The notes under the pieces: model-generated
What the model saw: only the letters and a program-made list of their open reading frames with translations
The model's database searches: none
Told to the model about the DNA's origin: nothing
In this document: positions 1 to 64,000 of the stretch, in pieces
How positions within the stretch are numbered: the first letter of the stretch is position 1
How the letters are laid out: each line of letters starts with the position of its first letter
Made by a program: the position numbers and the translations under genes
Assembly (NCBI GenBank): GCA_937125225.1
Contig: CAKZLE010000004.1
Location: 62,001-126,000, forward strand
DNA: 64,000 bases
Source of the DNA: an uncultured Spirochaetia bacterium
GTDB lineage: Bacteria > Spirochaetota > Spirochaetia > CAKZLE01
Reading direction: 5' to 3'

Positions 1-74
1 TCCATCGGATTCGGTTTTAGTGATTAATAGCAAATAAGGTTGTTCCATCAAAAAGGCACTTTTGCACTCTGATC

Positions 75-1868
75 TCAGGCCTCCTTTGGGCATACCTGAT
101 TCTTACCAGCTCTTTTTGCCTTATAGAGCTCTTCATCTGCTCTATCTATGACAGAAGAACAGGAATCTCCCTGTTGATAGGTACTGACACCAAGAGAGAT
201 CGTTTGATTCGGGCTTATAGGGAATTTCGTCTCAGAGGCATTCATTCTCAGATGCTCAGCCATGATAAGCGTCTTTGCTAGAGCTGTCTCAGGACATAGG
301 ATCAGGAACTCCTCTCCTCCATACCGATATACCGTATCGGTGACCCTGATAGAACTCTGTAGTCTTCTAGCGATCTTCTTGAGAACCTCATCTCCCTCAC
401 TATGTCCATAATTGTCATTGACCTCTTTAAAATCATCAATATCCAATAAGATGAGAGAGAACGTCGATCCATATCGCCTAGCTCGTTCGATCTCCTGGGA
501 TAATAGTTCATCTAGCTTCAGACGATTATAGAGACCTGTGAGCTTGTCTGTGACCGATAGGAGCTCTACCTTCTTCTTATCAGTGATATCCTGACCAATC
601 GAAGTATACCCGATAAGGGTCTTTTCCAGATTATAGAAGGGAATCAACTGCACATCTACCCAGAAGCAATTACCATCTTTGGAGACCTTTTCGATCTCCC
701 CTGAAAAGACTGAATGAGACCTGATCTTCTCCATGATAGCCTCATAGAGCATATCAGACATATTGCTGCTCCAAAGCTCCCTGAACTGCCTACCTAGAAG
801 TTCATCACTCTCATACCCACTCAAAGCACAGAAGGCAGCAGAGACTTCAATGATCATTCCCGTCATGTCGATACTCAGAGATATGATATTCTTGTCTATA
901 AGAGAGAGATATTCCTTCATGGAGCTTTCCATATAGATCCTTTTCTTTATCTCACGCTTCAACCGTCTGTTGATACGATTGAAGCAAAGGATAATAGTTA
1001 CCCCTATGAGTGCCGCGATGAAGATCACTAGGAGTATGTCCTTAAGTTGGATCCCGTGTTCATAGCGAACTGAGAAGTAGGAATCTGTGATCGAATTCTT
1101 TGTAGCTTCTGGGATTGCCTCTAACCCTTTATTGATGATCGAGACTAGTTGAGGCCAGTCGTCACGGATAGCCATCGCATTGGCATGGTTTCCAAAGGGG
1201 GTAGGTGCGGCGATCTTCACGTTATGGAGATCGTTCTGCTTGATGAAGAAACTTCCGGTAGCAAGATTCCCTATATAGGCATCGACCTCTCCCACCGCTA
1301 GAGCCTCTATTGCTAGTTCAGTGGCATGAATCCCTGAATATGGTCTTAAGAGGATCTCAGGATAATTGGTCTCAAGGAGGCTTTGCATGACAAATCCCTC
1401 CTGTACGGCTACAGTCTTTCCATAGAGGTCTCTTATCCCAGAGATGAAGTGTGAATCGTCACGGGTGAAGATGACCCAAGGAGGTGCCACATATTCTGTA
1501 GTGAAGAGCATATGCTCTTTTCTCTCTTCAGTGATCTTTGCAGTGAGGATGAGATCTATATCTTTCTTCAAGGAAAGAGCCTCTAATGCATCAGTCCATT
1601 TCTGTGGATAGGAGACTAGGGTGTAGTCAATATCTAGTCGATCGAAGATGTAGGATATGTAATCAACAGAGATTCCACGATAACTATCATTATCACTCAT
1701 ATGATAGGGGGGCCAATTAGCCACCCTGACAATCACAGCATGCCCTTCCTCGAGCCAAGTGGTCTCTGCAGCAGTCAGTGAGATCGACTCCTCAAAAGAG
1801 GGTTGATCTGCAGAGAGGGAAAAAGAGGTCAGTAGGATAAAGACAATAAGAAAAATCTTTGTTTTCAT
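75..1868 (-). CDS. Periplasmic solute-binding (SBP_bac_3-like) - PAS - GGDEF diguanylate cyclase
   Basis: Signal peptide, SBP-like N-terminus, TM segment, PAS region, GGDEF domain with GGEEF motif (YRYGGEEFLILCPE). Confidence 0.9.
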   Translation of the reverse strand: MKTKIFLIVFILLTSFSLSADQPSFEESISLTAAETTWLEEGHAVIVRVANWPPYHMSDNDSYRGISVDYISYIFDRLDIDYTLVSYPQKWTDALEALSLKKDIDLILTAKITEERKEHMLFTTEYVAPPWVIFTRDDSHFISGIRDLYGKTVAVQEGFVMQSLLETNYPEILLRPYSGIHATELAIEALAVGEVDAYIGNLATGSFFIKQNDLHNVKIAAPTPFGNHANAMAIRDDWPQLVSIINKGLEAIPEATKNSITDSYFSVRYEHGIQLKDILLVIFIAALIGVTIILCFNRINRRLKREIKKRIYMESSMKEYLSLIDKNIISLSIDMTGMIIEVSAAFCALSGYESDELLGRQFRELWSSNMSDMLYEAIMEKIRSHSVFSGEIEKVSKDGNCFWVDVQLIPFYNLEKTLIGYTSIGQDITDKKKVELLSVTDKLTGLYNRLKLDELLSQEIERARRYGSTFSLILLDIDDFKEVNDNYGHSEGDEVLKKIARRLQSSIRVTDTVYRYGGEEFLILCPETALAKTLIMAEHLRMNASETKFPISPNQTISLGVSTYQQGDSCSSVIDRADEELYKAKRAGKNQVCPKEA

Positions 1869-2038
1869 GTGTTGAATAATTCTCTCATTTATTCATTTTA
1901 GATGAACTCATACTAGGATGCAATCATTATTAGCCTTTAGTAGCAGAAAACACCGAAAGATACTTAAATGTTCAGTACTCCTTGATGATGGCTTACGATA
2001 TCATTTGACCCCAATCCATCCTCCGATTACTATAGGGT

Positions 2039-4270
2039 ATGGGAAAGAATCATTGCTCACTACTATTACATGACATATCAGAAAGGATCTATCTTTTCGA
2101 GACACCAGAAGAGGTCGATGGCTTTCTTACTGAAGCTATAACGTTGCTGATGGGGGAGTCTGGTGCCTCTCTAGGAGCGGTCTTCGTACGGGATGATCGT
2201 TCACAGGAGTTGGTCTTCCGTGTCGGAATTGATGACGAGGGCTACTGGGACCGGTCGATCTGCAGTAAAGATCAAGCTAGCAGGAGATTTCGTTATGATG
2301 GGACTGATCTTGGAAGGGCCTTTAGAGAGGGGGCGACCCGGTTTCATACCTATAGTGAGGATGATGAGGCTCATCCATTAAAATCTAAGATCCTCATTCC
2401 GATCATTAGAGGGCCAGAGAAGATGGGAGTCTTCATCATGGCTCATAAAGATGCTCATGCGTTCTCGGATGTCGACCATGAAGATATACTCAATACCTCA
2501 TCTCTGTTAGGGGCGATGCTCGCTGAATCTACGATGTTGATCAATGAAGGTGCTAAGGAGCCGAGTACTCTTGAAAGAGGACCTTCCGTGATCAAAGGGA
2601 TAAAGACCTCTGAAGGTCTTGTTGAAGGTAGGGCTTTGCCTATCTGGTCAGATACGAACAGCGCTGTAGAACATTTACCACCCCAAGGGACTCCACAAGA
2701 GGAAGAGGCTCTCTTCAATAGGTCTCAGAGTCTATCTTTAGAGCAGTTAGAAGAGATGCAGAATGCATCTGCAGCGATCGACTCAGAGATCATCTCTCTC
2801 ATCTTCACCGCTCAGTACTATATGCTCAAAGATGAGAGTCTAACCAATAAGATCCTTACCCGTATCAAAGAGGGCTTCTCTGCACCGGATGCAGTCCATG
2901 CGGTGATAGATGAATATGCTGAGATCTTCTCCAATATGAAAGAACTCAGATTCGCTGAGAAGGCTCAGGATGTGCGGGACCTGGGCTTTAGACTCATCAC
3001 CAATATGGGGAAACCACGTGATGAGGGTTTTTCCTATAAGGGCCAGATTGTCCTTTCGAGACATATATACCCATCAGATCTTTTCAGACTCGCAGTAGAG
3101 AAGGTCGCTGGACTCGCACTTCGAGGTGCCGGAGTGACTGCTCATATCTCGATACTTGCACGATCTCTCAACCTCCCTGTACTCGTGACTGATGATAAAG
3201 ATCTCTTAGAGATCCCAGAAGGGACCCCTCTATTACTAGATGCTACAGGCGGTAGACTCTATATACGACCGACTGAAGAGACTATCACGAGTGTTAGAAA
3301 ACAAAGGGCATTGAAGCTGTCAGTGAGAGATTTCTATATGCTCAAGGGCAGCACCTCTGATGGAGTCCATGTGCATGTTGCGGCAAATGTGAACCTCCAT
3401 AATGATGCTAAGGTCGCAGTCGCTCAGGGAGCCGAGGGTATAGGGCTGTATCGATCAGAGTTCCCCTTCATCTTAAAGAAAGACTTTCTCTCTGAAGAAC
3501 AACAATATAGAATCTATAAATCGATTATCGATACCCAGCAGGGAAAACCGGTGATCATGAGGACCACCGATATCGGTGGGGATAAACTCCTCAAGGGACG
3601 TTCTGAAGAGGAGACCAACCCCTTCCTTGGAGTCCGGGGGATCAGGTTCTCTCTAGCGAACCGGGAGATGTTCCGTAACCAGCTGAAGGCTATGCTACGA
3701 GCAGGGGCTAACGCTGATCTGAGTATCATGGTTCCTATGGTTACCGATGTGGAGGAGATACTTACCGTAAAAGAGGAGCTAGCTCTTTGCATCGAACAGC
3801 TCAAGAACAGGAAGGCAGAATTCAATCCTGCACCAAGACTCGGTGCGATGATAGAACTGCCCTCTGCTGCTATGGCAGTCGATGAGTTGGCAGAAGAGAC
3901 CGACTTCCTCTCTATCGGTTCCAATGACCTGACGATGTATCTCCTAGCGATAGATCGGACCAATAAGAATCTTAGCCATCTCTACAGGAGTTACCATCCT
4001 GTCGTGCTGAAAGTACTTGCTCAGATTGCTGAGAAATCCGGTGATAAGATCAGTGAACTCTCCATCTGTGGAGAGGCCGCATCAGACCCAGTACTCTTAC
4101 CCTTTCTCCTCGGTATCGGTATCAGAAAATTGAGTGTGATCCCTTCTAAGATAGAAGAGGTCAAGCGAAATCTGTTCAACTACTCCATTGAAGAGGCTGA
4201 GAAGATCGCACAGCAGATGCTCTCGATCAGGCGTATAGGAGATATGGAGAAGTATATCAAAGCATTATAG
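2039..4270 (+). CDS. ptsP: GAF-domain phosphoenolpyruvate-protein phosphotransferase (PtsP / enzyme I-like)
   Basis: N-terminal GAF-like region; swivelling His motif GAGVTAHISILARSLNLPVLV; PEP-utiliser barrel motifs EGIGLYRSEFPFI, RTTDIGGDK, GAMIELPSAA, SIGSNDLTMYLLAIDR. Confidence 0.88.
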   Translation: MGKNHCSLLLHDISERIYLFETPEEVDGFLTEAITLLMGESGASLGAVFVRDDRSQELVFRVGIDDEGYWDRSICSKDQASRRFRYDGTDLGRAFREGATRFHTYSEDDEAHPLKSKILIPIIRGPEKMGVFIMAHKDAHAFSDVDHEDILNTSSLLGAMLAESTMLINEGAKEPSTLERGPSVIKGIKTSEGLVEGRALPIWSDTNSAVEHLPPQGTPQEEEALFNRSQSLSLEQLEEMQNASAAIDSEIISLIFTAQYYMLKDESLTNKILTRIKEGFSAPDAVHAVIDEYAEIFSNMKELRFAEKAQDVRDLGFRLITNMGKPRDEGFSYKGQIVLSRHIYPSDLFRLAVEKVAGLALRGAGVTAHISILARSLNLPVLVTDDKDLLEIPEGTPLLLDATGGRLYIRPTEETITSVRKQRALKLSVRDFYMLKGSTSDGVHVHVAANVNLHNDAKVAVAQGAEGIGLYRSEFPFILKKDFLSEEQQYRIYKSIIDTQQGKPVIMRTTDIGGDKLLKGRSEEETNPFLGVRGIRFSLANREMFRNQLKAMLRAGANADLSIMVPMVTDVEEILTVKEELALCIEQLKNRKAEFNPAPRLGAMIELPSAAMAVDELAEETDFLSIGSNDLTMYLLAIDRTNKNLSHLYRSYHPVVLKVLAQIAEKSGDKISELSICGEAASDPVLLPFLLGIGIRKLSVIPSKIEEVKRNLFNYSIEEAEKIAQQMLSIRRIGDMEKYIKAL

Positions 4271-4389
4271 AGAACTGCGATCTCTCAGCTACCTCATGCA
4301 GATACATAAGGGCCTCTGATCTGATCTATTAGATCGCTTTTGAGTTTGGTTGACCGGTTCCTGATAAGATGATCATAAGGGGGGGATAC

Positions 4390-4884
4390 ATGGAGAGAAT
4401 AAGAATACACCATTTCTTCGATATCATCAGGGATCATGGTAAAGGAAAGCTTCTGAAGCCCCATCCATATGGACATGCCTATCATACGGTAGGGAACAGA
4501 CTCATTTCAGGGGAGATCGACCAGATTCGTTTGGTTATTGAGAATGATGATATCTGTTGTGACTGTAGTAAACTCGTTTCCGGACACTGCATCGATACCA
4601 TACACCATCGAGCAGATTTCACCTCAAAGGAGAAGTTCAATGATTATCTTGATTCAAGGATCATGAAGACCCTTGGATTGGAAGGGGGACAGATCATTTC
4701 TATTGAGGCACTGCTAGACCTAACCTGTATCTATCTTGACCATATCGAGGATCTCTATGAGGGGAATGATCCTGAACATACAAGAACGAGAGCTGTAAAC
4801 GTTACAAGAGGTACCCATCTCATGAAGGCCATCATATCAGGAAACCTCTCTCAGTATACGACTGAGGAGAATGAGAATGGATGA
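4390..4884 (+). CDS. Cysteine-containing small protein, DUF1284-like
   Basis: ORF 4369-4884; likely start MERIRIHHFF at 4390; Cys cluster ICCDCSKLVSGHC. Confidence 0.55.
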   Translation: MERIRIHHFFDIIRDHGKGKLLKPHPYGHAYHTVGNRLISGEIDQIRLVIENDDICCDCSKLVSGHCIDTIHHRADFTSKEKFNDYLDSRIMKTLGLEGGQIISIEALLDLTCIYLDHIEDLYEGNDPEHTRTRAVNVTRGTHLMKAIISGNLSQYTTEENENG

Positions 4885-5100
4885 TTGAAGATCGGTTATT
4901 TCATAGATCCCGTAAAGAGTACATCATTGGTGTCCAGTAGTATAAAAGCATAGTCTATAGACTCTTCTACAAGCAGGGGGACTTGTGAAGTTCCTTTTAT
5001 TCTTCTCATCTTACAGATTCCATCAATGCACCTGAATTCTTGCTGGCAAATAGTATTTAGTATATAGTTACTAGATGTATATAAGATTCTCGATAACTGG

Positions 5101-7452
5101 ATGAACTGTATGGGTATAAAGCGTAATGTGTTTGAGTGGTCTGGCAGTCATGCAATCCTTATAGTAGTCATAACAGCTGTTCTCACCATATGCTTAGGAT
5201 TCTCTGCTCTCAGGATCACACTGGATTCGAATATTCAGAATCTCGTCCCTGAAGATGACGGGGTAAAGATGATCCTTGAGCAACATGGGTTTGAAGAGGG
5301 CACCTACCGGATACTCATTCTGGCTATTGAGAGTGGGCAGAAAGACATATTTGACCTAGAGGGCCTTCAGTTATTCGAACAAGTCATCCATGAGATCGAA
5401 GCTCTCGATGGTATAGAGGAGAGTATCAATCCCTTCAATTCGATATCCTTCAAAAAAGAGGGATCTAGGCTAGTCGTCTCCACATCAGGGCCGGATGGTA
5501 GAGCTCCCAGGAATCAATCTGAACTTGAGATCTATAGAAAAGCATTTGTCGGAGATCCCACACTTGTAGGGACTGTAAGGTCAGAGGACTCTTCAATGAT
5601 CTCAACCTATTTCTATTGCGATAGCATTGATGATACTCAGCTGTTCATGCAGGAATTCAATCTATTGATCGAACCTCTGAAGCAATATTACTCTGTCTAT
5701 GCCAGTGGTGATCATGTATTCACTGCAAGGACAGAGACCTATATGTCAAAGGATCTCTCAATTCTCCTTATCCTCAGCAGTCTATGCATTCTCATCTTCT
5801 TCTATCTTGGGTTCAGATCCTTACGAGCAGTCATCCTTCCCTTTATGAGTGTCATCATCGGGACGATCTGGAGTCTGGGGTTGATGGTACTCTTTAAGAT
5901 CGAATTGACTATTATAGGAATCATGATGCCTCCTTTGGTAATAACCCTTGGTACCTCCTACAGTATTCATCTTCTCAATGAGTATTATCGCTCTATGCCC
6001 CAAAAGATAGTGGATACCCGCTGGATCACGCTGGGGGTCATGAGAATATCTGGGACGATACTCATGGCAAGCCTTACCACTGCTGTAGGGTTCTTGAGTC
6101 TCCTGACGACTTCTTTGAGCCAGACCCGTGATTTTGGCCTTGCATCTGCCTTCGGTATCGTCAGTTGTGCTGTTCTCTCGCTCTTCTTCCTTCCTGCTGT
6201 TCTGACACTACTACCTTCACCAGCCTCAAAACATACCGACTCAGTTCGTAATGGGTTACTGACTCGATTGATGGGTAGGCTAGCAGAGAGAATCTATGAA
6301 CTACGTTTACCTGTTCTTGGAGTTCTCGTCTGTATACTAGGGGTATTCTTCATAGTGAATCCCCATATGACGCATCAATCAGATTACCTGAACTATTTCC
6401 CTGAGAAAGAACCGATGGTTCAGGAGCTCAAATACCTTACAGAGAGACTTGGTAGTTTTCAACCAGTCAACATCACCTTGAAAGCTCCGAACGATCAGAA
6501 AGAATATTTTCTTCAGAATGATATAGTGTTGAAAGTCTCAGAATTTGAGAAGGAACTACTTTCAGACCCCTCTGTTCAAAGGGTCAGATCCTATATCAGT
6601 TATCTGAAAGATATCAATTATATTATGAGTGGTGAATCGGTATTACCTGAAAGCCGTGGTCTTACGATGGTCGTGAGTCGATTATTCAAGTTGTTCGATC
6701 TTCAAACCACCGATGCCATGGCAAAGACCTTGATCGATCAGGATTACTCAGAGATCACGATCAACTGCATCGTTCGTAATCCAGAAACAGGACTTCTCGT
6801 GAATGACCAGGCCTTTCTTGATCTATACACTCATATGAATGCCACCATTGAAGAGTACCTTCCTGCTGAGATCGAACATGAGGTATGGTGTAATGCCCTC
6901 ATCTATCTTAATCTCAGCAATATAATCAATGAAGATCAGCTTATGTCGGTATTACTCTCGATGCTCTTCATATTCCTCACAACGTTCGGGATCTTTCGAG
7001 TCTTCCGCTATAGTCTCCTAGTTCTAGTTCCGTTGACCTTCGGATTGATGATGAATACGATCTTCATGGTTTCATTTGGGATTCCCCGAGATATGATAAC
7101 CCTCATGGTATCTAGTGTAGCGATCGGGGTAGGTGTAGATGATGCGATTCATTTCATGCTTCAATATATCAAGCAGAGGAAACGGTATGAGAGTAATATT
7201 CGATTGGCTCTGATCTCTACCCTGAAGATCACCGGGAGACCTATTCTCCTCACGACCATCTCTATCTTTGCCGGTATGATGGTACTCACAGCGGCTAGTT
7301 TCAAGGGAATCGCCGTCTTTGGCCTACTTGTCTCGGTCGCTCTTGTATCGACGATGCTAGGGACTCTTATCTTCCTTCCTGCGATCCTTGCGGTATTCGG
7401 TAAAAGGAAGGATCAACGTATCCTAAAGATTCCAGGAGACAAAGAGTTGTGA
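5101..7452 (+). CDS. MMPL/RND-family (HAE3-like) transporter
   Basis: 783 aa with two repeats of periplasmic loop plus TM bundle; GVGVDDAIHFMLQY motif. Confidence 0.88.
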   Translation: MNCMGIKRNVFEWSGSHAILIVVITAVLTICLGFSALRITLDSNIQNLVPEDDGVKMILEQHGFEEGTYRILILAIESGQKDIFDLEGLQLFEQVIHEIEALDGIEESINPFNSISFKKEGSRLVVSTSGPDGRAPRNQSELEIYRKAFVGDPTLVGTVRSEDSSMISTYFYCDSIDDTQLFMQEFNLLIEPLKQYYSVYASGDHVFTARTETYMSKDLSILLILSSLCILIFFYLGFRSLRAVILPFMSVIIGTIWSLGLMVLFKIELTIIGIMMPPLVITLGTSYSIHLLNEYYRSMPQKIVDTRWITLGVMRISGTILMASLTTAVGFLSLLTTSLSQTRDFGLASAFGIVSCAVLSLFFLPAVLTLLPSPASKHTDSVRNGLLTRLMGRLAERIYELRLPVLGVLVCILGVFFIVNPHMTHQSDYLNYFPEKEPMVQELKYLTERLGSFQPVNITLKAPNDQKEYFLQNDIVLKVSEFEKELLSDPSVQRVRSYISYLKDINYIMSGESVLPESRGLTMVVSRLFKLFDLQTTDAMAKTLIDQDYSEITINCIVRNPETGLLVNDQAFLDLYTHMNATIEEYLPAEIEHEVWCNALIYLNLSNIINEDQLMSVLLSMLFIFLTTFGIFRVFRYSLLVLVPLTFGLMMNTIFMVSFGIPRDMITLMVSSVAIGVGVDDAIHFMLQYIKQRKRYESNIRLALISTLKITGRPILLTTISIFAGMMVLTAASFKGIAVFGLLVSVALVSTMLGTLIFLPAILAVFGKRKDQRILKIPGDKEL

Positions 7453-7497
7453 ACGGTAGTGTGATCCATCATATGCTGTGAGATGGCCAAATCTTCA

Positions 7498-9141
7498 TCA
7501 AGTCAGAGATTTTACCAGTTTTCTACTGGTCTTCCTTGAGAAATCGACTCGGTCTTCCACAGTGAAGATATGACGAGGCTTGAGTTGTCCCAACGAAGAG
7601 GTAGAATCAATCTTATCAAGGATCTCTGTCTGTATTTCACTGAATGCTTCAGGGTGTGTGATACGTATCTCAAGTAACCCCATACTCTCTGCTGATTTGA
7701 CCGTCTCTGTCTCATCTTGGGTCTTATACATCAGGGCCTTTCGTACCTTCTGGTCATACCCCTCAATATTATCAGGTATCTGTTCCGGATAGATCAGGAA
7801 GATCAGCGGACCAGGCCCTTTATCCCCATTCCTGACTCGAAATAGTTCCCACCAGGCAATATTGTGAAGTGAGAGGAGCGCCTGTTGTATTTGAGGAGTA
7901 TAAATCTTCTTCCCCATGAAGGATCCCATCTCCTCATCAGTCTCGAAATCGATAGCATCTGCAGAGCGTGCGATAACCCGTATTGCCGGGGCCGGTACAG
8001 GTTCAGAGAGTTCTTTGGGGTATAACAGTGCAGTCTCGGGAGTGAATGCTCTGAGAGGTTCTGCGATCTCCAGCAGATCCCCAGTGGCATAACGAAACAG
8101 AGGCAGTGCCTCTCCCGGGCGGGAGATGATGAGTTCTCCAGTCATCCCTTTCTCCCATTTGTACCAGGGGATGGTCTGAACCCCATAGTCTGGATCCTTC
8201 TTTGCCTTATAGACTTCTAGAGGGTCAGCGAGCTCTGCATAGAGTGCCGGCATCAACAAAGCAAGGGCATCATCACGCTTATTCAAGGTAGCACCGATGA
8301 TCGGCACTTCAGTACTTCCATAGACATCATACATGCTGAGGTTCGGGAAGAATTCATGTATCATCTCTATATAGGAGGAGAGAGGTTCTGCATAGGAGAA
8401 CCCTATATACATATGTTCCATTGCCTGACTGAGCTTTTTGGTATTGAATCCTGACAGGACCATCTTAGCAGTGGGTTTGGCCAGGAAGGCTGGTAGATGT
8501 ATGTCATTCTTCAATACTCTCTCTACACTCTCATAGATATATTGTTGATCACGAACAGCCTTGCATATGAGAAAATAGGCTAGTGTTGGACCGGCAATGA
8601 CGTCAGCCCCTGAACTCTTTGAAGCTTTCTTCAGGGCTTTGATGAAGTCTAGTCCATTCTTGATGGGAGTATACATCCCTCCACTGGGTATGAATCGGTC
8701 TTTGACCAATTCAAGGAGTTTACCTGAGACCATCGGCATCTTGGAACCGAAATTCCAGAAGGAGAGATCCGACCTGACTCCTGTTAACCATGCATAGGCT
8801 GCCCAGATGTCGGCTAATGAGTCAGTATCCTCTTTAGTATAATAAAAGGTCTTTGAGACCCCTGAATACCCTGAAGTCTTAAAACAGTAGGTGTGAGGTG
8901 TGTTCAAGACAGATCCGAGAGGGTGCTCATGCAAAGTACGTGTGATCTTTTCAGAGGATATGATTGGTAATCCAATCATCTCCTCAGGGTCCTTGATGAT
9001 CGGTAGTCTCTCACCGTATAGGAGCGTTGCTCTCCTCGCTTGTGTTGATATCTTCTTTAGTAGTGATCTGTGTTCTTCGATTCTCTGCTCAGGGGTGACA
9101 CAGAAGAGATCTTTTGCGATTTGAGAAGTTGTTAATGCCAT
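7498..9141 (-). CDS. Adenylate-forming enzyme, phenylacetate-CoA ligase-like
   Basis: KTSGYSGVSKTFYYTKED (P-loop-like), YDVYGSTEVPIIG and RYATGDLLEI motifs typical of the AMP-binding superfamily. Confidence 0.65.
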   Translation of the reverse strand: MALTTSQIAKDLFCVTPEQRIEEHRSLLKKISTQARRATLLYGERLPIIKDPEEMIGLPIISSEKITRTLHEHPLGSVLNTPHTYCFKTSGYSGVSKTFYYTKEDTDSLADIWAAYAWLTGVRSDLSFWNFGSKMPMVSGKLLELVKDRFIPSGGMYTPIKNGLDFIKALKKASKSSGADVIAGPTLAYFLICKAVRDQQYIYESVERVLKNDIHLPAFLAKPTAKMVLSGFNTKKLSQAMEHMYIGFSYAEPLSSYIEMIHEFFPNLSMYDVYGSTEVPIIGATLNKRDDALALLMPALYAELADPLEVYKAKKDPDYGVQTIPWYKWEKGMTGELIISRPGEALPLFRYATGDLLEIAEPLRAFTPETALLYPKELSEPVPAPAIRVIARSADAIDFETDEEMGSFMGKKIYTPQIQQALLSLHNIAWWELFRVRNGDKGPGPLIFLIYPEQIPDNIEGYDQKVRKALMYKTQDETETVKSAESMGLLEIRITHPEAFSEIQTEILDKIDSTSSLGQLKPRHIFTVEDRVDFSRKTSRKLVKSLT

Positions 9142-9229
9142 ACAGTATTGTAGAAGTCGGTTAGGATATAAGTCAAATACAAATTAATATTTATTTACAC
9201 GGAGGGGCGGGTACATTAGAATCATCTTA

Positions 9230-10552
9230 ATGATACCTAAAACACAAAGATCATATTATGGTTTCCTGCTTTTCTACCTGGGATTGTATGAGATCTTCGA
9301 CAGCTATTTGACTGTTGGTTATACTATGCATGTCTCTCTAGTCATAGATTATTTTCAGACTACACTCTCATCATATTATCAGGCTGTCGCTTTTGGTTCT
9401 CTTGGTCTGTTCTTCGTTGTCATGACCCTGATCCTTGCCGACTTGATCGGGAGGAGGATATTACTCATCATCGTCTTCTTTGGAATGGGTTTGAGTATGT
9501 TCTTCCTGAATCTGACTCAGACTATCGAACAGTATGGCTATGCATTATTCGCGATGTTCATCTTCTTCTCATCTGATCTTTGGGTGATCATCATCGCAGA
9601 GGAGGCTCCCCCAAAGAAACGGGCTCGATATTCTTATATCATATCATCAATCGGAGTCTTAGGTATCTTCCTGATCCCTCTATTCAAGGTGTTCCTGACC
9701 CAGGCATCCAATCCTGCATCATGGAAACGAATGACCTGGTTCGGTTGGCTGGCAATGCCTTTGAGTCTTCTAGGTCTATTGATCAAAGAGAATCCTTCGA
9801 ACATGGACCAGAGAGAAAGAAACGCCAGAGTAGAGTTACAGGATCGTAGATTCCGTGTTCAACCCAAAATGATTCTAAACCAGATGAAAGGACTCTTTAT
9901 TGAGAGAAGGTGGAAGACCTCTTTAGTCTTTATGGGAATAGGATTGCTCATCGGATTGAATGCTGCATCATTTCAGACGATAGAGAACTATTTGATGCAT
10001 ACATTGTCTCCGAGTTTTCCCGACCCTGAGATTCGAAAGAATACCATTGCACTCATTCTCACTGTTGCAAATGTGGGGGCGCTATCAGTATATGTATTTA
10101 CAGGATTACTGGCAGATAGATTCGGAAGGAAGCCGATCCTGCTTCTTTTTAGTTCCCTCTTTGGCTTTTCAGTATTCGGATTGGTGATTGCAGCTGAGAC
10201 AGGGATGATCATCATGCTCTACATCACTGTATTCACGGCCCAGATGGGCTACTGGGGATTGTTCTCGTTAGTTAAACTCTATAATGCTGAATGTTTTCCA
10301 GCAAGTGTACGGGGGACTGCAGCCGGTCTACGAACCATCATGTTTGCGATCGGGATGACAGTAGGAAGTCTGGTCGCAGCTCTTATGGTCTCCCGTTTCT
10401 CAGATTATATTGTCTATTTAGTCTATGCAGGGTTGTTCACTGCAGGGATCACCTATTTCTCTTTGATTCTGCCGGAGACAAAAGGTTTGGACCTGAGTGA
10501 CAAGGGTACCGATGGTCTGGTTTATGAGACCATTGAGAATGAAGCCTTTTAA
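9230..10552 (+). CDS. MFS transporter
   Basis: 12-TM type hydrophobicity; MFS signatures ADLIGRR and LLADRFGRKPILL. Confidence 0.85.
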   Translation: MIPKTQRSYYGFLLFYLGLYEIFDSYLTVGYTMHVSLVIDYFQTTLSSYYQAVAFGSLGLFFVVMTLILADLIGRRILLIIVFFGMGLSMFFLNLTQTIEQYGYALFAMFIFFSSDLWVIIIAEEAPPKKRARYSYIISSIGVLGIFLIPLFKVFLTQASNPASWKRMTWFGWLAMPLSLLGLLIKENPSNMDQRERNARVELQDRRFRVQPKMILNQMKGLFIERRWKTSLVFMGIGLLIGLNAASFQTIENYLMHTLSPSFPDPEIRKNTIALILTVANVGALSVYVFTGLLADRFGRKPILLLFSSLFGFSVFGLVIAAETGMIIMLYITVFTAQMGYWGLFSLVKLYNAECFPASVRGTAAGLRTIMFAIGMTVGSLVAALMVSRFSDYIVYLVYAGLFTAGITYFSLILPETKGLDLSDKGTDGLVYETIENEAF

Positions 10553-11272
10553 AAAGAGGAGCTTACTCAAAGCTAGTATGCCCCTTCCCACTCTCATCAA
10601 GGTCGTTACACCACTAGATATCATAAAGATGTGACATGGACTCCTGAAGATAGCACAGACTTTCAGAGTCACGAGAAGTGATCTTGATACCAGACTTAGT
10701 GAGTGTCTCATGTGAAGATCCTATTCAGCCCCATTCTCTTACCTGTCTCATCTCTCTGTTATCATGAGAATCTTTGAGAAGTATTCAAGTGAGAGGATAC
10801 GCAATACACTCAAGAAGGTAAATGTGGTGAAGCTCGATAGCAAGATATCAAGACTACAAATTCGATCAGGTATCACAAAGACTCATAAAAGTGGATGTGA
10901 AACTAGATTCGGGTAGAATGTATCCACGAAGTATGCGATCAAGAACAGGTTGGCGAAACGACGGAACCTAACTGACTCTCTTCATGAACAAGCTTTTGAG
11001 ACTCCTTTCTCTATCATAACTACACAATAGGTTATTTCCTCTGTTACGTCTTGGTCATGATAGACCATGAATCCTACGGAGTTTAAAGGAATCTTTGATC
11101 AAAACTCATGAAAGATGAAAAATTCTTCGTTCTTATTGTGTGTAGTGTTGACTAATATATAAAAGTTTAGTAAATACTATAATATATGTTTTATAGTGAA
11201 TACTAAAATAAATTAAAACAGGTGGACGAACATGTGCCAATGATTGGTACCAATCCATCAGGAGAGAAAGAG

Positions 11273-12619
11273 ATGAAGAAGAGATCAATAGTTAAAGCAA
11301 TCTTAGCTGCCGTTATGATCATCATGATCGGTGCAGTAATCGTATTATTCGGGTTCTTTTCCAGTGAGGAGAGGAATCTCATGTTGTTTATGATGACAAA
11401 TGGATCAAGTTCTGAGAATCAGCTGGAGTACCAGGTCATTGAAAGAAATGAATCGGCACCGGCTCCGACATCCTTTGAACCGGTAACAGCGGAGACGAGT
11501 GATGATGATCACAACATCAACATCACCGTGATCACTGAGATGGTGCAGAATGAGAACTCCAAGATGCTCAAGCAGGCAACGGTACAACCAAATGGGGCAG
11601 GAGAATATCTAGGGTGGCAGTTACTTGCCGATGAGGGTTTCGAGGACGGGGTGAATACCTTCGGTCCATCTCCACTCAGTTATCTGACGACTGGAGCAGC
11701 GACGAACCTCCATACACAGATTCTTCGGGTAGCTGAAGTGATGGATCTAGAGCTTGATGATGTGAAGGTCGAAGTCCTAGACAAATTTCACTGGGAAGAT
11801 ATGATGTCAGATGGTGGAGCAGGTTATCTCGGAGAGACCTATACGAATATCATCATCGAGAGTAGTGAGTCAGAAGAGTCCATCTCTGAGTTGACACGAA
11901 TCGCTCTGAATGCCTGGACTGCTGGAGAGGCTTTCGGGAATGAGACGACTATCGTACCTTCTTTGGTTGTCAATGGTGACCATTGGGATGACTATCGTGC
12001 TGTTCCTGGCACCTCTCTATCTGATGAATCCTATGAAGAGGGACTGATCCTGACACAGATCATAGATGAACCGAAACCCTCACAATACTTTGAACAGGTG
12101 ATAGAAGAGGATAGCGATATGTCCTTCAATGCTATCTCGAACCTGGTCTTTGAGATCCTCGCGATATCTGAATCTGCAGATGATCCTGAAGACCCATACC
12201 TGAAGAAGGTCACGGTCTCTTTCAATACTACTGAATCAGAGACGTGGGTACTCTACTCAGATGAGTTCGATGGAACTGATGAAGTCCCCAAAGCTCCAAC
12301 CTCTCTGGAATATCTGACAGCCGGTACTGCGTTATGTCTGACTTCCCAGACGACTCTTGTCAGTGCGATGATGAACCTTGATTATACAGACTTCCGTGTT
12401 GAGCAGCAGATTGACTACAGAGAGGAGGATGTTAATTCTCTGGAGATGGCAGGGTATGCAGATACCGTCTATTCGAACGTGATCATAGAATCAGATGAAT
12501 CTCAGGGAAGGTTGAATGAGTTCTTCGAGAAGTCATTAGCACTCTGTTTTGCAGGGGAGGCCTTCAAAGGTGCAACAAATATGTATACTAGCTGTTATCT
12601 GAATGGTAGCGAACTCTAG
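11273..12619 (+). CDS. Membrane-anchored protein with tandem OsmC/Ohr-like domains
   Basis: ORF 11222-12619; likely start MKKRSIVKAILAAVMIIMIGAVIVLFGFF at 11273 after AGGAGAGAAAG. Two OsmC-like repeats: SPLSYLTTGAATNLHTQ...ALNAWTAGEAF and TSLEYLTAGTALCLTSQ...SLALCFAGEAF. Confidence 0.7.
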   Translation: MKKRSIVKAILAAVMIIMIGAVIVLFGFFSSEERNLMLFMMTNGSSSENQLEYQVIERNESAPAPTSFEPVTAETSDDDHNINITVITEMVQNENSKMLKQATVQPNGAGEYLGWQLLADEGFEDGVNTFGPSPLSYLTTGAATNLHTQILRVAEVMDLELDDVKVEVLDKFHWEDMMSDGGAGYLGETYTNIIIESSESEESISELTRIALNAWTAGEAFGNETTIVPSLVVNGDHWDDYRAVPGTSLSDESYEEGLILTQIIDEPKPSQYFEQVIEEDSDMSFNAISNLVFEILAISESADDPEDPYLKKVTVSFNTTESETWVLYSDEFDGTDEVPKAPTSLEYLTAGTALCLTSQTTLVSAMMNLDYTDFRVEQQIDYREEDVNSLEMAGYADTVYSNVIIESDESQGRLNEFFEKSLALCFAGEAFKGATNMYTSCYLNGSEL

Positions 12620-12629
12620 TAGGAAGGTC

Positions 12630-12690
12630 AGATCCTCTTAGGAGGATCTTATTTAAATATCAGACCCGGTTTTCATTGACCGGGTTTACT
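12630..12690 (+). terminator. Two consecutive hairpins after the OsmC-like gene
   Basis: AGATCCTC-TTAG-GAGGATCT (12630-12649) and ACCCGGT-N8-ACCGGGT (12664-12685). Confidence 0.7.
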
Positions 12691-12764
12691 ATAGATTTTT
12701 TATATCTTAAAGCATTAGAATAGTGTTAGTAAGATTAACTAGCTAGATTGTGAGGTAGCTGAAC

Positions 12765-13334
12765 ATGGCAAAAGAAGAGACGAGGAATAAGATCCTGAGT
12801 GCAGCAGAGAAACTGTTCTCTAGAGATGGTTTTGACGGTGTTCCGACAAAGAAGATCGCCGATGAGGCGGGAATCACGGAGATGACGCTGTTCAATCATT
12901 TCGCTAAGAAGAAGATGCTCTATAAGACTGTGGTAAAAGAGCGATACCTTGCCATTGAGATCAAATCGATACTCGCAGAGTTGACCTATGATGATCTTGA
13001 ACAGGACCTCAATAAAGTCGCTGAAGTGCTGATCGGGAACTTTATGGATAATAAAATGATCCTGATGATGAGATTGAAGGAGAAACAGAGTTTTCAGGAT
13101 GATGAGGTCTTCAGTCTTGAAAAGGACCCGATACTCACACAACTACTACCTGTCTTTGAGACCTATGAGAAAAAGGGTGTTATCAATGGGCAGAGTGAGA
13201 AGGTCGCGTTGCTGTTCATGGCTACATTCAAAGGTCTCTGTCATATCTGTCTCTTGGAGAATAAGAGTTTAGAGGCCATCAAGGCTCTCATCCAAGACTA
13301 TGTGGGAACCTTTTGTCATGGAGTGATCAAATAA
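12765..13334 (+). CDS. TetR-family transcriptional regulator
   Basis: N-terminal HTH: ILSAAEKLFSRDGFDGVPTKKIADEAGITEMTLFNHFAKKKMLYKTV. Confidence 0.92.
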   Translation: MAKEETRNKILSAAEKLFSRDGFDGVPTKKIADEAGITEMTLFNHFAKKKMLYKTVVKERYLAIEIKSILAELTYDDLEQDLNKVAEVLIGNFMDNKMILMMRLKEKQSFQDDEVFSLEKDPILTQLLPVFETYEKKGVINGQSEKVALLFMATFKGLCHICLLENKSLEAIKALIQDYVGTFCHGVIK

Positions 13335-13462
13335 CCAGATAGTGAATAGGGTACTTGATCCGTAGCATCTTGTTACTGGATTTTACGTGAACTATCTTTA
13401 GATATGATTAGTATCTTGAAGTTCGAGTCTTCTTTCGGGCAAAAGTTCATTCTTTCAGAGAT

Positions 13463-13942
13463 TCAGTCTACACTCTCTACAGGAGTTTTACTGATCACCG
13501 CCTCAGTCTCAATTGATTGCTCTCTCTTTGCTAGATCGTTCGTATCAAGAGTCTTACCGAAGACTATGAATCGATCATAGATATACTCTGTGACAAAATT
13601 GAGAATCATATTGATGACCGTAACAAGATAAGCATTCCAGAGAAGTGTCTCTACGAGGTGTTCTCCCATGAGGGTAGTCACCGGTGTGAATACTAAATAG
13701 AACCCAAGGATCTTCATCATTGCGACGGGGATATTGTTAGCAGACTTGAAGGTGAATCTACGATTCAGGGTGAAATTCCATATTACTGATAACAGTAGGG
13801 CAATAAGATAGGATGGCCAATAGTTCCAAGTGGTTAGTTCCTTCAAGAGGCTGAAGCTGACGATCTCTATGAGCCCTGCACTTATAGAGAAGAGTAAAAA
13901 CTTGATCGATCGTAATAACTCTGCATTCTTTTCGCTTCCCAT
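13463..13942 (-). CDS. GtrA-like family membrane protein
   Basis: Four TM segments; motif YLIALLLSVIWNFTLNRRFTFKS. Confidence 0.85.
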   Translation of the reverse strand: MGSEKNAELLRSIKFLLFSISAGLIEIVSFSLLKELTTWNYWPSYLIALLLSVIWNFTLNRRFTFKSANNIPVAMMKILGFYLVFTPVTTLMGEHLVETLLWNAYLVTVINMILNFVTEYIYDRFIVFGKTLDTNDLAKREQSIETEAVISKTPVESVD

Positions 13943-14198
13943 GATCTACCTTCCTGAAATCTCTAGATACTAGCAACTTTTTACAGAGTATAGCATGAAC
14001 TCTTTGAAAGTTCTTTAGGGAATATCAAATCTGCAGAATACTGCTTCTGCAGATTAGTATTAGCTCTACTCATATCCTAAGAATCAAACACTTTCATTTA
14101 TGTTAACATTACCACCTCTATACATAATATCTACACATTTGATCTGTATAGTACACATAACAGATTAACTGACAGATAAAAGCGCAAGGAGCATTCAG

Positions 14199-15692
14199 AT
14201 GAAGAGAAGAGTTTCGATGATGATCATAGCTACCCTGATGGGCGTGATCCTGTTATTCGCCGGTTGCCAGGCGACCGGATTACAGGAAAGTTCGACAGAT
14301 ACCACTGAGGCGAAGACCTCTGATGTTCCCCAAGTGAGTTTTGTGATCACTGACACCCTGCAGTCAAAATGTTTTGACAATGAGGGGAATATCATAGAGG
14401 CGCCAGAGGCTGGTGAGCTCTACTATGGACAGGATGCCCAGTATGATGGGATTCAACCTTCCTATACTGATAATGGGGACGGGACTGTAACCGATGACCA
14501 TACCGGATTGATGTGGCAGCAGACTCCGGAGGCTGAGAAGATGACCTATGATGAGGCAATCGATTATGTTGAGAATCTGGAGATCGGTGGTTATTCCGAT
14601 TGGAGATTACCAACTATACAGGAGTCTATGTCTATCGCTATGTTAGATGGAAAGCTCTCAGATGATATTCCCTATATTGATACTGATTACTTCGACTTCT
14701 TCTACACAGAGGGCGAGAAGAAATATACCGGTTCCTACTGGACTAGCACAGTCTGTAAGATGCCTGCTACTAATGACTATGAAGAGATGGAGAAGAACTA
14801 TGGTTTCAACTGGGCTGATGGGCACCTGAAATCCTATGGAGATGGATATACTATCGATGGTGAACCTACTGGATTCTCGATCCCTGCAGGAGTCAGAGCT
14901 GTTCGAGGTGAAGAGGGCGTCTATGGAGTCAATGATTACCAGGATAATGGTGATGGGACTGTCACTGATAATGCTACCTCTCTTATGTGGACAGCTCAGG
15001 ATAGTGGTGCAGTCACAGATGCTGGAACGATCCTGACCGAGGCTGATGAGGACTTCGGACTCGGACGTACCTGGACTGATACCCTAAAATGGGTAGAGGC
15101 TATGAACGAGGCTCAATATCTTGGATACAGTGATTGGAGACTACCGAATGTCAAAGAGCTGATCAGTCTTGTAGAGTATGAGATGACTACCATCCCGGCG
15201 ATCGATACTGACTATTTCTCCTTGAGTAGACCTGATTGCTTCATCTGGACCAATACTACCTGTGGTGATTTCCCAGAGATGGCCGATTATATCGCCTTCG
15301 GAAAGGGGTATGGGATCAATCTTGTACCTGATGATCTGCCTACAGGTACACCACCAGAAGATGGCGAGTTATCAGCAGATGATGAACAGCAGATGGGACC
15401 TCCTCCAACAGAGACTGAAGATACTGCAACAGAGGCCTCTGAGAGTGATGGAGAATTCGTCGATGTCCATGGGCCTGGATGTATGAGAGCTGACTATAAA
15501 GATACCAATGGTGTTGTTTCACAGGCCCCTGAGGCTTCAAAAGAGTTCTGGGAAGAGCTGTATGGTGAAGACTATCCCTATGAATGGGATGCTTCGAACA
15601 CCATCTCTGAGAGTGACCTGACCAATTCAGAGAATGCTGCAGACTATATCGTGATCTATAATTATGCCCTACTTGTAAGAGATGCACAGTAG
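14199..15692 (+). CDS. Lipoprotein with tandem DUF1566 (Lcl C-terminal) domains
   Basis: Lipobox LLFAGC; repeated DNGDGTVTD...LMW...GYSDWRLP motifs. Confidence 0.87.
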   Translation: MKRRVSMMIIATLMGVILLFAGCQATGLQESSTDTTEAKTSDVPQVSFVITDTLQSKCFDNEGNIIEAPEAGELYYGQDAQYDGIQPSYTDNGDGTVTDDHTGLMWQQTPEAEKMTYDEAIDYVENLEIGGYSDWRLPTIQESMSIAMLDGKLSDDIPYIDTDYFDFFYTEGEKKYTGSYWTSTVCKMPATNDYEEMEKNYGFNWADGHLKSYGDGYTIDGEPTGFSIPAGVRAVRGEEGVYGVNDYQDNGDGTVTDNATSLMWTAQDSGAVTDAGTILTEADEDFGLGRTWTDTLKWVEAMNEAQYLGYSDWRLPNVKELISLVEYEMTTIPAIDTDYFSLSRPDCFIWTNTTCGDFPEMADYIAFGKGYGINLVPDDLPTGTPPEDGELSADDEQQMGPPPTETEDTATEASESDGEFVDVHGPGCMRADYKDTNGVVSQAPEASKEFWEELYGEDYPYEWDASNTISESDLTNSENAADYIVIYNYALLVRDAQ

Positions 15693-15776
15693 AGATAGAA
15701 GAAGATGAGTATGAGTAAGAGTTAAGTCTCTGTCTGCTAGTTTGTGTATGCAAGCTAGCAGTTTTGTCTTATACTT

Positions 15777-16487
15777 TTGATGAGCACGGTTGTAGGAGAG
15801 AAAGCAGTGAACTATCGTATACTTGTTGTAGAAGATAATCCTGAGATCAGTAGAATAGTCTGTAAATATCTTGATACGAAGGATTACAGCTGGTCTCTTG
15901 CAGAGAATGGGCTCGATGCTCTTGAGCTCTTCAATGAGCAGGATTACCATCTAGTACTGCTAGATATCATGCTCCCCGATATCACCGGATTCACTATTAT
16001 CGAGCGGATTCGAGAGGTCTCTCAGGTTCCGGTACTCTTTGTGACCGCTAAAGAGCTTGAAGAGGATCGGTTGAAAGGGTTCGATCTCGGGGCAGATGAT
16101 TATATCGTAAAACCCTTCAGCCCGAGAGAACTGATCTGTCGCATCCAGGTGATCTTAAAACGGGTTTATAAAGAGAATGAAGAACCTCTTCGATATCATG
16201 AACTCTCTCTTGATCCCAAGACGATGAAAGCGAGTCTGAAGGATCGTCTTCTCGATCTTACCACCACGGAATTCAAGATCCTGAATACCTTCCTTCGGTA
16301 TAGTGAACAGGTACTATCGAGAGAACAGCTTATCAACCTCTCTTTCGGTAATGGCTATGAGGCTTTTGACAGGAACATTGATACCTATGTGAAGAAACTC
16401 AGGCAGAAACTCGAGGATGACCCAAAGCATCCAAGATTCATCCATACAAAATATGGTGCGGGTTATATCCTTCAGGAGGAGTTATGA
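15777..16487 (+). CDS. OmpR-family response regulator
   Basis: REC domain (VVEDNPEISRI, LLDIMLPDITGF, KPFSPREL) plus winged-helix C-terminus. Confidence 0.93.
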   Translation: MMSTVVGEKAVNYRILVVEDNPEISRIVCKYLDTKDYSWSLAENGLDALELFNEQDYHLVLLDIMLPDITGFTIIERIREVSQVPVLFVTAKELEEDRLKGFDLGADDYIVKPFSPRELICRIQVILKRVYKENEEPLRYHELSLDPKTMKASLKDRLLDLTTTEFKILNTFLRYSEQVLSREQLINLSFGNGYEAFDRNIDTYVKKLRQKLEDDPKHPRFIHTKYGAGYILQEEL

Positions 16488-17875
16488 CTATACGTCGAAT
16501 GACGCACATCCTCCTCCTCTCTACGACCATATTCTCCGCAGCCCTCATGGCTCTATTCCTGACAGTCCTCACTGATGCGGCTCAGCGGGAGATCACCCTT
16601 GAGGAGTATGACAATACTATTATCGAGTTTCAGATGATGGTGAGCTCTATTCTTGAAGAGGATCCTGAGTATCTTCCAACCATCTTTCCCCTCTTAGTGA
16701 GACAACCGATCCAAAGAGCTGTCGTCTTTGATCTGAAGGGCGAGGTCCTTGCAGAAGAACATGATAACCGTGTTCATATCATAGAGAATGGTCAGGAGTT
16801 CCTGCATGTGGGACCCAATGCCCCGCCTATGGTACCAAATGATCAGATCGATAGCTTTACCTATACGCTTACCTCACAAGAGGATGAACCTCTAGGGACG
16901 CTCGTAGTAGAACGGAGAATACTTGCTCGTGTGCCCTTTTTCAACAGGGTGTTCGATTCATCCCTGTTCAAGAACTTCCTGATTGCCCTCATCCCCGCTT
17001 TCATGGTCTCGATCCTACTGGGATTCTGGTTCAGCAAGACGCTGAGCAGGTCTCTCAAAGGTACTGCTGTGTATGCACAGAATCTCCAACAGGGAAGAGG
17101 GGCTATCTCTATTGATGATATCTCAACTTCAATAGCAGAGATCTCTACGATTCAGGACAGCCTTGTCAATCTAGATAACAGGCTCAAGATAAAACAAAAG
17201 AGTCGTAAGACCCTCATTGATAATATGGTACACCAGACGAGGACTCCTCTGACTATCTTGAAATCCCATCTTGAAGGTATCGAAGATGGAATCATGAATC
17301 TGGATGCAGATGAGCTGAAGATTCTCTATACTCAGATAGATAATATCACCGAAGTCATAGCGAATATGAGCGGAATGATAGATGCAGCAAAAGAGATCGT
17401 CGATCTTTCGATTGAGGAGATCTCGATACCTGCTCTTCTGCAGAAGGTCTCAGCAGGCTTCTCCTCTCAGTTCTCAAAGAAGGATCTTGCTCTGAGTGTA
17501 CAGCAGGATCCCCCCATCACGATCATCTCTGATAGATTCCTCCTGTCTCAGATCCTCTATAACCTTTTGAGTAATGCACAGAAGTACTCTAATGCTGAAG
17601 GCGAAGTTTCTATCCGATATACTAAGAAGGAGGATTCTCTTTTGATCAGAATCTCTGATACCGGTATTGGTATCAGAAAAGAGAGGCTCCCCAATATCTT
17701 TGATGCCTATTACCGGGCATATTCCTCTCAAGAGGTAAACGGAGAGGGGTTGGGTCTCTTTATCGTGAAAGAGAATATGATACTACTAGATGGAACGATC
17801 TCTGTGGAGTCAGATGAGGGGATAGGAACAGTCTTCACTCTAGAATTACCTCTCGTGAGAGAGATCGATCCATGA
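16484..17875 (+). CDS. Sensor histidine kinase
   Basis: Overlaps the RR gene by 4 nt; DHp-like VHQTRTPLTILKSHLEG; HATPase motifs NAQKY, DTGIGI, GEGLGLFI. Confidence 0.9.
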   Translation: MTIRRMTHILLLSTTIFSAALMALFLTVLTDAAQREITLEEYDNTIIEFQMMVSSILEEDPEYLPTIFPLLVRQPIQRAVVFDLKGEVLAEEHDNRVHIIENGQEFLHVGPNAPPMVPNDQIDSFTYTLTSQEDEPLGTLVVERRILARVPFFNRVFDSSLFKNFLIALIPAFMVSILLGFWFSKTLSRSLKGTAVYAQNLQQGRGAISIDDISTSIAEISTIQDSLVNLDNRLKIKQKSRKTLIDNMVHQTRTPLTILKSHLEGIEDGIMNLDADELKILYTQIDNITEVIANMSGMIDAAKEIVDLSIEEISIPALLQKVSAGFSSQFSKKDLALSVQQDPPITIISDRFLLSQILYNLLSNAQKYSNAEGEVSIRYTKKEDSLLIRISDTGIGIRKERLPNIFDAYYRAYSSQEVNGEGLGLFIVKENMILLDGTISVESDEGIGTVFTLELPLVREIDP

Positions 17876-17907
17876 AAGAATGAAGACTTCTTAGATAAAT
17901 AGGATTG

Positions 17908-18159
17908 CTAGAGGACAAGTATCGTTGTGATAGCACCTATTGCAAGTCCTACACAGGCATAAATACCTGCATACATGGATTCATTGAGAGAATCAGCGGC
18001 TTCTGGCTGTCTTGCTATTGATTCAACTGTGGAAGCGACTAACATCTCGATCCCTGCTGCAGCACCAGAGATCGCAAGACCTATTCCGATGTTCTTACCG
18101 AGATTATCCAACTCTTTATTGACACGATCGAGATCCTGTTGACCAAGACCCTCAGCCAT
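17908..18159 (-). CDS. F-type ATP synthase c-subunit-like proteolipid (orphan); true N-terminus probably further upstream (to about 18213)
   Basis: GIGLAISGAAAGIEMLVASTVESIARQPEAADSL matches the c-subunit helix 1 / polar loop (ARQPEA), followed by a hydrophobic second helix. No other atp gene in the window. Confidence 0.65.
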   Translation of the reverse strand: MAEGLGQQDLDRVNKELDNLGKNIGIGLAISGAAAGIEMLVASTVESIARQPEAADSLNESMYAGIYACVGLAIGAITTILVL

Positions 18160-18364
18160 GAGAGGTGTGACGCAGAAAACTAAGACAAATAGAATGCAAG
18201 TGAGCTTTTTTAAGGATGTACTCCTAAAAATTGTATATAAAGCGTCTTAGTGGAACACAGTTTATCTTCGTTATGTGAAATAGTTACTTCTCTTATCAAA
18301 CATGAATTCCTGTGGTAAGATTCAATGAGAGAATCCTATTGATCAAGAAATCGAGGTATGAAAG

Positions 18365-19000
18365 ATGACACCATTAGCACAAGCATATGAGAATAAAGCA
18401 AAGACCATAATCAAAGCATTAGAGAGGGGTAATATGGAAGGAACCTATTTCTCTACTAAGGAAGAAGCCAAAGCTTATGCTCTTCAGTTGATCCCTGACG
18501 GGTCGGTCATCTCTTGGGGGGGCTCTATGACCGTAGATACTCTTGGTATCAAGGAGTCTCTGAGAAATCGAGAGGTGACTTGTCTCGATCGTGAGAAGGC
18601 AACCTCACTAGAGGAGACGAAAGAGATCTATCGGAGGGCTTTCGGAGCCGACTACTTCTTGATGAGTTCCAATGCGATCACCATGGATGGGAAACTCATC
18701 AACATCGATGCAACCGGTAACCGGGTAGCTGCCCTAATCTTCGGACCTGAGCATGTGCTTGTGTTCGTTGGGATGAACAAGGTCGTGACAGATGAACGGG
18801 AGGGAATCAGCAGGGTCCATAATATTGCATCTCCCCCTAATGTGAATCGTATAGGTCTTAAGACTCCCTGTTCGACAACAGGCTTCTGTCATGACTGTCA
18901 TAGCGAAGGGTGCATCTGTTGCAATACCGTCATCACGAGACATAGCCGACAGAAAGGCAGGATACAGGTCCTTCTCATCGGGGAGAGTCTCGGCTTCTAA
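18365..19000 (+). CDS. LUD-domain (LutC/YkgG-like) protein
   Basis: DGSVISWGGSMTVDTLGI, GADYFLMSSNAITMDGKLINIDATGNRVAALIFGP. Confidence 0.85.
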   Translation: MTPLAQAYENKAKTIIKALERGNMEGTYFSTKEEAKAYALQLIPDGSVISWGGSMTVDTLGIKESLRNREVTCLDREKATSLEETKEIYRRAFGADYFLMSSNAITMDGKLINIDATGNRVAALIFGPEHVLVFVGMNKVVTDEREGISRVHNIASPPNVNRIGLKTPCSTTGFCHDCHSEGCICCNTVITRHSRQKGRIQVLLIGESLGF

Positions 19001-19254
19001 GAGGGTCTAGAAAATTCATTTAGATCACTGCTATGAGATAGTACGATTTTTCATAGCAAATATTCCTCATTCATGATGTTATCAAAGGTGGCTATCGGCC
19101 ATCCCCACAATAAGTTCAACGATGTTCAAATGATAGGGAACGATAATAGGATCTTCCTCGTAGTTCTCCTTTTTTTAGCTATGAATCTATGTGAAAGGGG
19201 CTATACTGATAATCAGTGAATCAATCCTTTTTGAAGGCACTAGAGGGGAGAGAT

Positions 19255-20034
19255 ATGACAAAGACGATCCTGTATTTTAGTCCCACTGGTAATGTACGAT
19301 ATGTAGCACAATCACTTGCAGATGCACTTCATATGGGAAAAGATGTCCCCATTGCCATTGAAAAGACACCATATGAGAAACTCGGAGGTAATGAACATCT
19401 TATCATCCTATTCTCCATTCATGGGTTCAACCCTCCAAGAACCGTAAAACGATTCATCAAAGAGATGCCAGAAGGCCTTTGTGATTCTATCTCCCTGTTA
19501 GCTGTAGGTTGTGCAGAAGCCTGGGTGAATGAGGCTGTGAATACAGACCTGCGTAAGTTCTTGGAAAGTAAAGGGTATCAGATCCTTATCGATAGAGTTC
19601 TTGCTATGCCTTTGACTTTAGTTTCTGCCTTTTCCCTTGAGACGGGATCTGAGCTTATCGTAGCTATGAGAGAGAAGATCGATATTATCGCAGAGGAGAT
19701 CGAGAGTCTGACCGTGATGAAACCGAAGATCCGTAGAAGGTCAAAGCTGATCCATACGTTTGGAAAAGTCGAGGATCCGGCTTCACGGTTATTTGGATTG
19801 GAATTACATACGAGTGATGCCTGCATACACTGTGATCTCTGTATCAAAGAATGTCCTGAGAAGAATATCCACTATAATAGAAAAGAGAGACCGGTATTCG
19901 GCTTACGCTGTATCATGTGTCTGCGCTGTGTTTATAGCTGTCCAGTCAAGGCGATATCTCCAAGAATCGCTAAGTTCATCCCGATCAAAGGGGGCTATTC
20001 CCTGACAAGATATCTTCTAGCATCTCGAAGGTAA
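19255..20034 (+). CDS. EFR1-type protein: flavodoxin-like N-terminus plus two 4Fe-4S motifs
   Basis: MTKTILYFSPTGNVRYVAQ; CIHCDLCIKECP and CIMCLRCVYSCP. Confidence 0.85.
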   Translation: MTKTILYFSPTGNVRYVAQSLADALHMGKDVPIAIEKTPYEKLGGNEHLIILFSIHGFNPPRTVKRFIKEMPEGLCDSISLLAVGCAEAWVNEAVNTDLRKFLESKGYQILIDRVLAMPLTLVSAFSLETGSELIVAMREKIDIIAEEIESLTVMKPKIRRRSKLIHTFGKVEDPASRLFGLELHTSDACIHCDLCIKECPEKNIHYNRKERPVFGLRCIMCLRCVYSCPVKAISPRIAKFIPIKGGYSLTRYLLASRR

Positions 20035-20394
20035 GACCTTTCAAACATCGAGTTTTCGAGATCTATGAAGCAAAACGATAGGTGTATCAAGTGTTTGAAA
20101 CTATAATATCGATAGCACCCTGCAATTATTAGAAAGTTGTAGTAAAGATGTAGTAGTAATCACGTATTTAGCCTTGAGTTATGTGGATATTCACCGTAAG
20201 ATGCCTGTATATTTGATACTATCGAATAGATTGGATGTAAATGCTTTGATGCTCATGAGGCTCCTCTGTTCTCCCCCCACGTGCTGCGGGATGAAAAATT
20301 GCTTCAAGACGATTCTGTTACCTGCGGGTAGCGGTCATGATCAGGGCATATGCTAGAACAATTGGTGTGTATGCACGGAACAAGGAGAAAATAG

Positions 20395-21456
20395 ATGAAT
20401 AATAGTAATAAGGACCTAGCGGTCTCAGTGATTTGGAAAGATGAGAGACTCTTCTTTCTCGATCAGACACTCCTGCCTAATGAGTTGGTTCAGGAAGAGC
20501 AGCTTACTGTAGAGCAGGTCTGGGATTCTATAAAGAGACTCAAGGTAAGAGGAGCACCTGCTATAGGTATTGCAGGTGCCTATGGGCTGATCGTTAGCAT
20601 CAGGGATGACGTGTCTCTGACGCCTCAGGAGTTACTAGTTGAGATCAAGAAGAATGCTGATTATCTCAATAGTTCAAGACCTACTGCGGTGAATCTCTCA
20701 TGGGCCTTGAAACGACTCACTGCTAAGGCTGAGGCACTGTTTGATAAAGGACTCTCAACCCGGAAGATTATTATAGGACTCACCGAAGAGGCTGTTTTGA
20801 TACATGAAGAGGATAAGATACTTTGCAGAAGGATCGGAGAGAATGGACTCCCTCTCATCAAAGAGGGTATGGGGATTCTCACTCATTGTAATGCAGGAGC
20901 ATTAGCGACATCGGAACTGGGAACCGCTACGGCCCCAATGTATCTTGCCCATGATAAAGGTATCTCCTTCAAAGTCTATGCTGATGAGACACGACCTCTT
21001 CTTCAGGGTGCGCGATTGACAAGTTGGGAGCTCCAACAGGCCGGTATCGATGTCACCCTCAACTGTGATGATATGGCTGCGAGTCTTATGGCTGAAGGTC
21101 TCATCGATATGGTCATCGTAGGTACTGATAGAGTCGCTGCCAATGGAGATGTGGCAAATAAGATCGGAACTATGGGTGTTGCGATCCTTGCCTCCTATTT
21201 CAATATACCGGTGTATGTTGCCTGTCCTTCATCGACTATCGACCTAGATACAGCTATTGGGGCTGATATCGAGATCGAAGAACGGGGTGAAGATGAGGTG
21301 ACTTTCTTCGGGATGAGAAGAACAGGACCTGAAGGGATCGCTGTCCGGAATCCTGCCTTCGATGTTACCCCAAATGAGATGGTAGCTGGACTCATCACAG
21401 AGAAAGGGATCATTAGAGCCCCATATGATGTGAATCTGAAGAAGATGTTCTCCTAG
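20395..21456 (+). CDS. mtnA: S-methyl-5-thioribose-1-phosphate isomerase
   Basis: VRGAPAIGIAGAYG, ILTHCNAGALAT, VYADETRPLLQGARLTSWEL, GTDRVAANGDVANKIGT. Confidence 0.92.
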   Translation: MNNSNKDLAVSVIWKDERLFFLDQTLLPNELVQEEQLTVEQVWDSIKRLKVRGAPAIGIAGAYGLIVSIRDDVSLTPQELLVEIKKNADYLNSSRPTAVNLSWALKRLTAKAEALFDKGLSTRKIIIGLTEEAVLIHEEDKILCRRIGENGLPLIKEGMGILTHCNAGALATSELGTATAPMYLAHDKGISFKVYADETRPLLQGARLTSWELQQAGIDVTLNCDDMAASLMAEGLIDMVIVGTDRVAANGDVANKIGTMGVAILASYFNIPVYVACPSSTIDLDTAIGADIEIEERGEDEVTFFGMRRTGPEGIAVRNPAFDVTPNEMVAGLITEKGIIRAPYDVNLKKMFS

Positions 21457-21500
21457 TATCATACAGAGTTTAGACGATCAGGTGGGAAAGGAGTCATAAA

Positions 21501-22265
21501 GTGCTGGGTGTAGAACGACGACAATATATCTATAACCTCTTAGAAGATAAGGGTAATATTTCCGTAACAGAACTCAGCAGCCTCTGTGCGGTTGGTGAGG
21601 AGACGATCCGACGAGACCTGTCCCGTATGTCCTCTGAAGGACTCATCGAGAAGATCTATGGAGGCGCTGTCCTCCGAAATACCATGCATAGTGTACTCCC
21701 TGTACCTATGCGGAAGATCACAGCGGCTGAAGGGAAGAGAAAGATCGCGAAAACCTGTGCTAAGCTCATTGAAGATGGGGACACGATCTTTCTTGATGGA
21801 AGTACGACGTCCATGAAGATCGCCGCAGAACTGGTAAGGTTCAGACGTCTCGTGATCATTACCAATTCAGCAGAGATAGCCTGTATCTTTTCAGAGAACC
21901 CGCTGATAAAAGTGATCTGTATCGGTGGGACTATGCGGGCAAATACTCGGACCTTCGTAGGTCAGAGTACCGTCAATATGCTCCAGGACTACTTTGCTGA
22001 TAAAGTATTTCTCTGTTGTGATGGTATAGATATGAGGACGGGAATCACTGATGCGAATGAGCAGGAGGCTGAAGTGCGGAGAGCTATGATCGATCATGCA
22101 ACAATGATCATTCTCGCTGCAGATCAGAGTAAATTCGATAAGACCTCTTTCGTATCAATTGCAGAGATCCCGATTCTTGATAGGGTAGTAACAGATGTGA
22201 GACTCTCAGAAGGTTGGGAGAGGTATCTCTTTGATAATGAGGTCTCCTTTTCCTATGGTGAGTGA
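21501..22265 (+). CDS. DeoR-family transcriptional regulator
   Basis: RRQYIYNLLEDKGNISVTELSSLCAVGEETIRRDLSRM; FLDGSTTSMKIAAEL sensor domain. Confidence 0.92.
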   Translation: MLGVERRQYIYNLLEDKGNISVTELSSLCAVGEETIRRDLSRMSSEGLIEKIYGGAVLRNTMHSVLPVPMRKITAAEGKRKIAKTCAKLIEDGDTIFLDGSTTSMKIAAELVRFRRLVIITNSAEIACIFSENPLIKVICIGGTMRANTRTFVGQSTVNMLQDYFADKVFLCCDGIDMRTGITDANEQEAEVRRAMIDHATMIILAADQSKFDKTSFVSIAEIPILDRVVTDVRLSEGWERYLFDNEVSFSYGE

Positions 22266-22287
22266 GCTATAGAAGCTTGCACCTCAC

Positions 22288-23022
22288 CTAGAACATCATC
22301 TCATGAGTCTCTCTTGTCCCATAGTCTTGTATCTCTTCGATCTGTAGACCTTGATTATTGATGGCTGTATTGACGATCTTCCTGTTGAAAGGATGAGTAT
22401 CCGCATGCTCAAGGAACTGTTCTACCGGCATCCATACCGCTTCAGATATCTCTCTAGGGTCTAAGGTGATATCTGAAGATAGAGGTTTGAGTCTGCATAC
22501 GAAGTAGATATCTGATTTGCCATACCGGTATCCATGCCAGTGCCTGAAACAGTTGAGGGAGATGAACTCTGTCTTGATCCCCGTCTCCTCAAAGACTTCA
22601 CGAACAACCCCTTTTGAGATATGTTCACCAGGATCAAGGGCTCCTCCCGGGAGCTTGTAATGCTTTCGGGTGTGGTATTTCTCCTGGATAGTCAATATCC
22701 GGTTCTGATCATCGATCACCACTCCACCTGCCCCGATATAGTGGGTTGCATAACCGGGGATAAAGGCGTCAGATCTTAGCCTTCGTACTAGCTGTAATCC
22801 TTCAGCATCTGCATGATGATAGAAGAAGCCGTTTTCTACCGTTATCCCAACGAGATTAGCCTGAACAGTAGGAAGTTGCAGCCAAGCAAGGTTAAACTCC
22901 TGTTCCCGAAGTTCTGAGAGGGTGGCTTTGATGAGGACCTCAAATTGGTCAGGTGTCATAGTATCTGATGGGGCATCTATGAGGGCTCCCCCATAGGGGT
23001 CTATCGTATATGTGAGTTTCAT
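22288..23022 (-). CDS. NUDIX hydrolase
   Basis: Nudix box GGALDPGEHISKGVVREVFEETGI. Confidence 0.92.
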   Translation of the reverse strand: MKLTYTIDPYGGALIDAPSDTMTPDQFEVLIKATLSELREQEFNLAWLQLPTVQANLVGITVENGFFYHHADAEGLQLVRRLRSDAFIPGYATHYIGAGGVVIDDQNRILTIQEKYHTRKHYKLPGGALDPGEHISKGVVREVFEETGIKTEFISLNCFRHWHGYRYGKSDIYFVCRLKPLSSDITLDPREISEAVWMPVEQFLEHADTHPFNRKIVNTAINNQGLQIEEIQDYGTRETHEMMF

Positions 23023-23085
23023 GAGGACAGACTATAGGCTATCTGAGATTCCTTCAAGGTCATAGCCTCTTATTGTATTATCATA

Positions 23086-23469
23086 TTAAGCATCGTCACT
23101 CCCATAGAGCTCCTTTGATAGTGTGATGAATTCTTGGAAGGTGAGTCCCATATTCTTGTAATAGGAGATATCCTTCTCGATCTTTGCAGAGGCTAATCGT
23201 CTCTTCTTAGCGAGTAACTCTTCCTCTGATAAGGGGACGATGAAACACCCTCGTCCTACGACCGTATAGATAAGACCTTCCCGTTCTAGCTCCTCCCAGG
23301 CCTTCTTCACCGTGATGATACTGACCCTTAGCTCTTTAGCTACGGTCCTGATCGGAGGGAGACCATGGTCCCCAATCAGGTCTCCTTTAATGATCTGTGC
23401 ACTGATCTGATCGAAGAGCTGTTGGTATATCGGGGTGTCTGAACTATTGGCTATGATGATCTGTATCAT
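23086..23469 (-). CDS. GntR-family regulator (YtrA-like)
   Basis: Short GntR protein with PIYQQLFDQISAQIIKGDL, LPPIRTVAKELRVSIITVKKAWEELEREG; linked to an ABC exporter. Confidence 0.9.
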   Translation of the reverse strand: MIQIIIANSSDTPIYQQLFDQISAQIIKGDLIGDHGLPPIRTVAKELRVSIITVKKAWEELEREGLIYTVVGRGCFIVPLSEEELLAKKRRLASAKIEKDISYYKNMGLTFQEFITLSKELYGSDDA

Positions 23470-24131
23470 ACATCAACACTCTCAAAACGTCGGATTGATA
23501 ATATATAGGTCTCAAATATAGATAAGGTGAAGAGTCCCATACCAAGTATAAGAAGAAGTGCTTGGATCCCATTACCAGATTCTTCCATGAGGTATCTAAG
23601 ACTACTATTGAAGATGATAAGGAGTTCCATACCTAGACCCAAGAGGGTGGCAGCGGTGATTGAGATGATGAGGGGGACACCAAACGAGTAACCGGTCTTG
23701 AAGAACATCGGAAGCATGATCAGGTTGAAGACTCCATATATGACGAATACAAGTCCGAAGAAGGCCGGATTCAGATCTAATGCAAAGTTATTGGGGTTAT
23801 GATAAATCGCTCTATTTAGCAGAGCGAATATTGCTGCTAGGAGGATATGTAAGAGCTCTAATCCTACTACTGCTCCGATTCTTGCCTTCACGATATCGCT
23901 CTTACTGACTGGTAACATCGCAAGGAAGCTAAGGTCATTAAAGGCTTTGTACGAGCTGAAGAGATTGGGAATCGAGACAAAGCAGAAATAGAGGGGGACT
24001 AGGGTGAATATCCACTGTGGGATGAGCATCAGAGCCCCTATAAGGAATGGAAAAAGAAGAAAGAATGGGTGAATCGATAATTTGAACTCTTTATATAATA
24101 GATTAAGCATGAGTACGCCCCCTTTTAGCAT
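23466..24131 (-). CDS. ABC-2-type membrane protein
   Basis: Six hydrophobic segments; overlaps the GntR and ATPase genes. Confidence 0.75.
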   Translation of the reverse strand: MLKGGVLMLNLLYKEFKLSIHPFFLLFPFLIGALMLIPQWIFTLVPLYFCFVSIPNLFSSYKAFNDLSFLAMLPVSKSDIVKARIGAVVGLELLHILLAAIFALLNRAIYHNPNNFALDLNPAFFGLVFVIYGVFNLIMLPMFFKTGYSFGVPLIISITAATLLGLGMELLIIFNSSLRYLMEESGNGIQALLLILGMGLFTLSIFETYILSIRRFESVDV

Positions 24132-24966
24132 AATAGATCATGATATCTTCGAGCGTGGGTCGTTCACTAGTATAATCACTTTCAATATCATGTGAATGAT
24201 CATTGGTCTTCATAAGTCCAGAGAAACCGAAATCGTTCTTCTTATAGGATATCATAAGCTCTTTTAGCTCATCAGTTAATTGTGGGAGAGTCCCTTTGAT
24301 AATAGCATATGAATCAATGAACTCATCCTTGGTCGTGCTAGTGATGATCTTTCCCTCATGAATATAGGTAATAAAATCTGCATACTTCTCAAGATCACTC
24401 GTGATATGGGTAGAGAAAAGTACACTTTTCTGCCCGTCCTCGACTAACTGTTGAAAGATCTCGAGCAGTTCATCTCTTGCGGCGGGGTCAAGACCGCTCG
24501 TGGGTTCATCGAGGATGAAGAGTCGTGCCTGATGGGATAGGGCTAGAGTCAGAGCGTATTTGGTCCTCATTCCGGTGGAGAGTTCGCAGAGCCTTTTCTC
24601 TTCATCGATATTGAATCGATCGCAGTAGGTGGCATATATCGTATCATCCCAGTGGGTATAGAATCGCTTGACTACTTCAGTGAGTGTCTTCACCCTCTTC
24701 TTCACATAGAAATCCATATCACCTAGCATTACCCCTATATCTTGTTTAAGTTCGAGTTCGTGTGACTTGAACTCCTTTCCCATGATCTCTATATATCCAG
24801 AATCGGCATGGACCATATTGAGGATTGACTTTAGGGTCGTCGTCTTTCCTGCCCCGTTCATTCCGATAAATCCCATGATATACCCCTTCTCAAGGGAAAA
24901 GGAGACATCCTCCAAGTGGAATGATGGATAGCTTTTATTGAGCTCCTGAACTTTTAATAATTCCAT
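24103..24966 (-). CDS. ABC transporter ATP-binding protein
   Basis: Walker A GMNGAGKTT, signature LSTGMRTKYALTLAL, Walker B LFILDEPTSGLD; likely start MELLKVQ at 24966. Confidence 0.92.
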   Translation of the reverse strand: MELLKVQELNKSYPSFHLEDVSFSLEKGYIMGFIGMNGAGKTTTLKSILNMVHADSGYIEIMGKEFKSHELELKQDIGVMLGDMDFYVKKRVKTLTEVVKRFYTHWDDTIYATYCDRFNIDEEKRLCELSTGMRTKYALTLALSHQARLFILDEPTSGLDPAARDELLEIFQQLVEDGQKSVLFSTHITSDLEKYADFITYIHEGKIITSTTKDEFIDSYAIIKGTLPQLTDELKELMISYKKNDFGFSGLMKTNDHSHDIESDYTSERPTLEDIMIYYAKRGRTHA

Positions 24967-24975
24967 ATTGAATTC

Positions 24976-25013
24976 CTTATTGTATCTATTGAGTATACAC
25001 AATATACAATAAG
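24976..25013. promoter_or_regulatory. Candidate operator for the GntR/ABC operon
   Basis: Perfect 10-bp inverted repeat CTTATTGTAT / ATACAATAAG just upstream of the ABC ATPase start. Confidence 0.55.
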
Positions 25014-25174
25014 TTTATACACATGTCAAGAATTGTTAACTAAGAACATGAGATAGCGAATAAGAGCTATTTTCATTTAGTAACTCTATCATTATAATCC
25101 CTGAGTGCTACAATGGGATCGAGGATACATCTTGTCAAGATCATACAGTCTTTCACTGTATACTCAGGAGGTTC

Positions 25175-25930
25175 ATGATGACGTATGATAGTTATTCACT
25201 ATTCTATGATCAGGCTATGTCTGATTACCGATGGTGTGAGGATTTCCTACTTAAGATGATAGAGTCTAAGCTAAAGGCACATCATTCCGTACTTGAACTC
25301 GGATGTGGCACGGGAAGGATCCTTGAGCTCGTAAAAGATGAGTTCACCTGCAGCTCAGGAGTAGATATCAGCCCCGCAATGCTAAAGTTTGCGAAACAGA
25401 GACTTCCTGAAACAGACTTCTATGAACAGGATATGCGTTACTTTAAGATCGATAGGAGTTTCGACCTGATCCTCTGCCTATTCGATTCGATCAACCATCT
25501 GAACTCTTTTGACGGATGGGAGAGGACCTTCAGGTTGATTGCGAGCCATCTCGCCCCCGCAGGAGTCTGTATCTTCGATATGAACACCCCCCAACGGCTT
25601 GCTCGGCTCTCCCTCTTTCCTCCGATGATCGAGACCTTCGGTGAGGATGACCTTCTGATCCTTGATGTTCTCGAAGATGAAGAGAATCCAGATCATAGTG
25701 GCCTGTTCCACTTCAATATTACCATATTCAAACAGCTCGTCGATGATACCTATCAGAGATACTCTGAACGGATCCTCGAGTTCGCACCTACAGTAGAACA
25801 GGTGTTAGAGAGTCTCTTGAGTATCTTCTCTAAGGTGGAGATCTACGATGAGGATGAACAACTAGTTGGGGAGGATATATCCTTAGAAGAGGCAAGAGAG
25901 GGGCGGTTATTCTTTGTCTGTGAGCGATGA
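25175..25930 (+). CDS. Class I SAM-dependent methyltransferase
   Basis: VLELGCGTGRILELV; LILCLFDSINHL. Confidence 0.9.
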   Translation: MMTYDSYSLFYDQAMSDYRWCEDFLLKMIESKLKAHHSVLELGCGTGRILELVKDEFTCSSGVDISPAMLKFAKQRLPETDFYEQDMRYFKIDRSFDLILCLFDSINHLNSFDGWERTFRLIASHLAPAGVCIFDMNTPQRLARLSLFPPMIETFGEDDLLILDVLEDEENPDHSGLFHFNITIFKQLVDDTYQRYSERILEFAPTVEQVLESLLSIFSKVEIYDEDEQLVGEDISLEEAREGRLFFVCER

Positions 25931-25956
25931 GACTCCTTAGTGGTTTCGCATGCGGG

Positions 25957-26793
25957 TCAGCCACCTATCCCGATCAAGGCTGCCCCGGTGATTGCGAGTA
26001 CCAATCCTCCGATCCTTAATGGAGTGAGTTTCTCTCCCAGGAAAAGACGCTGTAAGAGCACTGTTGGCGCAGGATAGAGGGCTGTTATCACGACAGCAGT
26101 GATCATCAGTCCGGAACGTGAAGCTAGAAGATAGAATATATTGGCTCCCATATCGAGAATCCCACCAGTAAAAGCATACCTTCGAGACCCCTTAACTAAT
26201 CGAATCGGTCTCTTTCTGAGGAGCAAAGTCATCAAGAATAGTGGTACGGTAACAGCTCTTGCAGCAACGAGGGGCCACATCCCTGAACTATCACCTGTTT
26301 GAGCGATGAGAATGAAAAAGCCACTGAAGCCGACTCCCGCGAGGAAGCCCATCTGAAAGGATCTTATCTGGTGGGCCGATCGTTCCCCTTTCTCCAAAGA
26401 GAGTAGGAGGATCGCAGGGATTGCCAGGGATACCCCGATCCAACTCAAGGGGGTAGGTTGTTCTCCTGTGACAACTCCGAAGAATACCGGTAGTATTGCA
26501 CCCGTGAGTGCTGCTACTGGAGATATGATAGAGGCTAGCCCACTTGCAAGACCATGATAGAGGAAGGCTACACCTATTGCACCTGATACACCTGCAGCTA
26601 TACCCCATAGGATGTCTTGTGTCACCACAGTTGCTTCTCCCAAAAGTGGAGTGGCAAAGAGTGCGATGAGGAGACCTATTGCCTGTGACCAGGCAACAAC
26701 GGTGACTGCTGAGTTCTTACGAGTAGCGAAGCCCCCATAAAAATCGGCGGCTCCATAGGTTAATGCTGAGAGTGATGCGAAAAGTACGACCAT
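25957..26793 (-). CDS. EamA/DMT-family transporter
   Basis: About 10 TM segments in two EamA-like halves. Confidence 0.85.
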   Translation of the reverse strand: MVVLFASLSALTYGAADFYGGFATRKNSAVTVVAWSQAIGLLIALFATPLLGEATVVTQDILWGIAAGVSGAIGVAFLYHGLASGLASIISPVAALTGAILPVFFGVVTGEQPTPLSWIGVSLAIPAILLLSLEKGERSAHQIRSFQMGFLAGVGFSGFFILIAQTGDSSGMWPLVAARAVTVPLFLMTLLLRKRPIRLVKGSRRYAFTGGILDMGANIFYLLASRSGLMITAVVITALYPAPTVLLQRLFLGEKLTPLRIGGLVLAITGAALIGIGG

Positions 26794-26983
26794 AAGGTGA
26801 TTATAGGTTATTACTATTGACTTGGGGAAGTATCAAGAAGACTCCTGATCAACAGAGTTTCCAGTCTATCTTGTAGGATAACTTCCTATTCTTCAGTGAT
26901 CAGGTCTTACAATTATTGGAGAACACATGTATAAAGAGGTTACTGAAAGTGAGCAGCTAGAGAATGGTTGCGAGGGAGAGTAG

Positions 26984-27451
26984 ATGACTAATAATGATGT
27001 ATTGAGAAGGATCCGTTTCATCTTTGACTATAATGATGAGAAGATGATCGCTATTTTCTCCCTATCAGGGTATACCCTTACCCGAGAGATTCTTTGTGAT
27101 TGGTTGAAAAGGGAAGAGGAGAGCTCTTATAAGGAATGTACAGATTCTCAGCTTGCATCCTTTCTCAATGGTTTGATCATTGAGAAGAGAGGGAAGAAAG
27201 AGGGACCCCTACCTGTCCCAGATAGAGAGCTCAATAATAACAAGATCTTCATGAAACTCAAGATTGCCTTGAATCTGAAAGCAGAGGAGGTCCTTGAGAT
27301 CCTTACGCTAGCCAATCTAACGATAAGCAAACATGAACTGAGTGCCTTCTTTAGAAAACCCGGTCATAAGCACTACCGGGACTGTCAGGATCAGGTATTA
27401 CGACGATTCCTTAAAGGTGTACAGCTGAAGTTTCGTCCAATAGAGGAATAG
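26984..27451 (+). CDS. DUF1456 (YehS-like) protein
   Basis: [25 protein letters not shown] and its internal repeat [23 protein letters not shown]. Confidence 0.85.
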
Positions 27452-27455
27452 ATCG

Positions 27456-29009
27456 ATGAGTCCCGATGAGAATCCAAACTATACAGAATCTGAGATACAA
27501 AGATGTATCTCGATCTTAAGAGAGCTCAGTGAATCAGGTGATGCCTTCATCGCCTTGCCTAAAGAGCAACAGATTGAGTTGATGAAAGCTGCCGGACAGT
27601 TGGCAAAACCTGATCATAGACAGCTGAAACAACGGAAGAAAGCTGCTCTAAAACAGAAGAAACAGCAAGTAGCTTCCTCTGAAAGACAGGCACGAGCTGC
27701 AACTGGGATCAGAAGAGCAAGAGAGGCTTCAGTCTTCACCGCACCTGAACAGCTTCAGTTAGATGATAGTAGAGAAAGCCTTCCCCCTGAGTTGAAGCTC
27801 AATTCACCGAGGAACTGTTATGTCTGTAAAGCTGAATATAGCCAGATGCATTTCTTCTATGATTCGATGTGTCCCTCCTGTGCTGAACTGAACTATCGCA
27901 AGAGGTTCCAGACTGCAGATCTGACCGGACAGGTAGCCCTGATCACCGGTTCACGTCTGAAGATCGGTTATCAAGCGACCTTACTGATGCTCCGGTCAGG
28001 CGCGACAGTCATTGCAACCACGAGATTCCCTATCGACTCTGCCTTACGTTATGCGAAAGAGAAGGATTACCCACTTTGGGGTGACCGACTCCATATCTAT
28101 GGACTCGACTTACGGCATACTCCGAGTGTAGAGATCTTCTGCAACTATATCGAACACAGCTATGAACGATTGGATCTTCTGATTAATAATGCGGCACAGA
28201 CGGTCAGGAGACCTCCAGAGTTCTATGCTCACCTTATGGAGAATGAGAGCAGACTCTTTGGGGATCTTCCCTCTGATGCACAGAAGCTATTGGGTAATCA
28301 CCAGCAGTGTACTGCAGCCTTACATGATTCGGTTGGGGTGAAGGCCGAGGTGAGTTCTGGCTTGCCGGTATCCTGGAATGGAAAACTTCCCGGGATCGGT
28401 ATCAGAGAGTCCGCAAAACTCTCACAGATCCCCTATGCCTATGATACGAACGAGGTGTCTGTGGATATGGTCTTCCCGAAGGGTGAACTCGATGTGGATC
28501 TACAACAGGTAGACCTGAGAAGGACCAACAGCTGGCGGCTCAAGATCGGTGAGATCCAGACCGCAGAGATGCTAGAACTACAACTCATCAACTCTATCGC
28601 TCCCTTCGTTCTTTGTAATAAACTCGTTCCAATGATGAAAAGAGAGAACACAGGACAGAAGCATATCGTCAATGTATCTGCTATGGAAGGTAAGTTCTTC
28701 AGGTTCAAGAAGGGGGCGCGACATCCCCATACCAATATGGCGAAGGCTGCACTGAACATGTTGACTCATACCTCTGCAGATGAACTTGCCGATCATGGGA
28801 TCTTTATGAATGCCGTAGATACAGGGTGGGTCACAGATGAGGACCCGGCACAGCTTTCGAAGTTCAAAGAGGATGTACACGACTTTCAGCCACCCCTCGA
28901 TATCGTAGATGGTGCTGCAAGAGTCTGTGATCCCTTCTTCGATGGTATCAATACTGGAAAGCATTGGTGTGGTCAGTTCCTCAAGGACTATTTTCCTATC
29001 GATTGGTAG
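27456..29009 (+). CDS. Short-chain dehydrogenase/reductase with N-terminal CxxC...CxxC segment
   Basis: [22 protein letters not shown] followed by Rossmann fold [16 protein letters not shown] and LLINNAAQ. Confidence 0.8.
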
Positions 29010-29012
29010 AGT

Positions 29013-29525
29013 TTAGCTGATCTCTCTTCTGAGTAGATAGTCAGATTGAAGTTCCTCTCCCATCTTGAAGATACGAGTCCCTGCCTGGTGAAAACCCATC
29101 TTTTCATAGAAGGAAACCGCAGAAGGGTTCTTCTTCCATACACTAAGCCATATATATGAGCAACCAAGTTCTCTACCAAGCGCTATTGAATGCTCAATAA
29201 GCGTTTTTCCGAGACCTCTTCTTTTATACTTCTCAAGGACATATATTCTTTGTAACTCCATCCCCTCCTTTTCCTGAAGGTCGGTCTGTGAGTCGAGAAT
29301 ATTGACCTTAGAGAAGGCGGCGACCTCTTCTTCGATAGTGAGAAGGAAGGTATGGGAGTTCTGATCTTCGAGCTCTGAGCGTATCTTCTCATGGGGGAAG
29401 GCCTCATCGAGATATGCCTGCATGATAGAAGGGGTGTTCAGGTGTTTATAGGTATGGTAATAGGTCTCCCTTCCCAACTTTGCGACTAGTTCCGTATCCT
29501 CCGGCGTACATCTTCGTATCTTCAT
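29013..29525 (-). CDS. GNAT-family N-acetyltransferase
   Basis: Acetyl-CoA motif LEKYKRRGLGKTLIEHSI; WKKNPSAVSFYEKMGF. Confidence 0.9.
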   Translation of the reverse strand: MKIRRCTPEDTELVAKLGRETYYHTYKHLNTPSIMQAYLDEAFPHEKIRSELEDQNSHTFLLTIEEEVAAFSKVNILDSQTDLQEKEGMELQRIYVLEKYKRRGLGKTLIEHSIALGRELGCSYIWLSVWKKNPSAVSFYEKMGFHQAGTRIFKMGEELQSDYLLRREIS

Positions 29526-29696
29526 GTGACAACTCTACCGGGCATAGAAGATTTATACAAGGAGAGGATCTGAATTTGAAGGAGTCCCCACTTAAGTCCC
29601 ATAGACTTTTCATTCTTATGGTAATTATATATAATCCTGACAAATAGACAACGAAGTATCACATTCATACAATATGCTGATGGGGAGTAATATAAT

Positions 29697-30479
29697 ATGT
29701 ATATAGTATTTTTTATAATTGGTTTTGGCGCCTCAGTCATCGGGGCCATCAGTGGGATCGGTGGTGGAGTCATCATCAAACCGGTCATGGACCTTGTCAG
29801 TGGTCTTGGTGTTGCTTCAGTCAGTTTCCTTTCGAGTACCACCGTTCTCTCCATGGCCACAGTATCACTGATTCGTTCACGGAAGAGTCCAGTCAATATT
29901 AATGTGAAGAATACCTCAATGATGGCAGTCGGTGGGATTCTTGGTGGATTAGCCGGGAAATCTCTCTTTGATATAGTGAGAACCGGATTCGGGAATGATA
30001 AGGTCATCGGAGTTGCTCAGGCTAGTATCCTGTTTGTCATTACCCTTTGGGTACTCCTCTTTTATATTAATAAGGAGAAGATTACTCCACAGCACCATAC
30101 GAGCCTGATCTTCAGTGTCTTCATCGGTCTGATCCTAGGTAGCTTTGCCTCTTTTCTTGGCATCGGTGGAGGACCTATCAATCTCGCAGTTCTCTACTTC
30201 TTCTTTGCGATGGACTCAAAGACTGCTGCACTCAACTCGATCTTCATCATATTCTTCTCTCAGATCGCGAATCTTTTGTTCACCACACTTTCTGGTAATC
30301 TGCCAGAGTTCGAGCCTGTCGTATTGATCATCATGATCGTTGGTGGGATCACTGGTGGGCTCACCGGATCGGTTCTCTCTCACAAGATGACGAATCGGGC
30401 TGTTGATAAGCTTTTTATGATCGTACTGATTGTGATCATGATTTTATGTGTCTATAACACGATCAGTCTGATTCTTTAG
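29697..30479 (+). CDS. TauE/SafE-family sulfite exporter-like membrane protein
   Basis: Repeated GxxxSxxxGIGGGxxxxP-like motifs (GAISGIGGGVIIKPV, ASFLGIGGGPINLAV). Confidence 0.87.
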   Translation: MYIVFFIIGFGASVIGAISGIGGGVIIKPVMDLVSGLGVASVSFLSSTTVLSMATVSLIRSRKSPVNINVKNTSMMAVGGILGGLAGKSLFDIVRTGFGNDKVIGVAQASILFVITLWVLLFYINKEKITPQHHTSLIFSVFIGLILGSFASFLGIGGGPINLAVLYFFFAMDSKTAALNSIFIIFFSQIANLLFTTLSGNLPEFEPVVLIIMIVGGITGGLTGSVLSHKMTNRAVDKLFMIVLIVIMILCVYNTISLIL

Positions 30480-30535
30480 CAATAATACCTGATCAGCTTG
30501 AAAATCCTCTACGATACTCTATAATTGAGTTCATC

Positions 30536-31132
30536 ATGCGGAAGATATTCTTTTATATAGTTTCAATAGGCATACTCGCTACTTCTATACCTGCTATCAG
30601 TTACCGGGTCATTGAAGCTGAGAGTATACTTCATGTTCTGAACCTCTTTGGGTATTTTACCATTCAGTCAAATGTTGCTGTACTAGTCCTCGTTATAGCA
30701 GCTTTGAGCGGCAGGCGTTTTTCGAGAAGAGTCGAGCTAGCAGTCGCTGTAGCCATTACTATTACCGCTATCATATTCCAACTGTTTCTCCGTCCTTGGA
30801 TCGAGGGGACGGGGGTGACGGTCCTTGTCAGTAATATCAACCATGGTTCAACTACCATCCTCTATCTCCTCTGGTTCTATCTTTCAGAGAGGCGAGAGGA
30901 GTTGGTGTTCAAGGATATCCTCTTTACCATTCCCTATCCTGCAATCTACTGTGTCTTTGGGGTTCTCGAAGGTCTTATCAGAAAACAGGCTCGTTACTTC
31001 TTCCTAGATCTTAGAAGTCTGGGCTTTCTGTTTCTCCTCTGGTTAGTCGGTTTGATACTCTTATTCCTAGGAGTAGCTTCTCTGATCATTCTTCTTGATA
31101 GGAGACCAGATAGCATCATTGAGGAGACCTAA
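30536..31132 (+). CDS. Pr6Pr-family membrane protein
   Basis: Six TM segments; FGYFTIQSNVAVLVLV and pattern NINHGSTTILYLLWF. Confidence 0.7.
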   Translation: MRKIFFYIVSIGILATSIPAISYRVIEAESILHVLNLFGYFTIQSNVAVLVLVIAALSGRRFSRRVELAVAVAITITAIIFQLFLRPWIEGTGVTVLVSNINHGSTTILYLLWFYLSERREELVFKDILFTIPYPAIYCVFGVLEGLIRKQARYFFLDLRSLGFLFLLWLVGLILLFLGVASLIILLDRRPDSIIEET

Positions 31133-32013
31133 TGCAGGTATTCCTTAGCCCCTGAGATCACGGCCTCTGAGAATAGGGATAGCTGCCTTGAAGGGATATT
31201 CCAGCAATGCCAGAACAGGTCTACCCCTTTAGGTACTTCAGATAGCTCTACTAATTCATGAGTTTTCAGCTTCTGCCTGTATTGAAGAAACGGCACCATA
31301 CCGTAGGCTGAGCCCATGGAGATCAGCTCCAGGAACTTCTCTGTAGAGGGGATCTGGTGGGTAGGAATAGCTGAGAAATTCATCTGATAGTGATCAAGTA
31401 GATACTGCCGCTGTAAGGTGTCTCTACTATTGAAGATGACTGCAGGGGCTTCTTGAATCGATTCGATAGTCAGCCCCTTCTTGAACCATCTCTCCTTGAA
31501 TGCAGGAGTGCAGACAAGATGATAATCCATCTTTCCGAGATGGGTCATACTACAACCTTTTAAGGGTTTGTCATTCGAAGTGATACATCCTGCCACGATC
31601 CCGTTCTGTAAGAGGGTCCGTGTCTCATCCTGATCATCGACGCTGAAATCGATCACTATCTTATGCTCTGAATAGAAATCTTGCAGACTCGGCAATAACC
31701 AGAGGGCAAGGCTATCTGCATTCGTCCCGATAGAGAGGGTAGAGAAGGTTTCCTCATCTTGTTCGTCAAAGGTGTTCTCAAGTTCAGCTTCGAGTCTACC
31801 GACCTGATGGCAATGCTTGATCAGTTCATATCCTGCAACAGTCGGTATTGGAGGATTTGCCCGCGTGATGACAATCTTCCCGATCTGCTCCTCTAGAGAT
31901 CTTATCCTCTGTGATACGGCAGACTGTGTGATGAATAACCGCTGTGCTGCCTTTTCGAATCCTCCCTGCTCTACTACCATGACTAGTGCCTCTAGTAACT
32001 TATAATCTAACAT
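31129..32013 (-). CDS. argP: LysR-family regulator, ArgP-like
   Basis: LDYKLLEALVMVVEQGGFEKAAQRLFITQSAVSQRIRSLEEQIG; divergent from an ArgO/LysE exporter. Confidence 0.82.
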   Translation of the reverse strand: MLDYKLLEALVMVVEQGGFEKAAQRLFITQSAVSQRIRSLEEQIGKIVITRANPPIPTVAGYELIKHCHQVGRLEAELENTFDEQDEETFSTLSIGTNADSLALWLLPSLQDFYSEHKIVIDFSVDDQDETRTLLQNGIVAGCITSNDKPLKGCSMTHLGKMDYHLVCTPAFKERWFKKGLTIESIQEAPAVIFNSRDTLQRQYLLDHYQMNFSAIPTHQIPSTEKFLELISMGSAYGMVPFLQYRQKLKTHELVELSEVPKGVDLFWHCWNIPSRQLSLFSEAVISGAKEYLH

Positions 32014-32117
32014 GATCTAATATTAGGATAACTTATATAGTATGTATATAATTAATTATACTAATTAACATATATACACTATATTCCTATACAAAGATTT
32101 GAATGAGGGGATAACGA

Positions 32118-32735
32118 ATGTTGATGATATATGGGAAGGGCTTGGCCTTAGGGGGATCATTGATCATGGCGATAGGGGCTCAGAATGCCTTTGTATTATC
32201 ACAAGGGGTGAGAAAGAGATTCTATTTCATCATCCCACTGATCTGCAGTATCATCGATGCCATCCTGATAGCCACAGGTGTACTTGGAGCAGGTGCTTTC
32301 TTCTCATCTCATGAATCTCTGACCTGGATAGCCTCTATTGGAGGTGCTACCTTTCTTATCTGGTATGGGATAAGGAGTTTTAAGGCCAGTTTCACTGCAG
32401 AGAGTATGAATGAAGAACAGCAGGGACCTTCTGATCTGAAAGCTGCAGTATTATTCACCTTGGCAGTATCTCTACTCAACCCTCATGTCTATCTTGATAC
32501 TATGCTCTTGATCGGTAGTATCAGTAGCGGGTATGCAAGAGATGAGAGTATCTATTTTGGTTTGGGGGCGATCACCGCATCATTCATCTGGTTCTTCGCA
32601 TTGAGCTTCGGGGGGAAGGTCCTGTCCCCGCTATTCAAGAACCCGCTAGCTTGGAAGATCCTTGATATCATGATCGCTCTTATCATGTGGATCCTTGCCT
32701 ACTCCCTGATCAGATCTGTGATCATGAGCCTATAA
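32118..32735 (+). CDS. argO: LysE/ArgO-family amino-acid exporter
   Basis: GGSLIMAIGAQNAFVLSQGVRKRF; LNPHVYLDTMLLIGSI; divergent from argP-like gene. Confidence 0.82.
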   Translation: MLMIYGKGLALGGSLIMAIGAQNAFVLSQGVRKRFYFIIPLICSIIDAILIATGVLGAGAFFSSHESLTWIASIGGATFLIWYGIRSFKASFTAESMNEEQQGPSDLKAAVLFTLAVSLLNPHVYLDTMLLIGSISSGYARDESIYFGLGAITASFIWFFALSFGGKVLSPLFKNPLAWKILDIMIALIMWILAYSLIRSVIMSL

Positions 32736-32802
32736 GCAGGTCATGCCTTTACTCTATGGTGTACTTTTCATATGAAACAACTCGTAGGACGAGTAGATCT
32801 GT

Positions 32803-33450
32803 TTAAGAGGACTCATGAAGGATGACCATCACCCCAAATATGAAGATCGTAGTACCGGCTATCATATCCATGATCTTGTGGTGCTCTCTCAAATAGCTTC
32901 CGATACCTCCTGCAAACACTCCTACTCATATATAGATTACAGCAGTGAGCCCGGTAAAGCTGAGACCAAACAGAAAGTGTGGAAAACTCTGTGGTATCTC
33001 ATTGTGTATGATGAACTGAGGGGGGAAAGCTAGGAAGAAGATGACTTTCTTCGGATTGAGGGTGTTTGATATGAGACCCTGACGAAAACACGTTCAATAT
33101 GAACTCTGTGAGATCGTCTCTCCTAGTTCAAGCATTTCTCTGCTTTTGAAAGTCTGTATCTCTAGGTAGATAAGATAGAATCCCCCAAGATAGGTAGTCA
33201 TGGAGAATAGTCCTGGAACAGCCTGTATGATTAGAGCCACTCCCAAAGCTGTTAGACTCTTATGGAGAAGAAGCCCAGTTGCTATTTCCATTGCTGCGAC
33301 TATACCATACCTCTTCCCGAATAGAACACCTCTTGTCATGGTATAGATCAGACTAGGGCCCTGAACGATGCTAACCAGGAATGCTGAGACTAAGCATACT
33401 GGTATTGAACTTATCGATAGAGGTCGATCCAATGCTCGAGATCGTTGCAC
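32803..33450 (-). pseudogene. LysE/RhtB-family translocator, reading frame with two in-frame TGA stops
   Basis: Single frame 33450->32803: ...SIVQGPSLIYTMTRGVLFGKRYGIVAAMEIATG...ETISQSSY*TCFRQGLISNTLNPKKVIFFLAFPPQF...LTAVIYI*VGVFAGGIGSYLREHHKIMDMIAGTTIFIFGVMVILHESS*. TGA codons at 33094-33096 and 32926-32928. Confidence 0.8.
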
Positions 33451-33658
33451 AGGTTATGCAGCATTACTCTCAGGTAGTCTTGGAAGAGGCCTTTGATAGT
33501 AAAGGAGGGAGTACTACACAGAGTTCATTAATTCTTGAAGAGGATAAATCTCTCTATTGATGTGGTGTATTGGGCATTATAATAGACTGAATTACTGTTT
33601 TCTCGTTATACTTATGGTAGACTGAACATAGTAGTAAGTATGATCAGAAGGTGGGAAG

Positions 33659-35188
33659 ATGAAAAAAGGCCTATTGTTTCTCATGATCAGTATAATCCTC
33701 TGTTTTACCGGTTGTTCAAAGAGTGAGATCGAAGAAAAGTCCTTTGACTTCTCGCTTCTATTCAATAGCCGGTCAGAAAGTCCCTATTCAGAGCAATGGC
33801 CGATATGGGATGAATATGAGAAGAGAAGAGGGGTTCTCTTTGATGTGACTATTGGTGATGATAGTGATTACCGATGGTATGTCGTGAAAGCTTTAGAATC
33901 CGATTCCCCACCTGACATCATCCTGAAAGTCTTTCCTGAAGAGATCGCCGAATATGCGAACAAGGGCTTGGTTCTCCCCATTAGTGATTATGTAGAGGAT
34001 ATGCCATTCTTTCAATCCTATATAGCTGAACACTCCTTAGAGGAAGAGATCGAGTCCTTGAAGCAAGAAGATGGTAAGTATTATGTGCTACCCGGTTACC
34101 AGAGGGCTATACAGGTACAGCAGTGGATCTATAGAGAAGACCTCTTCACAGCAGCAGGTCTTGGTATTCCTCAAACCTACGAAGAACTGTTCTCAGATCT
34201 AGTAATCTTGTATGAACAGTATCCCGATTCAACTCCCCTATCGGCTTGCTGGGGTGGTGCTCATCTGTATTCCATGATGGGTGCTGGTTACGGTATAACC
34301 TCGGGGTGGTCAGGGAATAGGTCTTTCAATGAACAGACGAAAAGATGGGAGTATGCACCTGCTACAGAGGCTTATCGGGAGATGTATAGATTCCTTCATA
34401 GGTGTTATGAAGCTGATCTCTTTGCACTAGATGAAATCAATCAGACAGTAGAATCCTTCATTGAGAAGCTTACCGATAATAGTATCTTCTTTACTCCTAC
34501 CTGGATATCCTCAGGATTTGATTCTTGGAATACGAAATTAGTAGAGAATGGGTATCAAGGTGCTCAATGGAGTGTCCTTCCCGTTTTAGAAAGTACGGTC
34601 GGTTTGAAGACACTTCCTCCGGTCAATAGATTTAGAAAGGGACTTGTGATCTCTTCAAAGGTGTTGGAGAAACCCTACCTAGACGAGCTGATCAGTTTTA
34701 TTGATTGGGCGGTCTATTCTGAGGAGGGGCAGACTCTTACAACTTGGGGAATCGAAGGAGAGACTTTTGAGTTTACTGAAGATGGCCCAAGGTATCTTCC
34801 CGAGATGCAGAGTTTCATGAATCCTGAAGGAGAGAGGTCGATCTATATTGAGTATGGATTAGATCAGATATTCAATCTTTGTGAGAATGAAGAGCTTGAA
34901 GATCTCAAGAAGCCAGCAGATATTGTGAGCTTTCTTGAACGCTCTGAGATGAACGAAGAGACTCTACCGATTGATCCTATTTTGGAGTTATCTCCACTTG
35001 AACTGGATACCATCAGTAAGATTGATGAATCAATAGATGCCTATGCGAACAATGCTTCGATCAGATTCATCACCGGAGAGTTGGATATCGAGGGGGACTG
35101 GGAAGAGTACTTAGCAGAGCTTGGTATGTTAGGATATCAGAGTTTAGAAACCATCTGGAATACTGCACACCAGGGAGGCCTAGATTGA
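33659..35188 (+). CDS. Extracellular solute-binding lipoprotein (family 1-like)
   Basis: Lipobox CFTGC; SBP_bac_1-like VKALESDSPPDIILKVFPEEIAEYANKGLVLPISDYV. Confidence 0.85.
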   Translation: MKKGLLFLMISIILCFTGCSKSEIEEKSFDFSLLFNSRSESPYSEQWPIWDEYEKRRGVLFDVTIGDDSDYRWYVVKALESDSPPDIILKVFPEEIAEYANKGLVLPISDYVEDMPFFQSYIAEHSLEEEIESLKQEDGKYYVLPGYQRAIQVQQWIYREDLFTAAGLGIPQTYEELFSDLVILYEQYPDSTPLSACWGGAHLYSMMGAGYGITSGWSGNRSFNEQTKRWEYAPATEAYREMYRFLHRCYEADLFALDEINQTVESFIEKLTDNSIFFTPTWISSGFDSWNTKLVENGYQGAQWSVLPVLESTVGLKTLPPVNRFRKGLVISSKVLEKPYLDELISFIDWAVYSEEGQTLTTWGIEGETFEFTEDGPRYLPEMQSFMNPEGERSIYIEYGLDQIFNLCENEELEDLKKPADIVSFLERSEMNEETLPIDPILELSPLELDTISKIDESIDAYANNASIRFITGELDIEGDWEEYLAELGMLGYQSLETIWNTAHQGGLD

Positions 35189-37845
35189 GAAGTCTCAAGA
35201 AGCTTGTGAGCCCCATTGGTACTTTCATCAATACAAAGCTCTTTCTGGTACTTGTCATTGGAGTTCTCCTCTCCTATACCTTTATCAGTTGGCAGGGGGA
35301 GAAAGAGGAGAAATTTGACCAATTACGATATGAGACTCAATCAGCAGCACTTATCATAGCAAGAAATACTGAGATAAGCTTTCAAGGACTCTCACAGGCT
35401 CTTGACCGCCTAGCCCTTACAACCATCCATTCGGATAGTATAGATCAGAGGGCCTGGCGGGAGAAGGCCAAGAGATATCAGGAGACTTATACAGGAATAC
35501 GAACGATCGAACTATTAGATGAGAAAATGAAAGTCCTCACGTCATTTCCCAATCAGGAATGGCAGAAAGCTCATGAACAGGAATTAACAGCTTCTCAGAT
35601 AGTTTCTGTCGTATCTCCAGTGTATGATGGAACCCAGTTAGAGGGATTCATCATCGGACGGATTGATATGTATGATGTCATGCATAACTCCTTTGATGAA
35701 TATGATGATCTGTTCCAGATTCAATTATTGAAGAATGAGGCTCTTCTGCTTGAGACTGGGGATTGGAATAGAGCTGGGATCCCTTATCAGAAGATAGAAA
35801 AGATCTCTCTCAATGAGTTCAATACAATGTCAGTGGTGTTAGCTCCAACAGAGGCTTTTGAGAAGAAGAATCAGGAAAGTGTTCGGGCCCTTCTGCTATT
35901 CCTGATCTTTACCACCTTGATCGTCTCCTTTGTTATTGGGCTAGCTCAGAAGAATCATGCGTTATCTGCCCTTAATCTTAGGCAGTACCTGGAACTCTTG
36001 GAGAATATCAAGCTAGCGGCAATGACCGTCGATATCAGGGGGAATCTAACCTACTGTAATGATCACCTTCTCGAGTTGCTAGGGTATGAACAGAAAGAGA
36101 CCCTTGGAGCAAACATATTCGAACTCCTGCTTCCCTATTATGGGGATAGTTTGAAGAGAGGTTTTCTCAGACATTTGAAAGCCGGAGATATCCCCACTCA
36201 CAATGAGGTGAGGATCAAGACGAAAGAGGGTGTAGAGAGATATATGGTCCTCAATAACACTCTTTTGAGGAATACTCAGGGCGAGGTCGTCGGCTTTGCC
36301 TCTATTGGTGATGATATTACTGAGCAGAAACGAAGCGATCAGACCCTGTTCCTACAAAGTAGTGCTCTCTCATCGGCGGTCGAAGGGATAGTCATTCAAA
36401 AGATCTCCGGTGAGATCGAATGGGTGAACAAAGCCCTCCTTGAACTGATCGGCTATGAAGAGTCTGAGGTCATTGGTAATTCTTTCAAGAATCTCATTCG
36501 CTCTGATCACAAAGATGAAGATTTCTATGAAGCCATTGATAGGACTGTACATGCCGGTCTAGTCTGGAGTGGAGAACTCGTGAACAGGAGGAAAGATGGT
36601 TCTTTATACCATGAGTATATGACTATCACCCCTGTGAAAGATGAATTTGATGAGATCTCTCACTATATATCGATCAAACGTGATATTACCGAACAGAAAA
36701 AACTCGAAGAAGAGAACAGGATCCTTGCTGAACAGTTTGCCTTGAGCCAGAGGATCGATTCACTGGGAAAACTTGCTGGTGGTATTGCTCATGACTTCAA
36801 TAATCTACTTGTTCCGATCATAGGCTTTGCAGATATTGGGATGATGAATGAGACAGCCGACAAGAGTATTCAGGAGAGCTTCAGGCAGATCAAGGATGCG
36901 GGAGAGAAGGCTGCAGAGCTTACGAAACAGATACTTGCTTTTGGACGAAAGCAGATGCTCAAATTAGAAGTCCTAGACATGAATAAGGTCATCTCTGACT
37001 TTCAGCCGATGCTTGTACGCTTGATAGGAGAACAGGTCCTCATCTCTTTTGAACTGGATGAAAGAGAACTCCTCATAGAGGCTGATAAAGGACAACTAGA
37101 ACAGATCATCATGAATCTTGCAGTGAATGCCCGTGATGCCATGGTGAAAGGTGGAGAATTGACCATCACAACACGTGTGGAGAGTTTGGATATTGGAGAG
37201 CATGCGGTATTGCTTTTCAAAGATACAGGAGCCGGTATGGCCTCTGATACCCTTGAACATCTCTTCGAACCCTTCTATACGACGAAACCTCAAGGAAGTG
37301 GTACAGGATTAGGACTCTCTACGGTCTTTGGGATAGTAAAACAACATAATGGAACTATCGAAGTCTCTTCGACCCTCAATCAAGGAAGTGAATTCATCAT
37401 CTCTTTCGGTCTGGTGGGGGGTAGGCAGGTTCCCACTAAGAAACATACCAAAAGTATTGGGAAAGCTGCAAACGGAAGTGAGACTATCGTAGTCGTAGAA
37501 GATAATACTCAAGTCCTTCAACTCGTATCAACTACCCTGAGAAATCATGGATATACCGTGATAACCTGTGATACTCCCAAGAAAGGACTTGCGGCGGTAC
37601 TTGAATCGCCTTCTAGTATCGATCTAGTCCTCTCTGATATCATCATGCCTCAATATGATGGATTGACCCTGTTAGGAAAGATCAGAAAGCAAAGGCCTAA
37701 GACAAAGGGTCTCTTCATGTCCGGCTATACTGATACTGAGATCTCAAAACATATGCAGATGGATGATGACTTTAATTTTATTCAGAAACCCTTTAGTACT
37801 GATGCACTTCTTGCTAAGGTGCGTTGGGTCCTAACAAGGCCCTAA
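35185..37845 (+). CDS. Hybrid sensor histidine kinase (extracytoplasmic sensor - PAS - PAS - HisKA - HATPase - REC)
   Basis: LAGGIAHDFNNLLVPIIG; DTGAGM, GSGTGLGLSTVFG; C-terminal REC with VVVEDNTQVLQLV, LVLSDIIMPQYDG. Confidence 0.92.
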   Translation: MRSLKKLVSPIGTFINTKLFLVLVIGVLLSYTFISWQGEKEEKFDQLRYETQSAALIIARNTEISFQGLSQALDRLALTTIHSDSIDQRAWREKAKRYQETYTGIRTIELLDEKMKVLTSFPNQEWQKAHEQELTASQIVSVVSPVYDGTQLEGFIIGRIDMYDVMHNSFDEYDDLFQIQLLKNEALLLETGDWNRAGIPYQKIEKISLNEFNTMSVVLAPTEAFEKKNQESVRALLLFLIFTTLIVSFVIGLAQKNHALSALNLRQYLELLENIKLAAMTVDIRGNLTYCNDHLLELLGYEQKETLGANIFELLLPYYGDSLKRGFLRHLKAGDIPTHNEVRIKTKEGVERYMVLNNTLLRNTQGEVVGFASIGDDITEQKRSDQTLFLQSSALSSAVEGIVIQKISGEIEWVNKALLELIGYEESEVIGNSFKNLIRSDHKDEDFYEAIDRTVHAGLVWSGELVNRRKDGSLYHEYMTITPVKDEFDEISHYISIKRDITEQKKLEEENRILAEQFALSQRIDSLGKLAGGIAHDFNNLLVPIIGFADIGMMNETADKSIQESFRQIKDAGEKAAELTKQILAFGRKQMLKLEVLDMNKVISDFQPMLVRLIGEQVLISFELDERELLIEADKGQLEQIIMNLAVNARDAMVKGGELTITTRVESLDIGEHAVLLFKDTGAGMASDTLEHLFEPFYTTKPQGSGTGLGLSTVFGIVKQHNGTIEVSSTLNQGSEFIISFGLVGGRQVPTKKHTKSIGKAANGSETIVVVEDNTQVLQLVSTTLRNHGYTVITCDTPKKGLAAVLESPSSIDLVLSDIIMPQYDGLTLLGKIRKQRPKTKGLFMSGYTDTEISKHMQMDDDFNFIQKPFSTDALLAKVRWVLTRP

Positions 37846-37857
37846 AGTTTTCTTATC

Positions 37858-37903
37858 ATACATATTGTAATTATTATAAAACTGTGATAATTACAATATG
37901 TAT
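37858..37903. promoter_or_regulatory. 17-bp perfect inverted repeat overlapping a PerR-box-like sequence
   Basis: ATACATATTGTAATTAT-N12-ATAATTACAATATGTAT; TTGTAATTATTATAA (37865-37879) matches 14/15 of the PerR consensus TTATAATTATTATAA. Confidence 0.6.
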
Positions 37904-37925
37904 AGATTAAGCACAGGAGTAAAAT

Positions 37926-38102
37926 ATGGAAGCAAGAGATAAGGTTTTGGAAGTCATGGGAAGTGCAGGCCGTCCGGTTAGTGCTGGAGAGGTCGAGAAG
38001 ATGTCTGGACTTGAGAGAAAAGAGGTCGATAAGGTCTTCAAAGCATTGAAGAAAGAGGAAGTGATCATATCCCCTGTTCGTTGTAAGTGGGAGATCAAAT
38101 AG
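37926..38102 (+). CDS. Small (58 aa) winged-helix-like DNA-binding protein
   Basis: Not in supplied track (<60 aa). MEARDKVLEVMGSAGRPVSAGEVEKMSGLERKEVDKVFKALKKEEVIISPVRCKWEIK*; GGAG upstream; terminator follows. Confidence 0.7.
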   Translation: MEARDKVLEVMGSAGRPVSAGEVEKMSGLERKEVDKVFKALKKEEVIISPVRCKWEIK

Positions 38103-38117
38103 TTGAATGAACTAGAG

Positions 38118-38148
38118 AAGGAGAGGATATAGATTCCTCTCCTTTTTT
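38118..38148 (+). terminator. Rho-independent terminator
   Basis: AAGGAGAGGA-N7-TCCTCTCCTT followed by a T-run. Confidence 0.85.
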
Positions 38149-38208
38149 CACATGATATGAAACGATTTTCTCATCCATTGGTTCTTTCTAGTGTATGGAG
38201 GACACGCA

Positions 38209-39858
38209 ATGAGACACAGATCGCTATATATGAGAACCATGATATTCATGGTTATGATAGGTCTTTTATTTGGATGTGCAACGGGTGAAGAGTCTATAGT
38301 TCAAGAAAATACAGAATTACTTAGCCCAAGTGTAGAGGCTCTCGTGAGGCCCGTGATGGCATCCAAGGCTATGGCAAGTATCGCAATGGATACCGGGGTG
38401 AATACCCAATCCTTTTCACCTTCTGATAAGAATACAGAAGAATATGATCGAATCACCGATAATCCTTTTCGTAGTGTAGCAGATGATCCTGTCTCAACCT
38501 TTTCCATAGATTCCGATACTGCAAGCTATACCAATGTCAGAAGATTTCTCACACAAAGTAGTGAGTTGCCACCAAAGGATGCCGTACGTATCGAAGAGTT
38601 CCTTCAATACTTCCCTTATAAGTATGCACAGCCCTCAGGAGAACATCCCATTGGTTACCAACTCGATATGGAGCCGGCCCCTTGGGCCCCGGAACATCGA
38701 ATACTCAGGATCGCCCTGAAAGCAGAAGAGATCATGACCGAAGAGCTTCCTGCTTCCAATCTAGTGTTCCTGATCGATACTTCAGGCTCTATGCATAGTG
38801 ATAACAAACTACCCTTACTGCAGAAGAGTATGCAGATCCTAGTAGAGCAACTTAGACCGCAGGATTCGATCTCCATAGTTGCCTATGCAGGGTCTGCTGG
38901 AGTGATCCTGGAAAGGACCTCCGGAGAGAGACAGAAGACGATCCTTGCTGCGTTCACTGACCTTCAGGCAGGTGGTTCGACTGCAGGTGGAGCGGGAATA
39001 GAACTTGCCTACCAGATAGCTAGAGAGAACTATATCCCTAGCGGGAACAATCGAGTCATTCTTTGTACTGATGGTGATTTCAACGTTGGGGTCAGTTCTA
39101 CGGGAGAGCTAGAACGGCTCATCGAGGAGAAAAGGGAACAGAATATCTATCTCACTATCTTAGGTCTTGGGATGGGGAACTATAAGGACTCTCGTATGGA
39201 GGCTTTGTCAAATATCGGTAATGGTAATTATGCCTATATCGATAATCTTCTTGAGGCTAAGAAGGTCCTCGGTAAGGAAATCTGGGGAAATCTGTTTGCT
39301 GTTGCAAAGGATGTGAAGATCCAGATCGAATTCAATCCTACTATCGTTGGATCCTACCGTCTGATCGGATATGAGAATCGGGTACTGAATCGGGAGGATT
39401 TCAATGATGATGGGAAAGATGCCGGTGAGATGGGTTCAGGACAGACTGTGACGGCCTTCTATGAACTGGTACTAACCTCGTCACAAGAGGAAGAGTCCTC
39501 CTCCTCTGATCCTTTAGTATTTCAGGAAAGTACCGTCATTCCTTCAGATGATCTGCTATCTTTGAAGATCCGTTATAAGAGACCTGAAGAGGGCAAAGAA
39601 TCGAGCCAACTCATGAGCGTCCTGATGAATGAAGAATCTCTTTTCCATGAACCGGGAAAGACCGATGAAGATTTCACCTTTGCCAGTGCTGTTGTTGAGT
39701 TCGGTATGTTACTTCGAGATAGTCCCTATCAGGGGGACTCCTCCTGGCAACATGTGCTCACTCGTGCAAAAGAGTCTAAAGGTGTTGATGAGAATGGGTA
39801 TAGAGCTCAGTTCATACAACTCGTTGAACTTGCTGAACTCTTATCAAAGCAGAAATGA
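38209..39858 (+). CDS. von Willebrand factor A-domain lipoprotein (YfbK-like)
   Basis: Lipobox LLFGC; MIDAS-type LVFLIDTSGSMHSDNKLPLL; VILCTDGDFNVGVSSTGEL. Confidence 0.9.
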   Translation: MRHRSLYMRTMIFMVMIGLLFGCATGEESIVQENTELLSPSVEALVRPVMASKAMASIAMDTGVNTQSFSPSDKNTEEYDRITDNPFRSVADDPVSTFSIDSDTASYTNVRRFLTQSSELPPKDAVRIEEFLQYFPYKYAQPSGEHPIGYQLDMEPAPWAPEHRILRIALKAEEIMTEELPASNLVFLIDTSGSMHSDNKLPLLQKSMQILVEQLRPQDSISIVAYAGSAGVILERTSGERQKTILAAFTDLQAGGSTAGGAGIELAYQIARENYIPSGNNRVILCTDGDFNVGVSSTGELERLIEEKREQNIYLTILGLGMGNYKDSRMEALSNIGNGNYAYIDNLLEAKKVLGKEIWGNLFAVAKDVKIQIEFNPTIVGSYRLIGYENRVLNREDFNDDGKDAGEMGSGQTVTAFYELVLTSSQEEESSSSDPLVFQESTVIPSDDLLSLKIRYKRPEEGKESSQLMSVLMNEESLFHEPGKTDEDFTFASAVVEFGMLLRDSPYQGDSSWQHVLTRAKESKGVDENGYRAQFIQLVELAELLSKQK

Positions 39859-39983
39859 TGGTTAGAGTAGGCCAACTCCATCTTCAAACTCCTAGAGGAA
39901 CAGGATCTCTCTGTGTACCGATGAGATCCTAGGCAAAACGAGTTCGAGGATCTTATCCTGATCAGGGTTCATGATCTTTAGGG

Positions 39984-40733
39984 TCAATTGACAATGTTAC
40001 TTGAGATCTGCCTACAGATTCCACCTATAGTAGTCTCATCTCCCTTTGCTTCGATTATCAACAGATAACCCTTATCAGCTGAGGTTGTTGTATAGGTCGT
40101 AGAAGTCGCCCCTTCGATGAGGGTCCTGTCTTCCATGTCAGCGGGATTCACACGATACCATTGATAGGTAAGGACACTCGTATCAATTGGGGTCCCTGCG
40201 GGGATGGATTGGACTGAGAAGTCAGCAGAAAGGCCATATCCGACATTTGGAGCTGAGACTCCTGTATTATCTATTGTTTCATCAAGACCCCAACTATTAA
40301 AATAGGTATGAATAGTGGTTACGGTAGAGTCTTCGATATTCGATTTCTGCCCATCGTAGGTACCCCCTGTAATATGAAACCGGTACTTATAATCTGTGTT
40401 CGTATAGACACTCAGAAGGGTGGACTCTCCAGATATCGTGACCGGTTCACCATCATTGAGATAATTCTGCCAATCAGTAGTTCCATCTAGGGAGCATTCT
40501 AGTGTATAACTTGTCGCGCCCAATATGTTTGGTGCGGCATATCCCAGATATACTGCTGTTTTTCCACCTGAAGAGCTAGAATATACACACATTTCAGTGA
40601 ATAGGAGGTTATCAGCTGTCCTTACCCATGGTAAATAGCCACCATCCCCATCACCACTGAAGAGGATATCACATCCGGAAAAAAGAAGAGAGATTACTAC
40701 TAACAAAGAAATTAGCGAAAAGACTTTTTTCAT
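39984..40733 (-). CDS. Putative surface lipoprotein with Ig/fibronectin-like C-terminus
   Basis: Lipobox LLFSGC; C-terminal LTYQWYRVNPADMEDRTLIEGATSTTYTTTSADKGYLL. Confidence 0.65.
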   Translation of the reverse strand: MKKVFSLISLLVVISLLFSGCDILFSGDGDGGYLPWVRTADNLLFTEMCVYSSSSGGKTAVYLGYAAPNILGATSYTLECSLDGTTDWQNYLNDGEPVTISGESTLLSVYTNTDYKYRFHITGGTYDGQKSNIEDSTVTTIHTYFNSWGLDETIDNTGVSAPNVGYGLSADFSVQSIPAGTPIDTSVLTYQWYRVNPADMEDRTLIEGATSTTYTTTSADKGYLLIIEAKGDETTIGGICRQISSNIVN

Positions 40734-41114
40734 TTGGGCCCCCCAGTTCTTTATTCAAGCTAAGCTGAGAGTGTTACATGATTATTGCTACACTGTGATA
40801 TAATTATAACATAGATTGTAGCTACGTAGTTACAATGTGTTGAGTTGTCATCTTCCTGTGGTTGATATGAGTTTTAGGGCACTGCTCTGGAAGAGTAGGT
40901 TGGAATGCTCAATTAACTAGTGTTTTACTCTGTGCAATCCCAGCTCTATTGGTTTTTTACAATTAATCCTGACCCCAACTCGCGATAGGTTGTACCTGAG
41001 ATAGATAGCTCATGACTCCTCTGTTTGCAACAATCGAAGTAATTATCCACCCATCTATTTCTTTGGGAAACAAAATGTGCCAAACTGATAACACACTAGA
41101 TGCTGGAGGGGTGT

Positions 41115-42500
41115 ATGAAACAGAGAGAGTTCTCAAGAATGTGGGGTAAAAGACTACGCTGCACTCTGTTCCTTCTCTTCTTTATCCTAGCAGCTTCCAA
41201 TATGGTTGCAGCCAACAATGAGGTTAGGGATCTTTTAGTCGATGCTACTGTCCGTATTGACAGTATAGACTCTGCTGGAGAGGTCTTCTCTTATGGATCA
41301 GGTTTCTTCATTGCTGAGAATGGGCTTATCTGTACCAATTTTCATGTGATCGAGGATCACTTCCGTGATGGCTACACATTGGAGGTCCAGACTAACTACG
41401 GTGAGTCTTTCGATGCTGTACCGATTGTATGGAACTATGAGAGAGATTGGGCTGTCATTCAGATAGAGGGGGCCTTTCATGAGCAGTATATCGATTTTGG
41501 GACGGATATCGATCTTCTTGATGACATCTGGGCGGCAGGTTATCCGGTCACCGGGAATCTGAAGATAACAGAGGGGACGATCAATGCCTACCAACCAGAT
41601 TTCATGGGGTATGGTCAGAACTTCTATGATGTATCGATAAATTTCGATAGTGGTAACAGCGGTGGTCCTGTGATCAATGAGTATCTTGAAGCGATCGGTA
41701 TCGTAGTGGCCTACTACACCGAGGCAAGGGCTATGGATTTCATCATCCCGATAGAGGAGATCGTTGATGAACTGTATTGGGCTCGCTACATAACCGGGAG
41801 TGATGCCTTTGTACCTCAATATATCTCAGGAGACTACTATAGTACCAATAGTGATGAGGTCTTCTATGTGACGAACTTTACCGGTTATGAGATCAGTTAT
41901 CTCTATATACTCGATGAGAAGATGGTAGCTCTAGATGATTGGGGTGAAGATTTACTTGGAGCAGGGATCCTCCCTGAGAACAGTTGGATCACCATCGACC
42001 CCTATGAGTATCACTATATCCAAGACCAGATTGATGGAGTTCTCGGTGAGTTGATCATACTGGCAATCGATATCGATGGTGATATGTATATAAGAGAATG
42101 GTTCCCTGATCTTGATCCTTGGGATATCGAGCTGACCATGGATGATATTGAATACTACTGGGATAGTGAGGATAAGATCCTGACTGATGAGAGTATCACG
42201 GTGACCAATCATACTGGGTACACCTTTGAAGGTCTCTATCTCACAGATGGCGATATGTTAGATTCCGGGATACTAGGGGAGAATCTTCTCTCCTCATTGA
42301 TGCATGAGGGTATGAGCCAGATCATCGATCCTCAAGAGATTGATTTGCTCACAGAGATAGAAGATCTCTCTTATGAATATTTCTATCTTATCGCGATCGA
42401 TGATGAGGGAGATTATTATGTCCATATGTGGTTCCCTGGTTTAGATTCATGGGATATTGAGATGAGCTTCGAGGACTATGAGTCAAACTACCAGTTATAG
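41115..42500 (+). CDS. Secreted S1-family (trypsin/HtrA-like) serine protease with duplicated C-terminal module
   Basis: Triad-like motifs TNFHVIEDH, ERDWAVIQI, DSGNSGGPVINE; two about 100-aa C-terminal repeats. Confidence 0.82.
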   Translation: MKQREFSRMWGKRLRCTLFLLFFILAASNMVAANNEVRDLLVDATVRIDSIDSAGEVFSYGSGFFIAENGLICTNFHVIEDHFRDGYTLEVQTNYGESFDAVPIVWNYERDWAVIQIEGAFHEQYIDFGTDIDLLDDIWAAGYPVTGNLKITEGTINAYQPDFMGYGQNFYDVSINFDSGNSGGPVINEYLEAIGIVVAYYTEARAMDFIIPIEEIVDELYWARYITGSDAFVPQYISGDYYSTNSDEVFYVTNFTGYEISYLYILDEKMVALDDWGEDLLGAGILPENSWITIDPYEYHYIQDQIDGVLGELIILAIDIDGDMYIREWFPDLDPWDIELTMDDIEYYWDSEDKILTDESITVTNHTGYTFEGLYLTDGDMLDSGILGENLLSSLMHEGMSQIIDPQEIDLLTEIEDLSYEYFYLIAIDDEGDYYVHMWFPGLDSWDIEMSFEDYESNYQL

Positions 42501-42503
42501 GGA

Positions 42504-43493
42504 TCAGATAAGTTCTGGAGAAAGACGAAAGATCTGAGGGAAGGTGATATCTTCATGATCGATCCTCTGTAATAGGAGATCTGCTGCAGTGGTCCCTATC
42601 TGCCCTAACGGTTGTTTGACTGTTACGAATGAGTGTGTGAATAGGGGGGATATGGCTGCTAGGTCGAATGCAGCGATCTTGATCCTGCTACCTTCAGGAT
42701 GTTCAGCTAGATACTTCTCCGCACCGATTCGCATGAATAGATTGACGATGAACACATAAGAGACATCCTTGGAAGACTCCATGATATGGGCCATCGCATG
42801 ATAGCCTGATTGGATATGCATATCACCAAATTGGATAATATCCTCTTCAAGTGGTATCTGATGATCAGATAAAGCCTGTGAGTAACCTTTGAAGCGCTCT
42901 TTTGCAGAGGTGAGACTCTGGTCGCCAGCTATGACGGCGATCTTCTTTGCACCATCCTCGATGCAACTCGTTACCGCCTCATAGGCCCCATGATAGTTAT
43001 CGGTCAGGACACAATCTGAGCTCATCCCCTCGATCATACGGTCTACAAGAACGAACGGGATCTTATGTTCATCAAGGATGGAGAAGTGCTCTCCTCGGTC
43101 AGAGGCTGGGATGATGATCGCTCCATCCACCTGTTTCTCGATCAAGAGCTCTAATCTAGCTTTCTCCTCTTCAATATCCTCTCTTGAATTGAGGATGAAG
43201 GTGGTATAACCTTTAGCCCTCAAGACCTCTTCGATACCCTCGGCTACTGCAGTGAAGAAATCATTCTGGAACTCCGGGGCGACGATCCCGATCGTATGGG
43301 TCTTCTGTGCCCGTAGGGAACGCGCGATAGGGTTCACACGATACCCGATCTCTTTCATAGCGACTAGGACTGAGTCACGTGTTTTCTTCTGGACCTTAGG
43401 ATCCTTGTTGATGACACGGGAAACCGTTGCTGTTGAGACTCCTGCTTTCTTCGCTACATCTTTTACGGTTGCACCGCGCCCCTGTCTTCCCAT
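42504..43493 (-). CDS. LacI-family transcriptional regulator
   Basis: VKDVAKKAGVSTATVSRVINKDPKVQKKTRDSVLVAMKEIGYRVNPIARSLR. Confidence 0.95.
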   Translation of the reverse strand: MGRQGRGATVKDVAKKAGVSTATVSRVINKDPKVQKKTRDSVLVAMKEIGYRVNPIARSLRAQKTHTIGIVAPEFQNDFFTAVAEGIEEVLRAKGYTTFILNSREDIEEEKARLELLIEKQVDGAIIIPASDRGEHFSILDEHKIPFVLVDRMIEGMSSDCVLTDNYHGAYEAVTSCIEDGAKKIAVIAGDQSLTSAKERFKGYSQALSDHQIPLEEDIIQFGDMHIQSGYHAMAHIMESSKDVSYVFIVNLFMRIGAEKYLAEHPEGSRIKIAAFDLAAISPLFTHSFVTVKQPLGQIGTTAADLLLQRIDHEDITFPQIFRLSPELI

Positions 43494-43927
43494 TATTTGA
43501 ATACGACACCTTTCTTCAGGATTATATTGGCATAGATTGCCTCTTCTCCACTAGCTACGATTGCATAGGCCTGTTTTGCCCGTTCATAGAATGCGAATCG
43601 CTCTATAGATCCAAAATCAGTGAAATCCTTCTCGTGCTTTCTTGTGACTGCATCATATCTATCCCAGATCTCAGGTCTTCCACAGGGGTCTCCCGGAACG
43701 ACTTCCATCAACCATGCCTGGTTCTCACTATACTGATCGAGAGGCATGAGGGAGAGGATCGCATCAAGGATCTCTGGGACCCCATGCCCATCAAGTCTTA
43801 CGAGCTTCTGTGAATAGTTAGCTGAGGGGAAGTTTCCGTCTCCGATGACGATCTCATCTCCGTGTCCCATCTCCATCAAGATCTTCAGCAGCTCCGGTGA
43901 GATGATCGAAGGTATCCCTTTTAACAT
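43493..43927 (-). CDS. fucU: RbsD/FucU-family mutarotase, L-fucose mutarotase-like
   Basis: MLKGIPSIISPELLKILMEMGHGDEIVIGDGNFPS; ORF track extends to 43975 but likely start at 43927. Confidence 0.87.
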   Translation of the reverse strand: MLKGIPSIISPELLKILMEMGHGDEIVIGDGNFPSANYSQKLVRLDGHGVPEILDAILSLMPLDQYSENQAWLMEVVPGDPCGRPEIWDRYDAVTRKHEKDFTDFGSIERFAFYERAKQAYAIVASGEEAIYANIILKKGVVFK

Positions 43928-43982
43928 ATTGATTCTCCTCTGATTATTTTTTACTTGCGTTCTAGAAAAAACCATGTGATAA

Positions 43983-44010
43983 TGTAATCGATTACATGTA
44001 ATCGATTACA
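43983..44010. promoter_or_regulatory. Tandem LacI-type operators between fucU/lacI and fucI
   Basis: Two adjacent perfect copies of the palindrome TGTAATCGATTACA (43983-43996, 43997-44010). Confidence 0.85.
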
Positions 44011-44041
44011 TGATTATACCATGAGAACCAGGAGGCCGCCA

Positions 44042-45859
44042 GTGGCAAATGTAAAAAATATGAAGATGACAGAACCAGTATACAGACTGAAAGGAAGTCT
44101 ACCGAAGATAGGTATCAGACCTACTATCGATGGACGAGGTGGGGTTAGAGAGACCTTAGAAGAGCAGACGATGAATATGGCAAAGAGTGCCGCAAAACTC
44201 ATCTCTGAGAATCTTACCCATCCATCAGGACACCCTGTCGAATGTGTTATCGCAGACAGTTGTATCGGTGGTGTGGCAGAGGCTGCAGCTTGTCAGGACA
44301 AGTTCGAGAGAGAACAGGTAGCCGTGACACTGACGGTGACTCCCTGTTGGTGTTATGGTTCAGAGACTATGGATCAGGATCCTAAGACCGTCAAAGCTGT
44401 CTGGGGTTTCAATGGTACTGAGAGACCTGGTGCGGTATATCTTGCAGCAGTCCTTGCCGCACATACACAGAAAGGTCTACCAGCTTTTGGTATCTATGGT
44501 AGAGATGTACAGGACTCAGGAGATACCACGATCACCGATGATGTGAAAACGAAGATCCTCAGATTTGCAAAATCAGGTCTTGCTGTAGCACAGATGAAAG
44601 GTAAGTCCTACCTATCCCTCGGCGGCTGTTCGATGGGTATCGCAGGTTCTATCGTAGATCAGGATTTCTTTCAGGAATATCTTGGCATGAGAACAGAGGT
44701 CATTGATATGAGTGAGATCGCTCGTAGAGTGGAAGAAGAGATCTATGACAAAGATGAGTTCGAACTGGCAAAAGAATGGGTCAAGCAGAACTGTGTAGAA
44801 CAGGAAGATACGGCCAATGAACCTTCAGCTAGAAGATCTGCAGAACAACGGGCTGCTGATTGGGATTATGTCATCAAGATGTTCATGATCGGTAGAGACC
44901 TGATGGTCGGTAACCCTAGACTCGCAGAGGCAGGATTCTATGAAGAGTCTCAAGGCCGAAATGCTATCGTAGGTGGATTTCAGGGACAACGATCTTGGAC
45001 TGATCACTGGCCAAATGGAGACTTCATGGAGACCTTCCTTAATACCTCCTTTGACTGGAATGGTATCAGAGAGGCCTTTGTCTTCGCCACAGAGAATGAT
45101 TCTTTGAATGGTGTTGCGATGTTATTCGGTCACCTTCTTACCAATAGATCTCAGATATTCTCAGATGTAAGGACTTACTGGAGTCCTGATGCGATCGAAC
45201 GAGTGACTTCATGGAAACCTGAAGGACTTGCGGAGAATGGATTCATCCACCTGATCAATTCAGGGTCTACTACCTTGGATGCTGCCGGTGAGATGAAAGA
45301 CGCTGCTGGAAAACCTGTGATGAAACCCTTCTGGGATATCACAACAGAAGATGTCGAGAAGACCTTGGATGCGACTGAGTTCTGTGTCGGAGATGGTGGA
45401 TACTTCAAAGGTGGTGGTTACTCATCTGACTTCTTGAGTAAGGGTGGTATGCCTGTGACCATGACCCGAGTGAATATGGTGAAGGGATTAGGCCCGGTGA
45501 TCCAGATCGCGGAAGGCTGGACGGTCGATATCCCTGAAGAGGTTCATGAAGTTCTCGATGCAAGAACCAATCCTACCTGGCCGACTACCTGGTTCGTGCC
45601 AAGAGTTGATGGTAAAGAGGGTCCTTTCAAAGACGTCTATGAAGTGATGGCGAACTGGGGTGCCAATCATGGTGCTATCAGTTATGGCCATATTGGAGCA
45701 GATCTGATAACTCTCTGTTCGATGCTAAGAATCCCTGTCTGCATGCATAATGTGGATAAGGACGATGTCTTTAGACCAAGTTACTGGAATGCTTTCGGAA
45801 TGAATAAAGAAGGTTCAGACTTCAGAGCATGTGATGCTCTAGGACCTCTATATAAATAA
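44042..45859 (+). CDS. fucI: L-fucose isomerase
   Basis: [47 protein letters not shown]; likely GTG start at 44042 after GGAGG (track start 44021). Confidence 0.92.
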
Positions 45860-45886
45860 TCCATTTTCAAAACTCCTCTCTTCTTT

Positions 45887-45917
45887 CAGACCCGGTTTTT
45901 TGCCGGGTCTGTTTTGA
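45887..45917 (+). terminator. Rho-independent terminator after fucI
   Basis: CAGACCCGG-TTTTTTG-CCGGGTCTG then TTTT. Confidence 0.88.
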
Positions 45918-46045
45918 TTATATTACAGAGAGCTCCAATAAGATGTTTCCCCAGTCCAAAGGCTGTGCTAGTATAGTCTTGACCCTGTTTCTATATATAT
46001 TGATAAAAATAGAGTATCATCATAGATACTGTTAGAGGATAGATT

Positions 46046-47641
46046 GTGTATAAACTATTGTTCGTTGATGATGAATCGATCATACGGGAGGGAATCTCGT
46101 CTGTCATATCGTGGGATGAACTCGGGTTCGAGTTGGTAGCAAAACTTGAGAACGGGTTACAGGCTATCGAATATATCAGAAAGAATCCGGTAGACATCGT
46201 GATCTCCGATATCAAGATGCCCAAAGTCGATGGTCTACAGCTCTCGAAGAAGATCTCTGAGGAATTTCCCGAGATCATGGTCATGCTCCTTTCGGGGTAT
46301 GATGACTTCGAATATGCTCAGGAGGCCTTGAAATACCAGATCAGTGAATTTCTTCTGAAGCCGATCACTGCTGATGAACTCTCGAAGGTCCTGACCTCCA
46401 TGAGGGAGCGTCTTGACGAACAACATGATGAAAAAGAAAACCAGAAGGAGCTTCAGAAGAAACTTGATGAGAGTTTCCCTCTCCTGAGAGAACGGTTTCT
46501 CTACCGTCTGATCTCTGGTAGGATCCCCAAAGAGGCTATCGCTGAAAGAAAGGACTATTTTCAATGGATGGACCTAGAGGGGCTGTATCTTGTCATGATC
46601 ATCGATATTCCTGAGACCAATGATGATCTCGATCATATAGCACTGATGCAGTTTATCGGTAATCAGTTGCGGGAGAGTGATGAGATCCTGATAAACCGCG
46701 ATGATAACTTCGTCCTGCTTCTCCAGGAATTCGTAGACTTGAGTGATCAGGCTTCCGTGGATGAGGAGAGTGCATCTCTCAAGAAGAGGAGCTATGAACT
46801 CGGCAAGAAGATATTCTCCTATCTGCACAAGAGATCCGATGATCAGGGTGCCATCGGTTGTGGGGAGGTCGTCAACTCTATCGATCATCTAGTCATATCC
46901 TACCGAGGGGCACATAGTGCAGCAGAGTATGTGAAGGTCATAGGTAATGAGATGATCATGCAGGTCTCTGAGATAAGGAACAGACAGACTATATCTCCTG
47001 AGGACTTCTTCCTGCTTTCAGAACAGTTGGTAGCAGAATTGAAACGGGGAGCAAGAGAGGATGCTGAATCTGCTCTTGATGCCATCTTCACCTACTTTGA
47101 GAAACACTATCTCACCCTTCATGAAGCATCGTTATATCTTGTGCGGCTCCAATCAGTTCTTCAGGATTTTCTTCAAGAACTTGGATTAGTACATGGAGAT
47201 GAGATAGTACCCTTTCAGAGTGATTACTTCGTCTCGATAAACCAGGCTCGGGGATTCTTCACCAAGGTCGTTCGTGATATCGAGGATAGAATCCAAGATA
47301 GACGACTCGATAATACCAGAAGTCGTGTGGATAGGGCAAAGAGTATCATCTCACAGCGTTATGCGGAGAAGGGCTTCTCCCTGCAAGAGATCTGTGATGA
47401 GTTGTTCCTCTCTACGAGTCAATTCAGTCTGCTCTTCAAAGAGGGGACGGGGAAGACCTTCGTCGAGTATCTTACCACATATAGGATCGAACAGGCTCAA
47501 AGCTTGTTGAAGAGCTCCTCAATGAGAGCCTATGAGATCGCAGAGCTCGTGGGTTTCAGTGATCCGAGATACTTCTCGATCATATTCAAAAAACTGACAG
47601 AGAAGACTCCTCTTGAATACCGAAGGAGTCTGTCGGAGTGA
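46046..47641 (+). CDS. YesN-type response regulator (REC + AraC HTH)
   Basis: LLFVDDESIIREGISSVISW; C-terminal AraC HTH YRIEQAQSLLKSSSMRAYEIAELVGFSDPRYFSIIFKK. Confidence 0.93.
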   Translation: MYKLLFVDDESIIREGISSVISWDELGFELVAKLENGLQAIEYIRKNPVDIVISDIKMPKVDGLQLSKKISEEFPEIMVMLLSGYDDFEYAQEALKYQISEFLLKPITADELSKVLTSMRERLDEQHDEKENQKELQKKLDESFPLLRERFLYRLISGRIPKEAIAERKDYFQWMDLEGLYLVMIIDIPETNDDLDHIALMQFIGNQLRESDEILINRDDNFVLLLQEFVDLSDQASVDEESASLKKRSYELGKKIFSYLHKRSDDQGAIGCGEVVNSIDHLVISYRGAHSAAEYVKVIGNEMIMQVSEIRNRQTISPEDFFLLSEQLVAELKRGAREDAESALDAIFTYFEKHYLTLHEASLYLVRLQSVLQDFLQELGLVHGDEIVPFQSDYFVSINQARGFFTKVVRDIEDRIQDRRLDNTRSRVDRAKSIISQRYAEKGFSLQEICDELFLSTSQFSLLFKEGTGKTFVEYLTTYRIEQAQSLLKSSSMRAYEIAELVGFSDPRYFSIIFKKLTEKTPLEYRRSLSE

Positions 47642-49419
47642 GAAATTCATTGCGATTCGGGACCCTTGGATCAAGAATATACTCATTCTTTATCCTCTTT
47701 ATCTTCGGGACTATCATCATCTTGCAGCTCGTTGCCTTTCAATTCACGATCAGTACCGTTCAAAATACGACCATCGAATCGAATAAGACCCTCTTAGGGC
47801 AACTCACTCGTCAGATTGAGTCCTACATAGAGGATATGGAACACCTTTCTCTTGCTGTCATCGAAGCTGAGGAGGTACAGACCTATCTAAGAGGAGAGGC
47901 TCCTGCTCCCTTGCCGGTCTATACGAAATTGATCCAGAAGCAGTTGGGGACCTATCTGAAGGCTCGCGAAGATATAAAGAATATCTACTTCTCAGATATG
48001 GTTGGTAATATTCTCTCGGCTGATGCATCAGTCGAGATCAATCAATATGCTGATGTGCTCAACAGTCAATGGTTCACCTCTGCAGTCGATAATCCCTCTG
48101 AGACTATCCTGTCCGGCTCCTATGTACAGAATCTCATTACTGAGGACTACTCATGGGTGACCTCAATCAGTAGAGGGATCGTATCGTTGGATACGGGAAC
48201 ACTCTTGGGGGTCCTTCTTGTAGACCTGAAGTTCGATGGGATCAAGGAACTTTGTCAGTCAATGGTCACGGGTAGAAAGGGGTATAACTTCATCATCGAT
48301 GATCAGGGAGTATATGTCTTCCATCCTACACAACAGTTAGTATACAGCGGCGTGAAGGATGAACCTCTCGATGAGATTCTGGAGTCTATCCATAGTGGTG
48401 AGGATAATACCTATAGTGATGGGGAGAAATATTATTTCATCAATGATTCAGAGACCACCGGCTGGCATATGGTGAGTGTCCTCTATGAGGATGATATTAT
48501 CACCGACTGGCAGTATGTTCAGATTTCCTTCGCTGCCATCGGTCTGATCCTATTCTTAGTCGTCGGTCTTGTGACGAATAGGATCACCCGATCTATCACA
48601 AGTCCTGTGAAGAAACTACAGAAGATCATGAAGAGTGTGGATGAGGGAGAGTTCCATCTAGTCGGAGAGATCCATGCGACTGATGAGATCAAAGAGCTTG
48701 CTCACGATTATGACATCATGGTAACTCGGATCAGAGAGTTGATGCATGAGAATGTAAAGGAACAGGAACTCAAACGAAAGAGTGATCTGAAGGCGTTACA
48801 GGCTCAGATCAATCCTCACTTTCTGTATAACACGCTAGATTCGATCATCTGGATGGCAGAGATGAAACAACATAGAGAGGTGGTTCTTATGACCTCAGCT
48901 CTGTCAAAACTCATGAGAATCAGCATCAGTAAAGGTCGGGAGATCATTCCGATCAAAGATGAGGTCGCGCATGTAGAATCCTATCTGACAATCGAAGAGA
49001 TGCGGTACAAAGGAAAGTATGATTCAGAGATCCTGATCGATCCTGAGTTGTATGAGGAGATGACCTTGAAGATCACCCTGCAACCACTGGTAGAGAATGC
49101 GATCTATCATGGGATCAAAGAGTCTGATCATAAGGGACTTATCCAGATCATTGGAACACGTGAGAAGGATACTATTGTGTTGAAAGTCATAGATAATGGA
49201 AATGGCATGACACCTGAAAAGGTGAAGATGCTCAATAGTCCCTATACAGTCTATGAGGATGACCAACCCTGGGTCAATCTGAGAGGGATGGGAGTCAGAA
49301 ATGTTCATGAGAGGATCCAACTCTATTTTGGTGAAGAGTATGGACTCCATTGTGAGAGTCTTTTAGGTGTCGGTACGACGATTACGGTGAGAATCCCGGT
49401 GAGAGGGGGCGTCAGATGA
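47638..49419 (+). CDS. YesM-type sensor histidine kinase (Cache-HAMP-His_kinase)
   Basis: LKALQAQINPHFLYNTLDSIIWMAE; LQPLVENAIYHGI; IDNGNGM. Confidence 0.93.
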   Translation: MRNSLRFGTLGSRIYSFFILFIFGTIIILQLVAFQFTISTVQNTTIESNKTLLGQLTRQIESYIEDMEHLSLAVIEAEEVQTYLRGEAPAPLPVYTKLIQKQLGTYLKAREDIKNIYFSDMVGNILSADASVEINQYADVLNSQWFTSAVDNPSETILSGSYVQNLITEDYSWVTSISRGIVSLDTGTLLGVLLVDLKFDGIKELCQSMVTGRKGYNFIIDDQGVYVFHPTQQLVYSGVKDEPLDEILESIHSGEDNTYSDGEKYYFINDSETTGWHMVSVLYEDDIITDWQYVQISFAAIGLILFLVVGLVTNRITRSITSPVKKLQKIMKSVDEGEFHLVGEIHATDEIKELAHDYDIMVTRIRELMHENVKEQELKRKSDLKALQAQINPHFLYNTLDSIIWMAEMKQHREVVLMTSALSKLMRISISKGREIIPIKDEVAHVESYLTIEEMRYKGKYDSEILIDPELYEEMTLKITLQPLVENAIYHGIKESDHKGLIQIIGTREKDTIVLKVIDNGNGMTPEKVKMLNSPYTVYEDDQPWVNLRGMGVRNVHERIQLYFGEEYGLHCESLLGVGTTITVRIPVRGGVR

Positions 49420-50405
49420 AGAACTGGTTCGTATTATTATTGAGTTTCATGGCAGCTTTGATTCTTTTCTTTGTCCTTACGATCTTCTATGAACAATCCA
49501 CCCCTCAGAAACTCGAACTTGATACTCCAATCCCGATCGTCCTGAAGTCCCGTATGGTAGAACCGATGGAATTCTGGGATGTGGTACATCGTGGTATCTA
49601 TGAAGCTGCAAAAGAATATGGGATCGATGTCAAGATCTCCGGTCCTCTCTATGAGAAGGAGATCGATCAACAGATAGAGATCGTAGAGGCTATATTGAAT
49701 GAGCATCCACCCCTACTAGTCCTGTCAGCGACTGACTATGTAAAACTCGTATCTACTGTCGAGAAGGCAGATAAGATGGGAATACCTGTGATAACCATCG
49801 ACTCAGGAGTCGATTCAGATATCCCGGTCTCATTCATCGCTACAGATAACATCGCTGCAGGAGAGAAGGCTGGTTTAGAGTTGCTGCGGCTTCTAGAGAA
49901 CAAAGAGAATCCAAAGATCGCAATCGTCAGTCATATCAAAGAGGCAGCCTCTGCTATCGATAGAGAGGCTGGAGTTCGAAAGGCTCTAGCTGGAGAGAAT
50001 ATCGTAGGTACTTGGTACTGTGATGTAGAAGAGGATCGTGCCTATGAGATCACCAAAGAACTCATTGATACTTATGATCTAGATGGGATCGTTGCACTTA
50101 ACGAAGTCTCCTCCCTCGGTGTCGCTCGAGCAGTGGATGAGTACCAGGTGAAGGATGCTCTTGTAGTTGTCGCCTTCGATAATGCGATCAGAGAGTTGGC
50201 ATTTCTGGAATCCGGTGTGATAAAAGCTACAGTGGTTCAGAGACCTTATAATATGGGATATATGACAGTGAAGATCGCAGTAGACTATTTGAAGGGAGAG
50301 GATGTTCCTGATTTCCTCGATACTCAATCGGTACTCATCACCCAAGAGAATATGTTCCAGAGGGAATATCAGGAGCTTCTCTACCCCTTCAGTAATGCTG
50401 AATGA
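49416..50405 (+). CDS. Membrane-anchored sugar-binding protein (Peripla_BP_4-like)
   Basis: N-terminal hydrophobic anchor; YEAAKEYGIDVKISGP, VVAFDNAIRELAFLESGVIKATVVQRPYNMGY. Confidence 0.87.
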   Translation: MKNWFVLLLSFMAALILFFVLTIFYEQSTPQKLELDTPIPIVLKSRMVEPMEFWDVVHRGIYEAAKEYGIDVKISGPLYEKEIDQQIEIVEAILNEHPPLLVLSATDYVKLVSTVEKADKMGIPVITIDSGVDSDIPVSFIATDNIAAGEKAGLELLRLLENKENPKIAIVSHIKEAASAIDREAGVRKALAGENIVGTWYCDVEEDRAYEITKELIDTYDLDGIVALNEVSSLGVARAVDEYQVKDALVVVAFDNAIRELAFLESGVIKATVVQRPYNMGYMTVKIAVDYLKGEDVPDFLDTQSVLITQENMFQREYQELLYPFSNAE

Positions 50406-50568
50406 TTAAAAAAGTATACGAATTTCCTAGCTAATTCCTCTGATTTAGGAATAATTTAAACATTCTCCGTAAAATCCTCTATTTCGCGATCAAAAAAACG
50501 GGTTGATACTAATATTGTCGAAATTATGCAGGTGCAAAGGGTGTACCTGTCTTTCAGGGAGCGAAAGT

Positions 50569-52068
50569 TTGAGTAAACAAATTCTTTCAGTGAAACAAAT
50601 CGATAAACGATTCAAAGGTGTTCACGCATTAAAAGGTATAGATTTTGACCTGAATGAGGGCGAAGTCCATGCACTAGTAGGTGAGAACGGTGCCGGGAAA
50701 TCGACCCTAATGAAGATCTTGACTGGAATCTATGAGAAAGATTCTGGAGAAATGCACTATCTAGGTAAATTGTATCATCCACACGGCCCAAAACAGGCAC
50801 TGCAGATGGGCATTGGTATCATCCATCAGGAATTGAACATGATGGATCACCTTACTGTTGCACAGAATATCTTCATTGGTCGAGAATCGATGCATAAAAG
50901 CGGATTGTTTCTTGATGAAAAAGCCCAGAATCAGAGGGCTCAGGCATTATTTGATCGATTGAACATGAATATCGATCCATCTGAACTGTTGGGAAACCTC
51001 ACTGTAGGTATGCAACAGATGGTAGAGATCGCAAAAGCTGTATCACATGATCTTAAGGTGTTGATTCTTGATGAACCAACAGCTGCACTCACCAATACAG
51101 AGATCGATGAGTTATTCACGATCATGAGGAATCTTTCTAAACAGAAAGTAGCAATGATCTATATCTCACACCGAATGGATGAGATCCATAGAATCACCAA
51201 CCGGGTAACAGTCATGCGAGATGGTGAGTATATTGGAACAAGGGATACCGATAAGGTGACAAAAGAAGAGATCATACAAATGATGGTCGGTCGAGTCATC
51301 TATGAAGACCCAAAACAGAAGAGTAATGTAGAAGATGGAGCACAAGTCGTCTTGAAGGTCTCGAACCTTCATGCCGGTAAGATGGTCAAGGATGTCAGTT
51401 TCGAACTCAGACGTGGTGAGATCCTGGGATTCTCAGGTTTGATCGGGGCTGGTAGAACAGAGACAGTAAGAGCTCTCTTCGGAGCAGACAAGATAGAAAG
51501 TGGAACAATCGAGATCAATGGGAAACCTGCATTGATCAAGACTCCTAGGGATGCTGTCGAACATGGTATCGGATATCTTTCAGAAGATAGAAAGCGATAC
51601 GGATTATGTACCGGACTCAGTGTGATCGATAACTCGATCATGGCTACCTATGAATCTTATCAGAAGTATTCATTCATGCAACAGGGGAAGATGAGAAAGG
51701 TCGCACAGCAGTTCAGTGAAGCTATGAAGATAAAGACTCCATCCTTGGAACAACTTGTCGTCAATCTTTCTGGTGGTAACCAGCAGAAAGTAGTCATAGC
51801 AAAATGGTTGATCAAGAACAGTGATATCCTCATCTTCGATGAACCGACTCGAGGGATCGATGTCGGTGCTAAGAGTGAGATCTATCATCTGATGAATGAA
51901 CTGGCTAAAGAGGGCAAGTCGATCATCATGATCTCTTCAGAGATGCCTGAAGTATTAAGAATGAGTGATAGGGTCATCGTGATGTGCGAAGGCCGAATCA
52001 CTGGAGAACTCGATATCAGTGAAGCCAATCAAGAGAAGATCATGGCTTTCGCGACAATGAACAATTAG
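50569..52068 (+). CDS. Sugar ABC transporter ATP-binding protein (RbsA/MglA-type, two NBDs)
   Basis: GENGAGKSTLMKILTGIY; LILDEPTAALT; LSGGNQQKVVIAKWL; likely TTG start at 50569 (track start 50503). Confidence 0.93.
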   Translation: MSKQILSVKQIDKRFKGVHALKGIDFDLNEGEVHALVGENGAGKSTLMKILTGIYEKDSGEMHYLGKLYHPHGPKQALQMGIGIIHQELNMMDHLTVAQNIFIGRESMHKSGLFLDEKAQNQRAQALFDRLNMNIDPSELLGNLTVGMQQMVEIAKAVSHDLKVLILDEPTAALTNTEIDELFTIMRNLSKQKVAMIYISHRMDEIHRITNRVTVMRDGEYIGTRDTDKVTKEEIIQMMVGRVIYEDPKQKSNVEDGAQVVLKVSNLHAGKMVKDVSFELRRGEILGFSGLIGAGRTETVRALFGADKIESGTIEINGKPALIKTPRDAVEHGIGYLSEDRKRYGLCTGLSVIDNSIMATYESYQKYSFMQQGKMRKVAQQFSEAMKIKTPSLEQLVVNLSGGNQQKVVIAKWLIKNSDILIFDEPTRGIDVGAKSEIYHLMNELAKEGKSIIMISSEMPEVLRMSDRVIVMCEGRITGELDISEANQEKIMAFATMNN

Positions 52069-52084
52069 GTAGAGGTAAGAGAGA

Positions 52085-53323
52085 ATGGAAAAGAAAAAGA
52101 ACCTTATCGAGGATATTAAGAGTAAAGGACTTCAGAAGATTCTTGCACCTGCTGCATTGATCATCCTGTATGCTTTCTTTGCGATCTTCGGAAGAAACTT
52201 CCTGTCATATACGACTTTGGTGAATATTCTAGATTCATCATACTATATTGGTTTTATTGCGATCGGTGTAACCTTCGTCATTATCACAGGTGGTATCGAC
52301 CTATCCTGTGGAACAGTAATGATGTGTGCAGCGATCATCGGTGGTACGGCATATAAGACTTGGGGATGGCCAATGTGGATATCTCTTCTTCTTATAATCT
52401 TTGTTGGTTTCCTATTCGGATTATTCAATGGTATCATGGTCTCAAAACTGAAACTCCCTCCCTTCATCGCAACATTAGGAACGATGATGATCTCAAAGGG
52501 TGTTGGATCTATCGTATCAAACGTAAGATCAGCTACATTCCCAACGAGAACAGAGTCAGCAGGTTGGTTCAAAGGTATCTTCAAGTATATCACTCCGGAC
52601 AAGACTTCTATTCCTACTGGAGCTTTCGTACTGTTCGGTGTCGCATTCATCTGTTATCTGATCCTGACCAAGACGAAGATGGGACGTTATACCTTCGCAA
52701 TCGGATCTAACAAAGAGGCTGCAAGACTCTCCGGTATCAATGTAGAGAAATGGGAGATGATGGTCTATATCGTAGTCGGAATCCTTGCAGGTGTCGGTGG
52801 TATCGCATTCGCAGCTGTTTATACGACAGTTATGCCTGCTCAGGGAGCTGGATTCGAACTCTATGCAATTGCAGGAGCGGTAATCGGTGGTACATCACTT
52901 TCAGGTGGTATCGGTACTATCTCTGGAACCCTGATCGGTGTATTCATCATGAGTGTACTGAGAACTGGTCTTCCTTCAATGGACCTACAGTCTCATTACC
53001 AGACATTCTTCACTGGTGTTGTAGTAATCCTTGCGGTTTTACTCGATATCTATAAGACTAATCAGTCAACACAGGAGAGGGTCCTTGCCCCTTCAGAGAA
53101 ATATAAACAGTCAATGAACGAGAAGATCGAAGATCTTAAACAGGCATTAGCTTCTGCTTCAGATGATAAAGCTAGTGGAATCAAGGCAGAGATGGCAGCT
53201 CTCACAAAAGAGAGAAATCATACCTACTCACGAATGAGAGCTGAAGAAAAAGCAGAAGCAGCTCGAGTCAAGAAGGCAGAGAGACTTGCAGAGAAGGAAT
53301 TCAAGCAGAGTCTTTCTAGCTAA
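52085..53323 (+). CDS. Sugar ABC transporter permease (RbsC/MglC-type)
   Basis: FVIITGGIDLSCGTVM; FAIGSNKEAARLSGINVEKWEM; charged C-terminal tail. Confidence 0.92.
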   Translation: MEKKKNLIEDIKSKGLQKILAPAALIILYAFFAIFGRNFLSYTTLVNILDSSYYIGFIAIGVTFVIITGGIDLSCGTVMMCAAIIGGTAYKTWGWPMWISLLLIIFVGFLFGLFNGIMVSKLKLPPFIATLGTMMISKGVGSIVSNVRSATFPTRTESAGWFKGIFKYITPDKTSIPTGAFVLFGVAFICYLILTKTKMGRYTFAIGSNKEAARLSGINVEKWEMMVYIVVGILAGVGGIAFAAVYTTVMPAQGAGFELYAIAGAVIGGTSLSGGIGTISGTLIGVFIMSVLRTGLPSMDLQSHYQTFFTGVVVILAVLLDIYKTNQSTQERVLAPSEKYKQSMNEKIEDLKQALASASDDKASGIKAEMAALTKERNHTYSRMRAEEKAEAARVKKAERLAEKEFKQSLSS

Positions 53324-53378
53324 TTATATTGTGAATACCCGGTACGTATGTACCGGTGAAATAAAGAGGAGGAACTTA

Positions 53379-54473
53379 ATGAAAGTTTCAAAAAGATTTG
53401 TAGCAATTCTTTTAGTACTCGCTTTTCTAGGAACTTCTATGGCCGTGTTCGCACAGGGTCAGGAAGAACAAGCCTACATAGCTGTTGTATCTAAAGGTGA
53501 ACAGCATGACTTCTGGCAGCAAGTAAAACTTGGTGCTAAAGATGCAGCTGAGAAACTCGGTGTAGATATGACCTTTGAAGGACCACCATCAGAAAGTGAT
53601 GTACAGATTCAGGTAGAGATGTTGAATTCAGCTATGGCTAAGAATCCTGTAGCTATTGCTCTTGCAGCTCTAGATACTGGATCAGTTATGGACCAGCTTC
53701 AGGACGCTCTTGATAAGAATATCCCAGTAATCGGATTCGACTCTGGTGTTCCAAACGCTCCTGCTGGATCAATCTATGCAAATGCATCAACTGACAACTT
53801 CAATGCTGCCGGTGTTGCTGCTGAAAAAATGTTCGAAGTCATCAAAGCTGACATCGAAGCTGCAACAGCTGCTAACCCAGTAACAATCGTTGTTATGAAC
53901 CAGGACGCTTCTGGTGAATCACTTCTTAGCCGAGGAAAAGGTTTCAGAGATACAATGATCGAATTGATCGTTGCTGAGACTGCTCTTGGAAAAGACGACA
54001 TCAAAGTTATGGGTAACACTGCATATATCTCAGCAGATAACCCAACTAGCGGCTCAAAAGTCATGATCGATATGGTAGTTCCTGCTTCTGCTGATGCAAC
54101 TGATGCAACAGCTTCAGCACAGGCTGTATTGAACAAGGTTGAAGACGCTGGTACTCTTGGTATCTTCTGTTCAAACGAATCAACAGTCAAGGGTCTCCTA
54201 GCTGCAACCAATGATGGTTCAGATCTTCCTGGAAAATTCCCTGGACTCATAGTTGTAGGTTTTGATGCTGGTAAAGCACAGAAAGACGCTGTTCGAGCTG
54301 AGTACTTCTTAGGATCAATCACACAGGATCCTTACTCAATCGGATACAAAGCAGTATCTCTTGCTTACGATGCATACATGGGCAAAGCAGTATCAGATGT
54401 TGATACAGGTGCTAAGTTCTACAACAGTTCTAACATGGACGATGCTGACATCACCGGTCTTCTTTACGACTAA
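53379..54473 (+). CDS. Sugar ABC transporter substrate-binding protein
   Basis: Start MKVSKRF at 53379 after GAGGAGG; signal peptide; Peripla_BP_4-like ALAALDTGSVMDQLQDALDKNIPVIGFDSGV. Confidence 0.92.
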   Translation: MKVSKRFVAILLVLAFLGTSMAVFAQGQEEQAYIAVVSKGEQHDFWQQVKLGAKDAAEKLGVDMTFEGPPSESDVQIQVEMLNSAMAKNPVAIALAALDTGSVMDQLQDALDKNIPVIGFDSGVPNAPAGSIYANASTDNFNAAGVAAEKMFEVIKADIEAATAANPVTIVVMNQDASGESLLSRGKGFRDTMIELIVAETALGKDDIKVMGNTAYISADNPTSGSKVMIDMVVPASADATDATASAQAVLNKVEDAGTLGIFCSNESTVKGLLAATNDGSDLPGKFPGLIVVGFDAGKAQKDAVRAEYFLGSITQDPYSIGYKAVSLAYDAYMGKAVSDVDTGAKFYNSSNMDDADITGLLYD

Positions 54474-54500
54474 GATCAAGTATTGTTAATATGCTAATAA

Positions 54501-54527
54501 AGAGTCACTTCGGTGGCTCTTTTTTTA
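54501..54527 (+). terminator. UUCG-loop rho-independent terminator
   Basis: AGAGTCAC-TTCG-GTGGCTCT followed by T7. Confidence 0.92.
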
Positions 54528-54980
54528 CGCTTGGTAAATAAGAGTTTTCATGTTCTAAATGGTAGAGCTGATTTGATAGTATCCGATTGCTACATGAACA
54601 GGAACATTCCCATAGAGGATCCTGTATGAAGCCGTTGTTATCCGTCAGATCACATGATGAGACAAGGGCGTTCACGTCGATTCCATAGGATTCCAAAAGA
54701 TGTCCGGGAATCTGTAGGCTAATTCTTCGGGGTAGGTACAGTTCGAACAGAACTTACACTTCCTAGCATTCAGAGGAAGTATCTCTCCGAAGAAAGATAT
54801 GTCTTCGAGGATATATGTATGGATACTACGGTAGGTCTCATCATGGATACGCTTTGCCTCTTCCATCCCTTCAATATCAAAAGAATCCTCTAGTTGAAAG
54901 ATAATCTGTACGACTAACCCTTTCCTGAATCTTCTTACATATATGATCGATTCATCCAGTGGTCCCACAGCTCGAGACAT
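54505..54980 (-). pseudogene. Decayed/frameshifted DUF2284-like metal-binding protein
   Basis: LEDSFDIEGMEEAKRIHDETYR...KCKFCSNCTYPEELAYRFPD in one frame continues as LLESYGIDVNALVSSCDL in another frame near 54680. Confidence 0.65.
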
Positions 54981-55167
54981 ACCTAGTTCATGCCATAATA
55001 GCCACAGGAGTTTTACTCACATGCAGTTCTGAAATCAGATGAGAAACTCATATTCGCGATATCTATGATCCTTGAGGAATCAGCCCCTTGTCTTACGTCC
55101 TCTTGTGATAAGTCGGTTATATCAGCATAAGCTGACTATACTCTGATTTGAAGAGGGATGAAAAAAA

Positions 55168-55203
55168 AGCCCCTATAGACCTTTTGGGTGGATCTATAGG
55201 GGA
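55168..55203 (-). terminator. Rho-independent terminator downstream of aldo/keto reductase
   Basis: CCCCTATAGA-N13-TCTATAGGGG, with A8 on + (U-run on - strand). Confidence 0.85.
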
Positions 55204-55230
55204 AAAAGGAGAGAAAAGTATTATGGAGAA

Positions 55231-56268
55231 TTAAGGAGGTGTGATTTCTCCATCAAGATCCCAGAGTGCTGTCCAGTCCTGGTCTTCCTTCCACAGGAAT
55301 ACCTGACCTTTGATCAAACGGCAATTCTTATTAAGATTAGCTAGAGCAGTCATCTCATCCTCAGTTAACGGATCGATCACTGAGCATTCTAGGTTGCTCA
55401 GATATTCATTCTTTCTTACTGAGAAGGGGATCGGGGTCTGCCCTCGCTGTACTGCCCATTTAATACAGATTACTGCTGGGTGAACGTTATGGTTCTTTGC
55501 GATCTCGAGTACCACAGGATCTTCGATATCGACAGTATCATTTTCGGTCTTGTCTCTATCAGGTCTCGTAGGAGATCCAATAGGGGTGAAGCCGATAGGT
55601 TGTACATCATTTGCTTTGAGGAAATCAAAGAACTCTTTCTGCTGGAAATGGGGATGGAGCTCCATCTCATTCACTGCAGGTTTGATCTTTGCATCTCTTA
55701 AGATGAGTTTCATCTTTGCGATAGTGGTGTTTGAGGTCCCGATATTCCTGACTAGTCCCAACTCTACGAGTTCTTCCATCTGTCTCCAAGTCTTCATGAA
55801 GTTCTCATGAATATAAGGTTTAGCATCAGGTGATCGTGAATCAACATCACAACCCGGTGCATGAAAGTTAGGGAAGGGCCAGTGAACGAGATAAAGGTCC
55901 AGGTAATCGACCTGTAGATCTTTCAATGACTGTTTACATGATTTGAGAACATCACCTTCACCGTGCATGTTGTTCCATACTTTTGAGGTGATCCATAATT
56001 CTTCTCGTTTGAGACCTCCATCCATGATGGATCTGAAAGCCTCTCCGATATTCTTCTCATTGCCATAGACTGAGGCACAGTCAAAATGACGATAACCGAT
56101 CTCTGCAGCTCCAACGACTGCGTCTGCAATATCTTCTGCACTAAAGCGGTCAGAACCGAATGTTCCAAGTCCTACTGCAGGAAGTAGATCCCCTGATCTC
56201 AATACTCTTTTTGGTACGAGATTCGGATCGATTCCATCACTTGCCTTGGTGAATGTTCTAATTGACAT
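55231..56268 (-). CDS. Aldo/keto reductase
   Basis: LPAVGLGTFGSD, YRHFDCASVYGNEKNIGEAF, LDLYLVHWPF, RNIGTSNT. Confidence 0.93.
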   Translation of the reverse strand: MSIRTFTKASDGIDPNLVPKRVLRSGDLLPAVGLGTFGSDRFSAEDIADAVVGAAEIGYRHFDCASVYGNEKNIGEAFRSIMDGGLKREELWITSKVWNNMHGEGDVLKSCKQSLKDLQVDYLDLYLVHWPFPNFHAPGCDVDSRSPDAKPYIHENFMKTWRQMEELVELGLVRNIGTSNTTIAKMKLILRDAKIKPAVNEMELHPHFQQKEFFDFLKANDVQPIGFTPIGSPTRPDRDKTENDTVDIEDPVVLEIAKNHNVHPAVICIKWAVQRGQTPIPFSVRKNEYLSNLECSVIDPLTEDEMTALANLNKNCRLIKGQVFLWKEDQDWTALWDLDGEITPP

Positions 56269-56293
56269 AGTGAACTCCTTCTGTTTCTTAGCT

Positions 56294-56311
56294 GTTATAG
56301 TACACTATAAC
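56294..56311. promoter_or_regulatory. Operator copy 1 (aldo/keto reductase promoter)
   Basis: GTTATAGT-AC-ACTATAAC, 25 nt upstream of the start codon at 56268. Confidence 0.8.
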
Positions 56312-56461
56312 ACGATATGTTTTGTTCGTAAAGGGTAAAGATAGATAATATTCATATAGCATTATGTTGACTGTTCTATCTGTTCTAGGACAGTTAATTG
56401 TTGACGGTTTTTCACTATGCCTCTACTATAGAGTTATCACTGAATCAAGAAGGTAAATCAG

Positions 56462-57526
56462 ATGACCCTACAGGTTGATAAGAATAGTACGATCCCCCCA
56501 TTCCAGCAGATCAAGAACCAGATAAAGGCAGCAATCGTCTCAGGAGAGTATCCTGCAGAGGCTGCATTACCTTCAGTCAGAGAAGTCTCAAGGATCACCA
56601 ATGTTGCTTTGACGACAGCTCAGCGCGTATATACTGATCTTAGAAATGAAAACTATATCTATTCAATGAGAGGTAAGGGGAATTTTGTCAAATCTCTTGC
56701 TGATAGGATCAACCATCAGATTCATGTGTTTCTTCCCTCATCCTCCCTCTCCTTCTTTACCAAGATCCTTCAAGGGGTATTCTCTGCAGCCTATTCAAAG
56801 AACTGGGAAGTCATAGTACATAGTCTTGAGACTGATAAACTTCTTTGGAATGAGCATACGATCGAGATGCTCACAGATGCGATCGATCAGAATGCTGGAG
56901 TGATCTTCATTGAGGAAGCTTTCGGTGATGTTAAACAGAAATGTATCGAGGCTGCGAAGATCATTCCCTTTGTATCCATCGAGTGGAAACTTCAAGGGGC
57001 CTCGTCAGTCACGAATGATTATGAACACTCGATGTACCAGGCCATGAAGTATCTCGTTGAGCAAAAGAGTAGTAAGCGCTTTCTTATATTAAAGGGACGT
57101 GATTATCAGTATAACGCTTCACAGAAGATCCAGGGAATCCATAAGGTGGTTGAAGAATTCAATCTTTTGATCAATAGAGACATCTATTTCAGAGATAGTG
57201 ATTTTGATGCGATCTCCGGTTATGATGTGACACAGGGGTTCTTTAAGGATAAATCGGTAGATACGGTTATCTGTGCCAATGACTATGAGGCAATCGGGGT
57301 CATCGGAGCACTCACCCAGAAGGGTCTTCTCGTAGGAAAGGATGTAAGAGTCCTCGGCTATGGTGATATGACAGATAAGACCACCAACTATTTCCCTTTA
57401 TCCACGGTATCTCAGAATCTTGCTCAGGTCGGCCTCAGTGCGGTGGAAGAGATCTTCAGATTATCGAGTGGTGAATCTATCCGCGATATTACTGTTGCAG
57501 CACATCTTGAGATGAGAAACACCTAA
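56462..57526 (+). CDS. GntR-family HTH fused to LacI-type periplasmic-binding sensor domain
   Basis: PPFQQIKNQIKAAIVSGEYPAEAALPSVREVSRITNVALTTAQRVYTDL; C-terminal VDTVICANDYEAIGVIGAL...VLGYGD. Confidence 0.9.
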   Translation: MTLQVDKNSTIPPFQQIKNQIKAAIVSGEYPAEAALPSVREVSRITNVALTTAQRVYTDLRNENYIYSMRGKGNFVKSLADRINHQIHVFLPSSSLSFFTKILQGVFSAAYSKNWEVIVHSLETDKLLWNEHTIEMLTDAIDQNAGVIFIEEAFGDVKQKCIEAAKIIPFVSIEWKLQGASSVTNDYEHSMYQAMKYLVEQKSSKRFLILKGRDYQYNASQKIQGIHKVVEEFNLLINRDIYFRDSDFDAISGYDVTQGFFKDKSVDTVICANDYEAIGVIGALTQKGLLVGKDVRVLGYGDMTDKTTNYFPLSTVSQNLAQVGLSAVEEIFRLSSGESIRDITVAAHLEMRNT

Positions 57527-57575
57527 AAGCATAAGAAGATACGAGAAAGAAGGATTGTTTAAATGGGATTATGAT

Positions 57576-57593
57576 GTTATAGTGTACTATAAC
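57576..57593. promoter_or_regulatory. Operator copy 2 (FGGY kinase operon)
   Basis: GTTATAGT-GT-ACTATAAC, 23 nt upstream of ATG 57617. Confidence 0.8.
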
Positions 57594-57616
57594 AGTTAGT
57601 CATCAAGGAGTATTAT

Positions 57617-59113
57617 ATGAGTAAATATATCCTGAGTATCGATCTTGGCACCACAAGCATGAAAGCTGCGGTATACCAATTAGATTTTACCCCTGTATAT
57701 ACAGTACAGAAGGGGTATCAGACAACATTCCCTCATGAGGGCTGGGCTCAACAACACCCTGATATGTGGTGGAAGGTCCTCTCAGAGGTGGTGAAGGAGC
57801 TCTTAGAAAAGAGTCGGATAGCACCTTCAGATATTGCCGTCATCGGTATTGATAGTATGTCTTCTGCAGTAGTCCCCCTCGATGGAGAGGGTAATGTCCT
57901 CTATCCAGCAATGCTCTGGATGGATAGGCGAGCACGAACAGAGTGTGATGATATTGACTATATATTCGGAAACAAGTTCTTCACGATCAGTGGGAACCAT
58001 AATGACCCCTCGAACTTCGGGCCTAAGATCATGTGGCTCAAGATGAATGAACCTGATGTCTATGATAAGACATCGGTGATTCTCCATGCCAATGGATTTC
58101 TTGCCTATCGACTCACTGATGAACTGACTATGGATGTCAGTGAATGTGGATTATCGCAGTTATGCTATACCGCAGAGTCGGCATGGTCTGAGGAACTTCT
58201 CACAGGCTGTGGTATCGATAGAGAGAAATTACCTGAGATAAGAGAATGTACCTCAGTCATCGGAAAGGTGACTAACAGAGCAGCCGCTATTACCGGTCTT
58301 GCAGCGGGAACTCCAGTAGTCGCAGGATCCATGGATAATGTGGCCGCAGGTGTTGGAGCAGGACTCTATCAACAGCATGATGTCTATGTCTCAGCGGGAA
58401 CGGTAACTACTGTGAACAGTTGCATCAGTACTCCTGAATATAGTGAGAAGATGCATCTGTATCGACATGCAGTCCCGAACCGTTGGCTATCAGTAGCGGG
58501 AGTCGATTATGGTGGAGCTGGCTTGAAATGGTTCAAAGAGATATTGGAGAATGATGATTTCAAAGAGATTGACCGATTGGCCACAGAGGCGGTCACACGG
58601 GTGAATTCACCTCTGTTCTTCCCCTATATGGTAGGGCAGAGAGCACCTTTATGGAATGATGACACGAGGGGAGTCCTCTATGGACTGACTCCTGCAGTAA
58701 CGAAAGGTGAACTCCTTCGGACTCTCATGGAGGGTAATGTCCTTGGTGTCAGAAGAATCTTCGGAGAGCTCAACAGGATGGGGGTCCGACCAAACCAGGT
58801 GCGACTCACAGGTGGTTGTGCAAACAGTACTATCTGGTCTGAGTTGTTTGCAGATATCCTTTCAATGGAGGTGGTCATTCCCGGTTCAGGAGATGTTGCT
58901 TCCCTTGGCTCTGCTATGATCGCAGCAGTCGGAGCTGGTATCGTAGATGATTTTGAATCTGCAGCAGAGACAATTCCTATTAGAGAGACCTTTACTCCTC
59001 ATGGAGAGGAGATACATAGGATGTATGAAAAGAGAATGGAACTTTTTAATACTATTTACGAAAAATTAGAAGATACCTTCCATACCTTTGGTGCCTCTGT
59101 AAAAGAGTCCTAG
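57617..59113 (+). CDS. FGGY-family carbohydrate kinase (xylulokinase-like)
   Basis: ILSIDLGTTSMKAAVYQ; PAMLWMDRRA; VRLTGGCANSTIWSELFADI. Confidence 0.9.
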   Translation: MSKYILSIDLGTTSMKAAVYQLDFTPVYTVQKGYQTTFPHEGWAQQHPDMWWKVLSEVVKELLEKSRIAPSDIAVIGIDSMSSAVVPLDGEGNVLYPAMLWMDRRARTECDDIDYIFGNKFFTISGNHNDPSNFGPKIMWLKMNEPDVYDKTSVILHANGFLAYRLTDELTMDVSECGLSQLCYTAESAWSEELLTGCGIDREKLPEIRECTSVIGKVTNRAAAITGLAAGTPVVAGSMDNVAAGVGAGLYQQHDVYVSAGTVTTVNSCISTPEYSEKMHLYRHAVPNRWLSVAGVDYGGAGLKWFKEILENDDFKEIDRLATEAVTRVNSPLFFPYMVGQRAPLWNDDTRGVLYGLTPAVTKGELLRTLMEGNVLGVRRIFGELNRMGVRPNQVRLTGGCANSTIWSELFADILSMEVVIPGSGDVASLGSAMIAAVGAGIVDDFESAAETIPIRETFTPHGEEIHRMYEKRMELFNTIYEKLEDTFHTFGASVKES

Positions 59114-59138
59114 GTGGAAGGAGATAAGGAGTAGCGGT

Positions 59139-60176
59139 GTGAAAGCAGCATTAAGAAGTGCGCTGAAACAGGTAGAGTGTGTAGAGATCGATAAACCTAC
59201 AGCAGGTGATGGTGAAGTCATCATCAAAGTCGCATTTGCAGGGATCTGTGGATCAGATATTCATCGAATGGTCGATGATAATGAGAAATGGAACCGCATC
59301 GTCCTTGGCCATGAGTTCTCAGGTTATATCGAGGAGATAGGAGAAGGGGTCGAAGGTCTCACTAAAGGTGATCGTGTCACTGCAGTCCCCCTAGAACCTT
59401 GTCACCACTGTAAGTGGTGCCAGCAGGGACTCTATTCACTTTGCGGTGGATACTCATTCGTCGGTTCAAGAAAACATGGGGCATTTGCCCAGTTTGTCCG
59501 GGTAAAGGCTGATAATGTCCTGAAACTCGGGGACAAGGTCAGTATGCGACAGGGAGCTCTGATGGAGCCTGTCACAGTGACCCTTCATCCGGTACTCGAG
59601 TTGGGGACCATTGCAGGTAAAAGAGCTCTTATTATCGGTTCAGGTACCATTGGGGTACTTGCCATATCGGTACTGAAGAAGATGGGGGTCTCTGATGTGA
59701 CTGTTTCAGATGTCGTAGATCAGAAACTCGAACTTGCAACGAGATGCGGTGCAGACCGGGTGGTCAACGTGCTCAACGAACCTCTTACAGAGGTAGCTGA
59801 GAAAGAGGGCCTCTATGATATCGTACTTGAATGTTCAGGAACCCATATTGGGAAGAATGATGCTATGAATGTGGCTAATGGGAAGGGCACTATCGTTTTT
59901 GTCGGTACCTCTCCAAAAGATGCACAGTTCAGTGGAGAGACTCTTGAGAGGATCAACCGTAAAGAGTTGACTATCAAGGGTTCTTGGATGAACTATTCAG
60001 CACCATGGCCTGGTAATGAATGGAAGATCGTGAACGATATGATGAATGAAGGACTTATAGATGAGAAGCTTATTGTCTCACATGAGTTTGGAGTAGAAGA
60101 TATGCAGAAGGCATATGATGTGATCTTCGGTGGTGAGTACTACGTGAAGATCCTTATAGCTATGGGAGAAGAATAA
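59139..60176 (+). CDS. Zinc-dependent medium-chain dehydrogenase (GatD-like)
   Basis: FAGICGSDIHRMVDDN; GHEFSGYIEEIGEGV; CHHCKWCQQGLYSLC. Confidence 0.88.
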   Translation: MKAALRSALKQVECVEIDKPTAGDGEVIIKVAFAGICGSDIHRMVDDNEKWNRIVLGHEFSGYIEEIGEGVEGLTKGDRVTAVPLEPCHHCKWCQQGLYSLCGGYSFVGSRKHGAFAQFVRVKADNVLKLGDKVSMRQGALMEPVTVTLHPVLELGTIAGKRALIIGSGTIGVLAISVLKKMGVSDVTVSDVVDQKLELATRCGADRVVNVLNEPLTEVAEKEGLYDIVLECSGTHIGKNDAMNVANGKGTIVFVGTSPKDAQFSGETLERINRKELTIKGSWMNYSAPWPGNEWKIVNDMMNEGLIDEKLIVSHEFGVEDMQKAYDVIFGGEYYVKILIAMGEE

Positions 60177-61486
60177 TGAGCGATGCATTAACAGGATTTC
60201 AGGCAATGCTTATCAGTAATAGAGAGAATGGAACAGGTGGAATCTGTTCTGTATGTTCCGCTCATGCTGAAGTGATAAAGGCAAGTATGGAACAGGCTGT
60301 AGAAGATGATTCTATCGTCTTGATCGAGGCAACTTCCAACCAGGTGAACCAGTTCGGTGGTTATACCGGTATGAAGGCACCAGATTTCGTCGAGTATGTG
60401 AACAGACTCGCCGATGAGGTTGGCTTTCCCAAAGAGAGAGTACTTCTTGGTGGTGATCACCTCGGACCCAACTCCTGGCAGGATGAACCAGCTGCCTCCG
60501 CGATGGATAAGGCAGAGGAGCTCATCAGGTCCTATGTGGCCGCAGGCTTTCGGAAGATCCACCTCGACTGCAGTATGTTCTGTGCAGACGATGAGGGTGA
60601 TCGACATGCAGCACTTGCTGATAGTATCGTAGGTGCTCGTGCAGCACGTTTATGCGCTGCAAGTGAGGATGAGTGGGCAAAGACCGATGGTAAGGGTGCT
60701 AGACCTCTCTATATCATCGGGACAGAGGTCCCTATTCCTGGTGGAGCACAGGAAGAGGAAGATACAGTCATCCCTACTACTGCTGAAGATGCGAACCGGA
60801 CCATCGCAGTGACAAAGAGTTGCTTTGAAGATGCGGGTCTTGCCGATGTCTGGTCACGAGTGATAGCTCTTGTCGTTCAACCCGGTGTTGAGTTCGGTGA
60901 TGATCAGATCTTTGACTATGTACCTGCAGCAGCAGCAGGCTTGAGTGAATCGATCATGGCGCATTCAGGGATGGTCTTCGAGGCCCATTCTACTGATTAT
61001 CAGAGGGAAGAGGGACTTGCTGAACTAGTTCGTGATCACTTCTGTATCCTCAAAGTCGGTCCATGGTTGACCTATGCTTACCGAGAGGCGATCTATCTAC
61101 TCGCTGATGTAGAGAAAGAGTTGATCACAGATGAAAGCCGACTCTCACGAGTCAAAGAGGTGATCGAAGAGGTCATGCTCGCGAAGCCAGGGAACTGGAA
61201 GAAATACTATAAGGGAACAGATGAAGAGATCACCTACAAGAGAAAGTACAGTTTCAGTGATCGTTCTAGATACTACTGGCCGGATGCAGATATACAGGGT
61301 GCTATCGCAACTCTCAATGCGAATCTGAGAGAGAAGGGCATACCGTTTTCCCTGCTCAGTCAATATTTCCCGGTTGAATTCACTATGATACGAGATGGGA
61401 AACTAGATAATGACCCTGTTGCGATCGCTCGTCAGAGAGTTCGTCAGGTAGTGAGCATCTATTCACGAGCAAGCGGAATCGCATAG
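60176..61486 (+). CDS. GatZ/KbaZ-family protein (annotated as tagatose-bisphosphate aldolase non-catalytic subunit; possible 4-epimerase)
   Basis: IEATSNQVNQFGGYTGMKAPDF; LLGGDHLGPNSWQDEPA; IGTEVPIPGGA. Confidence 0.85.
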   Translation: MSDALTGFQAMLISNRENGTGGICSVCSAHAEVIKASMEQAVEDDSIVLIEATSNQVNQFGGYTGMKAPDFVEYVNRLADEVGFPKERVLLGGDHLGPNSWQDEPAASAMDKAEELIRSYVAAGFRKIHLDCSMFCADDEGDRHAALADSIVGARAARLCAASEDEWAKTDGKGARPLYIIGTEVPIPGGAQEEEDTVIPTTAEDANRTIAVTKSCFEDAGLADVWSRVIALVVQPGVEFGDDQIFDYVPAAAAGLSESIMAHSGMVFEAHSTDYQREEGLAELVRDHFCILKVGPWLTYAYREAIYLLADVEKELITDESRLSRVKEVIEEVMLAKPGNWKKYYKGTDEEITYKRKYSFSDRSRYYWPDADIQGAIATLNANLREKGIPFSLLSQYFPVEFTMIRDGKLDNDPVAIARQRVRQVVSIYSRASGIA

Positions 61487-61498
61487 GAGGATATGATC

Positions 61499-61930
61499 AT
61501 GTTACGAGGTATAGCACCACAGATTTCACCTGAGCTATTGAAAGCTCTAGCAGAGATGGGGCATAGCGATGAGATCGTGATCTCAGATGCGTTCTTTCCT
61601 GCTGCAAAATATAATGATAGGATCATCAGAGCTGATGGTATCAAGATAGCGGATCTCCTTGCAGGGATTCTCCCTCTGATTACCTTGGATAGTTATGTCC
61701 CCTCTCCGGTCCTCATGATGCAGCCTGGGGAAGGTGATGAACTTGACCCTACTGTTGAGGCAGCTTATCGTGCTGAGATAGACAAAGTATGGCCAGAGAC
61801 TCCTGAAACAGGGCGGATCGATAGATTCGAGTTCTATGAAAGAACGAAGAGTGCCTTCTGCGTCGTAGTGAGCGGTGAGACTGCGAAGTATGGCAATGTC
61901 ATCCTGAGTAAGGGTGTGATCAACCGATAA
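61499..61930 (+). CDS. Second RbsD/FucU-family mutarotase
   Basis: MLRGIAPQISPELLKALAEMGHSDEIVISDAFFPA, clearly paralogous to 43493-43927. Confidence 0.87.
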   Translation: MLRGIAPQISPELLKALAEMGHSDEIVISDAFFPAAKYNDRIIRADGIKIADLLAGILPLITLDSYVPSPVLMMQPGEGDELDPTVEAAYRAEIDKVWPETPETGRIDRFEFYERTKSAFCVVVSGETAKYGNVILSKGVINR

Positions 61931-61957
61931 TCAATTCAATTCTTATGAGATATGAAG

Positions 61958-61991
61958 ATGGCCAATGAAAAAAATCTGTTTCATTGGCCAT
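61958..61991. terminator. Hairpin terminator
   Basis: Perfect 13-bp stem ATGGCCAATGAAA / TTTCATTGGCCAT between convergent genes. Confidence 0.85.
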
Positions 61992-62013
61992 TGTTCTTTA
62001 TCGGGATAGAACT

Positions 62014-62973
62014 CTATTCTTGTATAGAGACTCTGTTACGACCTGATTCCTTTGAGGTATAGAGGGCTTTATCTGCACTTTCGAATAGACTTTCTGCGAT
62101 TGAATCATTCGCAGGAATCACCCCAAAAACTCCGAAGCTCATAGTGAACTCCTTTATTGCCCCAGTCTCTGGATCCTTGATCCTTAGCTTCATGATGTTC
62201 TCTCTCATCTGTTCTGCAACTGCAGCAGCCTCTTCGGCTGTTGTCTCTGGGAGGACTGCGACGAACTCATCACCTCCGAACCGTGCGATCACGGCATTCT
62301 TTGTAGTCAGAGTCCTGTTGAACGTTTTAGCTACTGCTTGGATGCAGAGATCTCCATAGTGGTGTCCGAGTGTGTCATTGAGTTGTTTGAACCTATCGAT
62401 ATCTGTCATGATCATAGAGATAGATGTACCGTTACGCTTTGCTGTATGCCACATCGAAGTAAGGGTAAGGTCATAGAATCGTCTGTTGGGAATACCGGTC
62501 AATCCGTCAAGGAAAGCCAGTTGTTCAAGTTCAGCATTCTTTCTTGATAGATCTTGGATCAACTCCCTATTCTGCATCTTCAGATCGAAGATCTCGAGAA
62601 CCTTAGCTACAGAGAGGGGGAGGGTCTCGGCGATAGCAGAGCCTTTGAGAATATAGTCATCTGCACCCTTCTGGATAGCTTGGATAGCGGTCTCGATCTC
62701 GGAGTTCACCGTGAGGATGATGATGGGGATATCCCCATTGAACTGCCTCACTGCATCAACGAGTTCTAGGCCGTTCATCTCTGGCATATTGAGGTCTGAG
62801 ACTATCAAGTTGATCATGTTGTTCTGCTCTAAATACGATAAGGCCTCTTTCCCATGCTCAGCCTGATAGATTGTAAATCCCAGGGATTCGAGGATATCAC
62901 TTATCATCTCCCTGACGAAGATATCATCATCGACTACGAGTATCTGTGTGGTACGACCTGTTAACTGTTCCAT
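62014..62973 (-). CDS. Response regulator - GGDEF diguanylate cyclase
   Basis: REC (LVVDDDIFVREMI, LIVSDLNMPEMNG) plus GGDEF (ARFGGDEFVAVLPE). Confidence 0.93.
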   Translation of the reverse strand: MEQLTGRTTQILVVDDDIFVREMISDILESLGFTIYQAEHGKEALSYLEQNNMINLIVSDLNMPEMNGLELVDAVRQFNGDIPIIILTVNSEIETAIQAIQKGADDYILKGSAIAETLPLSVAKVLEIFDLKMQNRELIQDLSRKNAELEQLAFLDGLTGIPNRRFYDLTLTSMWHTAKRNGTSISMIMTDIDRFKQLNDTLGHHYGDLCIQAVAKTFNRTLTTKNAVIARFGGDEFVAVLPETTAEEAAAVAEQMRENIMKLRIKDPETGAIKEFTMSFGVFGVIPANDSIAESLFESADKALYTSKESGRNRVSIQE

Positions 62974-62991
62974 CTGCTATTCTCCATATTA

Positions 62992-64000
62992 TTATCCTAC
63001 GAGTGTCTTGATTGTCTGGATCAAATTCTCCTGATCAAACGATGACTTGACGATATACGCATCTGCTCCTGCTTGCGCACCCCGCATCTTATCTTCCTGG
63101 CTATCACGTGATGAGACTAGAATGATAGGTTTATGTTGATAACCCTTAGTCTTTCTTAAATTCTTAGTCAATGTGATACCATCCATTCTCGGCATCTCTA
63201 TATCGGAGATGATCAGATCGAATTGATATTCTTCGATCAACTCCATCGCCTCTACCCCATCTCCTGCGATCTCTACATTATAACCATAGGATTCTAGGAT
63301 ACTTTTCTCTATATCCCTTGTGCTCACTGAATCATCTACAATGAGAATTCTCAAAGAGCTCGCATCGGTCTCTTCTGATTCTGTTGTTGTCACTACGATC
63401 TGGTTCTGCGAGTATTCCAACAGATGCCTGACATTGATGACACTCGTCAGATGTGAGGTGGTACGTATGATACATCCCGATACCCAAGGTGTCGATTTCA
63501 CAAGGTCTGGTAGTGAATGGATGACAAAACTATCTTGAATCAGAATATCATCAATGGGGAGGGCAACCTGTCCACTCCCGGTCCTGACGATGACGACCAT
63601 CGGTTTTGGTTCAAGCTGTCTATTCGAATGGGTATCGAAAAGTCCATCTAAGAAGACTAATGGGATGATCTGTTCCCGCAATCTGATTGCCTGTCGATCT
63701 ACAACCTGGATGAACTCATCCCTGTCTACACGCAGGACCTCTTTCATCGAGTGGGTAGGGATCGCAAGTTCGCAATCATCGATAGTGAAGACAATCACAT
63801 TCATGATAGCGGTATTCAAAGGTAATCTGATGGTGAAGGTCGTCCCTTCTCCGCTCTTTGTCTCTACATGAATCGAACCATTGAGCTGCTTGATGATATT
63901 CTCATATACGATGTCCATCCCGACACCACGTCCGGAAAGATCAGTGATGATCGTACTTGTCGATAGTCCGGGAGTGAAGATCAGATCAGCTATTGCCTCA
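62992..64000 (-). CDS. CheA-like kinase C-terminus with CheW-like domain and REC domain (partial, runs off window)
   Basis: Reverse strand reads EAIADLIFTPGLSTSTIITDLSGRGVGMDIVYENI from the window edge; CheW-like domain; C-terminal REC (LIVDDSVSTRDIE, LIISDIEMPRMDG). Confidence 0.9.
   Translation of the reverse strand, partial: EAIADLIFTPGLSTSTIITDLSGRGVGMDIVYENIIKQLNGSIHVETKSGEGTTFTIRLPLNTAIMNVIVFTIDDCELAIPTHSMKEVLRVDRDEFIQVVDRQAIRLREQIIPLVFLDGLFDTHSNRQLEPKPMVVIVRTGSGQVALPIDDILIQDSFVIHSLPDLVKSTPWVSGCIIRTTSHLTSVINVRHLLEYSQNQIVVTTTESEETDASSLRILIVDDSVSTRDIEKSILESYGYNVEIAGDGVEAMELIEEYQFDLIISDIEMPRMDGITLTKNLRKTKGYQHKPIILVSSRDSQEDKMRGAQAGADAYIVKSSFDQENLIQTIKTLVG

What the first reader, a model, noticed from the sequence alone, without database searches (positions are those of the whole stretch)
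17908..18225. Orphan ATP-synthase c-subunit-like protein with the ion-binding carboxylate missing from helix 2
Seen: a small two-helix protein with the c-subunit loop ARQPEA, no other atp genes nearby. Aligning on RQP, the position of E. coli Asp61 (20 residues after the loop Arg) is Val, and helix 2 (MYAGIYACVGLAIGAITTILVL) has no carboxylate. Helix 1 instead carries a Glu (GAAAGIEML), aligned near E. coli positions 28-29. Established: the E. coli subunit c A24D/D61G double mutant retains function, so relocation of the carboxylate to helix 1 is biochemically possible. Inference: either a c-ring variant with a relocated site or a c-like proteolipid with another function.
Basis: partly seen in the sequence, partly recalled or inferred. 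Interest (0 to 1): 0.65.

Follow-up and report, generated by a model that had tools for sequence, protein, structure and literature searches.

The report
Orphan ATP-synthase rotor subunit, ion-site lost
A spirochaete that runs on a different type of ATP synthase carries one stray gene derived from the standard rotor subunit c, in which the proton-carrying acid present in 165 of 166 relatives (the other is unreadable) has become valine, so it probably no longer moves ions and is either a reused membrane protein or a remnant.

Summary
In detail: a reading frame at 17908-18213(-) encodes a two-helix protein with the subunit-c loop SIARQPEAA. It is a real, though below-cut-off, relative of F-type subunit c (NCBIfam PRK06876 E 3e-10; best PDB hits are c subunits; AlphaFold model matches solved c subunits, rmsd 1.2-1.4 Å). 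The Asp61 position is Val. In 166 homologues fetched here that position is Glu 163, Asp 2, unreadable 1. Position 29, Glu here, is Gly/Ala/Ser in all 166. The genome has no F-type a or gamma gene and uses an A/V-type ATPase. The relocated-site reading is not supported: the new Glu is at E. coli 29, not 24 or 28; on a helical wheel it lies about 120 degrees from the ion-site face, and no partner subunits were found. Helix 2 is more diverged than in any of 116 compared homologues, while the loop is ordinary. Codon usage is native. No valid start codon follows the Shine-Dalgarno sequence (TTA stands there); ATG 18159 would give 83 residues without the signal-peptide-like segment. Best reading: an orphan, ion-incompetent subunit-c derivative that forms a membrane hairpin, probably repurposed, possibly a recent relic. 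It was found in one genome only.

The parts
17908..18159 (-). Core coding frame from the first standard start (ATG) to TAG: 83 aa, two-helix subunit-c-like hairpin
18160..18213 (-). In-frame upstream stretch (18 codons) coding for a signal-peptide-like segment LKKLTCILFVLVFCVTPL, continuing into MA of the core; begins with a non-standard TTA codon
   Evidence: hydropathy; codon usage of this short stretch is not typical
18221..18225 (-). Shine-Dalgarno-like AGGAG, 7 nt before TTA
   Evidence: read directly
17995..18024 (-). Conserved cytoplasmic-loop motif ESIARQPEAA (approximate limits)
18046..18048 (-). Codon GAG for the helix-1 Glu (E. coli position 29); Gly/Ala/Ser in all 166 homologues
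17950..17952 (-). Codon GTA for Val at the E. coli Asp61 position; Glu/Asp in 165 of 166 homologues, one unreadable

Best explanation
It is a former F-type ATP synthase subunit c, now alone in a spirochaete that uses an A/V-type ATPase. Shown: the homology, the hairpin fold prediction, the loss of the ion-binding carboxylate, the absence of F-type a and gamma partners, and native codon usage. Inferred: it inserts as a two-helix hairpin with the RQP loop in the cytoplasm, helped by an N-terminal signal-like segment, and does not bind or carry H+ or Na+. It is kept, or was kept until recently, for a different structural or accessory role in the membrane, most likely as a homo-oligomer held together by helix 1. 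Inferred and least certain: that it is still translated, since no standard start codon follows the Shine-Dalgarno sequence.
For: F0-c profile matches E 3e-10 and PDB sequence hits to c subunits E 8e-6. AlphaFold pLDDT 88.9, about 97 in the hairpin; the listed PDB fold matches are ATP-synthase c subunits, TM up to 0.86, rmsd 1.2-1.4 Å for the closest (the best E-value is only 0.006). Val at the carboxylate position against Glu/Asp in 165 of 166 homologues, one unreadable. No F0 a, no F1 gamma; an A/V operon with its own K subunit is present. Codon usage of the 83-codon frame is at the 89th percentile of gene chunks in this window; other frames are negative or near zero. The loop is ordinary (rank 81 of 116) while helix 2 is more diverged than in all 116; unusual residues 0/11 in the loop against 17/28 in helix 2, Fisher p 0.0007. 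Under unconstrained change of that size an open frame survives in only about 8-15% of simulations, indels ignored.
Against: No ortholog found: none in 395 class and 393 phylum genomes, at the LUD locus of the sister genus, in plasmids, phages or viral contigs, so selection cannot be measured. No valid start codon after the Shine-Dalgarno sequence. Many of the homologues were fetched with a loop pattern, which biases the loop comparison. Oligomerisation is untested.
Confidence: 0.55

Rival explanations
1. A decaying relic: an F-type c gene left behind after loss of the F0F1 operon, or acquired alone, now without a start codon and drifting towards loss.
For: TTA in place of a start codon after a good Shine-Dalgarno sequence. 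Loss of the one essential residue and of the Gly motif. No F-type a or gamma genes. The longest branch in the tree. Only in this genome.
Against: Frame intact over 100 codons with native codon usage. Loop conserved while helix 2 diverged. Helix 2 is still a good membrane helix.
Confidence: 0.35
2. A working rotor subunit whose ion site has moved to the helix-1 Glu, as in the E. coli A24D/D61G revertant.
For: A Glu sits in helix 1, and the E. coli precedent exists (Miller, Oldenburg and Fillingame 1990, seen here only as a reference title; its details are from memory).
Against: Glu is at 29, about 120 degrees from the 24/28 face and one residue off the Fusobacterium second Glu. No a or gamma subunit in the genome. 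A single Glu-to-Gln change among ten is enough to stop ATP synthesis in Bacillus PS3 (PMC8809890).
Confidence: 0.04
3. It is incorporated as a minor subunit into the A/V-type rotor ring of this cell.
For: The cell has an A/V ring, and mixed rings with a carboxylate-less hairpin exist in Acetobacterium woodii (PDB 4bem).
Against: Its loop and helices are F-type and it is a single hairpin, whereas the K subunit here is a double hairpin of another subfamily. It is not in the A/V operon.
Confidence: 0.04

Closest known systems
F-type ATP synthase subunit c (ATP-synt_C, PF00137; PRK06876, TIGR01260)
   Same: two-helix hairpin, SIARQPEA loop, sequence homology, predicted fold
   Different: no helix-2 Asp/Glu, Glu in the helix-1 Gly motif, no atp operon, scores below curated cut-offs
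Fusobacterium nucleatum two-carboxylate c-ring (PDB 3zk1; PMC3692424)
   Same: a Glu in helix 1
   Different: there Glu32 is one residue nearer the N-terminus, lines the ion site and accompanies Glu65; here the helix-2 Glu is absent
Carboxylate-less hairpin within Acetobacterium woodii c1 (PDB 4bem_J)
   Same: a c hairpin without the ion-binding acid
   Different: there it is half of a fused double hairpin in a mixed ring with competent subunits; here it is a lone hairpin gene
Subunit c with N-terminal signal-like extension in Planctomycetota and Neomarinimicrobiota (L097, L055, L039, L037)
   Same: hydrophobic leader plus linker before helix 1
   Different: L097, L055 and L039 keep Glu at 61; in L037 that codon is ambiguous

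Membership tests
F-type ATP synthase subunit c | significant match to family profile | tested here: inconclusive
   E 3e-10 (PRK06876), 2e-6 (TIGR01260), but below every curated cut-off; Pfam 17.2 of 24 bits
F-type ATP synthase subunit c | hairpin of two helices with polar RQP-type loop | tested here: met
   (fold is a prediction)
F-type ATP synthase subunit c | Asp/Glu in the middle of helix 2 | tested here: not met
   Val; Glu/Asp in 165 of 166 homologues, one unreadable
F-type ATP synthase subunit c | Gly/Ala motif at helix-1 positions 23, 25, 27, 29 | tested here: not met
   G23, A25 and G27 kept, but Glu at 29, never seen in 166
F-type ATP synthase subunit c | encoded with other F0F1 genes in the genome | tested here: not met
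   no PF00119 and no PF00231 match in the own genome, 97% complete
F-type ATP synthase subunit c | assembles into a ring and carries ions | not testable with these tools
   needs purification and electron microscopy or a flux assay
Two-carboxylate (Fusobacterium-type) c subunit | Glu at the helix-1 site position (13 residues before the loop Arg) plus helix-2 Glu | tested here: not met
   Ile at that position, Glu one residue later, no helix-2 Glu
A/V-type subunit K | two fused hairpins encoded in an A/V-type operon | tested here: not met
   one hairpin; the K gene of this genome is elsewhere, on contig C5

The most novel reading that the evidence does not exclude
A subunit-c hairpin has been released from the ATP synthase and reused as a stand-alone, ion-incompetent oligomeric membrane protein in an A/V-ATPase spirochaete: a c-ring or c-oligomer without a motor.
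Probability: 0.3. Interest if true: 0.65.

Novelty: new variant of a known kind. Interest (0 to 1): 0.36.

Why it matters
The helix-2 carboxylate is among the most invariant residues of the rotary ATPases. A maintained single-hairpin homologue without it, in a cell without F0F1, would show that the c scaffold can serve another purpose and would offer a natural ion-dead oligomer to study. If it is a relic, it only records a past F-type gene in this lineage.

Tried and rejected
Rejected: relocated ion site (wrong helix face, no partner subunits). Rejected: alignment artefact (the ungapped RQP-anchored alignment and the gapped alignments both put Val at position 61). Rejected: a conserved pairing with the neighbouring histidine kinase: its 39% paralog on contig C20 has no c-like neighbour, and the sister genus has the LUD gene without this kinase or a c-like gene beside it. 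Led nowhere: exact-peptide scans of genome and viral contigs, tblastn of plasmids and phages, and a paper search for carboxylate-less c paralogs.

Full report
What is there. On the minus strand, a frame open from about 18246 to the TAG at 17908-17910 encodes ...LKKLTCILFVLVFCVTPLMAEGLGQQDLDRVNKELDNLGKNIGIGLAISGAAAGIEMLVASTVESIARQPEAADSLNESMYAGIYACVGLAIGAITTILVL. It lies convergent to a response regulator/histidine kinase pair (15777-17875) and divergent from a LUD-domain gene (18365-19000). It is not in an operon with either.

Start of the gene. A good Shine-Dalgarno sequence, AGGAG at 18225-18221, is followed after 7 nt by TTA AAA AAG, reading into a signal-peptide-like segment (LKKLTCILFVLVFCVTPLMA). 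TTA is not a standard start codon. The first standard start is ATG 18159, which has no Shine-Dalgarno and gives an 83-residue protein without the leader. Either an original TTG/ATG start has mutated, or the assembly has one wrong base, or ATG 18159 is used. The tools cannot decide.

Homology. NCBIfam F-type subunit c models match at 3e-10 and 6.5e-10, and further F0-c models more weakly. All scores are below curated cut-offs; Pfam ATP-synt_C gives 17.2 bits against a cut-off of 24. The nearest solved proteins are c subunits of Bacillus PS3 and B. pseudofirmus, E about 1e-5 (the source organisms are named). AlphaFold predicts a hairpin at mean pLDDT 88.9. The Foldseek matches listed are ATP-synthase c subunits, with rmsd 1.2-1.4 Å for the closest, although the E-values are modest for so short a hairpin.

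The missing carboxylate. Anchored on RQP without gaps, the E. coli Asp61 position is Val. Among 166 homologues taken from Spirochaetota and many other phyla it is Glu in 163, Asp in 2 and unreadable in one. Position 29, Glu here, is Gly in 159, Ala in 4 and Ser in 3. Position 28, the Gln32/Glu32 position of Ilyobacter and Fusobacterium, is Ile here. Alignment to 1yce and 3zk1 puts the Gln/Glu 13 residues before the loop Arg, whereas the window's Glu is 12 before it. On a helical wheel position 29 is about 120 degrees from the 24/28 face. Position 29 belongs to the GxGxGxG motif of the inner helices; replacing that motif by Ala, or two of its glycines by Ser, already widens rings (PMC2914638). 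A relocated site is therefore unlikely.

Genome context. The own genome (97% complete) has an A/V-type operon on contig C5 (the subunit names are read from the sequences). It has no match to F0 a or F1 gamma, while each of those models finds its target in 9 of 14 control genomes. The only PF00137 match in this genome that passes the search threshold is the K gene.

Distribution. No closer relative than ordinary c subunits (up to about 43% identity, under 35 bits) was found in 395 class genomes or 393 phylum genomes. Exact-peptide scans of genome and viral contigs, and tblastn of plasmids and phages, gave nothing. The sister-genus genome has the LUD gene (63%) without a c-like gene beside it. 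So this is a singleton so far.

Constraint or decay. Codon usage of the frame matches the window's genes, and the other frames do not. Against 116 homologues the loop is typical (rank 81), helix 1 is low (rank 7) and helix 2 is lower than in all of them. The terminal branch, 1.11, is the longest in the tree. Uniform decay would not be expected to spare the loop (0/11 unusual residues against 17/28 in helix 2, p 0.0007), although many homologues were collected through a loop pattern, which weakens this test. Simulated unconstrained change at 0.3-0.5 substitutions per site leaves the frame open in 15-8% of runs. I therefore favour a protein that was kept under changed constraint after losing its ion-translocating role, with a recent relic as the main rival.

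Comparison. The carboxylate-less c hairpins I know of are halves of fused or mixed rings: in the Acetobacterium c1 subunit one hairpin has Gln at the site (4bem_J), and the first hairpin of this genome's own K subunit has Gln by reading. A lone single-hairpin gene lacking the acid in a cell without F0F1 is, to my knowledge, a new variant. N-terminal leader extensions are not unusual: several Planctomycetota and Neomarinimicrobiota subunit-c genes have them.

Noticed in passing
L035:7704-14942 (genome contig C5): A/V-type ATPase operon (subunits by reading) followed by an IspG-like gene; the K subunit has Gln at the site of hairpin 1 and Glu in hairpin 2.
   Followed up: partly
window 15777-17875: Response regulator and histidine kinase pair; the kinase has a 39% full-length paralog on contig C20 (L127).
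   Followed up: partly
window 44021-61486: By reading only: a sugar-utilisation cluster (fucose-isomerase-like gene, AraC-type regulator and sensor kinase, ribose-type ABC transporter, sugar kinase, dehydrogenase, tagatose-bisphosphate-aldolase-like gene).
   Followed up: no
L097, L055, L039, L037: Subunit-c genes with signal-peptide-like N-terminal extensions in Planctomycetota and Neomarinimicrobiota.
   Followed up: partly
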